From: Luidia sarsii
Lineage: Eukaryota; Echinodermata; Asteroidea; Paxillosida; Luidiidae
DNA length: 64,000 nucleotides
Assembly (NCBI GenBank): GCA_949987565.1
Contig: OX465113.1
Span: forward strand, 2,565,372-2,629,371
Direction of reading: 5' to 3'
Position 1 is the stretch's first letter; every line of letters starts with the position of its first letter. The position numbers and the translations under genes were made by a program. The notes under the pieces were generated by a model that searched no databases, had not been told where the DNA came from, and saw nothing but the letters and a program-made list of their open reading frames with translations. Positions 1-64,000 of the stretch are shown one piece after another.

Positions 1-555
1 CATAATAATAATAACTCACAGCCATAGCCGTGTCAAGGGAAGTCTTCAACGAGCGGCTGCAGGCTTTCCCATATATTTACGTGTTCTTTCCAGCCACAGC
101 CGGAGAAATTTGAAAACGGTCATAGACTAGCTCACAGTCATCTCAGCATTGGAATCAAACATTTATTTTTAAGTAGAAGCCTATAATTAGATCTCTCAAC
201 CGAGGTGGTTAAAATCTAAACGACTCAACCTTTTTCTATTAAAAAAATATCATCTTAAACCGTGGAAAGAAATACTCGAATATAGAGCGGAAATATTTGT
301 GTTTGGAATTGGAATCAAGGCAATCTTCGTTGTCCAATTTCAGTGGCAAGTCTAAACAAAAATTAAGAACAGGTGTATAATATATAAAGGACAAATTGAT
401 AAACAAGGGACGGATATTACAAAAAATGATAAATTACTTAAATGATAGCACTAACAGGAGAAGAACAAACCCCAGACAACACAAAAACTGATTATTTATA
501 GCCGCTGAGAAAAGGCCGATTAATCGATTATTCGATTATTCGATTCACAAACAAA
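1..555. other. 5' flank of the DOCK gene, no gene seen
   Basis: AT-rich DNA without a convincing coding stretch. It should contain the DOCK promoter. The only structured motif is at about 519-545: a TAATCGATTA palindrome (521-530) followed by two further ATTCGATT copies, 26 bases before the start codon. The transcription start cannot be placed from sequence alone. Confidence 0.5.
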
Positions 556-563
556 ATGGCGGC
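552..563 (+). promoter_or_regulatory. YY1/TISU-like element over the DOCK start codon
   Basis: CAAAATGGCGGC spans the initiator ATG at 556. It matches the YY1 core and is one base off the TISU consensus (SAASATGGCGGC), an element known in animals to couple transcription start with a very short 5' UTR. If it works that way here, the mRNA would start only a few bases upstream. That is inference; no cap data are available. Confidence 0.4.
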
Positions 564-3500
564 CTCCGGTGGTGGAAAGGGGCAGCGGGCCTTTGCCCAA
601 AAACTGAACAAGTAAGTGGAACGGTCGGGGTAATGTCACCATTTTCTAACGTGGTAGACGATACTTTATGTCGGGGGAGGGGAATTGTTACATTAGATGA
701 TTCGTGGGTGTGTGTACAACCCGCTAGGCCGTCAGTTCAGACTTCTTATTTTTTGTCTAATGACGTGTTTACATTCGCATTGTCACGCAGAGTGGACCCG
801 GAAGTCAAGTACTGTCACTTAGTGGCAGTAGGGATTGACTGGTTAAACTTAAGGTCATACTTACTTGTCAACTTCTGGATGATTAATGTTCTTTGCGATT
901 TCCCCTCGGAAAACTGATTTTTTTTAAACCCCACCTACGTAGTTCAGTAGACAGTAGTACTAAGTTTGATCTAACTGACTAAGAAGAGTAAGAGTAAGTA
1001 ACTAACACTAACACTCTAACCCTTGGGAGGATGCGGGTTACTTACGGTTACCGCAACTACTGGCTTGTACTGCCATCCCCCATTTGTCAAATTTATGCTT
1101 GACTTGTCACTAGCACCAGATATTGAAATGATTCAATTGAAAGAATAGTAAATAACATTATAAGAATTTTAAAAATTTGACAAAAATACTTAGATTGAAG
1201 AAAAAGAGTTGAGTTTTGGAAAGATGTTAGCATTAAACCCAACAAACCTTAATTTAAACTTGAAACACAAAAATCTGGAAGAAAAAATAATGCCAATTGG
1301 TGACAGTTAACTAGCTAAATACATTACTACTTGGCAACTTTTTAATGTATTGAAAAATTGTAATTTTGAGATTTTTATTTATGTCAGCACTTAGCAGAAT
1401 CTGTGAAATTAACATGGTGACCAAAACGTAGAAATAAAACAACATGGCAACTTAAAAAAAAATTCCAAAGTTACAAACATTCTCCCCACTGCACACTTTT
1501 TAAAGTAAATGAGTTTGGTACGCTGAATCTTGAGGTTTTCTTTCTGATTTTGATTCCTTTAGGAGCCATCAAGCAGCAGACATCAGACGACAAGTATCCT
1601 CCCATTACTCTGGACGAGATTTGGCCAAACTCGGCATTGGCTCATCAATCGTGGGCTCGGTATGTCTGCTACTACCCTCTCCTTTGCACTGACTTTATTG
1701 CCAGATAAAAAATATTAACCAAAATGTAAATCTCAAAAGCTTTGATCCTAGCAGGACAAGGGCTTTTACGAAGGCTTCGGCCCTGGGCTTAGGCTTCAGT
1801 CATATTTCACTTACATAGTATGTCACAGGTATCTAGAAACAAGGGATTGACCCAAGTTTCTTGGCGAGTACTCAGCACATATCAACGCAACAAATCTTTA
1901 AATTTGGCGACAAAGCACAACCTGCATTTCTTAGGTTTTGTCGGACGGAGACGAAGCCTGAGCCTGATCCATGGATTCGTAAAGGACCAAAGTTTTGGAA
2001 GTCATGAAGTGACAGCCTGATGTGTGCATAATTTGAGGCCATTGTCACGATAAAGCAATCAGCCATGTTATTGTAGCAATTTGCTGGTATTAGATGAATC
2101 ACTGACTCAAATTGTTGACCAGTATTTGGTACTTTGACTCTCTCCGTTCGTTTAGATTCCTCTGTCTGAGGTTGTGGACCCGTTGGATTTTGAGGGGTTT
2201 CTGGAAGCCAACCGCACCCAATACAACAGGGACCCACTGCGTCATCTCCTGGAGTTCCCCTCCGATGATCTGATCATCACATCCATCCCAAAGGAATGTC
2301 GCACCGTCAAGCCTCCGCTGCCGGAGCCGGAGTGAGTCTAAGATCGAGGGCCAGTCGTCGATTTCACCAAACTCATCGTAACTTACGACAAATTGCTAGA
2401 CGACGAGCGATGCACAGAAACCCGTACAGCCTATCACGACTTATGATGGGTTATCCATTGTAGGTTGAGTTACGATGCATTGTAAGGCTTCTTGAAATCC
2501 ACCCCAGCTGCCTTAAAGGCCACTCCATTAGCTTCCCTGGGTCTATCTTGGTTTGCCTAAGTAAGCTTTCTTTGACGTCACTACCTCTAACTTACCTAGT
2601 GTTAAAGTAGAGTCACTTCACTTGTGAGTAACCTGGGATACGGGGAAGCTTCTCTAATGCACCTTAAGTGTGAGTCTCGGCCACGCATGAAAAGTCTTTA
2701 TTGACTACAGTAACATGCAAATATGTCGCAAATTGCTTACTGCTTACATTAGAAGGGCCTGTTGCTTTGATCCTAGCAGGACCTTTCTCAAAGGCAGAAT
2801 GCCCTTTTCCTCAATTCTCAAGGAATAAGACTAAACGCGTAAGTAAGGTAACTTACCTTGGAATTGCCCTCTGTCCTCAACAGCTCGGACAGCAACATCC
2901 AGGTTCGGGACTGCCTGCAGACCTACACGTGCGACTGGGCCGTGGTCCAGCGCAAGTACCAGGACTGTGTGGTGCTGGACCCGGGCAGCAAGACCGAGGC
3001 TAGAGAGGCTGCTCTGAGCAACGGTCAGCAGATCTTTGAGGTGGACGAACAGGAGCTGGAGGAAGAGGTGCCGCAGGTGAGAGAAGACGAGAGGACAAAA
3101 AAGGGAAACAGATCAGGGGCCAGTTTCATGGAGCTTCTTAAGCATGAAAATTTGCCATAGCAAAATGTCTTCCCTGGTTAAAACTAGACTGCCAACCAAA
3201 TTTTGCTTGCTGTACTTGACTTGTATTCCAATACTGGGTGCTTAGCATGAAAAACAAGTGGAACGTTGGCTGGTAACCTTATTCTATTGAGGAAGATTTT
3301 TCACACGAGCAAATTTTGGTGCTATGAAATTGGCCCCTGATGTCTGCATTTCAGCTTCATCATGAGCTCTTATTGTTGACTTTATTTTCCACATTTAGGT
3401 ACTCAAGCTTAGCTTGTTATATACCGAAATACACATCAGCTTGTAATTGATAAGGAATAGTTGTATGTTGGACTTATTTTTTACGACATTTTTATTTTTG

Positions 3501-6500
3501 AAACAATTACCATGGATTTGGGGAGAAACAAGTCACGTTTGGTTGAGTATAGTAGAAACTGATTTTACAGTTCCATGGACTACCACTTATGGTTATTGGT
3601 GGTTTTCATCAACAGATTGGGAGTCTAAATTCTACGCTATTTGCAGAAAAATAAAAAAAATGTCATACTGCTGTTTCTGCATTGCAACCTTACTTTCCCA
3701 CCTCAAAACTGAATCAGCAGAATTCCATTTACATGTACCGGTTTTCACATATGACTTTGCACCATATGCCACAGATTCTTGAGAAAAGTCAACAATATGC
3801 AATAGAGAAGTACAGATATGAAGTACTTCATTTTGTTTCGCTGTCAAGCCAAGCTGCATGCCTGAATAGAAGTGGTTTGGGAGTAGATGGGTTTGTAAGA
3901 GTGGTGGGATTTTGAATGGTCAGGACATGGGTATTTTAATTGACTGTTGTCGTGGGACAGTGCATCAGTGAGGACATGGGCTTTGAGATAATGCACCCTG
4001 AGATCTGGAAGAGTCTCATGCCTGCCAAGCTGATGACGGCAAAGACAACGGTGAGACATTCATGTCATAATCAGAGCCCGTTAAAGTCACTAACTCTGTC
4101 AAAAACCGGAAGGTCCCTCCAGAGACACACTTCTTCTCTTGATTCTCCCCGCTACTAAACTGAGGCAGAGAGTCGGCCAGCACCTCTGCTTCCACTCACG
4201 GCTTTGTTGCTGCCATAGAGCTCTATAAATAAACTTCAGTGCTCACTCCCCTATCAACGTGCGGTACGAACGTGTGCTGACATGGACGCGCATCCGCCAT
4301 TACCAAAGAGGTCAACTTCAGCTCGAAGTGCCCAGATGTCAGTAGCTATCGCGCGTTATATTAATGGGGAAAGGTATAGCCAAAAAGGTTGTGAATGCGG
4401 AAACTAAAATGTTATAGAAATTGTTTTTAGTAATGAACGGAAAGGCCATCAATACCTCAAGGGATTGGCAAATTTTACTTTCTTTTGTAAAAAAATTGGG
4501 ATTAGTTTGCCCCATAGAGATCCATGCATTTGCACCTCTTTGGTAATGGCGTCGCAGTCCCCATGTCAGCACGCGATGAGTGCGCACTCGTTCATTTATT
4601 GAGCTCTATGGTTGCTGCCAATTAACCTGATTCCTAACCCCTTACCATCTTTCCCATGTCTCACAGAATTGAACCCTCCAAAAGAATGAGAAGTTATCTT
4701 AACACTGTTAGAAATAACCAATTTGTCGCATTGCATTTTCTGTTGACGTCATTTGATCACTATCTTATCAGAAGGACCTTTCATAACCAAGTGGAATATG
4801 CTAACCTGTGTATGCATGGTGCACAGGATAGGCCTGTTTCCAACAAATTTTCAAAATACACAAATGAAAGGCAGTTATAGAGGTCCTGATGTTTCTACTC
4901 TTGGACGACCTTTTTTTCAAAAGGCAGAATGGGAATTTAGTAAGGTCCTGCCCTTGGAAAAATAGGCCTTATAATTTTCTGAGTTTTTGTTACATTCATT
5001 TTGTTGATTTTCATTTGTATGACAGTTGATTTCTTTTATGTTTGATTTATTTTTGAATCATTTTTACCCAATACCAATATTTGGTGGACATTTCTAACTG
5101 CCTCCAGGTGATTGTTCCAAGAGCTTTGGTGCAGGAAGTTGTTTGATTTGAAAGGCTTTCCTGGTGTTAAGCCCTTAATGTTTTAGGGCCCGAGGTTTGA
5201 ATCCTAGTAGAACCCTGCATAAATGCATTCTGGACTTGAGAAAGGCCATGCTAGGATCCAAACGTCTCACTCTTGATTTATGGAAGTCTTGGACTAATTG
5301 TATTTGGACTAGTAGAACCCTGCATAAATGCATTCTGGACTTGAGAAAGGCCATGCTAGGATCCAAACGTCTCACTCTCGATTTATGCAAGTCTTGGACT
5401 AATTGTATTTGGACTAGTAGAACCCTGCATAAATGCATTCTGGACATGAGAAAGACTATGCTAGGATCCAAACGTCTCACTCTCGATTTATGCAAGTCTT
5501 GGACTAATTGTATTTGGACTAGTAGAAACCTGCATAAATGCATTCTGGACTTGAGAAAGACTATGCTAGGATCCAAACGTCTCACTCTCGATTTATGGAA
5601 GTCTTGGACTAATTGTACTTGGACTAGTAGAACCCTGCATAAATGCATTCTGGACTTGAGAAAGACTATGCTAGGATCCAAACGTCTCACTCTCGATTTA
5701 TGCAAGTCTTGGACTAATTGTATTTGGACAGCTGGGCAAACGCTCCTCAATCCATCTAGACAGCACCCCCCGGGGCAGCTGGGCCTCCAGCATCTTTGAT
5801 CTGAAGAACAGCGAGTGCGATGCTCTCTTGCCCCGTCTCCTGGAGCACACGCCCATCGAGCGGCAGGACAGCGTCAACAGGGACATCCGCTCCCACCACC
5901 GACAGCCGGACCTCTTCTGCCTCTACCCCTCTGTGGATGAGGTGAGTAGTGGGTTACAAACAGGTGCAGGGATGGGTACATGGAGGTGTGTGAAGGTGCT
6001 GCAAGGTACAGGGATGGGTACATGTAGGTGTGTGAAGGTGCTGCAAGGTACAGGGATGTGTACATGTAGGTGTGTGAAGGTGCTGCAAGGTACAGGGATG
6101 GGTACATGGGGGTGTGTGAAGGTGCTGCAAGGTACAGGGATGGGTGCATGGAGGTGTGTGAAGGTGCTGCAAGGTACAGGGACGGGTACATGGAGGTGTA
6201 TGAAGGTGGTGCAGGGATGGGTACAAGGAGGTGTGTGAAGGTGCTGCAAGGTGCAGTGAGGGGTATATGGAGGTGTATGAAGGTGCAGTGAGGGGTACAT
6301 GGAGGTGTATGAAGGTGCTGCAAGGTGCAGTGAGGGGTACATTGAGGTGTGTGAAGGTGCAGCAAGGTGCAGTGAGGGGTACATGGAGGTGTATGAAGGT
6401 GCCGCAGTGATGGATGCAAGAAGATTCAGAAAGTTGCAGTGATTGGGTACAGGAGGGTGCAGCGATTGGTTCAAGAAGGAACATCAACAGGTGCAAGGTG

Positions 6501-9500
6501 CTTGAGGGTGTATGTTTCGATGCGGGTATGTGCTGGAAGGTGCAGTGACAGGTTCAGTGATGGTGTGCAAGAAGGTGCGCTGATGGGTGTCCAAAGTGCA
6601 TAAAAGGATACTTATGGTATCTGAATGTGCAGTACAATTATTTGAATGTGATGTTTCTTCTGTCACCAGTCGGATGCAATTGAGCGACGGATGCCAGCAG
6701 AGGTACCCAAGGAGCATTTCGGCTACCGCATCTTTGTCAAATGTCTGAACCTCAAGTAAGTTGCAGCATGGAAGAGGGATCTTCTGTGAATTGTGTGCAC
6801 ACTGAATGACGTAAATTGTATCAAGTTGTGACTTTGAACGGGTGCACAGAATGGCCCCCTGTGTTCAAGCTGAATGGGGTCATTGCATCCACAGCTCAGA
6901 GATTGGGTAGATACTCTTGTTAATGCACATTAAATGAGGTAAATTGTATCCACAGGTGTGAATACAAGCACATGGCTACTGAACATTAGCCAAATGGTAC
7001 AAGACATCCTAAAGTCAACCCAAAAAAAACTACTGCTCATTGTCTTTTCTCATCATGAATTGTTTGGTTTGGTTTTGCCAACAGACTTGATTTGGAGATC
7101 GAGCCAATTTTTGCCTCAATGGCACTCTACGATGTGAGGGAAAAGAAGAAGGTATGCTCTCATTGCTCACTCTTTTTTTAAAAACAGTTTGCATCGGGAT
7201 AGGCCTAAAGTGATTCGGCTACGATCTGACCGGAGCTTGTTGGGCGTAATGACCATCATTTATTGCTGGTCGTGAAGAGTCGTCAGTCCTGAAGATTCAA
7301 ATTGTTTTGACCAAGTCTGGAGACAGTCAGGTCATAGTCAAATCTCAATTTGATAAAATGTGTGCTATGGACATTAGATACACTTCTTTGTGTACTTGTA
7401 AATGTATGATCCAGTGCATAAGAGGTCCGTGTTTTTCTTTATTTTCCTCTAAATCGTTGTCTCCAGATTTCAGAGAATTTCTACTTTGACCTGAACACTG
7501 AGCCGCTGAAGTCCATGATCAAGAACCATCTGGGCTACCCCGATCCATCCACCCTGGCCCGCAATGCCGTCTTCTCCATCACCTACCCCACCAATGACGT
7601 CTACATCGTCATCAAGTTGGAGAAGGTTCTCCAGCAGGGAGACATCTCGGAGAGTGCCGAGCCCTACATGAAGGAGCTCGACAACCCCAAGGTAGCGGAC
7701 TCGCTTCAACATTCAGTCAAAATCAAACCGCAAAGACAAAAGCGAGATTCGATGTGCACGGACAGTTGCATTCATATGATCGGTTCTAAATGGTAATCCA
7801 GTCCACACAACTGCATGTATTTGTGCACGCCAACTGCGCAACTGGACCTATTTCGTCTCTACCCCTCTGTAGAGGAGTAGTGGGATAATGGGTGCAAACA
7901 GGTGCAGTGACAGGTGCATAGAGGTGCCAAATGTAGTGATTGGTGCACAGAGGCACAAAAAAGTAGGAAGGTGCGGTGATGAGTACTAGAAGGTCCAGGT
8001 ACCTCTCCTTGATTTCTTTTTTTTTTAAATTTTTTATTAATTTTTTTATGATTTTATTTTTTGGGGGGTTGTTGTTTCGTCGGCAGCATGTAGACAAGGC
8101 GAGGCAGAATTCCCGTTACTTCTGCGACAAGCTGGGCGCCTACCGCATGCCCTTCGCCTGGACAGCTGTCCACCTCCTGGACATCATCAACGGCGCCGGC
8201 CTGATCGACCCCAACCCGGACGGCACCGACATGGACCGGGCCAAGAGCAACAGCCTGGAGTTTGGCCGCAAGAAGAGCGGCGCCGTCACGGCCGAGCAGA
8301 ACTTTGGCTCGCTGCCCCGCAAGCCGTCCGAGTCCTCGGGGCTGGGGTCGCTGGCCGGGGCCGGCGGGGCGTCCGGGAGCGGCGCCCCGCTCAAGCGCAA
8401 CGGCTCGGAGAGACGCAGCTTCTACAAGGTGGAGGACGACACGGGCAACCTGGAGTCCTTCCATCCCGTCACCATTAAAGTCTCCAGCTTCTTCAAGCAG
8501 GCAAGTCCTCACTGGCAAAAAGGCCTCTCCTGAGTATCTTCCCCTCCCTTCAGACCAAGATCTGTCCTCCCCCCCCCAACCTCTCTCTTACGATCCTATC
8601 TCGTGGCATTGCTCTCTTCAGGAAGCGGACAAACTGTCGGATGACGACCTGTACAAGTTTCTGGCGGACCTCAGAAGGCCGACCTCGGTCTTGAAGAGGT
8701 TGAAGTGCATCCCAGGTGAGTGGCTCTGTGCTTATCACTTGCCTGAATCCCTCGGATGTGTGCCAGAAGCATCGTGGGAATTTAAAACTCAGGCAGATGC
8801 CTTGAACTAACTTCCTCTCTGATGATTTCATCGTGCCATGTAGCATGTCGTATATATTTATGCAGAAAACACCAAATTATATGCTCATGCTGTGGGATTG
8901 ACAAAGAGAGCCCCTTAAGAAATCCTTGGATCAGGCTCGGGATTCTAGGTTTCGTCTGCATCACACCAAACCTACAATTACAGCTTAGGGTATGCTGATG
9001 AATTGGAAAGTTGTTTGGCCTGTTCGGTGCAGAGTATTCACTTGGACACTGGTCTGCTCATTAATACCTGTGGCACTATAACATAAACCTATAGCCTATA
9101 ACCTATAGCCTTAGCCTTTATTACCATTGAAAAATAAATAAATGAATTGAATTCAATTGAATTAAAACAAAAAAGCTAAGAGAAGATCTAGCCTCCATCG
9201 ACAGAGTGACAGAGGCAAAGCCACAGCAGCAGCCCAACCCATGGAGATTAGAAGACCCCTATTAAGTTCTGATGTCTTAACCACACTTACAGAAAGCTCT
9301 TAATCCATTGTCTCTGTCCCAGGCTCTTTGAAGCTGGACATCTCCCCCATGCCAGAGAACCCGCCCTATTGCCTGACCCCTGACCTCCAGCAGGTCAAGC
9401 CCTACCCCGACACCAGGACCAGGCCGACCCGAGAAATCCAGGAGTTCCCCTCGAGGGATGTCTATCACCCGCACAGCATCTACCGGTGAGGAGGAGGGGG

Positions 9501-12500
9501 GGGAGAGGAAGCAGAAGAAAAAGAGGTCGAGGAAGAGGAGAAGAATGGAGGGTTGGAGGTGGAAGAGGGGTGCACAGTTTTCCGTTAACCTAACCCAAAC
9601 TAAACACCCCTTATATGTATTCTCTCCACCCCCCAGCAACCTGCTCTATGTCTACCCTAAAGATCTCAACTACTCGAACCGGTCGGGATCCGCCCGAAAC
9701 ATTGCTGTCAAAGTTCAGTTCATGGCGGGCGACAACCCCGCCACAGCACTCAAGGTAAGCCGATAGCAATGGTATCTGCTTTGAGATCATGCAAGGCATG
9801 AATTCAATTTCCTTTGTTCGTATTATTGATTCAAACCGTGCTTCACATGTTGTTCTTACACTCCCCACAACCCGACTGCTGTCTCCCTTGATACAGTGCA
9901 TCATGGGCAAGTCCAGCTGTCCTGAGTTCTCGGACAGCGCCTACACCTCGGTCACCTACCACCAGAGATCGCCCGACTACTACGAGGAGATCAAGGTGAT
10001 GCTGCCCGCAGACTTGGCCGACTATCACCACATCCTCTTCACCTTCTACCACATCAGCTGCCAGCGCAAGCAGGACGTCACACCGGTGGAGACCCCTATT
10101 GGATACACGGTGAGTTGGGTGCCTCAGTTTGCGGGGGAAAAAGCGAGTTTTTTTTTTTTTGGTACGGCTTGAATGTTTGCGGTCGTGGACTGTTTTGGGC
10201 AGGACCATAGTGCCTTCGTTCAGCAGACTCATTTACCAGGGATGCGTGAATACTATACCTCAGCAGGGATGGATTTCCGGAAATGGCGTGATTTTTAAAC
10301 AAAATTATTGATTAATAAATTTTTTTATTGTATCCCTCCTGAATTTGGAATAAAGTTTTCTTTGCTAAAGTATTTTTTATTTTTTATTTTTTATTTTTTA
10401 CTTTTTATTTTTTATTTTTTATTTTTTATTTTTTATTTTTTATTTTTTATTTTTTATTTTTTATTTTTTATGTCAAACTGCTCATTTTTATCTGTTTAAA
10501 CCTTAACCTTAACCTTAAAAACTTAAGGGCGTCTGCACCTAAGCGCTCACTCGCAGTCGAACAATTTATTGGCCTTCAGTGATTTTCAGGAAATGGCTTG
10601 GTTGGTCACTTACATCCCTGCCTCAGGTTAAGGTGAATTCTTTGTGGAGTGACATTCCATGGTAAGAGGGAAAAAAACTGTTGCTGATCACCAAAGGTTT
10701 GTTGGCAGCCTGTTATCAGGATACTCCCCGTCGAGAGTCCTTCTCATGGTTATTTTCTGGGGGTATCTTATTTCCACAGTGGCTGCCAATGATGCAGCAC
10801 GGAAGGCTGCAGGTGGGAGACTTTGGCCTGCCTGTGTCAATGGACATGCCTCCTACGGCCTACTTTATGCTCAGCCCTGAGGTGAGTGGACTCCTTGCAT
10901 TGTTCATGTATCCGCATCTCAATCACTACGCTATCCAAAGACAGGGGGAAAGATATTGCCCTTGGGAATCGTTCTTGTAAAATGTAATCCAAAATCAGGA
11001 GGGCCTGGGGACTTTTCCAAAACCCGGCTTAGGCTCAGGCTCCGGCTTTATCTCTGGTTCTTTCATCCATTTCAAGTACAAGGCATGAAAACAGGAAGCC
11101 TTTGGCATCAATTTTGAATGTCTTACTGAAAGGAATCCAAAGCTTCAACTTCAACAAAGAACTCCAACTTGTATTTCAGCATTTGGATAAGAGAGACGAA
11201 GCCGGAGCCGAAGCCTAAGCCGGGTTTTGGTAAAGGGCCCAGATGTTTCGATCCTAGATCCTTTCTCAAAGGCAGAAATGGAATCCGGTTTGAAATTGAT
11301 GTCTTACCGCACTGTTTGGGTCAAATGTACTGACTGCTGTAAAAAAAAAAAAGTACTTCAGTGCTTACAGGCTCTGTGTCTACCTCCATTACATAGCTAA
11401 GTGATAATGCTGTAGTGACTTGTATTGTGAAAATGAGGAAATGAGATTGATAACCGTTTATGATTTAGTCTCAGTCTCAGGTTAAATTAAGTTCTGGACG
11501 TCAGAATCAACGATTTGCACCATGACTATGTAAATTGATCAAATTTGTCCACATTTGATAAAATGAACTTTGCTGACAGCCCCACAGGGATGAATGGGTT
11601 TGGGGATGCAAGTTAACATACTCAGGGTAGGCACTTTTACATTTTCTAGAAACGTGCCATGTCCAAGCCAGACACTTCCCGGTCACAACAGGTATTATGG
11701 TTCCTCAGTTTCTCTCTCATTTTTTGGTTGTTCTCTACCATCAGCCTCGCCATTAACCCTTATCACCATTAACATCCCACTAAAAAAAACAACCCAAAAT
11801 ATATACATATTATCCGTATCGATTAGTTTCACTGTGCACATTAAAAACCCAAAGATATTTAAACCTCCACCATTTTCCTCCTCTGTCCTTCCCTCTGCCT
11901 TTGATCAGCCTCAAGGTGTCCCTCGGCTTTTTGGTGGAAGTTACGGTGGTCAGTTGTCTGGATTGATTCCAAGAGTGCCTGCCGAATAGTTGCCAGTGAT
12001 TTTTGTTCTCCGTCCTTGTCTTTATGGCAATGTGCCCCCTTGATATCTCGTCTTAAGAGTGGTTTCAGAGCTGCCGTACATGCGCATAGACCCCAGATGC
12101 TGCCTTAGATCCTAGCTCAAAGTGTAGTGGAGAAGGCAGTCGGTGTTGTCACTGATCCAAAGCATGCATTCGAATGTATGATTTCCCAACCCTTGGAGCT
12201 AAACCAACCGAGCCACTTTACTAACAAACCAATGTATTACTCCAAATAAATAGTGGTCAAACAAACCAAGGAAAAACTGACTGGGAACTTTTGAAAAAAT
12301 TGAAAAAAAAATTGGTAAAGAAAACTTGGACTGGACCGGGAGTTGAACCCGAGACGTCTGGATTAACGTACCGGTGCTCTTCCATCTGAGCTATCCAGCC
12401 CTTAGATGGTGGCCTACTCAAATAGTCAACTCGTCTTTGCCGGGAGTGGGGGCACCAGTCAGAAACAATTCAACCAAAGTTTTCTTTGCCAATTTTTTTC

Positions 12501-15500
12501 AAATGAATAGTGAATAATAACCCCATGCTCCAATCTTATATATGCTGATTGGTTTTTAGCCAAGACTTCCAGTTTTTTTTGTCAAGATATTCTGCAGGGG
12601 GTGCCTTTTCCCATTAACTTGTAGGAGATATTTCATATGATGTAGTATGAGTTACTGCAGCTTAACCCTAACCCTGCCGCATCTGGGAGGCACAACTCTG
12701 TATTCTGTTGTGGCAAATGCCTTTCCTTTCAAGAGTGATTCCCCTGACACTGTGACCTCCCATGACCTTTGCTCCAGATGGGTTAGGGTTGAGCCGTCGT
12801 AGCATTTTTAGGTAGCGCTGCATTTGTGGGCCTCTCTTTCTTGACATGAATGCATGTTCAGAAAAGCATCTTAGATGCACACAGTGCTATGAGTATAGAA
12901 GTGCTCATTGGAAAAGGTACACGCATTTGCCAATAACCGCTGACACTATGTAAGCTGGGCATGCTGCTGTTGTCTTGTTAAAGGACGTCTGTGTCCCAAG
13001 CAATTTCCTCGGCCTCTTGGAATCCTTGGGTCCTCCCCATCCATCCTTTCAGTCCCCTCCTCCCCCACAGCCACTGATTAGCAAGGTGCTCAAGCCTTCA
13101 CTCTATGGCCCCTCTCTCCTCTCACACCACGCTCTTACCCTGCCCCCCCCTCCCTACATGTACCTGTATGGCAATAACATCCTGACCTCAAGATACCGTA
13201 GCAGGTGGCCGCATTGCAGGTTACTAGTACCAAGAAAACCAAGACCATTCTACAACATGGAGGTAGTCATCATCAACCATAATCACTACAGCTTACACCA
13301 GGGACCAATTTCATAGAGCTGCTTAAATGCAGAAGTCTGTCCACCAAAAAGAGTCTTTCCTTCTTTCAGGATAGCCAACCAAACCTTCATGCGTTGTTGT
13401 CTGCACTTGACTCGTCTCTGATTATTTTTTTTGGGGGGGGGGGTTAAAGCATACACAATCCAAGTGGGTCCTTAGCTGGCAACCTCCTTTCTTGAGGCGA
13501 GTTTTTTTTTTTTAACTGCAGCAAGAATAATTTCTTGGGCAGCTCTGTGAAGTTGGCCGCTGGTGGCAGGACATGTCTTAAAGGCCCAATACAACATTGG
13601 AAAGATTGGAAAACATCGATGTCCACAGATTTTCTTCTAATTTACACTGTTTGTACCGTAGATGGTCATGAAAGAATCCTCATGTTGAAATCTTACGGTC
13701 TGGGATGCTGTACTTCCCTAGAAATCTTCACTCAAACATCGAGAAATAGTTTATAATTTTTTGACCTTTACCAATGTTGTAAAGGGCCTTTAAGCTGGGC
13801 CTTTAAGCTAAGGCCTTTAAGCTGTGGCCCATGTGCTTGTGGCCAGTCAAATAAAAGCATGAGGCCACCTTAATCAGTGGCCTGACTAGCTGTTCTCCAA
13901 AATTGCAATGGAAATTCAAGCCTGGAATGTTCATCTTTCAAACTCTGGGCCACCCAAAAATATTAATTTGGCTACCTAAGCATTTCATCTTCTGTAGCAT
14001 TCTCAGCGGCAAATGAAGAAAAGAAAAGTACAGATAAGCTCAAAAATACTTACTGGCTGTCTTACAGCCTCTTGCAGCACATTGGAGCAGCATGCAGATT
14101 CTGTACAGCAGATGCAGTTTTTTTATGGCTTAGTTGTAACATCGTAGCATTAAAATTGACTTTAGTGAAGAACATATCTTATTAAGTTGGGACTTAGAAC
14201 CTGCGACCCCTGGATCGGGTATCCCAGTTCTTGTAGTTGTGATTTCAAGGAAAGCTGACACGCCATTGAGGGGAACTAATTGGCACTAACCTCTCGAAGG
14301 TTTTTTTTGTAGGATCCAAAAAGTTGAAAGTCTAAAAGGTTGTGAAGAAATTTGCTTTTGGCTATTAGAGCATTCAAATTCCTACTTGTGTACTTGTTAA
14401 GCCCCTCAACCCCTGAATTTTTGTTTTTAATTTTATGTTCATGAATTCAGAGGTAAAAATTGTAGAATTTTTTGTTCCATCAATTTAATTCTTCAGTGAT
14501 ATACGAGAATGTTGCAAAATGCTTACTGAATGAAATTACCCTAATGCAAATCTCAAAATTGAGTGGGCCTGACGTTTCGATCCTAGCAGGACCTATGAGA
14601 AAGGTCCTGCTAGGATCGAAACGTCAGGCCCACTCAATTTTGAAATTTAATTTTTTCCTTCAGAAAGCTACCGATACCTGTCTGTGTCACTTTGGTGTGA
14701 ATGGAGAGATTGCTGTGGGTTTTGTATGCACAGAGTGTTAATAACTACAGGAGTGTTGAAGTATGCTGGTGATATGCGCTTGATATGCAAAGCAGAGATA
14801 AAGGGAATATAGCTGCAAGTGCTCCATCACATCCATCCAATTAACGTAATCTCTTCAAGCAAAATGTCCATCTTTGAGTTGAGTTTCTGATAAGTTTACG
14901 TCACATGTATAATCAGCTGCTGCTATTAGGGACTAATTTGTATTGAGTTTGACTGACTCATAAAGGAATGTAACCCAAAGAATACCAATGGTATGGACCT
15001 AAGAACGGAAGCATTATTAACATCAACATTTTAGTTTCTTCATTTTGGGTTTGTGCAATTTTTGTCATCCAGTGTAACTTTATACCTGACTAAATTGTGA
15101 GGGAAAATCTCAGGGTAGAATTGAAGTGCTTGGTCCACCAACCACTAGTACCAGGCTCTGCCTAGCCACCCTGCGACTTGCCTGGCCATGCCGGCAAGGA
15201 AAGGAGAAACACATTACTGTGTGCTCTGTAGACTTCAAGTGATGTTGCAAACTAAAATTACCAAAATTACCTAACTAAAATTACCAAAATGCAAATCTCA
15301 ACATTAAGTGGGCCTGACGTTTTCGATCCCAGCAGGACCTTTCTCAAAGGCAGGGTCAGAGTCAGTCACTCTGCCTTTGAGAAAGGTCCTGCTAGGATCA
15401 AAAACGTCAGGCCCACTAAATTTAGAGCTCTGTAGACTTCCTGTAACACCCAGAGGTACATGTATGCATCCTTTTGCCTCTTGACAGGTTCAGCTGCCGA

Positions 15501-18500
15501 CCATGCGATGGGTGGATGGCCACAAGGCCCTGTTCAACGTCTCCATCAAGGCGGTGTCCTCAATCCACGCACAGGTAAACTCAGCCCAAAGGTTGCCCAG
15601 ATGCCCGCTTGACTTCCGCGGAGAGGCCGACCACAAATCAAACCAATCAAACCAAACCAATGATAACAATTGCTATGCAGAAATGGTTTTATACCGATTA
15701 TTAAGTTAATACAAAAACTGTTGCAAACTGCTCACTGACTAAAATGACCTGCAATACATAAATCTCAAAAAGTTAGATGGCCTGACGTTTCGATCCTAGC
15801 AGGACCTTTGCTTTTGAGAAAGGTCCTGCTAGGATCAAAATATCAGGCCCTCTAACTTTTGAGATTTAGACCGCTTATTGACATTATCAGCTTGAAACAT
15901 ACAAAATATATGAGGACATTTTACTCCAAGAAGACCTTCCTCAGAGGTAGAATAAATCTAACCAGCACTAAATAGAAGTAGAACCTCAACTACCGTACCA
16001 CCCTCATTCTAAAAGTCAAGATCTTTAGAAATTAGCCTCTGGCACATACATGTAGTACAGTGGAACGTCGGTATAACAAACACCGATATACTGAACATTC
16101 GGCTATAATGAACATGCCCTTTGGCTCCTGATTTTTGTGTACAAAATATGTGGCCGCAACGGCTGTAATGAATAGCCGCAATTTTCATGGATCCTGGGAT
16201 GTTCGTTACATTGACTGTACTTTCTGTGACTCTCTGGTTTGGTTGTCAACAACTCAGGACGAGTATGTTGACATGTTCCTGAGCCGGTGCCACAACGTGG
16301 AGGAAGGCAAGATTCCGCGCAGCATCGGGGAGCAGGACCTGAAGGCCAACCTGGTCAAGAGCATCATGGAGCTGAACCACGCCGTGGCCGAGCCCTTGGT
16401 CAAGTTCCTCCCCATCATCCTGGATAAACTCATTCTGATGATCATCCGGCCGCCCATCATCGGGGGACAGATAAGTAGGAAGCAACTCTCTTCGTCAATT
16501 CGTGACTTTGTCCCTCAAAAGCGTGCTAAATAAAGTTTGGCAAAATGCTGACCGACTTAAAAAATGGCCAAATGTGACGGCCTCTACAAAAACGAGTCGT
16601 ATTGGGGTGAAATCTCGATCAGGTATCTATAGCTCAAAAGTTTTAGCTCGAAAATCCAACTTTCCAATCTTCATTTCTTACTGTAAATATGGAAACATAG
16701 ATATCAACAAAGCAATGCCATTAAAAATTGATTTTCGATAATTTTTTCATCTACGTACACTGTTCGTGGAAAAGGACTGCGAGAATCGACTCATTTCTGC
16801 AGAGCGGGTCACAAATACAAATTCATTTCAATCCTCCTATCCAGATCTGTATTGGAGCCTCTGAGTAACGGTCCCGCTAGGATCGAAACGTCAGGCCCTC
16901 AATAATGTCTGAATGGTTGAAGTTTATCTGCTCACCACAGATGGTGAAGGCTCTTTCACGCTCTTGCACCGAGGCACACTGAATGAATATTGCTGCAGAC
17001 AACAAACCACACAGCGGGGATGACTTCTTCAAAGGATTCAAAGTGGCTTTCTTTCCTCTTCCCCCAGTTGAACACGTGGGACAGCTCTGTTTTGACACCA
17101 TCGCTGACCTGGTCGACCGCATCCACATCCTGCTGGACAAAGGTCAGGACAGCCATGGCCGGAATTCCCTCCTCTGCTCCTTCATACAGTATTACTTCAG
17201 GCCTCCGGACACTGACGATGAAACCATCATTCAAGGTCGGTCACTACCCTTTTTAGCTTTAATTTTTTTTTTTTAAATGGATTTGGAGTTCTTTGGTGAT
17301 CAAGTCATCAAATGTTGCACTGCTGTTCACTTTCATAATTGGTTTAATCCAAGCTAACTGATGGAGTACAATAATGCAGACAGGAGTCATCTATCATGGC
17401 AAAGCTGGTTGTGTGATTGGCGCTGTGAATAGTTTGCTGGATAATTTCTCTTTAAGTGCTGGATTCATTGCTAGCTTTTCTGATAGCAAGGCATGGTCCT
17501 GGCTTGTTTTCTTTATCCAGATTGGGCCTACATTATTTTGCTTGCCAGCTCGAAATAGATTTTCCAGTCATTTTGGGTAGATTTACTTACTTGCTGGTTG
17601 TGGCGGGAGTTTTTTGGGGGCAGTTCTGACTTGTCCCATGGGCCAGTTCTAGAAAGGATGAATAGAAATAATAATAATGATAATAATAATAATGAAGCAT
17701 TTATAAGGCACCTGTATCTTGAGGGTAGGCTGGTTAATTTTTATCGCTATTAAAATCAGGCTATTTTTACCGGCCAAATATGGCAAGGTTTACCGGCAAG
17801 TTCTCACATGCCAGTGCCCAAATGTTTTACCGGCTGTTTCCCTCTAGTCTTTCCTGGCTAGTTCTGGTCAGTGGAATCAGTTCTGGTGAACTCGGCTAGA
17901 CTTGTCTCAGTCCGTTGGCCTCCTGGCAAAGAGGCGGAAGTGCTGACCGTGCGCAACACGTCTGCAATCAGATTGATTCATTATTGCATTGATTTTCTTG
18001 TTTATTGCTTAGTCTGCAGATGATTCTCGCTTCCTCTAAAAAAAATAACCGAGTGGCTTCACTTTGCCAATCTAATGAATGGTTTACTTTTGTGTCGTGG
18101 ATCACGAAGTGATCTTGATGTCAGGAGTGATAGAATTGTTTGTGCAGATCGTTGACGTGCTCTTTTGTATTTTATTCATGCCATGCCTAACATTGCTTTC
18201 CAATTGACCGTCCTCCATCATTCGGGTGAGTATGTGAGCTGAGTTTGACTTCAAAATTGTCTGTCCCTGTTGACCAACGTCAGGAAGTAACCTCTGGTCG
18301 TGCTTTCTGACTCTTTTCACTTTTCATTGGTTGAGGTGTTGACTAACATTTTTCTATATTCTGGGTGTGTCACTTCATCATTGCAATCTGTGTCTATAGG
18401 TAGTTGGAAACAGAATCTGCATGTATCAATCCCAAAAAGGCCAATCCCCTATCGAGAGATTCACATTGCATTTGGAAGTTGACTTTAATACCAGAGCGCA

Positions 18501-21500
18501 CCGTTGTTGAAAATTTCGCTTTCAATATTTGCAGTGTGTTTTTTGGAGACATTAGTTTCTACTCTTGCCTAACAGCACTCATGCTTGGCCCACACTACAG
18601 TAGGCTCAGTCTACGGCCCCGTGTCTTCCCACACAGATCTGGATTGGGATGGATGATCTGTGCATTGGATCCCAGCAGACTAGATGCTTGTAGGATGGCG
18701 GTGCTCAGATTGGTGGTCTAGATCCAGATCCGTGCGGACAAATGAAGACTTCCTTCACTGTTTGCTATGATGATTCTGGATAAATCTCAAAAGTTTTGAT
18801 CCTAGCAGGACCTTTCTCAAAGGCTCTTTGCCTTTGAGAAAGGTCCTGCTAGGATTGAAATGCCAGGCCCTCTAACTTTTGAGATTTATGTATTGCAGGT
18901 CATTTTAGCCGGTGAGCAGTTTGCAAAAGTTTTTGTATTACTTTCATGATTCTGGATAGAGCATTGCCCTAAGCACACATGTTCATGCCCTGTTCATGCC
19001 CTGGTCATGCTTTCTGCACAGCTACACAGCATCTGTCCTCTTGAATGGATTAATCTGTATCTCCCTGTGTGATGTGTGTGATCACTTGATCAGACAATGT
19101 ATTCATTTAGAAGTGTGTACATTATTTGTGACTGTGTACATGTACAAACAGAGGTGCCTTGAATCTGGGTTCAAAATCTATGTGCTATTAGTGAGACCAG
19201 TACTTGAAGTCATCTCCAAAAGCAGCCCCTCCTTGAGACAGATTCAAATTTGGTTCCAAAGTGCTTTTGCAAAATCGGAAAGCCAGAGGATCATCATAAG
19301 GCACTAAGTTTAAGACCAATGTGATAGAAGTCTTGGTTGCTTCACCCATATTTCAGGCTTGCCATTTGTAGTACATGAACACTAAACCCAGAATCCCCTG
19401 GTTATTGTCTAAACCTGTCATCGAGGCGGAGGTGTGCAAGTTTCTATTTCTACAGAATGCTTCCTGCTGTCTACCAAATTTTCTTCATTCACCTCCTGAA
19501 GACACTGTTTTCATTTTCACTTACACTCCTAAAACTCTGATCAGTTTCATTCTGCTAAAGCTACTTCTTCTGTCACCATGGATCCCTTGTTACCAATTCC
19601 AGACTAAATTCCCAGAGTTCCACAATCTTGCCTTGTTTCAGAAGTCTTAGGGTGAGGATGCAATCTACCTCAGCACAAAATAATGACACTCCTTAAAAGG
19701 GTAGACAAGGGAGTGGGTATTTGTTGCAGAAGATAACTTGCAGCATCTCCCGGAATGACATACATCTTTAGTACACTCTGAATTGTTCTCTTTTGCTTGT
19801 TAGACCTTTTCTGGTTTCTTTATCTGTCATCCACACGTCCATCTCATCTCAGAACCTGTCCCATCCTTGTTCCATCTTCACTTGTGTGTATGTGTTGAGG
19901 GTATGAGTCTGTCTGATTTTTGTTAATCCAAGCCTTACCAAAAATATTCAGATCTATGCAAGCATGCTCAGACCAATGCACACATGCTAAGAGCAACGTG
20001 CATGTGCTAAACACGAGCCAAGAGTACCTGGTATGTTTGCTGCCATGAAGTATCTCTAAATCTCTCATTGGGAAATTGGAGGGCCTGACGTTTCGATCCT
20101 AGCAGGACCTTTCTCAAAGGCTTTCTTAAAAGCAGAGGCAGATTCTGTCTCTTTGATTTTCAAATATTTTCTTTTTCACAGTTACCTGGTACATTCTGTA
20201 TGCAAAAATGTTGCAAACTGAACTCAAATGACCCAAAAGCGAAAATCACAAATTAGGAGGGCCTGATGTTTCGATCCTAGCATTACCTTTTCTGAAATGC
20301 AGATTCAATCATTCTGCCTTTGAGAAAGGTCCTGCTAGGATCGAAACGTCAGGCCCTCTAACTTTTGAGATTGATGTATTGCAGGTCATTTTAGCCAGTG
20401 AGCAGTTTGCAACAGTTTTTGTATTGACTTAATTGAAAAATTGGCAAAGAAAACTTTGACTGGACCAGGACTTGAACCCGAGACCTCTGGATTAACGTAG
20501 CAGTACTTTTCCATCTGAGCTATCCAGTCCTTAGATGGCGGTCTCAAATAGTTAACTAGTCTTTGCCAGAGAGGGGGGGGGGTGCCAATTAGATGCAATT
20601 CATCCATTAACTGTCGTAAATCTTTCATTTATTGATGATCCCGATGCCCCTTGGCCGTCTTGGCCGTTGCAGCTCCGTCGCCCCGAACCCCGAACCGGAT
20701 TCTCCGGCACATAGGCAACTACGGCACAGTGGCGCGGTCCAACAGCTTCACCGTCAACCAGCGCTCCTCCCTCTTCTCCAGCACCAGCAGCACCAGCCTG
20801 TCCGGGCCGGGCTCCCCCGACGACGACCTGGAGGGCTCCTTCCACAGCCGGTACGGCAGCGAGCGCTACAATGCCCACTCCTACAGCCGGGCCAGTCTCT
20901 TGGGCAATACTGGGATGGGCAACGTGCCTGTGGCTGGGCTGGGAGGACGTGTGCCTCCTAAGAAGGTAGGTACCAGTATGTGGCTGGCCAGTGGATAATG
21001 TTGCTTCCGGATTTCTGGAAATAGTGTGATATTATTAATATTTTTTTTCCCCATTTTTTCCCCCATTTTTTTTAATGTCAAACAGGTATCTCAAGCTGCT
21101 CATTTCTGTCTCTTAAATCCCTAAAAACTGAAGGGCGCCCCTGCCGTTTTTTTTTTTTTAATACTTTTTTCAATTTTTTTTTTTTTTAAATGTCAAACAG
21201 GTATCTCAAACTGCTAATTTCTGTCTCTTAAATGCCTAAAAACTGAAGGGCGCCCCTGCCGTGAATCTCTCGGTCGCGTAAGCGCTCACTCGCAGTCAGC
21301 TTAGGCCTTGTTTAAGGCAGGTCATCCCTTCCCAGTTCTGTCTGCTTTGTAAGTTCTAAGAGGCCATCGTGATATTTCAGCGCGAGAGACCAGTTTTTGT
21401 GTCCTCTCCAAAAGCAGCCATTTCTTGAGACGGATGCATTTAGTTCCAAAGTGTTCAAAAACCTTCACAAGCCTATGGTCTTTGGGATCCTGCTGGTCTG

Positions 21501-24500
21501 AAGCTTTGAGTTGACGTGCAGCTCTCTTTTTTTCCCCCTTTCAGCTTGTCCACGAGGAGATAGCGTTGCTCTTGGTGGTCTCCAATGGATCGGCCAAGGA
21601 GAAGGTGCTCAACCACGCCTGGTTCTTCTTTGAACTTATGGTAGGTTCACATCAGAAGAACCTTGAGTCTGTGTCAGTTATGATTCACGTGTCCATCATC
21701 TTGTGATAAATGCAAGGTTTGCGATGACACCGTGTAACACTTCTCTTTCAAGAAAGAGTGTGGCTCTAAAGAGAGTGTAGTTCCAGTATAATGTCCAATT
21801 TCCAAGGCAATGCCCTGGTCCAAGGTGATGTGCTAATTCCTTCTTTCTTTCTTTTTCTTCTTCTTTTTTAGGTCAAGAGTATGGCCCAACTTCTGGCCGA
21901 GACGGACCGCTTGGATATGCCCCGTAAGGGTCAGTTCTCCGAGGCCTACTATCAGGACATCAGCAACATTGTGGGCATAGTTACCACTGACATCGTCGCC
22001 AGGTATAGCAAGGTGAGAGCGGTTTATAGCACAATGGCATCCTGAGCTTCTTGAATTGATCTCTGGTATTGATAATGAGAAACTCTTCATTGAACATCAT
22101 ATACCCACATTGGATTACCCATAACGTCAGACAACTGGACACAGGCTTTGAAATTGAGTGTGTAGTTGACCGAGAAAAGTGTTTATCAAGGAGCTTTTTG
22201 TCAGTTATTTTGAGCTGATCTTGTCTAGGGAGTAATAGGTTTGCCGCGACACCATGTACAATTCTCTCTTTTGTGAGTATGTGTGGTTCCGAAAAGAACG
22301 GATTTAAACAAGGCATTCAATAGTGAAGACGAACAGAGTATACTGTTCAAAACATCAAGTTCCTCCGGTTCTTTTCGAAACCACACATACTCACAAAAGA
22401 CATAGTACTCTTTACTATTACTCTTGCAAACCTATTACTCCTGCTATTCTCACCATGAAAACCTTCCAATCTCATTTGATCTTGTCTTCTTCCTCTGCTC
22501 TCCAGGATGTACGGGCCATGCAGCTTCTTAATGCCAGCCTGGCCTTCTTCTTGCAGGATCTCCTGTCCCTCATGGACCGCGGCTATGTCTTCGCCCTCAT
22601 CCGCAACTACTGCAAGCAGGTAATGCTCATTCGGCTGTCGCCAAATCTGTGGACTGCCCACAAAGTGAAAGGCAAGATCTGCACCGCGTCTGACATTGGA
22701 CTCTGTCTCTTGGACTATTCCGTCAGACTCCCACTGGTGGTCAGAATGCATCGATGGTTGAAGCTGCTTGGCACGGCATGAAATTCCACCCAAGCTCCGC
22801 TTGTTCCTAGAATAGCCTGAAGCATACAAATCTTGGACTAAACAACATTCTGTCAATCAATCTATCAATCAATCAATCAATCAGTCAGTCAGTCAGTCAG
22901 TCAGTCAGTCAGTCAGTCAGTCAGTCAGTCAGTCAGGTAGTCAGTCAAACAGTCACTCAGTCAGTCAAACAGTCGGTCAGTCAGTCAGTCAGTCAGTCAA
23001 GTAGTCAGTCAGTCAGGTAGTCAGTCAGGCAGTCAAACAGTCAGTCAGTCAATCGGTTAATCAATCAATCAATCATAACTTTATTTCCAACATAAAAGTA
23101 GAATGGTTGGGAATCACTGAAAAGCAAAGCTTTTTGAGTAGCGATCCCCCCATTTGAATAGTACACGTATACAATTAATTAATGTAAACTAGGGAGTTAA
23201 ACAGACCACCAACATGTAACATCAGTAAGAATATGGGTATCTAAATTGAGAACCTGCCTAATAGCTGCAAACCTGAGAGAAAGGAAACACTCAAAAATTT
23301 CTTTGCAAATAGCTTTCTTGGATTCTTGTCTTGTAAGGTCCTACTAGGATTGAAGGAACAGGCCTGCAAACTTGTTAAGACTTTCATAATGTTTTTTTTT
23401 CATAGTCTTTGAACGTGTGTCTTTGAATGATTGATCAATTTATTTGGGCTTCTTCTGTTCTGGTAGGTTGCTGGAAAGATCACGGTGATGTCAGACCCCA
23501 CCAGCCTGGCCCAGCTTAAGCTAGACTTCCTGCGGATCATCGTGGGTCACGAGCACTACGTGACCCTGAACCTGCCCTTCCTGCACTCGGACATGACCTC
23601 CAGGCCCCCCTCCCCGACCCCCTCGGTCAGCAGCCTCTCCTCCATGATGTCCCTGGCCTCCAGCCTCCCTCCCGCCATCAACAAGGCCAAGGTCATGCAG
23701 CTCACCCCCGAGTTTCGCCAGCAGCACTTCCTGACGGGACTTCTCTTGTCGGACCTGGCCTGCGCCCTGCAAACTCTGTGAGTCCTGGCATTGATTTCAC
23801 AAAGCCTTGCTTTAAAGTCGGAGGGCCTGACGTTTCGATCCTGGCAGGACCTTTCTCAAAGGCAAAGTGACAAGGACATACACAGACAGTCAGGGAGGAA
23901 AGCCCTGACACACATGACAGAGGAAGGACAAAAGGGAAGGGAGTGGGATGCAGATGTACACATGAAGGGAGGGTAGATCTCCCATACAGTAAGTCCTTTG
24001 CCTTTGAGAAAGGTCCTGCTAGGATCGAGACGTCAGGCCCTCTAACCTTTCTCAAAAATCCTGCTAGAATCGAAACGTCAGGCCCTCTAACTTTTGAGAT
24101 TTCTGTATTGCAGGTCATTTTCGTCAGTGAGCAGTTTGCAACGGTTTTGGTATTAACTTCAAAGCCTTGCTTTGAAGTGAATTTAGCGCTGTATGCTCAG
24201 TGCTTTGCCCAATTGCCTGCTTAAAACTAGCCTATGTAATTGGAAAGAAGTGAGATTGGAATGTGGAAAGTTCACTGTGAAACCATGTGAGTGATCTGTT
24301 TTGGGACTCGGTTATGGCTTTGAGAAGAGCAAGTAACTCAACGTTTCTCACAGTGTGAGCTCTGGCGCGGTTCTCAGGAAACCTTCAAGTCTATGTCAAG
24401 GTCAATTCTTTGATTTCCTCTCTGTGCCTTGCAGGAACAGCAGCCTTCACCGACAGGCCATCGACACCGTCTGCAATCTCCTGCACACGCACGACGCCGA

Positions 24501-27500
24501 TCTGCGCTTCGGAGAGCCACTCTGTCGCATGCGGGTGGCCGCCCTCTACCTGCCCCTCCTGGGCATCGTCATGGACGCCATCCCGCAGCTCAACTGCCAG
24601 GGGGCCAGCTCGGTCAACCGGCCCTCGGCGGCCATGGGCTACGACGACTCGGACCTGGACGGCAGTCCGGTCAACCAGACTGTGGCAATGGCCATTGCCG
24701 GCACCAGTGTCTACGCGCGCTCAGACGCCAAAGTGGAGTCCACTCCACTTCAGGTGGGAATCTGCGGATCCTTCTAGAGTCCATTTTGTTTGTATTTCTC
24801 GAACAAGAATGAGCCTCTGCAAAAGCTGCCTTGCCCTGGAGAATATGTCGCATTCCCAACTATTTGTCTTTGGTTATTTTGCTCAGGCCCCCCAAAAAAA
24901 TAATAGTTCTGCTTCCGGTTACCTGACCAACCCTACCGTATTTCTAGCCTGTGATCCTAAATTTTTGTATCGAGAAACAATGATGATAACAATTAAATGT
25001 GTTATTTGATCATTTTATTATTACCATTAAGGCTTGACCACATGCAGATGCCTCCTTATGATTGTACTCCCCCCCCCCCAAAAAAAAAAAAAAAAATCCC
25101 TACCTACCTACCCTTTTTTAAATGCTATGTAATCGGAAGCAGAACTATTTTTTTGTTTTTGCCTCAGATAGTATTTTGCTCAGTGTTTGAAGTGATTCCA
25201 CTCCAATGGGGAATGTCCATTGTCCACGATTGACAACCAAACAAATGTTGTTGCCTCTCAAGTTCAGTGCAATATCTGTTTTAGACTTTTCAATAAGAGA
25301 TGGGATCTCCTAATGTTGACGTTTCGTGTCTGTTCTCTTTTTTTTGGGCCTTTGAGAAAAGTCCTGCTAGGATCGAAACCTCAGGCCCACTAAATTGTGA
25401 GATTTAGACCGTTTATTGACAATATCAGCTTGAAACATACAAACTATTTGAGGACATTTTAATCCAAGAAGACCTTCCTCAGAGGTAGAATAAATCTAAC
25501 CAGCACCAAATGGAAGTAGAACCTCAACTACCGTACATTGTAAGATTTGCATTCTGGTAACTTTAGTCAGTAAGCAGTTTGCAACGTTTTTGTATATCAC
25601 TTCTTCTTCTTTTCTGTTTGAATCCTGACAGCGCACTCCGAGCCACACCCGCCTGTCAGAGGAGTCCACCAAGGACCTTCTCCTGTGCTTCCTGTGGGTG
25701 CTGAAGAACCTGGACCCCAGCACATTGCAGGAGGCCTGGGCCACTCTGCCGGTCAGCCGTGTGAACCAGTTCCTGGATGTTCTCTATTACTGCATCTGCT
25801 GCTTTGAGTACAAGGTGAGGCTCTTCCTATCTCATTGGATAGGCATAGCTGAGGTTAGATCGCATATTCGTGTTTTCCCCATGTTTGTATTTCACATATT
25901 TTTTCTGATTTTTTTTCTTCAACTTCTTTTTTGCACGAAATCCCATAGACTTTTGTACACTTTTTTTTCTACTTGCGACTTTTGGCATTAAACTTAATTG
26001 CACATCTTTTAAAGTTGGCATAGACATGGTCCTTATCTGGTTTGGTTTCTGTCTATCTGCTTATCAATCTGTTCGTTTGTCTGTCTGTATACCTGCCTTC
26101 TTGTCCGTCCATTTATCTGTCTGTCTGGTCATCCTTCTTATCCTACTTATCAAGCCAACAAATCTGTGACAAACCATCACCTGGATTTTCAGGTTTCGTC
26201 AGACGGAGACAAAACCTAAAAAAAAATATTTTTATCAGGCACCGGGCAAAGCACTGAGCATTCAGTGTTTACCACGTCGAGTAGGGCAAAACCTCTTTGA
26301 ATTACCCTCAACTAACAATTAACCAGTAATCTACAAATAACCAACTGTAGCCTGCCTAATGCCATTCTTATACTTTGGAAGGTGAGATCGTTTTTAAGGC
26401 TTTATTTGATGGTGTGGCTGTTGTCAGGGTCGGACTATGATCTACCGGCGTCAGTCTCGCCTGTCTCTGAAGAAGCAGGACGTCAAGCAGCGTCTGGCAG
26501 ACGCCATCCTGGGCACGTCTAATGCTCGCAGTGAGATGATGCAGAGACACAGCAGACAGGGATCAGGCTCCTTGGGTGAGGCCACAGAGCTCTATAAATA
26601 AACTAGAGTGCGCACTCCCCTATCAACGCGCGGTACGAACGTGTGCCGACATGGACGCGCATCCGCCATTACCAAAGAGGTCAACTTCACCTCAAAGTGC
26701 CCGGATGTCAGTAGCAATCGCGTGTAATATGAATGGGGAAAGGTATAGCCGAAAGGTTGTGAATGCGGAAACTAAAATGTAATAGAAATGGTTGTAAGTA
26801 ATGAAAGGAAAGGCCATCAATACCTCAAGGGATTGGCGAATTTTAATGTCCTACTTTCTTTTGTAAAAATTGGGATTAGTTTGCCGTGGTTTGCCCCATA
26901 GAGATCCATGTATTTAACCTCTTTGGTAATGGTGTCGCAGTCCCCTTGTTTGCACGCGTCACGCGATGAGTGCGCACTCTAGTTATTTATCAAGCTCTAT
27001 GGGTGAGGCACTGCATAAAGGGAGGGCACCATAGGCCAGAGGTCATTCATCGGGGTCAGGGTTCAGAAGAAGAGGATGCCATTCTGAAGATAGCGGCTCC
27101 TTGGAGGGAATAGGGGGTCTGTAGGTCAAAGTTCATTCGTATGGCTCAGAGGTTAGAGGTCATTAAAAGACTACATGATGCCATTTTAAGATGTCTAGTT
27201 CCTGGGATAGGGGTCAGTTGGTCAGAGGTCATTCATATGGCTCAGAGGTTAGAGGTCATTGAAGGACTACAGGATGCCATTTTAAGATGTCTAAAATATC
27301 TCATTCAATTACATTCACACTGTTGCCAAATCGTAATGTATCTTAGTGAGACATCAGTCACTGAGTCTCTTCTCCCTCGTCCCTGTCCCTGCCTTCCCCA
27401 GCAGACAGATACTCCAATCCAGCACTCGGTCAGTCCGAGAAGCTCAGATGGCGTAAGGACAAGACACACTGGAAGCAGGCCGTAGAGACACAGATGGAAA

Positions 27501-30500
27501 GGTACAACAAATCCCCCCTTTGACCGCTTTAACATTCAACCCATCAGGCTCTTCCTCTCCCTTCCAGTTCCCTGTGTGAATTGGCGTTCTGGTTTTAAGA
27601 GTTTCATTGAGTGCATGATTTCAGCCTTCAGATAGATCAGATAGATATCTGGAACTCTGAATCTAAAACTCATTAAAATCTCCTTGGCTGGGGTCATCTT
27701 TCATTCATTTTTTTCTTTTCTTTTTTATACATATATTTCATTTCAAAAGTTAGAGGTCCTGACGTTTCGATCCTAGCAGGACTTTTCTCAAAGGCAAAGT
27801 GATAAGGACACAGACAGTCAGGGAAAGGAAAGCCCCAACACATGACCGAGGAGGGACAAAAGGGAAGGGAGTTGATAGTTAATTAAGATCTCTTCCAGCT
27901 GGGTTAACTATTTCAGTTTCAATAGGAACAATTCCCTGTCACCAAGTTCTTCATAAATTCCCTAATCCTTCCCGAAGAATACAATTTATTTGAGAAAGGT
28001 CCTGCTTGGATTGAAACGTCAGGCCCCCCTAATTGTTCAAGATAAACTTTGATCGTTGAACTCGGTAAGAATTTTCCAACAATTCTGTATCGCTTGAAAA
28101 TTGACCGAATTCTTGTTCTTCTCCCTGTCAACCACCAGGCCCAAGTCGGAGGTAGAGTACGACGCAACCCTGGAGGGCATCTTGTCCACGGAGGTTTCCC
28201 TGGTAGTCCTGGACACTATTGAACTCCTGGTACAGGTGAGGAATGAGAACATGACCACAGAACAGAGTGACTTGAGTCACGGGCTCTTTTCAGAGCCACA
28301 CTTCTTGAAAGAGAAGAGATATGTGGTGTCACCGCAATCCTTCCACTATTTAGGGAACTCTTCCTTGAGATTTCACAACAGGCTTCAGAGGCTCGTGTCT
28401 CCATTGTCTTATTTGCTGACAGCAAAAGTAAGGCCGTTTACAAAATGGAGGCTTAGGCTCAGGCTTAGGCTTCGGTCATATTTCTCTGCTACGGGATCGG
28501 GCCAGAGAAGCAATTTTGTCTGGTATAGCAGCATCCCTTCAGTATCTCCCAAGAGGTGCTGGACATGCTGCAAGTACAGTGTGCGAGGCCGTCCCGGTTT
28601 CCTTATTCCCATGCAGTGGAAGGGTAAGTAGTTTTCCGACATTTTTTGCAGCATTTTTCAGTCCGAAAAGGCAACATGTTCTTGTTTTGAATTCTTTTCT
28701 ATTTGGGCAGACCATACAGAGCAGTGACAACCTGCAGGGTTGCCTGACCGGCATCATGGAGGTCTTGCTTCACTCCTTGGCCTGCAACCAGAGCGTGGTG
28801 GTGCTGCAGAATATCCTGGCAACGCAGAGATCCCTGGTGTTCAAGGTATTCAAAGCAAATTTGCCATCAGGGGGTTGGCTCACTGTCGGTTGTTATTGAT
28901 CCTGATTAAGACTTCCAGAAATTTCCGGATTTCATAAAATGGTGTGATTTTTTTTTTTTCGGATTTCCGGAATTTTTATTATTTTTTGTTATTTTTTTTT
29001 TATAATTATAATTTTTTTTTTTATGTCAAACTGGTATCTCAAACTGCTCAATTTTATCTGTTAAAGCCCTAAAACCTGAAGGGGGCCTGCACCCCTGCTG
29101 TGAATCTCGCAATCGCATCTCTCGGTCGCGTAAGCAACTCACTCGCAGTCGCACAATTTATTGGCTTCGGTAATCTTCAGGAGATCTTCAGGTCACTTAC
29201 ATCTTCAGGTCACTTACATCCCTGAGTGTAAAACCAAGGCACATGCTGTGTCTGAAATAATTGACTGCGGGCTGAAGAAAAAGAAAACTGTCTATGGAGA
29301 CTGCCTGCAGCCACTAGTACCTGGCTTTCGTGGACTTAGGAAGAAGAAGACGGATGTTATTTTACACCTAAAATTTAGTAGGCCTGACGTTTCGATCCTA
29401 GCAGGACCTTTCTCAAAGGCAGAGAAAGGTCCTTTGAGAAAGGTCCTGCTAGGATAGAAACGTCAGGCCCACTAAATTTTAGATTTACATTTTGGTAATT
29501 TTAGTCAGTAAGCAGTTTGCAACATTTTTGAATATCACTGTTTATTTTACACGTTAAACTCTTTTCATTACAACTTATATTAAACTCCCTGTACTCGAGC
29601 CAAGAAGACCACAGTGACCAGCAACCTGCCGACCCTTGACCCTAAGATTGTTCTACTCATTGAGACGCCCTTCCTTTCCCTCTCCGTCCCTGACCACCCC
29701 CCCCCCTAGTACCCAGAGCTGCTCTTTGAGGAGGAGACGGAACAGTGTGCCGACCTGTGCCTGCGACTGCTGAGCCACTGCAGTTCCTGCGTCAGCACCG
29801 TCCGCTCCCACGCCAGCGCCTCCCTCTACCTGCTCATGCGACAGAACTTTGAGATTGGCAACGTAAGTCTGGCCAAGCTTTCTCTCTTTGTCCAGATCTG
29901 TTCATTTCATGTCACAAGCATGCCGTTCTAACTCTGAGACCAGCTACTGATAGTCCTGTTAGATAGAAATTACTATCCAATCTAGTCGCCTGAAGACGAA
30001 CAGAGTACACTGTTCGAAAAGTCAAGTTCCTCCAGCTCTTCTCAGAACCACACTTTATGAGAATTTACATGGTGTCACCTCAAACCTATTTATCCTGCTA
30101 TCACCATGCAAACCTTCAAATCTCAATTGTTTGGGTGGTGACTATTAGTTGCCCGGCCGTTGAAAGGCGTCGCAGATCTCTCCCGCGACTTTTCATTCGT
30201 TGGTGGCCTGTTGAGTCACCAAATCCTTAGCTTCAGTCGGCCAGATGTATGTCTTCACACGGCCCAAAATTTAAGAGCAGAAGTTGTCGGTGCTGCAGGT
30301 GTATACTGCATGTTGTAATTATTTAGACCTGGCTGACGTGGCCGCCGACCCTAGAGGTTTCAGTAGCCCCAATGCCATTTTGAATGCCCATTGGCAACTG
30401 GGCCTTTGTTACATTTTCTGACCGCTTCTGTCAAAACAACAAGCCCCTGTTCAGCTTCAAAGACTTGTTAATTTATTTTGCTCACCGTAGGACTTTCACA

Positions 30501-31045
30501 CCTTCACACCTTTGTGTGATTTACTCTTTGATTGTCTGTTTAATTTTGGTTGTTTATTTGTTCCTCCTATTTGACCTTCTCTTTATCTTCCTCCCCGTCT
30601 TCCTTCTTTTCCCTCCTCTTTCCTCCTTGCCTTATTTTTCCTCTTCTCTCTGTCTGTTTATCTCTCTCGCCCTCTCTCTCTCTCCCTCTCTCTCTTTCTG
30701 TCTCCCCTCCCTCTCCCTCTCTCTTTCTCTTTCTCTTTCTTTCTCTCCCTCTGTCTCTATCTCTGTCTCTGTCTCTGCATCTGTCTCTGTATCTCTCTCT
30801 GTGTATCTCTCTCTCCCCTCTGTCTGTCTGTCTCTCTCTCTGACTTTATATCTCTCTCTGTATCTCTATGTGTCTATCTCTCTCTCTTTCTCTCTGTCTG
30901 TCTGTCCCTGTATCTCTCTCTAATCTCTCTCTCCCTCTGTCTGTCTGTCTGTCTGTCTCTCTGGCTATCTCTCTCTTTCCCTCTCTCTCTGTCTGTCCCT
31001 GTATCTCTCTCTGTATCTCTCTCTCCCCCTCTGTCTGTTTGTCTG

Positions 31046-31076
<31 letters not shown>

Positions 31077-31236
31077 ATCTCTCTCTCCCCTCTATCTGTC
31101 TGTCTGGCTGTCTGTCTGTCTCTCTCTCTCTGTCTCTGTCTCTGTCTGTCTGTCTCTCTCTCTCTTCCTCTGTCTGTCTGTCTCTCTGTCTCTGTCTCTG
31201 TCTCTCTCTGTCTCTGTCTCTGTCTCTGTCTGTATG

Positions 31237-31268
<32 letters not shown>

Positions 31269-31272
31269 TCTA

Positions 31273-31319
<47 letters not shown>

Positions 31320-34300
31320 GTGCAGAACTTTGCTCGGGTCAAGATGCAGGTGACCATGTCCCTGTCCAGCCTGGTGGGCACCCAGACCAACTTCAATGAG
31401 GAGTATCTGCGACGGTCCCTCAAGACCATCCTCATCTACGGAGAGGAAGATGTGGAGCTTCAGGAGACTGACTTCCCCAAGCAGGTGGGTCGACGGAGGG
31501 GTAGAGGAGAGGGCTCTGTGGAGGTGGTCCACTGGCCACCTCTGAAAGATTGTAGGGGTGTCCAAATGAAGAGCAATTATCCCTCCAATGTAAACCTACT
31601 TTATAAGTGTGGTCAATACTGTACTCTATTCACACTTGAACAATGTACATGTACATGTAGCTCATGACTGTCTTACAATAGCCCAATTCAGTGAGGGTTT
31701 GCCCCGCTGGACGTGATAAGCACCGAGTGCTCTCGGTGCTTTGCTCGATGCTCGATGAAAACATTTTAGGCAGCTGGGGCGGGATTTGATAAAACGCGAC
31801 GTTTGCGTCGAGGAGAATGGCCCACTTCAGCAGGCCCTTATTTAGTCATGGCCGTGCAGAGACAAGCTGACAGAGGCCAATCACTAAAGCACAGTTCCCT
31901 ACAGTGTGCTGACTAAGGTTGCGTGTGAAGGGTTTTGCTGTGGCCAGAAATAACAAATAATGAATCTCTGCCTTTGAGAAAGGTCCTGCTAGGATCGAAA
32001 CGTCAGGCCCACTAAATTTTAAGAAAGAAAAAAATCTATGGAAATAGCTACTACTTCGAGACATCTACATGTATTTTGTCTTGCAACTACCAAAAACTTC
32101 ACACAGTTGAATAAATATCGTGACGGAAGCAGGCACTTGCATTGTCTTTGGTGTGTCATATTTACCTCAAATGTAGCGTGCCAGGACTGAGATAGGCCTT
32201 GACAAATTTGCGTCGCTCTTTGTTTTGTTTTGAATAATGCCGCGTTTTGTTGCCTTTGATGAGTGCTTCTAACACTGTGAGACTGAGACCAGCGCGTATC
32301 AAATTCAGTATCACTTCCTTTTACTCGCTGATGCACGGTACAGCATTTGATTTTCACTCCAAACCAAACTTTATTGCAACAACTGAAAATGCTTCTTCTT
32401 GATCCGTTGGGAAGTCGACTCTCCCTTAGGAATCCTATTTTCTCTTGACCCCGACAATTCTGTTTGGAATGTATCATCGAGAGAACCCCTCGGTGAATCG
32501 AAACAAGGAAGCGTGCATGCACAGCTCATATCAGAAAAACATCTGGTGTCAAATGAAGGTTCTGTTTTGAATCCAACCAAGATGAGGGCAGTTATGAATG
32601 GGTTTCGATTTTGCCTGCATGCGATAGAAACACAGGCTCCCCCAGGGATGCAGTCATTGTTTTCATTTGTTTCTGTTTTGAATCTCACTTTTTAATGGGA
32701 GGTAGAGCCGTTGAACTCCATAGTCATTTGAGATTTGAAGGTTTTCTTGCTGAGAATAGCAGAATAAGTAATAGATTTGCGGTTACACCATGCAAAATTC
32801 TCTTTTGTGAGTAGGCCTATATGTGTGGTAACACCATGCAAAATTCTCTTTTGTGAGTAGGCCTATACGTGGTTTTGAAAAGAACTGGAGGAACTCAACA
32901 TTTCAAACAGTATGCTCTCTTCATCTTCAGCCCTGAAGACAAACAGAGCACACTGTTTGAAACGTCAAGTTTTGTCCGGTTCTTTTCAGAGCCCTCAATG
33001 CCCAACCTTCAAATTGAAAAAAGACAAAAAAGGGAAAGTTTCACAACAAGATTGGTGAAGCTGTGAATGTTTCAAACATCTACTATCTTTGCCTGGATGA
33101 AGGCACAAGTCATATCAAGCGTAAAGTGCAGTATAATTATATCTCTGCACTCTGCAGGCGAAAATTTATTGACCATTGATTTCAGAGCAAAGACAATTTG
33201 ACTGTACTCAGATTTGAGCCAAAGCTGCGCCTCAAGTTAATTATTTTTTTTATTCTGCCTTTGAGAAAGGTCCTGCTAGGATCTAAACATTAAGTAAACC
33301 CTCAGTATCTATTGGATAAATACATGTATATTTCAAGATTTAAGTCAATAAGTTTTCATTTTTTTTTTTTTTTTCACTTGTTGGGATTCAAATTATTAAT
33401 TGATTCAGTTATTTAAAATTGTGAATGAAAGCGGGGGTGTGATCCCTGGAGATATACGGCAGTTAATGGTTGAATTGACTTGCGCCCCCCACCCCAGCAA
33501 AGACTAGTTGACTATTAGAGAAGGTCGCCATGTAAGGGTCGGATAGCTCAGATGGAAGAGCACCGGTACATTAAATCCAAAGGTCATGGGTTCAAGTCCC
33601 GGTCCAGTCCAAGTTTTCTAAGACAATTTTTAAAATTGTTAAAAAAATCCCAGTCAGATGTTTCCTCGGTCTGTTTGACTAAGATTGTGATCTTTCAACC
33701 CACAGGTGAGGGATCTGGTCTTCAACCTCCACATGATCCTGTCCGACACGGTCAAGATGAAGGAGTTTAGTGAGGACCCTGAGATGCTGATTGATCTCAT
33801 GTATCGCATTGCCAAGGGGTGAGTATGGGGTGGTCACAGCTCCCCGCCCCTGTCTCAAAAACGCTTTGTGATATCGGATCACAATACCTTGTCATGCAAT
33901 GACAACGATAGCTGTAAAATGCACTTCAGGTGGATACAGCTTTTCCACTTTTATTTTCAAATGAACAAATGAAAGGAGACGGTTTATAAAAGGATATACA
34001 AAAATGTTGCAAACTGCTTACTGACTAAGATTACCAAAATGCAGATCTCAAACTTTAGCTATAGAAACTGTCAGAGTCCTGTGTCTTATCGTGGCCCATC
34101 TTGCCCCTTTTCCCCCCCGGTAGGTACCAGACGTCGCCGGATCTGCGCCTGACCTGGCTGCAGAACATGGCTGGCAAGCACACGGAGCACAAGAACCACA
34201 CGGAGGCCGCACACTGCCTGGTGCACTCCGCCGCCCTGGTTGCCGAGTACCTGCACATGCTGGAGGACAGGCCACACTTACCCATAGGCTGCGTCTCATT

Positions 34301-37300
34301 TGAGGTGGGGTACCAGACCGTCCTGGTCAGGATGTCTGCGCCTTCTTGCCAGAAACCAGGCTTGATCTCAGGCCCAGGCTTTGTCTTTGTGTCTAACAAG
34401 CAAAGGAAAAACTGACAGGGAACTTTTTGAACAAATTTAAAAAAAACATCTAAGGGCTGGATAGCTCAGATGGCAGAGCACTGATATGTTAATCCAGAGG
34501 CCTCGGGTTCAATCCTGGTCCAGTCAAAAATTCTTTGCCAATTTTTCAATCTTTTTTTCAGTGACAGACACAAAAACCTTAACAAATTCAAAAATTCTAA
34601 GGGTTGGATAGCTCAGATGGCAGAGCACTGGTACATTAATCAAGAGGTCTCTGGTTCAAGTCCCGGTCCAGTCAAAGTCAAAGTAAATTTTTCAATTTTT
34701 TTTTTCAGTAGCAGACACGAATACAGGAGGCATTTGGCTTTTGACACCCCAAAGATTCTACTATAACAAAGAACATGAACCAGTCTTTTCTGCTTTTTGA
34801 TAAACAGAAACGTAGCCAGAGACGGAGGCTCTGTTTGGGTTTGGACCCTGTCTTTCACGCTTCTCATTGCCTTACAGGCATTTCTAGGGTTATTCTTGAA
34901 GCCATGGATTGGGATTGAAATCTGCCACTGTCAGCTGGAGTTATGGGCCATGGTTTTGTTGTTGATGTTTTGATCTGGTTGCATGGTCATATGTGGTATC
35001 CCCTAGCCTTTTCAGACAGGGGAAAGGATAGGATAGGAGTCATAATTTTTTTGATCGATGTTGAATATTTACCAGGTACTGTAACTGTACCCCAAAACCT
35101 GCATTCTTGTGCACTTCAAAAGATCAGGCCTTTTCCAATTTGTGAAATTAATTTTACCCGGCAGAAAATCTCTTGCAACGTTCTGGAGGAGAGTGCCGTG
35201 TCAGACGATGTGGTGTCGCCAGATGAAGAGGGCATCTGCACCGGCAAGTATTTCACCGAGAGCGGACTGGTGGGCCTCCTGGAACATGCTGCTGCTTCCT
35301 TCAACCTGGTAAGGAGAGAGGAGAGTAACATTGCTGGGATTCGAACCAGTCACATCTACGTTGCTTGACAGGCAGTCTTACTGACTGAACTGTGAACGTA
35401 TCGCTTTCATGATCTTTGAATGAAATTAGTTGATCCAAAAAAAAATCAAATCAAAGTAGCGACAAAACTAAAAATGTAGTTGTTATTCATTCATTCAAGA
35501 CAAATTTGACTGGCCAGCCAAGTAACCAAATGATTAATTAGATTCATCACTGGATCAGTTGCATGTCAGTCGAGGGAGGTGCACACCATCTTATTCCTTG
35601 TATGTTGGACCTCATTTGTTACCATTGTGTTATTATGTATTTGCCTATGTTCTAATTTGTAATTTGTTGACAGACAATGGTGCACTTGGAAACAGCCATG
35701 TTAAACACCTTATAAATGTTATGTATCATTATTATTAATTAGTCGATGAATCCACCAGTTAGCTAGTCGTTGAACTCAATCACTTGATTGTGATTAAGAT
35801 CAGCTGCCATATTTTGATGAATATGCTAATGCTAGTATTTTTTGGGGGGGTTGTTTCCAGGCTGGCATGTTTGAAGCTGTGAATGAGGTGTACAAGATTC
35901 TGGTCCCTATCCACGAGGCCAACCGAGACTACAAGAAGCTGGCCATTATCCACGGCAAGCTGCAAGAGGCCTTCAACAAGATTGTCCATTTGGTAGGTGA
36001 CTGGCTTGTGAGATAGATACTCCAGTGTGCGACCTAAAATACAACCATGCCGATTACTTTACTTGCGACCAGTAGCTAGTTTCATAGAGCCGCTCACTCA
36101 CCAACATTTGTTTTTAAGCATGACAAATTGTCCTCAAAATAGTCAGGTTGTCAGCTTAAGTTCCGCTTGTAGTTCATTGAAGTAATCGATATTAGCATTC
36201 AAGTCAAGTACAGCAAGCATCAAGTGAAATATGCTTGGCAATCTCGTTTTAACCAGCGAAGATATTTCTTGCTTTGCAAATTTTCACGCTTAAGCAGCTC
36301 TCTAAAAATGGTAATTTTTGAACCTCGGAGAAACATCAATTCAAACTTTCACTGGCATGGACATCGTCCTGAGGCTGTCGTATTGAAATTCATGATTTCT
36401 TTTGTCATCAATGTCAGTAAATCCAATATCGTATGGTCATTGTCTTTGTCAATGGTCACTCTTGTCACCGTTGCCTTCAATTGTCACTCCCTCTGTCCTA
36501 CACTCAGGGCGGCAAGCGTCTTTGGGGGACCTTCTTTCGCGTCGGCTTCTACGGCAGCAAGTTTGGAGACATGGACGGCGAGGAATTCATCTACAAGGAG
36601 CCAGCCATCACCAAGCTGCCAGAGATTGCTCACAGACTGGAGGTGAGCCCACCGCACACTCTTAACGCTCTTTTCGCACTACAGGGCGAATCCCCGGGGA
36701 ATTCCTGGGGATTTTTTACCCCACCAACACCCCGGCAACCATTTACACTGGACCCACTTTGGAAACTCCCGGTGACCCTATTTCTCCGTGGGAATCATAA
36801 AACCCCAGGGGTTTTCTCCTTCTACTCTATTCCAGAGCAGGGGTAATAAATTCCCTGGGGAAAAGCTTTATCCCCGGGGATTTCTTCGATAGTGGGAATA
36901 GACAGACCCAAATCCCCGGGGCATTTTCGAGAAATTCCCGGGGATTCAATCTAGCGTGAAAGCCCCTTAAGTGCATGACCGTCCTGAATAATCATTCTTT
37001 GTTTGAAGACTGGTTTCCGAATAGGTTTGAATTTGCCTGTCGGAGCAGTGTGGTGCTGTACTGATATTCCTTGCCACTCTGGCCGCGGTTCCGATTTCAA
37101 CCCTCAAATCGGACTGAAGATGCCTCGTCTTGGTTTTGCTGTTATCAGAGTTTCTACAGCGATCGTTTCGGCGCCGAGAATGTGGAGGTGATCAAGGACT
37201 CCAACCTTGTGGACAAGAGCAAACAGGACCCGGACACGGCCTACATCCAGGTCACCTATGTGGAGCCATACTTTGACTTCTACGAGACCCTACAGAGACC

Positions 37301-39991
37301 AACCTTCTTTGACCGGAACTACAACATCAGTATGTACTAACCGCTAGACGAGCAGACCATTTCCTTTTGATATCAATATCCATATCTGCCATTGAGAAAG
37401 GTCCTGCTAGGATCCAAACGTCAAGCCCACTAAATTTTTAGATTTGCATTTTGGTAATTTTAGTCAGTAAGCAGTTTGCAACAGTTTTGTATATCACTTT
37501 AATATCCATATTAGGGAAACAAACATGATCGATGTGCTTTTGCATTGATAAGATTGTAATTCAATGAGGGTTTGCCCTGCTCAATTTTTTTTTTATTAGA
37601 AGTGTAATTTGCTTTGTCTCAAAATCAAATAGAGGCTGCTCAGATGGGATTTGAACCCACGACTCCCGCTTTCTGATACAAGTCTTATCCACTATCAAGC
37701 TGGTGGAAGTTGTGTGGTGGATTCAAATTTGAATGCAGGCGCTGTGGTTCAATGAATGACTCGTTTCGTGCACTCTAGCTTTGGTCATTGTATCCTGAAG
37801 ACAGTGAACGATGATAGTGGAAGTAAAAGACAATGGGGTTTCCCCAGTCTCAGGGGGATATAGGTTGCAAGCCAGCCAGCGTGCTCTGGCAGTCGTCGGG
37901 AGAAGGTGCCGCTACCACTGACACTCTGTCTTCCCACGTCTGTCTGTTACACAGGGAGGTTCATGTTCGCCACCCCTTTCACCAAGGGTGGCAAGGCCCA
38001 CGGAGATATCAAGGAGCAGTACAAGCGCAAGACCATCCTGACCACTTCCAAGGCCTTCCCTTACATCAAGACCAGGGTGTCGGTCATCCACAGACAGGAG
38101 GTGAGGCTCCTTGGGCATCGAACCAATCTTCCCTGCGATGATTCAGCCACAGAGATACACTTCCAAAGCAAAACAAGAAACCTTCCATCAGATTCAATCT
38201 ATATAGGAAGGGTTGCGGTGACACCATGTATAAGGTCTCTTAGAGAAGAGGTGTGGTTCTGAAAAGAACCTGAGTGATAACTTGACGTTTCAGCCAGTGA
38301 CCCAAAAGCAAAAATCACAAATTAGGAGGGCCTGATGTTTCCATCCTAGCATAACCTTTTCTCAAACGCAGATTCAATCATTCTGCCTTTGAGAAAGGTC
38401 CTGCAAGGATCGAAACGTCAGGCCCTCCTAATTGTTGCTATTTCCTTGTTCATGCAAAGATTGCGACTGTACTCAAGGTCCCTCTGTAGTTCCATCGGCA
38501 GTCAAAAAGTCCACCGATCCTCTTGTCTCTGGGGCTTGTCTTAGATCGAGCTGTCTCCGGTGGAGGTGGGGATTGAGGATCTGCAGAAGAAGACCAAGGA
38601 GCTGACAGTGGCCACCCATCAGGAACCGCCCGACGCCAAGATGCTGCAGATGGTGCTGCAAGGGTGCATCGGAACCACCGTCAACCAGGTGAAGGGTCTC
38701 TTCAGAGTATCCAGGATGCCTTCGCTGACAACATTATACAATCTCTTTTTTGAGTATGGGGATGACCTCTCAGAAGAGCTGACTCTAATCAGTGCCACAA
38801 TTATTCTTGAAAGAATATCACGTTGTCACTGTAAGCATTTTATGTGCTTGTGTCACTAGGGTTTGGCCTGCAAGGGGTCTTTCAGGTTGGGCTTATTCCT
38901 GGGAATCTAAACTTGTTTTAGGAACATAACTGTTGCTAGGGGCATTCAAGAGGTTTGTTTTAGTAAATTTTGTTATGTTTAAAGGCCTGTATCTCTGAAA
39001 GCACTTTTGTAGAAATTATACAATATGAATATACAAATATCAGGATATCTCCCGAATGCAAAATGCCATGGGGTTCAAACCTACACCGAATTAAAGCTTA
39101 TAATGTAACCAATTCAGTTATGTATATAACGTCTTTGTGAAACCATCTCCTGTGTTATGGAAGGACGGAGAAGAGCCCTCATTGTAACAGCGCTATTGGT
39201 TCCATGTTCTCTTTGCCATTCCCACTCTCTGTCCCAGGGTCCGATGGAGGTTGCCTTGGCCTTCCTGGGGGACAGCACGGATGGCAGACCAGTGGACAAG
39301 CACACCAACAAGCTACGGCTCTGCTTCAAGGAATTCTCCAAGAAGTGTGTTTGAATTTGCCAATTGCCAGCCAAGAATGCATTGTTAAAAAAAGAATTGT
39401 TTATTGATAAATGGATTCAGCACTTTCAAGACTATCAAAACCCTTTGATGCATTTTTTTTTTTTTAGTAAAACAATCAGTCAGTTCAACCATTGACTGCT
39501 GTATATCTCCAGGGATCACACCCCCACTTTCATTCAGATGCAAACAACCAATTGTTGTAAACCTGGCTACGGCAGCTCGGGGATCGCACAAAATCATTTG
39601 TGTCAAACAAACCAAGGAAATACTGACTGGGAACTTTTGAACAAATACAAAAAAAGGCTAAAAAAAAAAAATTGACTGGACAGGGAATTTAACCCGAGAC
39701 CTCTTGTTTTGCGTACCAGCACTCTTCCTGTCTGAGCTATCCTTTTTTTCCTTTTATTTACTAAGGTGTGGTGATGCCCTCCGCAAGAATAAGAACCTGA
39801 TCTGTATTGACCAGCGCGAGTACCAGAAGGAGCTGGAGCGTAACTACCATCGCTTCACTGACCGGCTGATGCCTCTGATTAGCAACCCAGGCAGGGTGGG
39901 CGGCACGGGCACGCTGCGTAAGAGTGGACGAAAGGAGCGCCGAAGCCGAGGGTCCATCACTAAGATCATCAAGACTAGTGAGACGCTGTGA
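556..39991 (+). CDS. DOCK7: DOCK-C family Rho-GEF (dedicator of cytokinesis 7-like), complete, 40 exons
   Basis: Atypical guanine exchange factor; DOCK6/7/8 proteins activate Rac/Cdc42 through DHR-2 and bind membrane lipid through DHR-1. Exons: 556-611, 1563-1659, 2156-2331, 2884-3076, 5732-5941, 6670-6755, 7085-7151, 7467-7691, 8087-8500, 8622-8715, 9323-9485, 9637-9754, 9897-10109, 10780-10881, 15488-15574, 16258-16474, 17068-17235, 20673-20965, 21545-21640, 21872-22012, 22506-22619, 23467-23777, 24435-24753, 25632-25814, 26428-26575, 27402-27501, 28139-28235, 28711-28845, 29710-29862, 31326-31484, 33706-33818, 34124-34304, 35165-35308, 35861-35992, 36508-36642, 37149-37329, 37955-38100, 38545-38688, 39238-39344, 39766-39991. 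All phases join, giving 2147 residues (human DOCK7 is about 2140). Start chosen at the first ATG, whose next residues lead into RAFAQKL as in vertebrate DOCK7. Vertebrate DOCK6, 7 and 8 arose by duplication, so an invertebrate gene may be co-orthologous to all three. Confidence 0.95.
1750..1990. mobile_element. Older copy of the 'GGCTTAGGCTCAGGC' foldback element
   Basis: GGGCTTTTACGAAGGCTTCG and CTTAGGCTTCAG at the left, GACGGAGACGAAGCCTGAGC and ATTCGTAAAGGACC at the right, as an imperfect inverted pair in DOCK intron 2. Confidence 0.5.
2359..2502. mobile_element. Foldback MITE, 'TCGTAACTTACGA' family, copy 1
   Basis: GATTTCACCAAACTCATCGT and AACTTACGACAAATTG at the left; at the right GAGTTACGATGCAT and TTGAAATCC form the inverted partner. 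Same element at 63713-63860. Confidence 0.7.
3112..3341. mobile_element. Foldback MITE, 'ATCAGGGGCC' family
   Basis: Inverted ends ATCAGGGGCCAGTTTCATGG / ATGAAATTGGCCCCTGAT. Starts 35 bases after the exon 4 donor. Related material at 13302-13495 (GGGACCAATTTCATAGAGC) and 36070-36320 (AGTTTCATAGAGCCGC). Confidence 0.75.
3961..4050 (+). other. Candidate optional 90-nt DOCK exon between exons 4 and 5
   Basis: The stretch is preceded by GGGACAG and followed by ACG|GTGAGA, is exactly 30 codons, and is open in phase 0, the phase of both neighbouring exons. It would insert 30 residues beginning [17 protein letters not shown] do not recognise the peptide in other DOCK proteins and the pyrimidine tract is weak, so it may be a chance open stretch. 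Confidence 0.3.
4214..4610. mobile_element. hAT-type MITE, copy 1, with 8-bp target duplication
   Basis: 397 bp with terminal inverted repeats CATAGAGCTCTATAAATAAA and its complement-like end (TTTATTGAGCTCTATG), flanked by GTTGCTGC at 4206-4213 and 4611-4618. An 8-bp duplication is the hAT signature. No transposase frame. Lies in DOCK intron 4. Confidence 0.9.
5206..5730 (+). repeat. Minisatellite, 5 x 105 bp, ending at the exon 5 acceptor
   Basis: Units begin AGTAGAACCCTGCATAAATG at 5206, 5311, 5416, 5521 and 5626, nearly identical. The last unit runs straight into the exon: its TATTTGGAC is followed by AG and then coding sequence, so the repeat supplies the 3' splice-site region (TTGGACTAATTG as possible branch site). 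Because 105 is a multiple of three, long spurious reading frames (about 190-200 codons) appear on both strands. Confidence 0.95.
5949..6480 (+). repeat. Minisatellite, about 12 units of roughly 42 bp, just after the exon 5 donor
   Basis: Units of the type GATGGGTACATGGAGGTGTG plus TGAAGGTGCTGCAAGGTACAG start at about 5970, 6013, 6055 and 6097, then continue with increasing divergence. With the 105-bp array upstream, the 210-nt exon 5 is bracketed by two unrelated minisatellites. Open frames across it on both strands are artefacts. Confidence 0.9.
7840..7990 (+). pseudogene. Decayed duplicate of the end of DOCK exon 5 and its flanking minisatellite
   Basis: In intron 8 the DNA from about 7843 reads CTGGACCTATTTCGTCTCTACCCC and so on, encoding [12 protein letters not shown] then a stop. 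This mirrors the end of exon 5 ([12 protein letters not shown]). The match continues past the exon into intron 5: both places have AGTAGTGGG, then ACAAACAGGTGCAG and a GGTGCA-type repeat. The donor GTGAGT is lost in this copy. It is a local duplication that carried exon, splice site and repeat together; it is not expected to be spliced. Confidence 0.65.
8087..9485 (+). other. DOCK7: DOCK exons 9-11: GC-rich Ser/Gly linker before DHR-1 (residues 371-594)
   Basis: Exon 9 (414 nt, the largest internal exon) begins with [17 protein letters not shown], the conserved family segment. It then runs through a low-complexity Ser/Gly/Ala region (about residues 425-480) that is much more GC-rich than neighbouring exons. 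Exon 10 contains [21 protein letters not shown] and exon 11 [18 protein letters not shown], both DOCK-C signatures. The low-complexity part is the least conserved part of the protein and probably disordered. Intron 9 starts with GC instead of GT. Confidence 0.9.
8501..8506 (+). other. Non-canonical GC donor of DOCK intron 9 (GCAAGT)
   Basis: Exon 9 ends in TTCTTCAAGCAG and the intron begins GCAAGT; exon 10 begins GAAGCGGACAAA after CTCTTCAG. Joining there gives [20 protein letters not shown], matching [20 protein letters not shown] of DOCK7. No nearby GT keeps frame. GC-AG introns are a small known class of animal U2 introns, and their donors otherwise match consensus, as here (CAG|GCAAGT). 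Confidence 0.85.
10245..10630. mobile_element. Dispersed repeat H, copy 1 (poly-T core, CGCTCACTCGCAGTCG)
   Basis: CCGGAAATGGCGTGATTTTT, poly-T/ATTTTTT core, TGTCAAACTGCTCATTT, CTTAAGGGCGTCTGCACC, GCGCTCACTCGCAGTCG, CAATTTATTGGCTTC-like and TCACTTACATCCCTG in order. Same order at 28905-29230 and, rearranged with an internal duplicate, at 20995-21310. Confidence 0.7.
10369..10470. repeat. (ATTTTTT)n 7-bp tandem repeat
   Basis: About 14 units of A plus six T in DOCK intron 13. It lies inside a larger dispersed repeat (10245-10630) whose other copies at 20995-21310 and 28905-29230 also carry poly-T at this place. Confidence 0.9.
11014..11250. mobile_element. Foldback MITE, 'GGCTTAGGCTCAGGC' family
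   Basis: Inverted ends CAAAACCCGGCTTAGGCTCA and GAAGCCTAAGCCGGGTTTTG around a spacer. Related fragments: 1750-1990 (GGCTTAGGCTTCAGT ... GACGAAGCCTGAGCC) and 28438-28495. In DOCK intron 14. Confidence 0.65.
12257..12475 (-). mobile_element. tRNA-derived SINE, copy 1
   Basis: tRNA-like part at about 12328-12401 (reverse strand: A box TAGCTCAGATGGAAGAGC, B box GGGTTCAACTCCC), then a tail ending GTTTGTTTGAC with T runs. The tRNA part resembles tRNA-Lys most, with an acceptor stem that can pair. A SINE, not a gene, because the same tail recurs in every copy. Confidence 0.85.
13302..13495. mobile_element. Degenerate copy of the 'TTTCATAGAGC' MITE in DOCK intron 14
   Basis: ACCAATTTCATAGAGCTGCT at the left, AGCTGGCAACCT and TTGAGGCG near the right, middle resembling 3112-3341 (CAACCAAACCTTCATGC, GCACTTGACTCGT). 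Confidence 0.5.
13578..13793. mobile_element. piggyBac-type MITE (TTAA), copy 1
   Basis: TTAA flanks on both sides, then AGGCCCAATACAACATTGG and at the other end CCAATGTTGTAAAGGGCC. Internal sequence with GGTCATGAAAGAATCCTCAT shared with the copies at 59806 and 63320. In DOCK intron 14. Confidence 0.8.
14510..14655. mobile_element. Foldback element family A (GACGTTTCGATCCTAGCAGG), short copy
   Basis: Near-perfect palindrome: TGAGTGGGCCTGACGTTTCG and ATCCTAGCAGGACC mirrored by GGTCCTGCTAGGATCG and AAACGTCAGGCCCACTCA with almost no loop. Part of the most abundant family in the window. Confidence 0.85.
15285..15430. mobile_element. Foldback element family A
   Basis: TAAGTGGGCCTGACGTTTTC arm and its mirror AAAACGTCAGGCCCACTAAA, with an inner GGCAGGGTCAGAGTCAGTCACTCTGCC-like hairpin. 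Lies about 60 bases before DOCK exon 15. Confidence 0.85.
15705..16012. mobile_element. Foldback element family A with 3' extension
   Basis: Outer arm AAAAACTGTTGCAAACTGCT and CACTGACTAAAATGACC, inner arms around AGCAGGACCTTTGC. The extension from 15870 (TTATTGACATTATCAGCTTG to CAACTACCGTAC) recurs at 25405-25540, so it belongs to the element. Confidence 0.8.
16058..16217. mobile_element. Tc1/mariner (pogo/Tigger)-like MITE just upstream of DOCK exon 16
   Basis: TA-flanked element beginning CAGTGGAACGTCGGTATAAC and ending GTTCGTTACATTGACTG, with the internal ATATACTGAACATTCGGCTATAATGAACA pattern typical of Tigger-like MITEs (long form given here only in part). Ends 41 bases before the exon 16 acceptor boundary. 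Confidence 0.65.
18780..18935. mobile_element. Foldback element family A
   Basis: Arms around CTTTCTCAAAGGCTCTTTGC, followed by the family 3' end GTATTGCAGGTCATTTTAGC and GAGCAGTTTGCAAAAG. Confidence 0.8.
20215..20425. mobile_element. Foldback element family A, abutting a SINE
   Basis: Left arm degenerate (GGGCCTGATGTTTCGATCC), right arm good, ending GAGCAGTTTGCAACAG. The tRNA-SINE at 20431-20575 begins within a few bases. A near-identical degenerate left arm is at 38290. Confidence 0.8.
20431..20575 (-). mobile_element. tRNA-derived SINE, copy 2, upstream of DOCK exon 18
   Basis: Reverse strand: GGACTGGATAGCTCAGATGG, GGTCTCGGGTTCAAGTCC. Ends about 100 bases before exon 18. Confidence 0.85.
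20995..21310. mobile_element. Dispersed repeat H, copy 2, internally duplicated
   Basis: ATGTCAAACAGGTATCTCAA through GAAGGGCGCCCCTGCCG occurs twice (about 21074 and 21190), then GCGCTCACTCGCAGTCAG. Directly after DOCK exon 18. Confidence 0.7.
22200..22425. mobile_element. Foldback element family B (GTGGTTCCGAAAAGAAC)
   Basis: Palindromic: CTCTTTTGTGAGTATGTGTG and GTTCCGAAAAGAAC mirrored by GTTCTTTTCGAAACCACACA and TACTCACAAAAGA around GAAGACGAACAGAGTATACTG. Other copies: 28255-28400, 29985-30110, 32755-33020, 38205-38300, 44135-44265, 55425-55500, 62085-62205. Confidence 0.8.
22853..23080. repeat. (TCAG/TCAA)n tetranucleotide repeat
   Basis: About 55 units in DOCK intron 21, passing from TCAA to TCAG and back to TCAA with scattered variants. 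The following bases (CATAACTTTATTTCCAACA) look like the end of an older dispersed element. Confidence 0.95.
23815..24160. mobile_element. Foldback element family A, long form with internal loop
   Basis: Arms separated by about 130 nt of unique sequence (AAGTGACAAGGACATACACA, GGGAGTGGGATGCAGATGTA). The same loop occurs in opposite orientation at 49722-49860 and partly at 27790-27875. It is therefore part of a longer parent element. Right side carries a second partial arm. Confidence 0.85.
25345..25605. mobile_element. Foldback element family A with extension, before DOCK exon 24
   Basis: Starts CCTTTGAGAAAAGTCCTGCT, contains the 15870-type extension, ends TAAGCAGTTTGCAACG about 40 bases from the exon 24 acceptor (25632). 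Confidence 0.8.
26583..27001. mobile_element. hAT-type MITE, copy 2, inserted at the exon 25 splice donor
   Basis: 419 bp, same family as 4214-4610 (shared AACGTGTGC...GACATGGACGCG, GGTATAGCC and inverted ends). Flanked by GGTGAGGC at 26575-26582 and 27002-27009. That duplicated target includes the last base of exon 25 and the donor GTGAGG, so two copies of the splice site now exist, one on each side of the element. Only the first gives an open frame. Confidence 0.9.
27032..27300 (+). repeat. Three diverged tandem units of about 97 bp after MITE copy 2
   Basis: Each unit has AGAGGTCATTCAT/CGTATGG, TCAGAGGTTAGAGGTCATT or similar, and GATGCCATTTTAAGATGTCT (first unit GATGCCATTCTGAAGAT). In DOCK intron 25. 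Confidence 0.75.
27401..27405 (+). other. Tandem NAGNAG acceptor of DOCK exon 26
   Basis: CCCCAGCAG precedes the exon. Use of the first AG starts the exon at 27402 (ADRYSN); use of the second starts it at 27405 (DRYSN). Both keep frame, so isoforms differing by one residue are likely. Confidence 0.5.
27745..28035. mobile_element. Foldback element family A, long form
   Basis: GTTAGAGGTCCTGACGTTTC arm, loop with GACACAGACAGTCAGGG and GACAAAAGGGAAGGGAG as in the 23815 copy, right arm GGTCCTGCTTGGATTGAAAC. In DOCK intron 26. Confidence 0.8.
28905..29230. mobile_element. Dispersed repeat H, copy 3
   Basis: TTCCGGATTTCATAAAATGG, poly-T, ATGTCAAACTGGTATCTCAA, CGCGTAAGCAACTCACTCG and CACTTACATC (twice). 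In DOCK intron 28. Confidence 0.7.
29365..29545. mobile_element. Foldback element family A
   Basis: TAGTAGGCCTGACGTTTCGA arm mirrored after a short hairpin, ending TAAGCAGTTTGCAAC. In DOCK intron 28. Confidence 0.85.
30540..31320. repeat. Long CT-rich microsatellite, (TC)n and (TCTG)n, leading into exon 30
   Basis: Nearly 800 nt of almost pure pyrimidine on the coding strand broken only by G in TCTG units. It ends directly at TGTGCAG, the acceptor of exon 30 (31326), and therefore is the polypyrimidine tract of that intron. The reverse strand would encode only Arg/Glu/Gln/Thr/Asp repeats, which I treat as spurious. Confidence 0.95.
32755..33020. mobile_element. Foldback element family B with a 50-bp internal duplication
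   Basis: ACACCATGCAAAATTCTCTT plus TTGTGAGTAGGCCTATA occurs twice in tandem (about 32785 and 32833), then the mirrored arm with ACAAACAGAGCACACTG. In DOCK intron 30. Confidence 0.75.
33481..33687 (+). mobile_element. tRNA-derived SINE, copy 3, touching the exon 31 acceptor region
   Basis: GGATAGCTCAGATGGAAGAG, GGGTTCAAGTCCCGGTCCAG, tail CCCAGTCAGATGTTTCCTCG to GTTTGAC at about 33687. Exon 31 begins at 33706, so the 3' splice signals of intron 30 lie at or inside the SINE end. Confidence 0.85.
34447..34550 (+). mobile_element. tRNA-derived SINE, copy 4
   Basis: GGCTGGATAGCTCAGATGGC, CTCGGGTTCAATCCTGGTCC. Preceded at 34398-34440 by an inverted SINE tail (AGGAAAAACTGACAGGGAAC). The acceptor stem GGCTGGA/TCCAGTC still pairs. 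Confidence 0.85.
34600..34710 (+). mobile_element. tRNA-derived SINE, copy 5, tandem to copy 4
   Basis: GGTTGGATAGCTCAGATGGC, CTCTGGTTCAAGTCCCGGTC. Same orientation as copy 4, about 150 bases on. Confidence 0.85.
36070..36320. mobile_element. Degenerate copy of the 'TTTCATAGAGC' MITE in DOCK intron 34
   Basis: Begins TAGTTTCATAGAGCCGCTCA and closes with TTAAGCAGCTCTCTAAAAA, with CAGTACAGCAAGCA-like middle shared with 3112-3341. Ends are eroded. Confidence 0.5.
36661..36971. mobile_element. Palindromic MITE rich in CCCCGGGG, 18 bases after DOCK exon 35
   Basis: Imperfect inverted ends CTTAACGCTCTTTTCGCACT / AGCGTGAAAGCCCCTTAAG enclose repeated ATCCCCGGGG and its variants. Occupies most of the start of intron 35. 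Confidence 0.65.
37385..37495. mobile_element. Foldback element family A, right half
   Basis: GAGAAAGGTCCTGCTAGGAT through CAGTAAGCAGTTTGCAACAG; left arm lost. In DOCK intron 36. Confidence 0.75.
38290..38435. mobile_element. Foldback element family A, degenerate left arm
   Basis: GTGACCCAAAAGCAAAAATC and GGGCCTGATGTTTCCATCC followed by a good right arm. Same sub-type as 20215-20425. In DOCK intron 37. Confidence 0.75.
39602..39743 (-). mobile_element. tRNA-derived SINE, copy 6, ending 22 bases before DOCK exon 40
   Basis: Tail GTCAAACAAACCAAGGAAAT, then reverse-strand tRNA part (GATAGCTCAGACAGGAAGAG, GGTCTCGGGTTAAATTCCC). The remaining TTTTTTCCTTTTATTTACTAAG forms the last splice acceptor (written here as two runs of T and C). 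Confidence 0.8.
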
Positions 39992-40440
39992 GTAGGAGGT
40001 GGAGGAAAAGGAAAATGAGACGGAGGAGGAGGACGACGACGACGACGAGGTCGAGGAGGAAGAGGGAAAGAAGAAAGAGGAGGAGTCTGAGGAGGAGGAG
40101 GGAACGGAAGGCTAAGGAGGAGCAGGAAAAAGAGACAGGAGGCGGAAGAGGAGGAGGGAAAGGAGGCAGAGGGGAGGCTGAGGAGAAGCAGGAAAAAGAG
40201 ACAGGGGGCGGAAGAGGAGGAGGAAGAGGGAAAGGAGGCAGAGGGGGGAGGCTGAGGAGGAGCAGGAAAAGTAGACAAAGGAGGATGATGAGGAGGAGGA
40301 GGAAGAGAAAAAGGAGGCAGAGGGAGAGGCTGATGAGGAACAGGAAAACGAGACAGGAGGAGGAGTAGGAGGAGGAAAGGAGAGAGGAGGAGGCTAAGCA
40401 GGAGCAGGAAAAGGAGAGGAAAAAGAGGAGGAAAAAATAG
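39992..40440 (+). repeat. Purine-only (GGA/GAA) tract at the start of the DOCK 3' UTR
   Basis: About 450 nt, starting right after the stop codon, consist almost wholly of A and G in GGAGGA, GAGGAA and GGAAAA mixtures, with many GG runs. The mRNA would carry it as a purine-rich segment. Proline/serine reading frames on the opposite strand are by-products. Confidence 0.9.
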
Positions 40441-41469
40441 GTGATAAAGATAGACAGGAAAACTGAGTTATTGTTCAGAGGAAATTTCTCAAAATAAAGG
40501 GTTCAGAATTCAGACCAATAGCTTTGAGAAAAAAGTGAAGAATGATAAGACATGGAAGGGGAAGGAGGAGGATAAGACGCAGTAGCTCTAAAAAGAAGAA
40601 GATTAAGAAGATTAAGGAAAGACTTTCAGACTTAGAAACATTGTTTGAAACTGCTCCACCCCTGACTTCTACCGGACTATTAAAATGTGTTTCGTAGTGG
40701 AAATGCCACAAAATGAGGATCCCGTGCAGAGCTCCGAGGTAGATGCTCAATTTTGAACAAGAAAACAATACTTCAACCTTGACACACTCAAAGGGAAACC
40801 CCACAAACTGTATTTTCACCTGTTTCAAAAAGTGCTCCTCACCTATCAATTCCATTCTTCCAGAACTGAAACCAATAGCTCCCCAGCTGTCTATGCACAT
40901 GTCACAAGCCCCTGTGCTATCCTGCTTTCAAAACCATGGATGATTGTTTGCCATCAAGGTGACCCTAGTCTCATTTACTTTCCTTCTCTTCTCCACTCGT
41001 TGGAATTTTTGAAATTGAAAATGGTTAAGTTGTTTATATTCATTGTGTAGTTTGTTGAACGTTTGTTTCTTTTGATGCGTTAAAACATTTTGTATGAGAT
41101 TTGAGAGGGAAGCAAAAGAATGATTGAAATATTGACTTTAAAAAAAAATCCTGTTCATATTTTTTATTCATTTCATTTTTCATTATTGTTTTAGTTGACA
41201 TTTGGTGCAATAGTTTGTGGGTAGCGTACTAGCAACTATCTGGTCCTGCAGTGTTTAGTCTGGAAGTGATGTCTTATCCCTCGACTTCAAACTGCCAAAT
41301 CGGTCTATGATAGTGCGAGCAAAGGAAATTTATTTAAGGGCAGGTACCTGCCTCTTTGCGCTACGCCCCACCAAACCCAGTCTGTGAGTGGGACACCATC
41401 ACACCATCACATGTGGTACACACTGGTGCCCTCAAATGCTTCCCTCTCAAAGATCATATCATGGTTCAG

Positions 41470-41640
41470 GAATCTTAAAGGTTAGAGGGCCTGAGATGTC
41501 GATCCTAGCAGGACCTTTCTCAAAGGCAGAGAAAGGTCCTGCTAGGATCGAAACGTCAGGCCCTCTAACGTGTGAGATTTATGTATTGCAGGTCATTTTT
41601 AGTCAGTGAGCAGTTTGCAACAGTTTTTGTATTAACTAAA
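41470..41640. mobile_element. Foldback element family A
   Basis: Clean copy: GGTTAGAGGGCCTGAGATGT arm, AGGCAGAGAAAGG centre, right arm to GCAACAGTTTTTGTATTAAC. In the DOCK 3' region. Confidence 0.85.
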
Positions 41641-42398
41641 GGTACAGAATTGATCACGCTGCTCAATGAGTCTTGAGTTTGAGGATATGGCTATTGCTAT
41701 GGCTTTTGCTGAGTGTATTTGTGTGCACAGCCCATTTTGTTCAGTGTTGAGAGATGTGCTGTTGCCCCTGCAACAACCATAGCCTTAGCCATAAATCCAA
41801 CTTCGTTGTTTGTTTGGGAGATTTCCCGTCTTATACTGCAACACCAGTTGATATGTTTTGCACCATGAAGCATGAAACTGTTGAATTCAATCGTTGATAT
41901 CAAATTGCTGTCACCGCTGCATGCTTTTCTTGTTGGTATCATCTTTTTTTTTCCTTAGGACCATTTTGTATCTATGAAAGAAATTATTTATTTTGTATTG
42001 CATTGTTTTGTTTTTTATAACTGCGTTGATCCTGTTTTTGCATTAACGTGTAGATTTCAAACAGGGAGACATATTAGTCACAGGGAGGTATGCTACAGAA
42101 TTAGTTTGGTGTCAACTAATCAGGTTCCGTGGGAATTTCTGCTTATCTAGCCTTAGATTCCAGCAGCCGTGCACAAGGCCTTTCTGTAAAACCTCTCATC
42201 AGGCTTTGCTAAAAAAAAAAACCATAAATATGTGACTAGTCCGTTTGGTAAGTATGAAGACCGTCGTAGTTCACCCCAACCGGGTGAAGACGCCATTTTT
42301 TCCCCCGATGTCATCTGATCATATTTTTTAATATTGTTAACCTTGCTCATTCATCTTGTATATTCATCATATTGATACGTGAGGATTTTAGAAATAAC

Positions 42399-42404
42399 AA
42401 TAAA
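42399..42404 (+). terminator. Candidate poly(A) signal of the DOCK gene (AATAAA)
   Basis: AATAAA about 2.4 kb after the stop codon, the more convincing of two candidates (the other is 40493-40498). No further coding exon is seen between the stop and this site. Confidence 0.35.
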
Positions 42405-42774
42405 GTACATCACGGCGAAAAGGTGATTGCTTTGAATCTATTTCACTTGTTTTAGAGCAGTGGTCCAGTTTTCTCTGACCATCGACGAAAGGAGACCATT
42501 ATGCTTGAAAGGTAATCTTTCCAGTTTTTTTATTCTATTGGATAATCCGAGTATAAATAGCAAATTATTAACTCCTTACAGTGGACTTGTGGTGTGCTTA
42601 AAATCATAATCCTAAGTAAACCAATTGGATTGTTTCTGTAAGGAGCATACATATAAATCTTTAGTTACCACAAAGTTTCTTTGCTTGTATGAAGCGAAGC
42701 GAAAGTAAAACAAAAACCTACACGACATGTCTTGTAAAAAAAACAAATCACTTGAAATTATTAAAGAATTTTGA

Positions 42775-42906
42775 AAAATGGCAAAGAAAACTCTGGATTG
42801 TCTGGGACTTGAACCCGAGACCTCTGATTGTTCATACCAGCGCTCTTAACATTTCAACTAGCCAGCCTTTAGAAGGCGGCCATCCCAGATAGTCAACTAG
42901 TCTTTC
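42775..42906 (-). mobile_element. tRNA-derived SINE, copy 7
   Basis: Reverse strand GGTCTCGGGTTCAAGTCCC B box and diverged A box, flank AAATGGCAAAGAAAACTC. Downstream of the DOCK gene. Confidence 0.75.
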
Positions 42907-43189
42907 TTTGATTCCTTTATTTGTTTATTTTACTTTATTTTAAACTTCTTAGTGTGAAACTGGGGCCTGATTCCATCTCCAAAAGAGGCAGATTTAGAAT
43001 CGTATTACTAATCGCTATTTATGACACCCACAAGTTCTCTTAGCTTATGTGCAACATGATGATCTAGGTGTCTTCTCTTGTCACCAATTGTCTACAGGTG
43101 TACACTACCAATACTTTCCTTTTGGGGTTTTCTTCTGGGGAAAACAAGCAATATTATGGACATTACGAAAACAAATTTCTCTCTGTGAC

Positions 43190-43350
43190 GTAACTCGTAC
43201 ATACATCTATGTCGTACGTTCATCTATGTCGTACGTACGACCTTTGAATGGTGTCCCCTGGGTACGTGGTTTAACTCGTACGTACTAAATGTATCTCATA
43301 CGTACGAGTTAATAAGTCGTACGTACGACGTAGACTGTACGTACGTGTTA
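43190..43350. repeat. Cluster of CGTACG/TACGTA palindromes
   Basis: Within 160 bp CGTACG-type words recur about nine times in both orientations (AACTCGTACGTACTAA, CATACGTACGAGTT, GTCGTACGTACGACG, GTACGTACGTG). The set can fold on itself. Could be the core of an unrecognised MITE. Confidence 0.7.
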
Positions 43351-44134
43351 GGTCAGAGAGGGAGATTTCCCCGTGACCCTAATACAGCTTCGTACAAAAT
43401 GGTGTGGGCGTGGGCCCTCTTTTACAATTTGAAATAATATTATAAGGACTTTAAAATCCACTATTGGCACATCCATCTGACGTAAAATTATTTGATACAA
43501 AATCCTTGTCTCATAAAAGCTCTGGATAAAATTAGATAGTACAATCTTTCCTATATATTCAGAAAACAAAATAAACTATAACCTTTAACTATCTCTGAAA
43601 GTATTCATCTTTTACATCCTCTTATTTACACATGGATTAAAGTATGTGCACCATCTTCTGGAAGACCATTAAAATACATGTATCGCACCATAAACTCTTC
43701 GGACGCATCGACACGCAATATGGTATTTCTTTATGCAAAAGTATATACAGAATAAAGACTATAATATACATAGGAAACTCTTTTTTCACCAATCTACAGC
43801 TTCGTCTGAAATCAGATATTTTTCTTTCACCAACAGTGGGTAAATGCTCTTCTTTTTCGTTGCAACAGATTGTATAAACCTTAACAACTTAGAATGCAGA
43901 TGCCTTGCTAAATTTCCTTTTTTTCTCAACTAGGCCTATAGTAAATATTATGCCCTAGAAATGTACAACTCTGAATAGTATAACAAGGCTATACAATAAC
44001 ACAGTTTAATGTTTATACAAATTAATCAGATGCACACGGGACAAAGTTAGTACGAGTGCCGCTACGCCGCGCGGTATTCGTACTAAATATTTGTCACGTG
44101 CACTGCCACGTCATTAATAATGACGTCATTGTAA

Positions 44135-44265
44135 AAGTGGAAGGTTAGCCTGCGGTGACGCCATGTAGAACTTTTCTTTCAAGATGGAGTGTGGCTCTGA
44201 AAAGAGCTTAGCCACACTCCTTGAAAGAGAAGTATTACATGATGTCACCGCAATCCTTCCACTCT
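44135..44265. mobile_element. Foldback element family B, compact copy
   Basis: GTGGAAGGTTAGCCTGCGGT and GACGCCATGTAGAAC mirrored by GATGTCACCGCAATCC and TTCCACTC around GGCTCTGAAAAGAGC. Confidence 0.75.
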
Positions 44266-44413
44266 TTGGTGTCAACATGCTCCCTAGTCCTCCAATACTT
44301 TGGTCGGGTAGTACCCGTGCCGCACAGCGAGCGTGCTTGGTCCGCACCGTCCGACAATATTGTTTAGGCAGCTAGGGGAGCATGTTGACGTTGAAGAGCG
44401 TGTTGACACCAAG
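44259..44413. mobile_element. Palindromic element with TTGGTGTCAACA ends
   Basis: TTGGTGTCAACATGCTCCCTAG at the left (first 20 bases decisive) is matched in inverse by CTAGGGGAGCATGTTGAC and GTGTTGACACCAA at the right. No coding content. Next to the receptor 3' end. Confidence 0.6.
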
Positions 44414-44502
44414 GACCCGCACAGACGTATATAAGAAACGACCATAATAGTTACGACCATAATAGTTAGTTACATAAAAAAAAAATTAAGGCCGTGTCCG
44501 AA

Positions 44503-44508
44503 TTTATT
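44503..44508 (-). terminator. Candidate poly(A) signal of the receptor gene
   Basis: AATAAA on the - strand (CCAATAAATTC) about 500 nt beyond the receptor stop at 45011. No stronger candidate lies nearer. Confidence 0.3.
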
Positions 44509-44765
44509 GGTTACGGCCGGCGATAACACACGAGTCTATAATTATGAGAGTCGACTGCAGCCGCTTGTCAAGGGATCCATAGATTCTTGGGTAAATAGAT
44601 CGGTTGCACCGGTGGCCATCTTTGGGGCCTAGTCTTTGTTCCTCTTGGATAGACAAGGTTAGAGTGCACTCTTTGTACCTGCATTGTCACTGAAATTTAA
44701 TAACACTAACCAACGACAAGACCTAACTCTGCGTCAGATCAATGTACATACGTCGACAGCAAGAC

Positions 44766-44777
44766 GCCGCCATCTTG
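44766..44777 (-). promoter_or_regulatory. Perfect TISU/YY1 element on the - strand
   Basis: CAAGATGGCGGC matches the TISU consensus exactly. Translation from its ATG gives only MAASCCRRMYIDLTQS before a stop unless splicing intervenes. It sits just beyond the receptor gene in the same orientation, so it could mark another gene's start or be a chance YY1 site. Confidence 0.35.
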
Positions 44778-45010
44778 GGAGTTAAACCGTGTAGGAATGA
44801 GCTACCTTATTTAAACCTCTGAATAAGGACGCTGGACAGATAGACCCTGATATGGACAATGCATACAGTCTCCTAGTGGTTTTGTAAAATGGTGGGGAAG
44901 TCAGAAGTCGATATTTAGGATTTGCAGGTTTGATCGGTTCTTTCTTTCTTTTTTCTTTTTTTTATAGGAATGGGGCATAGCCTACGTCCCTTTTGGATCT
45001 AAGACTGTTT

Positions 45011-48000
45011 CTAAGTCCACTGTCCAGCACGGACATAGTCTGACAGTGCTGGCTGGGACTGGGCACGATAGTTAGGGCTAGGATTAGCCGCTGTGGCTCG
45101 GTGCGGGTGCATCGACCCTTCAGGAGCTGGAGCTGGAGCGCTCATTGCACTCGCTCGAACATAGTCGGCTACCGGTACTTGAGAAGCGAGAGCCGGGGGT
45201 TCTCGGTTGATGGGGTTTGCTCCAGGGCCTGCACCCGTGGTCAAGGCGCCCCCCTGGCTCGAAGCATTCCCACCGACCTGGACGTAGCCAGATATGGGTG
45301 AGCTGGAAGACGGTCCCCGAGGGTCGGGTCTCGTCTCGGAGCGCTGATGAGAGGACGTCGGAGTTTCCTCGGGCGGGTCTGAATGATTTTCAGCGTGATC
45401 CAGCTGATCGATGCCTTCTGAATCGGAACCGCCTCTCAGTCCGGCCAAGACATAGCCAGCCAATGATTCCTGCGGATTAGGGGACTGACGGTCACCGCTG
45501 CCTCTTATTTCATGGGCCTGATAATCGGCTGATGTACCCTCTCTATGCGATGTATTTCCACTGATGTGGACGTAGTCAGACACCGGTCTCTCACCGGAGC
45601 GAGAATCTCGATTCAGGGGTAAATGGTTTGCCTCTGGAATCTGATGAGAGGGCGCGGTTCTCACTGAACCAGGAGGATATTCGGATTCATGGCGACCAGC
45701 ACCATCTTGGTCCGAAGCACTCACCGGCGTCCGATTCAGAACAGAGTCCGGCACTGGTCTGCCAGAAGAAGATGACCGGTGTTGACGACTTGGACCCAGT
45801 GCTGAGGTCTGGGGAGAAACCTGGACATTCCCTTGGCCCAAGGCATTTCCGCTGACTTGCACATAGCCAGACACTGGTCTCTGGGTCGCGCTTGCTTCAG
45901 TGTCTGAGTTGGCTCTCATTTCTGGTGTCTGCTGGGAGGGCAGGCCGTCCCTCTGACCCAAAGCACTTCTAGATTCAGTGTGTTCAGTGCCCACTGGGTC
46001 TGACAGGCTTAGCCCAGCCTGGACGTAGTCAGACACTGGTCTCTGAGGATTCGAATCCCGATTCGGACGAGGACGTGGTCTTTGGGCCCCTTGAAAGGGT
46101 GGAGGGTCATCTTGGCTAAGAGCATTGCCACTGTCTTGGACGTAGACAGTTCCTGGTTCTTGGGAAGTGGGTGTCCGATGCCCATCGGGACTAGGTCTTG
46201 TCTCTAGATCTCGAAGAAGGGGTGGAAGACCCTCTTGGGGTAAACCACTTCCGCCGACTTGAACGTAGCCGGATACCGGCTGTTTAGGGATCGGTGCTCG
46301 CTGACTAGAGTCGGGATCTTCTGCCGTGATCTGGTGTGAGTAATCGGTACCCCCTTGGCCGTGTCTAGAGGTGGCTTGTTGGTCTTGGCGAGGCGATTCT
46401 GGGGCACCGCCCGACCTAACGGCTCCAGCATTAGCCTGACTGAAAACCAAAGGGAACTGTAAAGGACCAAGAGATGATTGACTGTCATCACGAAGAGTTG
46501 ATTTTAGAAAATCGTCCGGGTTCGAAATATTACCTGCTTGAGTGTATTCGGATGCACATTGTTCAGATGGTGAATCGTTATCATCATTGTCGTTCTGATT
46601 GTTGAGCTCATCATGAATGGGTATTGTAAGAGTGTGGTTTTGTACTGCAGCTGCAGAATTCAGACACTCTACTGTATAGGGATTTCCCGATAGAGATTCT
46701 ACAGGGATAGCAACGTAAGGTTGGCACACTTGTGATGACGTCGTAAGAGAAATCGGACGTTCGGCGCCGAAATGGGTGTATTCTGTTATGCCGGGACTGT
46801 GTGGCGTGCTTCTGGTAGCCCGGACTTGCTGGGCTAGGAGTGGAGAGCCGAGCGATGGCGAGGACGAAGCAACATCGGCCACTGGATCTGGCTTGCTGTC
46901 TCGTTCGGACTGAAGGTTAGATGTTGCTTCTGATTGAGGGAGAGCTACACACGCTGGAACAGTTGCTCCCTGGAGGCAATAGCCATCTGATAATGGCACT
47001 CTGACAGAACTTGAAGGCGGGGTGAAGGGACTGCTCGATACTGGTACAGCCGATGAACCTGGAAGACTGGATAGGAACGCTGGACTTGGTTTGGGTGGTT
47101 GGGTATCGAGCGCGCCTGGCATTGTGGTATACGGGTCTACAGATCGAGGGGGAGCTTCATTCGAGGGGAGGTGATCGTTATTGAGCTGCCCCGAAGCCGT
47201 CCCATTCAATTCAGTCACCACGGTGTATGGTGCGGCGGGACCTGCCTGCGAATCTGGGCGAGATACGTCCCCGGCAGAAGCGAAGGAGGGGACGTGACTT
47301 TCTGGCTGCTGGATCAGAGACTGAGCAGGACCAGAAAGTGGGACAGACTGCTGAAGGTGATCTGTGTGCCTGGTATTACTGACTAAAGGACCCTGATTCC
47401 TTACGCCCTGCTCTGGGCGGGAGGCCGCATTTTGTGTCAGGGTGATGGATGACTCTGGTGTTTGTTGGTAGGGTTGGGGAAGCGGTAAAAGGCTCCCGGA
47501 GGGCCCGGTTGACTGAATCTGTCCTTGGAGTCTCGGGGGCATGGCTGTCAATTCTGACATCTGGGTGTAGGGTGATACCGCTGCTCTGGGACTAGACTGG
47601 ACAGGTTTCGTAGTGCTCACGGACTTGGATTGAGGGCCCGTCGTGGTCTTACTCTGTGTCAGGGCAGACATTTCTGGTGCTTGGCTGTAAGGTGACACTG
47701 GTGACACAGGCGAGCAAAGCTTGGTGGGGTTGAGTGTATTTAGAGGTCTTGCGGCCCGAGTCTCATTCGAACCGAGCCCTGGGCCATGGCCTAGAGGTTT
47801 GGTGCCCTCTTGACCTCCTTGCTGGCACCTGCGCATCACAGGTGGCAAGGATGACGCCTGGTTGTTGGGAGAGACAGCCAAAGGGGAGTTAGACGGGTGG
47901 GGGACAGAAGTAGGCCTACTCACTGGTCTCACACAGGGCGAGGGAGTGGCCATTCGGCTCGGCTGCTGAACAGGGCGAGGAAGGGATGCCAAAGCTGACA

Positions 48001-48610
48001 CCTGGGTGTAAGGAGACACCCCGGTGGAAGAGGATCTCCTCAAGGAAGACCTCTGTTGGCCAGTGAGACCGGCCTCTTGATGTCTGCCATTCGTCGCAAC
48101 CGGGGGAGCATTACGGTCACCGTTAGGGACCTCAAAGGAAACCCTCTTCAAGGGGGACTTCAAGGGGCTGGACTGCGAGGCAGAGGGGGTGCTCTTACGC
48201 GGGGGCGGGACCTGTCCTACCAGCGTGTACGGGCTGACAGCATCCGCTGTCGTCCCCATCACACCCGCTCTCCTGAAGTCCGTCCGGGCAGCGAGCGCGG
48301 TGGCTGGATCGTCGAGGAAGACGTCGTCGTCGCCCTCCTCGGTGAGGCTGGTCCTGTCCCGCAGGCTGCTGAAGTCCGGGCTCTCGCTCTGCGGCGACGG
48401 GGGCACGCCGCTGTCCCGGCTCTCGGAGCGACTGAAGCGGACCGTCTGGGTCTTGTGGTCCAGGTCCAGGCTGTAGGAGATCTGGATGGCCTCCCTGGCC
48501 AGCTCGCACTTGCCCGCCATCAGCTGGACGAGGTCGTTCTTCTTCGTCTCCTGGATCTCGTCGAAGTGCTCCCTCTCGCATTTGGTGGTGCTTCTCGAGT
48601 TTTTGTTACC
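45011..48610 (-). CDS. Receptor terminal exon: 1199-residue cytoplasmic tail with 26 tyrosines in repeat motifs
   Basis: One uninterrupted 3600-nt exon after CTATACAG. The first 45 residues are charged and could hold Box 2. RDSGVPPSPQS follows, a DSG-type phosphodegron resembling those of EPO/prolactin-type receptors. The remainder is Ser/Pro/Gln-rich and probably disordered. Tyrosines come in two families: N-terminal SPYTLV, SPYTQV, SPYSQA, SPYTQM, APYTVV, DPYTTM; C-terminal SGYVQV (three times), VYVQD, SDYVQA, SDYVHI, AGYVLA, ADYVRA, SDYVRA. Most have a small or hydrophobic residue at +3, many Gln at +2; only YCLQ, YSHQ and YRAQ fit the strict YxxQ STAT3 motif. Human gp130 has a tail of about 277 residues, so this one is more than four times longer. 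Confidence 0.9.
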   Translation of the reverse strand, partial: GNKNSRSTTKCEREHFDEIQETKKNDLVQLMAGKCELAREAIQISYSLDLDHKTQTVRFSRSESRDSGVPPSPQSESPDFSSLRDRTSLTEEGDDDVFLDDPATALAARTDFRRAGVMGTTADAVSPYTLVGQVPPPRKSTPSASQSSPLKSPLKRVSFEVPNGDRNAPPVATNGRHQEAGLTGQQRSSLRRSSSTGVSPYTQVSALASLPRPVQQPSRMATPSPCVRPVSRPTSVPHPSNSPLAVSPNNQASSLPPVMRRCQQGGQEGTKPLGHGPGLGSNETRAARPLNTLNPTKLCSPVSPVSPYSQAPEMSALTQSKTTTGPQSKSVSTTKPVQSSPRAAVSPYTQMSELTAMPPRLQGQIQSTGPSGSLLPLPQPYQQTPESSITLTQNAASRPEQGVRNQGPLVSNTRHTDHLQQSVPLSGPAQSLIQQPESHVPSFASAGDVSRPDSQAGPAAPYTVVTELNGTASGQLNNDHLPSNEAPPRSVDPYTTMPGALDTQPPKPSPAFLSSLPGSSAVPVSSSPFTPPSSSVRVPLSDGYCLQGATVPACVALPQSEATSNLQSERDSKPDPVADVASSSPSLGSPLLAQQVRATRSTPHSPGITEYTHFGAERPISLTTSSQVCQPYVAIPVESLSGNPYTVECLNSAAAVQNHTLTIPIHDELNNQNDNDDNDSPSEQCASEYTQAGNISNPDDFLKSTLRDDSQSSLGPLQFPLVFSQANAGAVRSGGAPESPRQDQQATSRHGQGGTDYSHQITAEDPDSSQRAPIPKQPVSGYVQVGGSGLPQEGLPPLLRDLETRPSPDGHRTPTSQEPGTVYVQDSGNALSQDDPPPFQGAQRPRPRPNRDSNPQRPVSDYVQAGLSLSDPVGTEHTESRSALGQRDGLPSQQTPEMRANSDTEASATQRPVSGYVQVSGNALGQGNVQVSPQTSALGPSRQHRSSSSGRPVPDSVLNRTPVSASDQDGAGRHESEYPPGSVRTAPSHQIPEANHLPLNRDSRSGERPVSDYVHISGNTSHREGTSADYQAHEIRGSGDRQSPNPQESLAGYVLAGLRGGSDSEGIDQLDHAENHSDPPEETPTSSHQRSETRPDPRGPSSSSPISGYVQVGGNASSQGGALTTGAGPGANPINREPPALASQVPVADYVRASAMSAPAPAPEGSMHPHRATAANPSPNYRAQSQPALSDYVRAGQWT

Positions 48611-51600
48611 CTGTATAGATTTGAACAAAGGAAAAATGGTAATGCTATCAGTGATATATCATGTCGCCTTCATCATGTATTTTTTTTAAAACAAACCTAA
48701 ATAACAACCTTGATCCATACATGCTTGTTATTATCCCGCCCAAGCTGCCTTTGTTTTTTGTTTTTCAAGCAGCTAATCGGGCGAAACACTGTGCATAACT
48801 CCACTTCTTTTAGGAAAAACCCTCATTTATATTCATCCTGTGCTTAATTAGTCTCCCTCCTAGTAACTTCCTAATGATTCTATAGTGGTGGGTTGTTATA
48901 TGAAAATGATGAACACTCATATTCTGATTCATGACACAGCTAAATCAGACCACCAACATTCCGTGAATTGAAGAAGTCGGGCCTGAAACCGAGAAGGGTT
49001 TATCAAAGATGAGGCAGTTTCTAATTTTTTTTTGGGGGGGGGGAGAACAGGCTCAGAATAGGCCCCTATTCGATTATGCTGGTCTCATTTTAGCGTCCAG
49101 ATACTGTACAAGAGGATGCGGTAATGAACAAAACCAATGGCGCTAGGCCTCTGAAATCTTTGAAACCGAATGTAGATTAATGTCAGATTTTTTTCTTTAA
49201 TGAGGCAAAGGGAACAGGTGCATACCCCCGTCTTGGAGAGGTCCACCACTCCCTCGGCGAACTTGGGCCCGGGAATCGGCCTGATTGAAGAGAACTTCCT
49301 CCAGACGCATCCGATGACGGTCAAGGAGAAGATCAGCAGCGAGACGGAAATTAAAACAGCCTGCAGGATCACGCCCCCAGCTGGTGAGAAAGGGTGATGT
49401 CAATGGATTAAGTCTGTATCAGGTTTGAGTGATACGAACTTGATACGAATGTCACTGGATGAATTTAAAGTGAACACAAAAACTGTTGCAAACTGCTCAC
49501 TGACTAAAATGACCTGCAATACAGAAATCTCAAAAGTTAGAGGGCCTGACGTTTCGATCCTAGCAGGATCTTTGAGAAAGGTTAGAGGGCCTGACGTCTC
49601 GATCCTAGCAGGACCTTTGTGAAAGGTTAGAGGGCCTGACGTTTCGATCCTAGCAGGATCTTTGAGAACGGTTAGAGGGCCTGACGTCTCGATCCTAGCA
49701 GGACCTTTCTCAAAGGCAAGGACATACTCTATGGGAGATCTACCCTCCCTTCATGTGTACATCTGCATCCCACTCCCTTCCCTTTTGTCCTTCCTCTGTC
49801 ATGTGTGTCAGGGCTTTCCTTCCCCTGACTGTCTGTGTATGTCCTTGTCACTTTGCCTTTGAGGAAGGTCCTGCTATGATCGAAACGTCAGGCCCTCTGA
49901 CTTTTGAGATGGATGAATTTAACTGCAGTAATTAACGATGAGGCGTTTGGTTTGTTTGTGTTATCCACTGATGGACGCACAGAGAGAGGAGTCGAGTTGA
50001 CTTCCTGAAGCTGATAACTTGAAAACTCCTTTCTTAAATTCCCTGCTGTATCTTTATTGTCATCTGTTTGGGTTTTTTGTTCCAGGGTAGTCGTATTGCG
50101 CTGAGGCGTCGCTAAACCACTCTGCAAGTTATGTTGCAGAATAACCAGTGAGCAAAATATTGATGTAGTTCCATTCCTTGACGCATATACATGTACATGT
50201 TCATATGCCAGGGCACTCGGTATTAGGCAGTCGGTCATCAGCTTAATTCATGTGTCCGTGGTGATCTTTTGCTGTCCCAGAACCTTTAAGCAAAGTTTTT
50301 GAATTTCAGTTTGGATTTTAGAACTTAAAACAAAAGTCTAGGTAAATTATGACTTTGCCTAGGTGATGGTTGGGCCCACTAGACGTTTCAAAGTCCACCG
50401 CACACACTACACGGCGTGTATGGGAAAAAAAACCATCGTAGACTTTAAAAGAAAAGCATTTTCATGAGTAGTTGTCAGAGGGGTGGAAAGGCGGGCCGTT
50501 TGACCCTGAACAATGACTTTGCTCACCGCTATCCACCGTCTTGCCGTGCGCAGGCCTGGAGTCTGGCCCCGTTCCCTGCGAGGTGAAAGCTGTCAGCCAG
50601 ACGGTGTAGTTGGTGGAAGCCTCCATGCTGCTCAGTGTGTACGCCAGGGTGTCGGGACTCGTCACATTCTGATACTGCATTTTTCCTATTCGTAGAGGAG
50701 GTGGAGGTAGCTCGTCAAAAAAGTATAAGTCAGCAGTTATATCAAACAGATCTTACAAATTTGCTTATTGAATTAAACGCCACAATATAGATATCCACAA
50801 TGTACAACTTTCTCTAAGAAGCTGAATGCCTTTGGGAAAGGTCCTGCTTGAATCAACACGACAGACCTTCACGATTGTTCTTACTTTCCCCGAGTCTTGC
50901 CTCCTCTCCTGATATTGATGGCAACTTGTTTCATCATGAAAACTGTTCAGAAAGGTGATGATGGTTCTTGATGGGTTGGAATAGCGTTCTCTTTCATCAA
51001 CAAATTCCCCTCACAGGGATAACATCGCATTTCCCCGAACCTCTCACCAAGCGCCTCTTCTTCCGACGGCCGACTCAGTGCGGGGTGTTCACTCACCTGA
51101 GCACGGTTTGAGTGTGACGGCATCGATGTAGGCACTGCTCTTGCAGAATGAGATCAGGTAGCCGGCCAGTCTGCCGTTGGCGTTCTGGCTGGGCAGCTGG
51201 CTCCACGTCAGGGCAAGTCGGTCGTGTTGGTTGGGCACAGGCTTGACCGTGAGGTCAGCTGGTGCGGTATCTGGTACTGCTCACACACACACACACACAC
51301 AAAAGCAACGAAGGGACAGCAAATGAAGGGTCGACGAAGTAAGAGTACCTACAATGCTTGATGGAAGCTTTCTTCATGACTTTCAGAAACACCTTCGTTG
51401 CTGTGTAACTAGTTATGGTGGTGGTCTGGGAAACAAAACTAACTGTAGAGGGCCAAGTGAAAGGTAGTTATGGTGGTGGTCTGGGAAACAAAACTAACTG
51501 TGAAGGGCCAAGTGAAAGGTTTGCTGGCCACTGAATCTGTCAAATAGCCCCCAAGTCGGACTGGACTCCATCCAGTGGATCATCCAACAGAGGTAGAAAG

Positions 51601-54600
51601 CCACTCAACTACAAAGACAATTTCCCAATATAATGGTCTCCAGCAATCAGAAATCGCTCAACTGATGCAAGGTTGGAGACAGAGAACTCAACTATCTGCT
51701 CCGTCTGCGACCGATTGGTGATGATGAAAGCTAATGATGAGATCTGAGAAGGTCGTGATATTGACCTCTAGAGGACCTCTCCTTCCGGTTCCAAGTTGTG
51801 TTTGATCACGTGCAGCTATACAGAGAGGAATCGACAGCCACAGGTACGTCAAGTCTTCCGCGACCTACCTCCTTCCAAGGTGCGGACTCCACCGGCCACA
51901 TACTGAAGTCCGCTATCGCCGCGGGAGTTTCTGCACTTCACCCCGATCTCGTACAAGGCATAGGTCTCGAGGCCCTCCAAGAGGCAGGATTGCCTGCTGG
52001 CGTCGAGGGTGGCTTGCGAATCTCTGGAAACGAGCGGGGAACCAATTAAAGAGCGTGGAATTACAATCTGGAGGTCCTTGATTCCCCCAGAAGCTGGACT
52101 TCATTTGGGTCCTGATGTGACGTGCTCGGACTAGCTTCCTGCTTCATATCAGAAACCCGGGTTCTGTCATCTCCCACAGCTTCCATGATTTCGTTCTGCC
52201 AGCTGCTTTCTCTCTGGATAACAGAGGCCGACCTCTAAACAAACCACCGTTAAGAGGAAGGGCAATGTCCAGCTAGTTCTTGGATGATCTAGATATACGT
52301 AGGGGAGCATATGAAATTGAGCTTGGAGCCTAGTTTTGGAGGGATCCATGAATGGGCATTAAGAGAGCAGTGCCGTGAGGGACGGTTACATTTTTTTTTT
52401 GCGGTATCGTGGTCTACATACTCGTCACTGTTGGTTATTCTCCACACCACGGTGTAGCTCTGCAGGTAGCCGTTTGGCTGGTCTGGGTCCATCCACTCCA
52501 CCCGGATGGAGGTTGTAGAGTCAGCCGTCGCTCTGACATTGCTGGGAGCAGTCGGTGCTGTACATAGGAAGAACAGAGACAACGAAAGATGTGACGAGAC
52601 GAACGGGATCTTACAGTCGGCATTTCAGGACGTTTAAGTTTGATAATCGATCCTCCTCCTCACCAACTTCCTTGTCCCGTCCCTCTCGCCCCCACTCCTC
52701 TACCCCTGCTTCTCTTCCTCGCCCCCTCATCTTCGTCCTTCTCATACTCATAAACCTCACCATCCTCATCGTCATCACCGATATCGGCAAAATTATATCA
52801 CCCTAAACGAATTTAATGGCTACGGCTTCCAGATAGATTCGAGTTCATGGAAACTCTAGCATCAGTAGCTGCAGCCATTTCCCCCGTGCTTTTCCTAGCC
52901 GCAGCCAATGAACCAGAGACAGCCCAGCAACGAGGGTGGATAGAGTTCTCGGAGCGTGTACAATCAGTGCAAAAGAGGAGGCCTTACCCGTGGTGAGATC
53001 AGCCACGTCGACCACAGACCACGGCCCCACACCGGCCCGGTTGAAAGCAGCAACTTTGATGCGATAACCCGAGAACCTCTCGAGGCCTGTTAGAAGAAAA
53101 AAAAGACCAGTCGGCATGATGTCAAGGGCTATGATTTCTCTCCGTGATTCCAAGGAAGAAAGAAACTGGAGTGTACTCAATCCTCGCCTGAAATGGAAGC
53201 TCAATCGAGGTATGTCTCAGATCAGCGCAACTTTCTTCGCTTACTTTAAATTTCCCTCAAAAGTTTGTTTCTCTATATATTTCATGAGGAGCGATGTTGT
53301 CTCAGTAAAATCCCTTGGCTGTATTGTTGACGCTGGCTGAAGGCTCACCTGGGGAGAGGTACCAGTTCACCTGTCCGGTAGTGTTCTGGCGCACGAGTTC
53401 TCCTTGTTTCACCTTGATATGATATCCCAGGAGGTGCCCGTTGATGGAATCCTGCGGTAGGCTCTGCAGAGGAGAAGAGGCAGAGACAAGATCTGGTTGA
53501 TATCCCGCTTGTCAGCATTTTGCAGTTTGAAAAATCGTGTGTTTTTATGTTTTTAGGCTTCTCATTGGAGACCATGGCAAACCACGACGCCGGCAAGCTC
53601 ATGGTAAACTACTCAGTCCTTGACCATAGTTGTGATGGTCGTAACCTCCCTCCTTCCAATGGGCGAAGACTTCAAACATCAAACAGTCAATCGATCATAA
53701 TTGCAAGAGATACCTGCTGGCAGGACAGACAAAGGGGACTATTTTGTGAGTACTTTGATAAAGTTCCCGATTCCAAAAGGTAGTAAGTCCCTTCCATAAA
53801 NNNNNNNNNNNNNNNNNNNNNNNNNNNNNNNNNNNNNNNNNNNNNNNNNNNNNNNNNNNNNNNNNNNNNNNNNNNNNNNNNNNNNNNNNNNNNNNNNNNN
53901 NNNNNNNNNNNNNNNNNNNNNNNNNNNNNNNNNNNNNNNNNNNNNNNNNNNNNNNNNNNNNNNNNNNNNNNNNNNNNNNNNNNNNNNNNNNNNNNNNNNN
54001 CCAGCCGAGACTCTGAACCGTACCACTCCTTGGGACGGGCCCACTCCACCGTCAGGCTAGTCTCGTGCTCCAGTCGGGACACCCTCACATTTTCCGGCGT
54101 GTTCACGACAACTGGACGGTGCAGGAACGTGTGCAGTATACGCAGGAGAGATGGACAGAGTAACGGGGAAAGGTGGGAATGATTTTGAACAGGATATTCG
54201 GTGAAAAAAAAACAATACAGACTTTCAGAAACGCCTTCAAAATTCGAGCACGAGGCTGAACTATACCGGTCGGTCTCGAGTCTTAGTCCCTGGCGCGATC
54301 AAAATCCGAAATGGGAGAGTGCTCACAGTGATCCATAAGCATCGTGCTTGTTTTGTGCAGTACAACAAAAAAATCTCTCCAAGGAGGGCAGTAGCTCGGC
54401 TTACCGTCGGTGTAAGGATGAAAGGTCGTCTCGGCAATGGCCTGACCGAGACTGTTGGTGGAGATGACCCGGACCCACTGCTCCGTGCCCGTGTTGTAGT
54501 TGATGCCAATAAAGCACGTCTGGTTCCCATAGTCGGGACACTCCGTCCAGTCGCTGAGCATACTGGAACAGATTAAAGAGAAGAAAACCCACGATTCTTA

Positions 54601-57201
54601 TTGCGATTCCTCGTTGAAATCAAACCAGGACGACCTACAAGACATGTCGGTCGATCGATGCACATTCCCACCCAATTTTATGCTATTTAGATCAGGCTGT
54701 AGTGCTGACACTTAGAGAAAAAAAATTCCAAGAAAAGTAAAGGAAATTTGACTTCAAAAGTAAAGGAATACAGACTTTTAAAGTAAAGGAAAACTGACTT
54801 CAAAAGTAAAGGAATACAGACTTCAAAAGTAAAGAAAAACCGACTTCAAAAGTAAAGGAAAACTGACTTCAAAAGTAAAGGAAAACTGACTTCAAAAGTA
54901 AAGGAAAACAGACTTCAAAAGTAAAGGAAAACTGACTTCAAAAGTAAAGGAAAACAGACTTCAAAAGTAAAGGAAAACAGACTTCAAAAGTAAAAGAAAA
55001 ACTTACTTCAAAAGTAAAGAAAAACTTACTTCATAAATAAATAAAGTATTTTGAAGACTGTATGTGTGGAAGCGCTGGGCGTTATTTTTTTTTTTAGGAT
55101 GACCAAAGATCTATTATATTAGCCTACTCTGAGTAACTTTTTAGACTTTTTAGGCATGGCTTACAATTCAAACTTGTGCGTGGTGCGAAGGTTAGTGGGA
55201 ACGGTCTCCTCCCAGTGACACCGGTACACCTCGGGCGAAGGAATAACGCATTCCAACTTGACCGGCTGTGGCTCAACTGTCGGCAAAGGGGGAACGAACG
55301 AAACAAACAAAATAATGTGGAATCGCTCAGGGCAGGATTTCAAGAGGAGTGTTGAAAGGTTTCTCTCCAGTAGATCCTCGTGGCATCGGCGTCTATACCG
55401 TGGTAGTCGAGATTCAGAACAATAATTTTAGGAGGGTTTGCGGTGACACCATGTATAAGATCTCTCAAAGAAGAGGTGTGGTTCTGAAAAGTTCGACTTG
55501 TGGCCACTTGTCGGCGACTATGTAAGCCATATCCGCAGAAAATGAGTCGGAGCAAGTTTGGAAAAAAACAAAAATTTAATGTTTGCAAAACTGAGATACT
55601 AAACTTGTCTCAAATGAATTGAGTAAGGTTTACCCTGAAAATGTGGACAATTTCACAAGCACCTTTGTTGGGATTCAGATTCGCCATCCATTCTGTGAAT
55701 TCGGGACAGCTAATGCCTATGCATACCTCTGTGCTGTGTCCGGTCTGATGAGACAACATTTCATACAACCGACATGCAAGACTTCGGTCTCAATTGAAGG
55801 AGGAACGGGGGAAAGAAAAAGACTCACTGCCAACTCTGACGACAGCGGTCCGCTTGTCGAAGAAGCCGTCCCCGGGGAAGAGACAGTGGTAGTTGGCCGT
55901 GTCGCTGAAGCCCACGCCGGCCCGGACCAACCGAGACACGGCGTCGTTGATGGCGCCGTACCAGTCAGGGGGCAGCGGCGACGAGTTGCGGTTCCAGATG
56001 ACGTCGCCGGCCGTCAGGCCGCCGTTGGCGGCGGGATCCAGGGTGCAGGTCAGGCTGAGGTTGGCACCGACCGGCAGGATAGCCTCCGAGGGCTCGACGG
56101 AACCTGGAGTTTAGGAATCAGGAGGTGGAGAGGAGGGTCGCGTAAAGGCATGCTGATTCCTGGAGTGCTGAGGTGTTTTGGTTGGAAAGACCGAAAACAT
56201 TCCAACCACATCCAGCTGTGATGCCTAACGTGTTGGTGAACCTAAACACGCTCAGAAAATTTGACACCCCCGTTGAACATTAGCTCGGAGTTCTCGATCT
56301 CGGAGTTACCGATCATTCTGTAGAGTCACTTTCCATCGTTTCCTTTTGATTCCTCCTTTTGTTATATACCCTTATACCCATACTGCTCGCCCTTCCCTTC
56401 GATCCAACCCTGGTCTGTCTGCTAGCTTTCCACCATTGACCCCTTCCCTACTGCTTGCCCTTCCCTTTGATCTCACCCTGGTCTGTCTACCAGCTTTCCT
56501 CCCTTCCCTACTCCCTGCCCTTCCCTTTGATCTCACACTGGTTCGTCTACCAGTTTCCCTCCTTTGATCCCTTCCCTACTGCTTGCCCTATTCCTTTGAT
56601 CTCACCCTGGTCTGTCTACCAGCTTTCCTCCTTTGATCCCTTCCCTACTGCTTGCCCTTCCCTTCGATCCAACCCTGGTCTGTCTACCAGCTTAACTCCT
56701 TTGATCCCTTCTCTACTGCTTGCCCTTCCCTTTGATCTCACTCTGGCCTGTCTACCAGTTTCCCTCCTTTGATCCCTTCCCTACTCCCTTCCCTTCACTT
56801 TGATCTCACCCTGGTTCGTCTATACCAGCTTCCCTCCCTTTGACCCCTTCCCTACAGCTTACCTTTCCCTTTGATCTCACCCTGGTCTGTCTACCAGTTT
56901 CCCTCCTTTGATCCCTTCCCTACTGCTTGCCCTTCCCTTTGATCTCACCTTGGTCTGCCTACCAGCTTTGTCCATCTTAAAGATGTCATTCATATCTGTT
57001 ATACCTTTTCCTCGATGTTCTCTGGTTTTTGTCCCTGCCATACTCCCCTTGCAAAAGGTCCTGCTAAGATCGGCATTCTAGCCCTCTAATTTGTTCAGGT
57101 TGTTGTAAAATCCCATACTGCGCAGGTTTCTTACCCACAAGGCCATGCGCGGCAGTGGTAGAAGTCAGCAGCACAAGAAGATGCAGTGTACAGATGCCCA
57201 T
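45011..57201 (-). CDS. Class I cytokine receptor, gp130 (IL6ST)-like architecture, giant cytoplasmic tail; interrupted by an assembly gap
   Basis: Single-pass receptor expected to bind a helical cytokine and signal through JAK/STAT. Exons, read on the - strand (high to low): 57201-57135 signal peptide; 56103-55828 Ig; 55276-55165 and 54562-54405 first half of the cytokine-receptor homology module; 54111-54001 start of its second half, cut by the N gap; 53463-53349 and 53086-52988 FN3; 52557-52422 and 52023-51869 FN3; 51276-51097 and 50685-50527 FN3; 49380-49226 transmembrane and Box 1; 48610-45011 tail and stop. All visible phases join, and domain borders are phase 1 as is usual for FN3 genes. 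The order Ig + CRH + three FN3 matches gp130 and G-CSFR. About 1770 residues are visible; at least one or two exons are missing in the gap. Start chosen at the ATG opening a good signal peptide. Confidence 0.88.
49226..49380 (-). CDS. Receptor exon: transmembrane helix and Box 1
   Basis: Encodes AGGVILQAVLISVSLLIFSL followed by TVIGCVWRKFSS, one clear hydrophobic helix with a basic stop-transfer end, then IRPIPGPKFAEGVVDLSKTG. RPIPGPK is a textbook Box 1 (compare PPVPGPK in prolactin receptor), the JAK-binding proline motif of class I receptors, at the usual distance from the membrane. Donor GTATGC in phase 0 meets the tail exon at 48610. Confidence 0.9.
49475..49915. mobile_element. Foldback element family A, long form with a tandem arm array
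   Basis: Four successive left arms (GTTAGAGGGCCTGACGT(T/C)TCGATCC) at about 49535, 49583, 49627 and 49670, then the internal loop inverted relative to 23815, then one right arm. In a receptor intron. Confidence 0.85.
50527..51276 (-). CDS. Receptor exons: third membrane-proximal FN3 domain
   Basis: Exons 51276-51097 and 50685-50527. They encode PADLTVKPVPNQHDRLALTW then NANGRLAGYLISFCKSS, and LSSMEASTNYTVWLTAFTSQ then GTGPDSRPAHGKTVDS. The first acceptor has two in-frame choices (51276 after GCAG, or 51270 after CCAG) and lacks a pyrimidine tract because a TG repeat stands there. The two cysteines (FCKSS, KPCS) could form an extra disulfide. Confidence 0.8.
51279..51302. repeat. (CA)n repeat beside a receptor splice acceptor
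   Basis: On the coding (-) strand it reads (TG)n then AGCAG, so it replaces the pyrimidine tract of the exon at 51276-51097. Confidence 0.9.
51411..51521 (-). repeat. Two tandem copies of a 54-bp unit
   Basis: AGTTATGGTGGTGGTCTGGG through GGGCCAAGTGAAAGGT appears at 51411 and again at 51465, two or three mismatches. In a receptor intron. Confidence 0.9.
51869..52557 (-). CDS. Receptor exons: second membrane-proximal FN3 domain
   Basis: Exons 52557-52422 and 52023-51869 joined in phase 2. The first encodes APTAPSNVRATADSTTSIRV then EWMDPDQPNGYLQSYTVVWR; the second encodes LEGLETYALYEIGVKCRN then SRGDSGLQYVAGGVRTLEGG. Conserved W, NGY and Y-x-I-x-V positions are all present. The exon after TTTCCAG completes the GAA codon left by the GA at the first exon's end. 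Confidence 0.82.
52988..53463 (-). CDS. Receptor exons: first membrane-proximal FN3 domain (opening strands missing)
   Basis: Exons 53463-53349 and 53086-52988. They encode SLPQDSINGHLLGYHIKVKQ, then WYLSPGLERFSGYRIKVAAF and NRAGVGPWSVVDVADLTT, the N-G-x-L-x-G-Y and Y-x-I-x-V-x-A-x-N-x-x-G patterns of FN3. The first exon begins in phase 0 in the middle of the fold, so an upstream exon with the first strands should exist in or near the gap. GPWSVVD is the usual FN3 G-strand region and not a WSXWS box. Confidence 0.8.
53801..54000. other. Assembly gap, 200 N
   Basis: Exactly 200 N, probably a placeholder of unknown true length. It removes the end of one receptor exon and, judged from domain phases, at least the second half of the CRH and the first strands of the next FN3. 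Confidence 1.
54001..54111 (-). CDS. Receptor exon: start of the second CRH FN3 domain, cut by the gap
   Basis: After CGTCCAG the exon reads VVNTPENVRVSRLEHETSLT followed by VEWARPKEWYGSESRL, a normal FN3 opening (P-x-x-V/L ... L-x-V-x-W) in the place of gp130 domain 3. It runs into the N block at 54000. The WSXWS box that normally ends this domain must lie in the gap if present; it is not visible anywhere else in the window. Confidence 0.75.
54405..55276 (-). CDS. Receptor exons: first FN3 of the cytokine-receptor homology module
   Basis: Two exons (55276-55165, 54562-54405) encode one domain of about 90 residues. It has the four diagnostic cysteines: LECVIPSPEVYRCHW (C-x9-C-x-W) and ECPDYGNQTC (C-x7-C), then QWVRVISTNSLGQAIAETTF and HPYTD. 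The pattern follows domain 2 of human gp130 closely (CEW motif, paired cysteines, NALG turn). This is the strongest single argument for the class I family. The intron between the exons contains a 23-bp tandem repeat. Confidence 0.9.
54733..55040. repeat. 23-bp tandem repeat, about 13 units
   Basis: GACTTCAAAAGTAAAGGAAA plus A(C/T)T/ACA, spacing 23. In the receptor intron between the two exons of the first CRH domain. Confidence 0.9.
55828..56103 (-). CDS. Receptor exon: N-terminal Ig-like domain
   Basis: A phase 1-1 exon of 92 codons with Ig-fold hallmarks: LSLTCTLDP (first Cys), VIWNRN (core Trp), then GFSDTANYHCLFPG, the D-x-A-x-Y-x-C signature, and a closing RTAVVRVG strand. In gp130, G-CSFR and LIFR an Ig domain likewise adjoins the homology module and takes part in ligand contact. 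GC content is clearly higher than in surrounding introns. Confidence 0.85.
56370..56965. repeat. Pyrimidine-rich tandem repeat, about 9 units of 61-68 bp
   Basis: Units of TTGCCCTTCCCTTTGATCTC, CCTGGTCTGTCTACCAGC and TTTCCTCCTTTGATCCCTTC. In the first visible receptor intron. On the coding strand it is purine-rich. Confidence 0.9.
57135..57201 (-). CDS. Receptor exon: signal peptide
   Basis: MGICTLHLLVLLTSTTAAHG followed by LV: short polar start, a Leu/Val-rich core and small residues before the likely cleavage after the Ala-Ala-His-Gly stretch. Donor GTAAGA follows in phase 1, fitting the next exon. The frame stays open upstream, so an earlier ATG is possible, but only this one gives a classical signal peptide. 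Confidence 0.7.
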
Positions 57202-57554
57202 GACAGGTGGCGTATGGGATGTACAATCTTGAGCAGTCAGGTACGTCACATGTACTGCAACCCAATATCTACGCAGTAAAAGTATATTAGGCAATAGACA
57301 TTTAAAAAAAAACACAAACAGTGTCCACAAGAATGCGATTTATTGTTTATTACTGGTCAAGTCGTGATGTTGTCACTTCCAATGAATTGAAAATGATTTT
57401 CACCTTCTTTCTTAAAAAAATAAACATAAATCTAGTGAAGAGACAACAACGAGCGGGTAATGGGAGGGAGTGGGAGGGTAGAGAGAAAGGAAGTTAGGGA
57501 GGGGACAGCTAGGGAGCCAGGCAGGCAGGCAGGCAGGCAGGCAGGGAGGGATAC

Positions 57555-57770
57555 ATTTAGTGGGCCTGATGATTCCATCCTAGCAGGATCCTTTCTCTGC
57601 CTTTGAGAAAGGTCCTGCTAGTATCGAATCGTCAGGACCACTAAATTTTGAGATTTGCAATTTGGTAATTTTAGTCAGTAAGCAGTTTCCAACATTTTAT
57701 ATATCACTCTGCCTTTGAGAAAGGTCCTGCTAGGATCGGAACGTTTTGAGATTTTATATATCACTTTAAT
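57555..57770. mobile_element. Foldback element family A with repeated right arm
   Basis: GGGCCTGATGATTCCATCC left arm, right arm to CAGTAAGCAGTTTCCAAC, then a second GAGAAAGGTCCTGCTAGGAT. Upstream of the receptor. Confidence 0.75.
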
Positions 57771-59763
57771 TAAAATAAACGCAAATATTTGATCGCCCGA
57801 AATGATCACACCATAAAGAACAGCCGGTAGATTACACTATCTGCAGATGTGAATCATGTGACGCACTCCAGTGATAAACAAACTGTTCTTGGGACTTTGT
57901 ATTCCCACAACAAAATATTTGTAATGGACGCATTTTATGTAACAAAACAGTCTCTGTTCTCCCCTAAAATAAACTAAAATACACCTATGATCTTCAAAGA
58001 ATAAAAATGGAGTCAGATACTTACCAACGACAAGGAATAAAGTCAGTGTTAATTCGCACCGACTGCCTGAAGCACAGAGGTGATCAGTTGAAGATTCAGC
58101 TGAAGTTGGCCCTGTGTATTGAGTAATCACCAAACGGATGATAAAAAATTTTGTCCTTAAAACAGTTTTAAAGCGAATCAATTGTGTAGGCAACTCGGAA
58201 GTCAGCCTAGCGGGAGGTTCCATATCACTCTCCGCTCAGACTATGTTCACACACTATAGATCCTTACTATAGATGCTCAGTTTTACAAAGGGCGCATGTT
58301 TCCAGTTAACGCTTGCGTGCATGCACCACGCACCTCCCCATCCAGTTTTCCTTTCGATTTGCCGGAACGACTTTCATTGGCGAAGCAGGAAATGAAGGGG
58401 CGAGGGATTAGTCCTAAAAAGGTTGAATGATTAAAGTCGCCGTGTATCGAAAAGAAAAGTACGCGACGGAAACACCTTGCTAAGGTTTCATTCTCTGCAG
58501 TGCACGCTGTGATAACGCTGGGCAAAACTTGCATCTGGTTTGATCAGAAAATGTTGGAAGGTCGTGATTGATTTGGATCAACACAATCGAAAAGTTGTGC
58601 TCTTTATTGAACACGGTGTTGCCTTTGATAATTTAACCAACATCAGTCAAAGCACTGGTTGATTACTCAACTTACTATACCTATAGCTCACGTCCTGAGT
58701 AACTCACAAGGAAGCGATGCAACGCATTGTCTATGACGAGATTTATGAAACCCCTTTTCATTCTTCCCTTTACCACGACAAGAGTTTCTGCATGAATTTT
58801 CGTCTGTTTTGAAGTAATCAGGAAGTCCCTTTTCCGGGTCAAAATGATGCATTTACCCGTCATAATTTTTAGTTGATATTTAAACATCGATAAAGGGGGA
58901 TTTCACGCATATTTTGTTGGAGTTTTACCTGAAGTAATGCCGGAAATAAGGAAACTGCGGCCCCTTGCCATTGTTTTAATCACCAAATGAAATAAAAGCA
59001 AAAACATTCATTACAAAGGCAAGTAACATTCCTGGAAACAAAATATGATATGGAGAACCCTTTTTCAGCTAGTGTAACGGAGCTGCAAGTTCCAAAACGG
59101 GTACATTCCCGCACAAAACTGATCAGACTAACCTTTATAGACCTACCAAGAGCGTCAATTCTGACTCGGATACAGACCATGGAAGTATTTCAAAGCAATT
59201 CAACAAATCTCACCTGGGACTTTGCATATATTCAAAGGATATTTCCTGTAGCTGAAACCATACAGATTGACAACACTGTCTCTATACTATAATAGAGTGA
59301 TTCCGTTTTTGTTTGGGGTAAAATTTGCACTGATGTATATATACTGAGACATTTTTAAATGAGCAGAAAAACGGCCGCTAAAAACCTCCTGAGATAATTA
59401 ATGGCACCTGCGAAAAGCGACAGACAGTTTTTATAATAGATTCGCAATGGTATAATCCATAGTTAGGAGCCGTAAGTGCAATCACACAAGTTGTAAAAAA
59501 AAAAAAAAATTCGATATCAAAATAAACCATATACTGTACTTTCTGAGAAGCCTTGAACCTAAGAGAGGAGCAGAGGACCGAGGGTTCACTGACGGGTCAA
59601 TGACAGAGAATGGGTCTTTCTCCCCCACCCCCATGCCCCCACCCCACCCCCCAAAAAAGGGGGAGAAGGGGGGTCGCAAAGGAAACGGTTTCTTTTCCTC
59701 TTCCCGAATCTCCTCCAAAAAATAAACAGCGGTGATCGACTGTTTGAGAGACCACCAACAGTT

Positions 59764-60200
59764 AGGGCTGGATGGCTCAGATCTGACGACAGAGCGCTGG
59801 TCCGGTTAAAGGCCCTATACAACATTGGTAAAGGTCAAAAGATTGCCACAGTTTGTGTGTTAAACCATTAAACATCCCCAAAAAAGCAATCCTGCGAAGG
59901 TTTTAGCTCAAATGGTGATCTGAGAGAGTAGAAAAAGGTAAAAAAAAAAATCAAAAAAAAAAATCACAGTTTTTGCACCATTCTGTAGTATAAGAAATAG
60001 TTTACTACTATTTGTCGATGTTTGAGTGAAGATTTATAGGGAAGTAGAGCATCCCAGACCGTAAGATTTCAACATGAGGATTCTATCATGACCATCTACA
60101 AACTGTAAATTAGAAGGAAATATGTGGACATCAATGTTTTCCGATCTTCCCAATGTTGTATTGGGCCTTTAACTAGAGCTGAGGGTTCAAACCCCTTTCT
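59764..60200 (+). mobile_element. tRNA-derived SINE, copy 8, split by a TTAA MITE
   Basis: Left half GGGCTGGATGGCTCAG...GCGCTGG (59764-59809), right half AGAGCTGAGGGTTCAAACCCC-like (60169-60200). See the MITE at 59806-60172. Confidence 0.75.
59806..60172. mobile_element. piggyBac-type MITE (TTAA), copy 2, inserted in a tRNA-SINE
   Basis: TTAA at 59806-59809 and 60169-60172 with AGGCCCTATACAACATTGG-type ends. Left flank GGCTGGATGGCTCAG...GGTCCGG and right flank CTAGAGCTGAGGGTTCAAAC are the two halves of one tRNA-derived SINE, split at the TTAA of its anticodon-loop region. Confidence 0.85.
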
Positions 60201-61324
60201 TTCCCTCCTCTATTTTCATTTTATTCTTATTTTTTTTGAAAATCAAGTTTTAAAAGATGAACTCAAAGTTGAAGTAGCCAGGCCAATTTCAATTCCTAAC
60301 CTACTCAAAATCCCTTCGCTATTCCCATCCATTGGTCAAAGCGACCCTTTACAGTGTTGATCTCAGTTCTAAGACGGCACTATAGCACTACTAAACAAAT
60401 TTATGCAGCGCTTAAAAGGTATATAGCAAAAGATCCCTCTGCGTCAGTAGAATCATTTCACTTTCGGCCATGAGAAAAAACCCAAAGCGTTGTGAGACTG
60501 ACGTCCCAGCCTCACTTTCAGCCGCTGTTTTTTTATTATTCATTCAAACACGGAATTACAGAGAAGTAAAGTTTCGCACTTTGACCAGACCTTCTCTCTG
60601 GGGGACTTTTTTGTGGACGAAAGAAAATGCGGACGAGAGCGAAGGTAGGAGTCTCGCGATTCCTTCTTTAAATCTGTAACTATACGTCTTGACGCCTTCA
60701 GTGAAGTCTTCGCGGGCCCACGTTATCATTCCTACAATTACTGGTCAGAGAAGTACCCTGGAAAATCTACCAAATTGCTGTCATTACTTCTTTACAGCCC
60801 GTATACGGTGGCTTTCTTGAACCCTGCCTCTGCTCCTGCAAGGATCGTCACATGATGCTGCGATAAACACGGCCCCCAGTAGTGCAGAGGTTAGTACTCA
60901 ATAATAAAAATTAAGATGTTACGACCCTTCGTACAATCTACCTACAGCACGAGCCGTAGCATTGGACGACCATTTTTCATATGACCACACGCAGTGATAA
61001 CTATTTAATTGCAAACATAAAAGTATATAATAGGCCTACAGGCTTTGAGCGCAATAGGCAATAACAAAGAACGAGTACTTGTATACATTTTCTTTGTCTT
61101 TCACCTGGAGCTGTTCATTAGTGTTTTTTTTTTTTTATTTATGGAAAGACATGCCACTCACTATGATATATACCCATACGAGGGACGGACGGTGCGATGT
61201 TTTCTTGCAAGCCGTCATCTGATTGGTCGAACTTGACCCAATTGAAATGAGGGGATCAATCACCGACCAGTTTATCTGGCGTAGCCTGTACTGCTAACGA
61301 TGCGCTGCAAAATTCTGTCAACTT

Positions 61325-61700
61325 TAATTCGTGCCAACGTTGATCAATACGTCACCTGGTGACACTATTCTTCACTGTTGTAAGGCATAATGTTGGATTG
61401 TGTTGGGCAGAATCTATCACAAACTCCTATTGGGGAAATGATTCGTTTCGCATAATACATTTCATAGATGAACACATATGCATACCCCTGTACTGTAGCC
61501 TAATGCTAACGATGCCAACATTGATTCGTGCCAAGATTGATCAATACGTCACCTGGTAACAACATCGATCAATAGTATAAGCCATAATGTTGGATCATTG
61601 TGTTGGGCAGAATCTATCACAAACTCCCATTGCATAAGGAAATGATTCGTTTCACATAATACATTCCATTGATTAACAAATCTGTATACTCCTGTAGGCC
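61325..61700. repeat. Tandem duplication of about 185 bp
   Basis: GTGCCAACGTTGATCAATAC (61332) and GTGCCAAGATTGATCAATAC (61519) open two copies that share CATAATGTTGGAT, GTTGGGCAGAATCTATCACA, GGAAATGATTCGTTTC and ACTCCTGTA-like ends. Confidence 0.8.
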
Positions 61701-61914
61701 CTATATATTTCTTTGATAGAGACGTTTCTACCTTGGACCTATTCATTTGGCGTGGTTTCAGATCGTGATCCATGGCCGCTGGTTCGTCCCGTCTACCATA
61801 TGGCATGGGCAGTGATAAGGGAACGGGAACCAGTGAATTATCACTGGTAGGTGCAGATCCGTGTGAAACTAATCGGACAACTTATGTCGTGTATAGGCCT
61901 ATAAGGCTAAATAG

Positions 61915-62300
61915 GTACACAAAACTGTTGCAAACTGCTCACTGACTAAAATGTCCTGCAATACATAGGGCCTAAATCTCAAAATTCCTAGAGGCTCTGA
62001 CGCTTCGATCCAAGCAGGACCTTTCTCAAAGGCAAAGCCTCAGCAACCACCGGCACATAAGGAGTTCCACCACCGAGTCCAAGACATTCTCCTGATGACG
62101 GTCAGAGCACACTGGTCGAAACGTCGAGTTACCACTCGGGTTCTTGTCAGAACCACACCTCTTCTTTAAGAGACATTATACATGGTGTCACCGCAACTGT
62201 GGCCTTCCTATATCAAAGGCAAAACCTCTGCCTTTGAGAATGGTCCTGCTATAGGAGCGCAACGTCATCAGACCCTCTAACTTTTGAGATTAAATCATAC
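61915..62300. mobile_element. Foldback family A copy with a family B element inside
   Basis: Left arm TTGCAAACTGCTCACTGACT to CTTTCTCAAAGG (61928-62035), right arm CCTTTGAGAATGGTCCTGCT to GACCCTCTAACTTTTGAGA. Between them, 62085-62205 is a family B copy (AACCACACCTCTTCTTTAAG), apparently nested. Confidence 0.7.
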
Positions 62301-63319
62301 GGAGATGCAAAACCTTAATTGAATGAAATAGGCGTCCACGCTGTGTCTGCAATCGTACACGGTATATGGAAAACGAGCATGTACAACACCGGTTGGCCAT
62401 TTACTAGTTTTCCCACCATATTGGCCCAAAGTTTCCTGATAAGCGAAACCTCGATAGTATACACAATACTATGCCATACAGGTATACGTACCTAAGCGGC
62501 TTTTTGCAAAACAGTCACTCCAGGGACATCAAGGCTCAAGTTTGCAACAGAAACCAACGCCAAAATAGCAGTGGCCGCCAACACAGTCCCCCTCGCCTTG
62601 TCGTACTTTCAAACTGTTGTGTGCTTTTACGCACAGATGAACTCATGATTTTCTCGTTCTCTGGGATTTAAACCTCCCCTAAATCCCACAGAGTGGCACT
62701 GACTCGGGCTTCCACCCACGATAGAACTTTGAACAAACGACGAAAGTGCGGGGGTGTGTGAATATGTAAACACTCCTTTGGCTAGCTGCTACACAGTGTA
62801 TAGGCCTATCTTATGATACATATGACGTCGGTCTACTATAGAATTCATTATTTGCATATTAAGCCATTCAGAATTAATGTGTGCACAGAATGTGCACCAC
62901 CTATTGCACTTTAGCCTTGGACCTCTGAAAAAAGGCGCATTGTGTTATGCTCCATTGCGCCCGTTCCATGCTCTCTGTTTGCTCCGCAACTAACACCAGG
63001 AAAAACAAGCCCTATGCGAAAGTATGGCAACTTCCCACAAGGGATCAAGGCGCCTATATAATGTGCATATAAATACTACATTATATGAACTAAATGACAA
63101 ACTGCTTCTGACTGCTAACTTCAACTTGAATGAATATTAAATTAGACAGTCTTCCAAGCGCTGGATAGTCCAGGTAGTTTAAAACCAGTGAAATTACCAT
63201 GGCTCTTCATGTAATTATTGATCCATGCAAAATTCCCTGTTGTCATGCCCTTTCTCTGTTTTTCGTGGACCAATCCATCAGTCATCATTCAAAACATGCA
63301 GGGGTGCCATTAACAATAC

Positions 63320-63687
63320 TTAAAGGCCCGATACAACATTGGGAAGATCGGAAAACATCGATGTCCACCGATTTCTTTCTTATATACACAGTATGTAGAT
63401 GGTCATGATAGAATCCTCATGTTGAAATCTTACGATGCTGTATACTTGTCGAGAAATCTTCACTTAAACATCGACAAATAGTTTATTACTCGCGAGTAAT
63501 AAACTATTCCTTACACTACAGGCTGGTTCGAAAACAGTGACTTTTTTTGCATTTTTTCTACTTTCTGAGATTACCATTTGAGCTAAAACCTTCGCAGGAT
63601 TTCTTTTTGTTTCGAATGTTTAATGTTTAACACATAACTAACTGTGGCAATCTTTTGACCTTTAGCAATGTTGTGTAGGGCCTTTAA
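63320..63687. mobile_element. piggyBac-type MITE (TTAA), copy 3
   Basis: TTAA at 63320-63323 and 63684-63687, ends AGGCCCGATACAACATTGG and CAATGTTGTGTAGGGCC. Colinear with copy 2 in inverted orientation of the internal part. Confidence 0.8.
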
Positions 63688-63712
63688 GGCGATGGTGTCA
63701 GGAATCAGCGGA

Positions 63713-63860
63713 CGATTTCATGAAACTCATCGTAACTTACGACCAATCGCAAGGCGATTAGAGATGCACATAAACCATACAATCTAAGACCAGGTGCGAT
63801 GGGTTATCACTAGTAAGTTGAGTTACGATGCATCGTATAAGGTTTGGTGAAATGCACCTC
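63713..63860. mobile_element. Foldback MITE, 'TCGTAACTTACGA' family, copy 2
   Basis: GATTTCATGAAACTCATCGT at the left and GAGTTACGATGCATCG with GTGAAATGC at the right. Co-linear with 2359-2502 over its whole length. Confidence 0.7.
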
Positions 63861-63932
63861 AGGTAGCTGTCATGGGTGGGGATCATCGCGGGATAGCCAC
63901 GTGCCACTACGGGGAGTCGAGTAGTTACTTAC

Positions 63933-64000
63933 CCGCGTACGCAGTGGTTGAGGACCGGCATCCGATCGAGGCAGTGATGATGCGAGGCTTGGCTTGGTTG
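63933..64000 (-). other. Possible partial exon at the right edge
   Basis: On the - strand a GC-richer stretch, open throughout, runs into TACGCG|GTAAGT, a consensus donor. It would encode ...SHHHCLDRMPVLNHCVRG. Too short to identify. It could be a receptor 5' exon or belong to a neighbour, and it continues outside the window. Confidence 0.25.

Follow-up and report, generated by a model that had tools for sequence, protein, structure and literature searches.

The window analysed here, a 64,000-nucleotide stretch of Luidia sarsii DNA, carries on its minus strand a receptor gene of thirteen exons. Exon 1 (57135..57201) supplies the start methionine and a signal peptide, MGICTLHLLVLLTSTTAAHG, which like the membrane span was judged by eye; it ends in phase 1 at G|GTAAGA. 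An N-terminal Ig-like domain (D1) follows in exon 2 (55828..56103), where profile matches are joined by Pfam matches to Ig_3 (1.3e-4) and Lep_receptor_Ig (3e-4), both under the curated cut-off. Exons 3 (55165..55276) and 4 (54405..54562) encode the two halves of the cytokine receptor domain D2, with CVIPSPEVYRCHW in the first and ECPDYGNQTCF in the second. D3 begins in exon 5 (54001..54111) and is interrupted by a strandless gap of 200 N (53801..54000) that, judging by the orthologues, should contain the remainder of D3 with its WSEWT motif and the beginning of D4. The FNIII domains D4 to D6 occupy exons 6 to 11: part of D4 in exon 6 (53349..53463), whose entry phase is not checkable across the gap, and its end, with GPWSVV, in exon 7 (52988..53086); D5 in exons 8 (52422..52557) and 9 (51869..52023), both with fn3 matches; and D6 in exons 10 (51097..51276), again with an fn3 match, and 11 (50527..50685). 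Exon 12 (49226..49380) holds the transmembrane stretch and IRPIPGPKF, containing a box1-like IPGP, and ends AAGACGGGG|GTATGC.

The cytoplasmic tail behind box1 is encoded by exon 13. From 48610 to 45011 this exon is a single open stretch of 1199 codons with a TAG stop; its acceptor reads CTATACAG|GGTAAC, and its 26 tyrosines make up 2.2% of the residues. The original prediction of a 1199-residue single-exon tail with 26 tyrosines named no strand but was exact in its coordinates, and the phase 0 junction supports the predicted joining of the tail to the transmembrane exon. Database models of three orthologues connect the same parts as the window exons. The two predicted motif families are likewise present, with six N-half sites of the VSPYTQV kind (exon tyrosines 128, 201, 308, 348, 462 and 494; 47126..48238) and nine C-half sites of the PVSGYVQVSGN kind (782, 823, 862, 916, 1013, 1053, 1109, 1150 and 1192; 45023..46276), all picked by eye. 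The tail also contains a conserved membrane-proximal block, FSRSESRDSGVPPSP (48392..48436), with a DSG-type phosphodegron pattern, and the heptapeptide KRVSFEV (48128..48148), which we take to be similar to the PP1-docking RVxF motif; its counterpart in Patiria is KKVSFEI, and the Asterias tails are without VSFE.

Judged by its sequence, this sea-star gene encodes a class I cytokine receptor built like gp130, as had been proposed; orthology to gp130 is not claimed. Phmmer, Pfam and profile matches all support this assignment. The first 241 residues of the window protein matched CRLF1 (1.6e-9) and gp130 (4.3e-9) in phmmer, and a four-species ectodomain profile searched against the PDB found gp130 best, with an E value of 2.6e-26 over D1–D3. 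The gp130 chain 1i1r was matched over profile positions 31–326, in the order Ig domain then D2–D3. Pfam fn3 was found in three stretches (6.5e-31), giving three membrane-proximal FNIII domains and one span. The D2 cysteine pattern with C-x-W is present in CVIPSPEVYRCHW and ECPDYGNQTC, and these cysteines and the tryptophan are invariant across the four-species alignment. WSEWT occurs in all three orthologues, the corresponding window position lying inside the 200 N gap. The pattern PhiP.P, listed as the short form of box1 in Table 2 of PMC7444064, occurs in 4/4 tails as the putative JAK-binding site.

The three orthologues among the matches listed are all from sea stars: Patiria miniata, Asterias amurensis and A. 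rubens. They share the same build, with tails of 1012–1406 residues and 23–32 tyrosines, although the Asterias counts are rough because the A. rubens model is perhaps truncated inside the repeat region and that of A. amurensis carries a LOW QUALITY flag. Two tail searches with E up to 1 returned, among the matches listed, only Patiria from 3031 candidates and only the three sea stars from the best 8000 candidates by shared words; another search of the best 8000 candidates was swamped by FNIII proteins and had no orthologue among the matches listed. Orthologues in other echinoderm classes may have escaped these searches. A tail paralogue in the genome was rejected, since the tail gave just one match there at E up to 0.01 among the best candidates scored. 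Tyrosine motifs are conserved in 3/3 orthologues found, and a common core is multiplied through different repeats in the three genera: SGYVQV in the window, SPYTK in Patiria and SPYVQVPEP in Asterias. The Asterias repeats are 47 residues long and near-identical, their number differs between the two species' models, and in A. rubens a single copy carries F instead of Y. Repeat number is fluid, in the manner of a minisatellite.

A folded domain in the tail was rejected on an empty Pfam search (no domain at E up to 1) and on low AlphaFold confidence, with a mean pLDDT of 35.3 over the tail exon and values below 50 at 1161 of 1199 residues; one helix is modelled, at 14–46. Within this disordered chain the core pattern Y[TVI].[VMIA], defined after the sites had been inspected, accounts for 15/26 window tyrosines vs 0.67 expected, leaving 11/26 outside it. 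It accounts for 18/27 in Patiria and 18/32 and 13/23 in the two Asterias tails (∼0.6 expected). No shuffle out of 2000 reached any of these counts, a significance that is overstated for recent duplicates because repeat copies count as independent. Cores recur on average once per 70–80 residues, and once per 47 inside the Asterias repeat. Bias is strongest at position +1 (T/V/I) in the window and Patiria, and in the two Asterias tails this position is again one of those that show bias. The non-random feature is the tyrosine context, to which the shuffles apply.

As to which SH2 domains might read these sites, the tail motif is closest to the loose STAT5 kind. PMC7444064 gives Y[VLTFIC] (Table 2) as a loose STAT5 pattern, described as promiscuous, beside the strict consensus pYxxL. 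The loose pattern fits 19/26 tyrosines in the window, 23/27 in Patiria and 24/32 and 16/23 in Asterias (0/2000 shuffles each); strict sites number 0, 1, 0 and 0 in the four tails, at or below chance. The STAT3 motif of gp130, YxxQ, proved not to be the tail motif: its 3, 0, 1 and 1 sites, against 1.95, 2.79, 3.85 and 2.60 expected, show no enrichment. General readings as STAT3, STAT1, STAT6, Grb2 or NPxY sites were rejected for motif counts too low across the four tails, where Y..P and NPxY are absent, Y..F occurs 1, 0, 0 and 0 times and Y.N 0, 0, 1 and 0 times. Y..M is enriched (2, 8, 4 and 5 sites), which is read as M being among the permitted +3 residues; some of these sites may be putative p85 binders.

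The genome encodes a candidate reader. A STAT gene on C6 (STAT_int, 6.2e-10) has an SH2 domain whose best PDB match is STAT5A (3.8e-25), followed by STAT6 (2.7e-18) and STAT3 (3e-12); a STAT_bind profile search gave no match, nor did it in its control. The tail exon with this STAT's own phosphosite reads DGYVSSVL and so resembles YVQV in having V at +1. GYV, the tail sequence nearest to that site, is clearly enriched in the window alone (4/26, 0/2000 shuffles), with 1/27 in Patiria (82/2000 shuffles) and 0/32 and 0/23 in Asterias. We put at roughly 60% the probability that the tail is a multivalent docking array, with a STAT of the STAT5/6 class as its likeliest partner. The docking partner could also be another SH2 protein.

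Among alternatives, the array might recruit negative regulators (SHP2/Csw, SOCS) or act as an ITIM-like platform, which we consider unlikely. In gp130, YXXV is assigned to SHP-2/SOCS3 and YXXQ to STAT3 in PMC1963337. The loose ITIM [SIVLT].Y..[VIL] is enriched at 6/26 sites in the window, 5/27 in Patiria and 14/32 and 8/23 in Asterias, counts reached by 4, 16, 0 and 0 of 2000 shuffles. An SHP2 orthologue is present in the genome (E 6.3e-38), and its N-SH2 exon retains NLQGVDAE, whose G is presumably the alphaA2 glycine. To this glycine PMC7337045 links the requirement of the SHP2 N-SH2 domain for a hydrophobic residue at −2. Scored as [VIL].Y..[VIL], however, that rule is satisfied by 0/26, 0/27, 0/32 and 0/23 tyrosines, or 0/108, and the commonest residue at −2 in all four tails is not hydrophobic but Ser (12/26 in the window, 17/27 in Patiria, 20/32 and 13/23 in Asterias). 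The SHP2 C-SH2 domain may still read the tail sites. Three of the tails show enrichment of a loose SOCS pattern; the Patiria tail, with 1/27, does not.

Neutral tandem expansion of a disordered tail, yielding an array without dose-dependent function, would account for the genus-specific repeats, the near-identity and differing numbers of the Asterias copies, and the copy with F for Y. This we judge improbable in view of the constraint on the motifs. In the window, pN and pS are 0.246 and 0.622 for C units and 0.288 and 0.713 for N units, vs 0.67–0.74 and 0.69–0.73 for spacers. The unit comparison covered 15/26 tyrosines selected by eye and was redone on all 26, whose unselected flanks gave a pN of 0.625 vs a null of 0.726 (sd 0.009; 0/2000) and a pS of 0.705 vs 0.763 (sd 0.015). 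The amino acids of the window motifs are thus preserved, with synonymous positions close to saturation and spacers resembling codon sets drawn at random; pS somewhat below random sets in C units and all flanks means that part of the likeness may reflect shared descent or codon choice. Outside the repeats, the Asterias pair shares 16 tyrosines in 795 aligned residues, the 3 unshared ones all being non-core, and one core has been retained in three genera. Orthologues devoid of conserved tyrosine motifs, which would have refuted the original prediction, were not what was found, and constraint falls on the motif rather than the spacers. The prediction is partly supported, its phosphatase part having lost ground with the 0/108 under the SHP2 rule.

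Very improbable is a sorting array of YxxPhi endocytic signals rather than an SH2 array: Y..[LMVIF] is enriched (11/26 in the window, 16/27 in Patiria, 19/32 and 14/23 in Asterias; 3, 0, 0 and 0 of 2000 shuffles) and such motifs overlap STAT and SOCS motifs according to PMC7444064, yet YxxPhi makes no demand at the strongly biased +1 position and wants a bulky residue at +3, where Ala is frequent (6/26 in the window, 5/27 in Patiria).

For the SH2 docking array, we propose that successive duplications extended a disordered tail and produced a series of equivalent docking sites for SH2 domains, phosphotyrosines set in the core Y-[T/V/I]-[often Q or K]-[V/M/I/A]. These sites would be phosphorylated by a JAK bound to box1 and then be occupied by SH2 proteins, most likely the genome's STAT5/6-class STAT. 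One activated receptor could then load many STATs, the array presumably recruiting many molecules simultaneously. More tentatively, and perhaps against the odds, this would be a sea-star 'amplifier' receptor in which STAT-site number is an evolvable gain, set by lineage-specific copies of one core, and a dimer loads tens of STATs and perhaps clusters them.

Human class I receptors have a handful of tail tyrosines, and the effect of more is hard to study in mammals. Three sea-star genera with one core motif seem a natural experiment in docking-site number, and their tails are ready constructs for asking whether JAK-STAT signalling has its gain, its duration or its threshold set by site number. 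The array also lets cytokine signalling be viewed in sea stars, deuterostomes known for regeneration.

No comparable array was among the papers listed by literature searches. The closest likeness in architecture is to gp130 (IL6ST) and the group 2 class I receptors, which have the same Ig domain, cytokine-binding module, three FNIII domains, span and box1. The gp130 tail differs in having 277 residues, 6 tyrosines, 4 YxxQ and 0 core-type sites, against about 1224 residues, 26 tyrosines, 15 core sites and unenriched YxxQ in the window. The conserved FSRSES block in the tail was rejected as kin of the gp130 FSRSES, its local score being unremarkable: gp130 shuffles reached it in 249/500 cases with the window segment, 45/500 with Patiria and 54/500 with Asterias. 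According to PMC7444064, the longest human class I tail is that of IL-4R alpha, at 575 residues, and long human tails such as those of IL-4R alpha and the prolactin receptor are disordered with several SH2 motifs, as here. The count of human tails covered 14 from a set of 29 receptors; in these 14 the tyrosine maximum is 10 (PRLR) and none has more than one core motif. We know of no tyrosine array in Domeless of Drosophila. PMC8226699 presents Domeless as an invertebrate gp130-like receptor whose partners are the JAK Hopscotch and a STAT. It is as an invertebrate gp130-like receptor that Domeless resembles the present one. p130Cas and IRS also carry one tyrosine motif in many copies within a disordered region; they differ in being adaptors rather than receptors, and their motifs are YxxP and YxxM.

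The gp130-type receptor gene occupies the minus strand and was traced by eye through 13 exons back to a start at 57201. AG or GT stands at all exon borders outside a gap of 200 N (53801-54000) that interrupts the gene, and phases agree where both sides are readable. The membrane exon (49380-49226, minus) encodes the membrane span plus SIRPIPGPKF and ends at the donor AAGACGGGG/GTATGC; the tail exon follows the acceptor CTATACAG/GGTAAC, in phase 0 relative to this donor. As the original prediction held, the tail is one exon of 1199 residues with 26 tyrosines: positions 48610-45011 remain open on the minus strand for 1199 codons, up to a TAG stop. A Pfam search of the exon returned no match, and among the best candidates scored in the 471-Mb genome containing the window, the exon matched only itself.

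The predicted receptor class was also borne out. The first 241 residues matched CRLF1 (1.6e-9) and gp130 (4.3e-9) in the PDB, and the downstream part holds three fn3 stretches (6.5e-31). Three orthologues stood among the matches listed in protein searches: Patiria miniata LOC119722541 (1947 aa), an Asterias amurensis model marked LOW QUALITY (2102 aa) and Asterias rubens LOC117297550 (1710 aa). Given these orthologues, the window most probably comes from a sea star or something closely related to one. In the PDB, the four-species profile of the N-terminal ectodomain matched gp130 best (2.6e-26), over the N-terminal Ig-like domain and the cytokine-binding module (D1-D3). The orthologues carry WSEWT at the place of the 200 N gap, and a box1-like PhiP.P follows the membrane in 4/4 receptors. 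By build and best match the receptor is of gp130 type, a label that claims no orthology to vertebrate gp130. A sea urchin IL6R-like echinoderm receptor has been placed in a tree (PMC13203501), with no mention of the tail in the portion available. PMC8226699 cites work from 1996 in which an IL-6-like molecule was reported for another sea star, Asterias forbesi; this offers a possible ligand lead.

With the basic residues that follow the membrane span taken as the start, the tails comprise 1224 residues with 26 tyrosines in the window, 1282 with 27 in Patiria, 1406 with 32 in A. amurensis and 1012 with 23 in A. rubens. AlphaFold, run on the tail of the window together with the three orthologues, gave a mean pLDDT of 35.3 (1161/1199 residues below 50) and a single helix at residues 14-46, which suggests a disordered tail with a moderate-confidence membrane-proximal helix. 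In all four tails the tyrosines are preferentially preceded by V, S and P (or D, G) at -3, -2 and -1, and followed by T/V/I, Q or K, and V/M/I/A at +1, +2 and +3. The core Y[TVI].[VMIA], a pattern defined post hoc after inspection of the sites, occurs at 15/26, 18/27, 18/32 and 13/23 tyrosines (same order), where ∼0.6 are expected; none of 2000 shuffles reached these counts in any tail. Tail length and motif number in orthologues had been named as a check on the array, and all three orthologues found have long tails, with 13-18 core sites. Gaps between core sites measure 32-66 residues in 30 of 48 cases (window 7/14, Patiria 13/17, A. amurensis 10/17), with medians of 65, 45 and 50 residues.

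Constraint on the motif was assessed by Nei-Gojobori counts between units within the window exon (positions -3 to +3). Nine C-half sites (PVSGYVQVSGN kind) gave pN 0.246 and pS 0.622, and six N-half sites (VSPYTQV kind) 0.288 and 0.713, compared with 0.67-0.74 and 0.69-0.73 in the spacers flanking the units on both sides and 0.724 and 0.762 (sd 0.037) in random sets. Low unit pN alongside near-saturated silent sites indicates that the motif amino acids are kept, while a C-unit pS under the random mean implies that some shared descent or codon choice is still visible. Because these 15 units had been picked by eye, the test was repeated with all 26 tyrosines. With the tyrosine itself left out, flank pN was 0.625 versus a null of 0.726 (sd 0.009, 0/2000), lower than with any of 18 other residues as centre (next Met, 0.692); pS was 0.705 versus 0.763 (sd 0.015). 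Outside the repeats, the two Asterias tails are 91% identical over 795 aligned residues and have 16 tyrosines in common; the three unshared are all non-core. One A. rubens repeat reads SPFVQVPEP, with F for Y, and counts against motif constraint.

The two predicted repeat families are both present. Of the chosen window units, 5/6 in the N half are most similar to a site of another genus, and 8/9 in the C half to a site of their own tail. Over all tyrosines, the best match lies in the same tail for 10/26 (window), 20/27 (Patiria) and 24/32 (A. amurensis). LLSDYVQI and PIADYVVT in Patiria may be seeds from which the C family arose. Each genus has multiplied a different unit (VSPYTK/Q in Patiria, a 47-residue unit with SPYVQVPEP in Asterias, PVSGYVQVSGN in the window); the same core has thus undergone separate amplification in each of the three. 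The number of 47-residue repeats differs between the two Asterias models, which may reflect either a variable count of docking sites inside a genus or species or a truncated A. rubens model.

Other tail features are also conserved. Behind box1, all four tails share K[TK]QT..F.RSES.DSG.PPSP, a block consistent with the pattern that Table 2 of PMC7444064 lists for a DSG phosphodegron. Matches to this pattern number 2, 1, 1 and 1 per tail, and the fit is weak by itself because many shuffles reach the same count (45, 247, 280 and 180/2000). The block is followed by a YT.VG[QE] site in 4/4 tails. SSP.KSP and then KRVSFEV or KKVSFEI, which we take to resemble the PP1-docking RVxF motif, occur in the window and Patiria and are absent from Asterias.

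Candidate readers were scored in the four tails with the SH2 and sorting motifs listed in PMC7444064 Table 2. By these patterns, STAT3 Y..Q was not enriched (3, 0, 1, 1 versus 1.95, 2.79, 3.85, 2.60 expected), STAT1 Y..P had no sites and strict STAT5 Y..L was nearly absent (0, 1, 0, 0). The loose STAT5 pattern Y[VLTFIC] occurred at 19, 23, 24 and 16 sites (0/2000 shuffles each), YxxPhi at 11, 16, 19 and 14, and a loose SOCS pattern at 9, 1, 14 and 8. The main alternative is reading by the SHP2 C-SH2 or by SOCS, in line with gp130, where YXXQ serves STAT3 and YXXV serves SHP-2/SOCS3 (PMC1963337). The genome holds a SHP2/Csw orthologue (contig C18, 6541000-6545500; C-SH2 exon match 6.3e-38), both SH2-domain exons of which closely resemble human SHP2. 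The SHP2 N-SH2 requires a hydrophobic -2 residue owing to a glycine at alphaA2 (PMC7337045); the genome's N-SH2 exon retains NLQGVDAE, yet 0/108 tyrosines across the four tails fit [VIL].Y..[VIL].

A STAT gene lies on contig C6 at about 19059000-19072000 (STAT_int 6.2e-10), the only place matched by STAT_int and thus a lower bound on STAT gene number. Its SH2 domain is closest to STAT5A (3.8e-25), followed by STAT6 (2.7e-18) and STAT3 (3e-12). An exon behind it reads EKLPHSGDGYVSSVLVSTIPQL, including DGYVSSVL, and is presumably the place of the phosphotyrosine used in STAT dimerisation. A STAT SH2 must recognise the partner STAT's site as well as the receptor's, and DGYVSS of the STAT and SGYVQV of the tail are identical at -1, 0 and +1; exact GYV is clearly enriched in the window tail only, among the four. 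Given the motif scores, the SHP2 mismatch at -2, the STAT5-like SH2 and this likeness, we favour a STAT5/6-class STAT as the putative reader of the tail sites, with a probability of roughly 0.6.

Elsewhere in the window, a DOCK-family gene seems to lie beside the receptor on the plus strand, judging by an exon at 34919-35365 with a DHR-2 lobe A match (PF06920, 1.8e-5; score 25.5 bits, cut-off 26). By eye, the open frame 7967-8530 also looks DOCK-like, without a Pfam match. The 32-base repeat GTTAGAGGGCCTGACGTYTCGATCCTAGCAGG may be a dispersed element, mobile or satellite-like in kind; it has 14 copies in the window at ≤3 mismatches (49536-49702, 24015-24091, 41481-41569 and elsewhere); four form a 45-base tandem in the intron preceding the membrane exon, and similar-looking sequence occurs on C18 and C6. 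Four tRNA-like matches (34455-34674, plus; 12328-12400 and 20457-20529, minus), two of them inside a 147-base tandem repeat at 34449-34718, could be tRNA-derived elements.

In literature searched by titles and abstract openings, with few subscription journals covered, we found neither a class I receptor bearing an array of tyrosines nor a study of these sea-star receptors; on the first point the original prediction said the same. The tail array is genuine and under constraint; it elaborates on a receptor class already known and is undescribed in that literature. Among 14 human tails counted, out of the 29 receptors tabulated in PMC7444064, the highest tyrosine number is 10. The longest human class I tail in that source, IL-4R alpha, has 575 residues, whereas the sea-star tails extend over 1012-1406.
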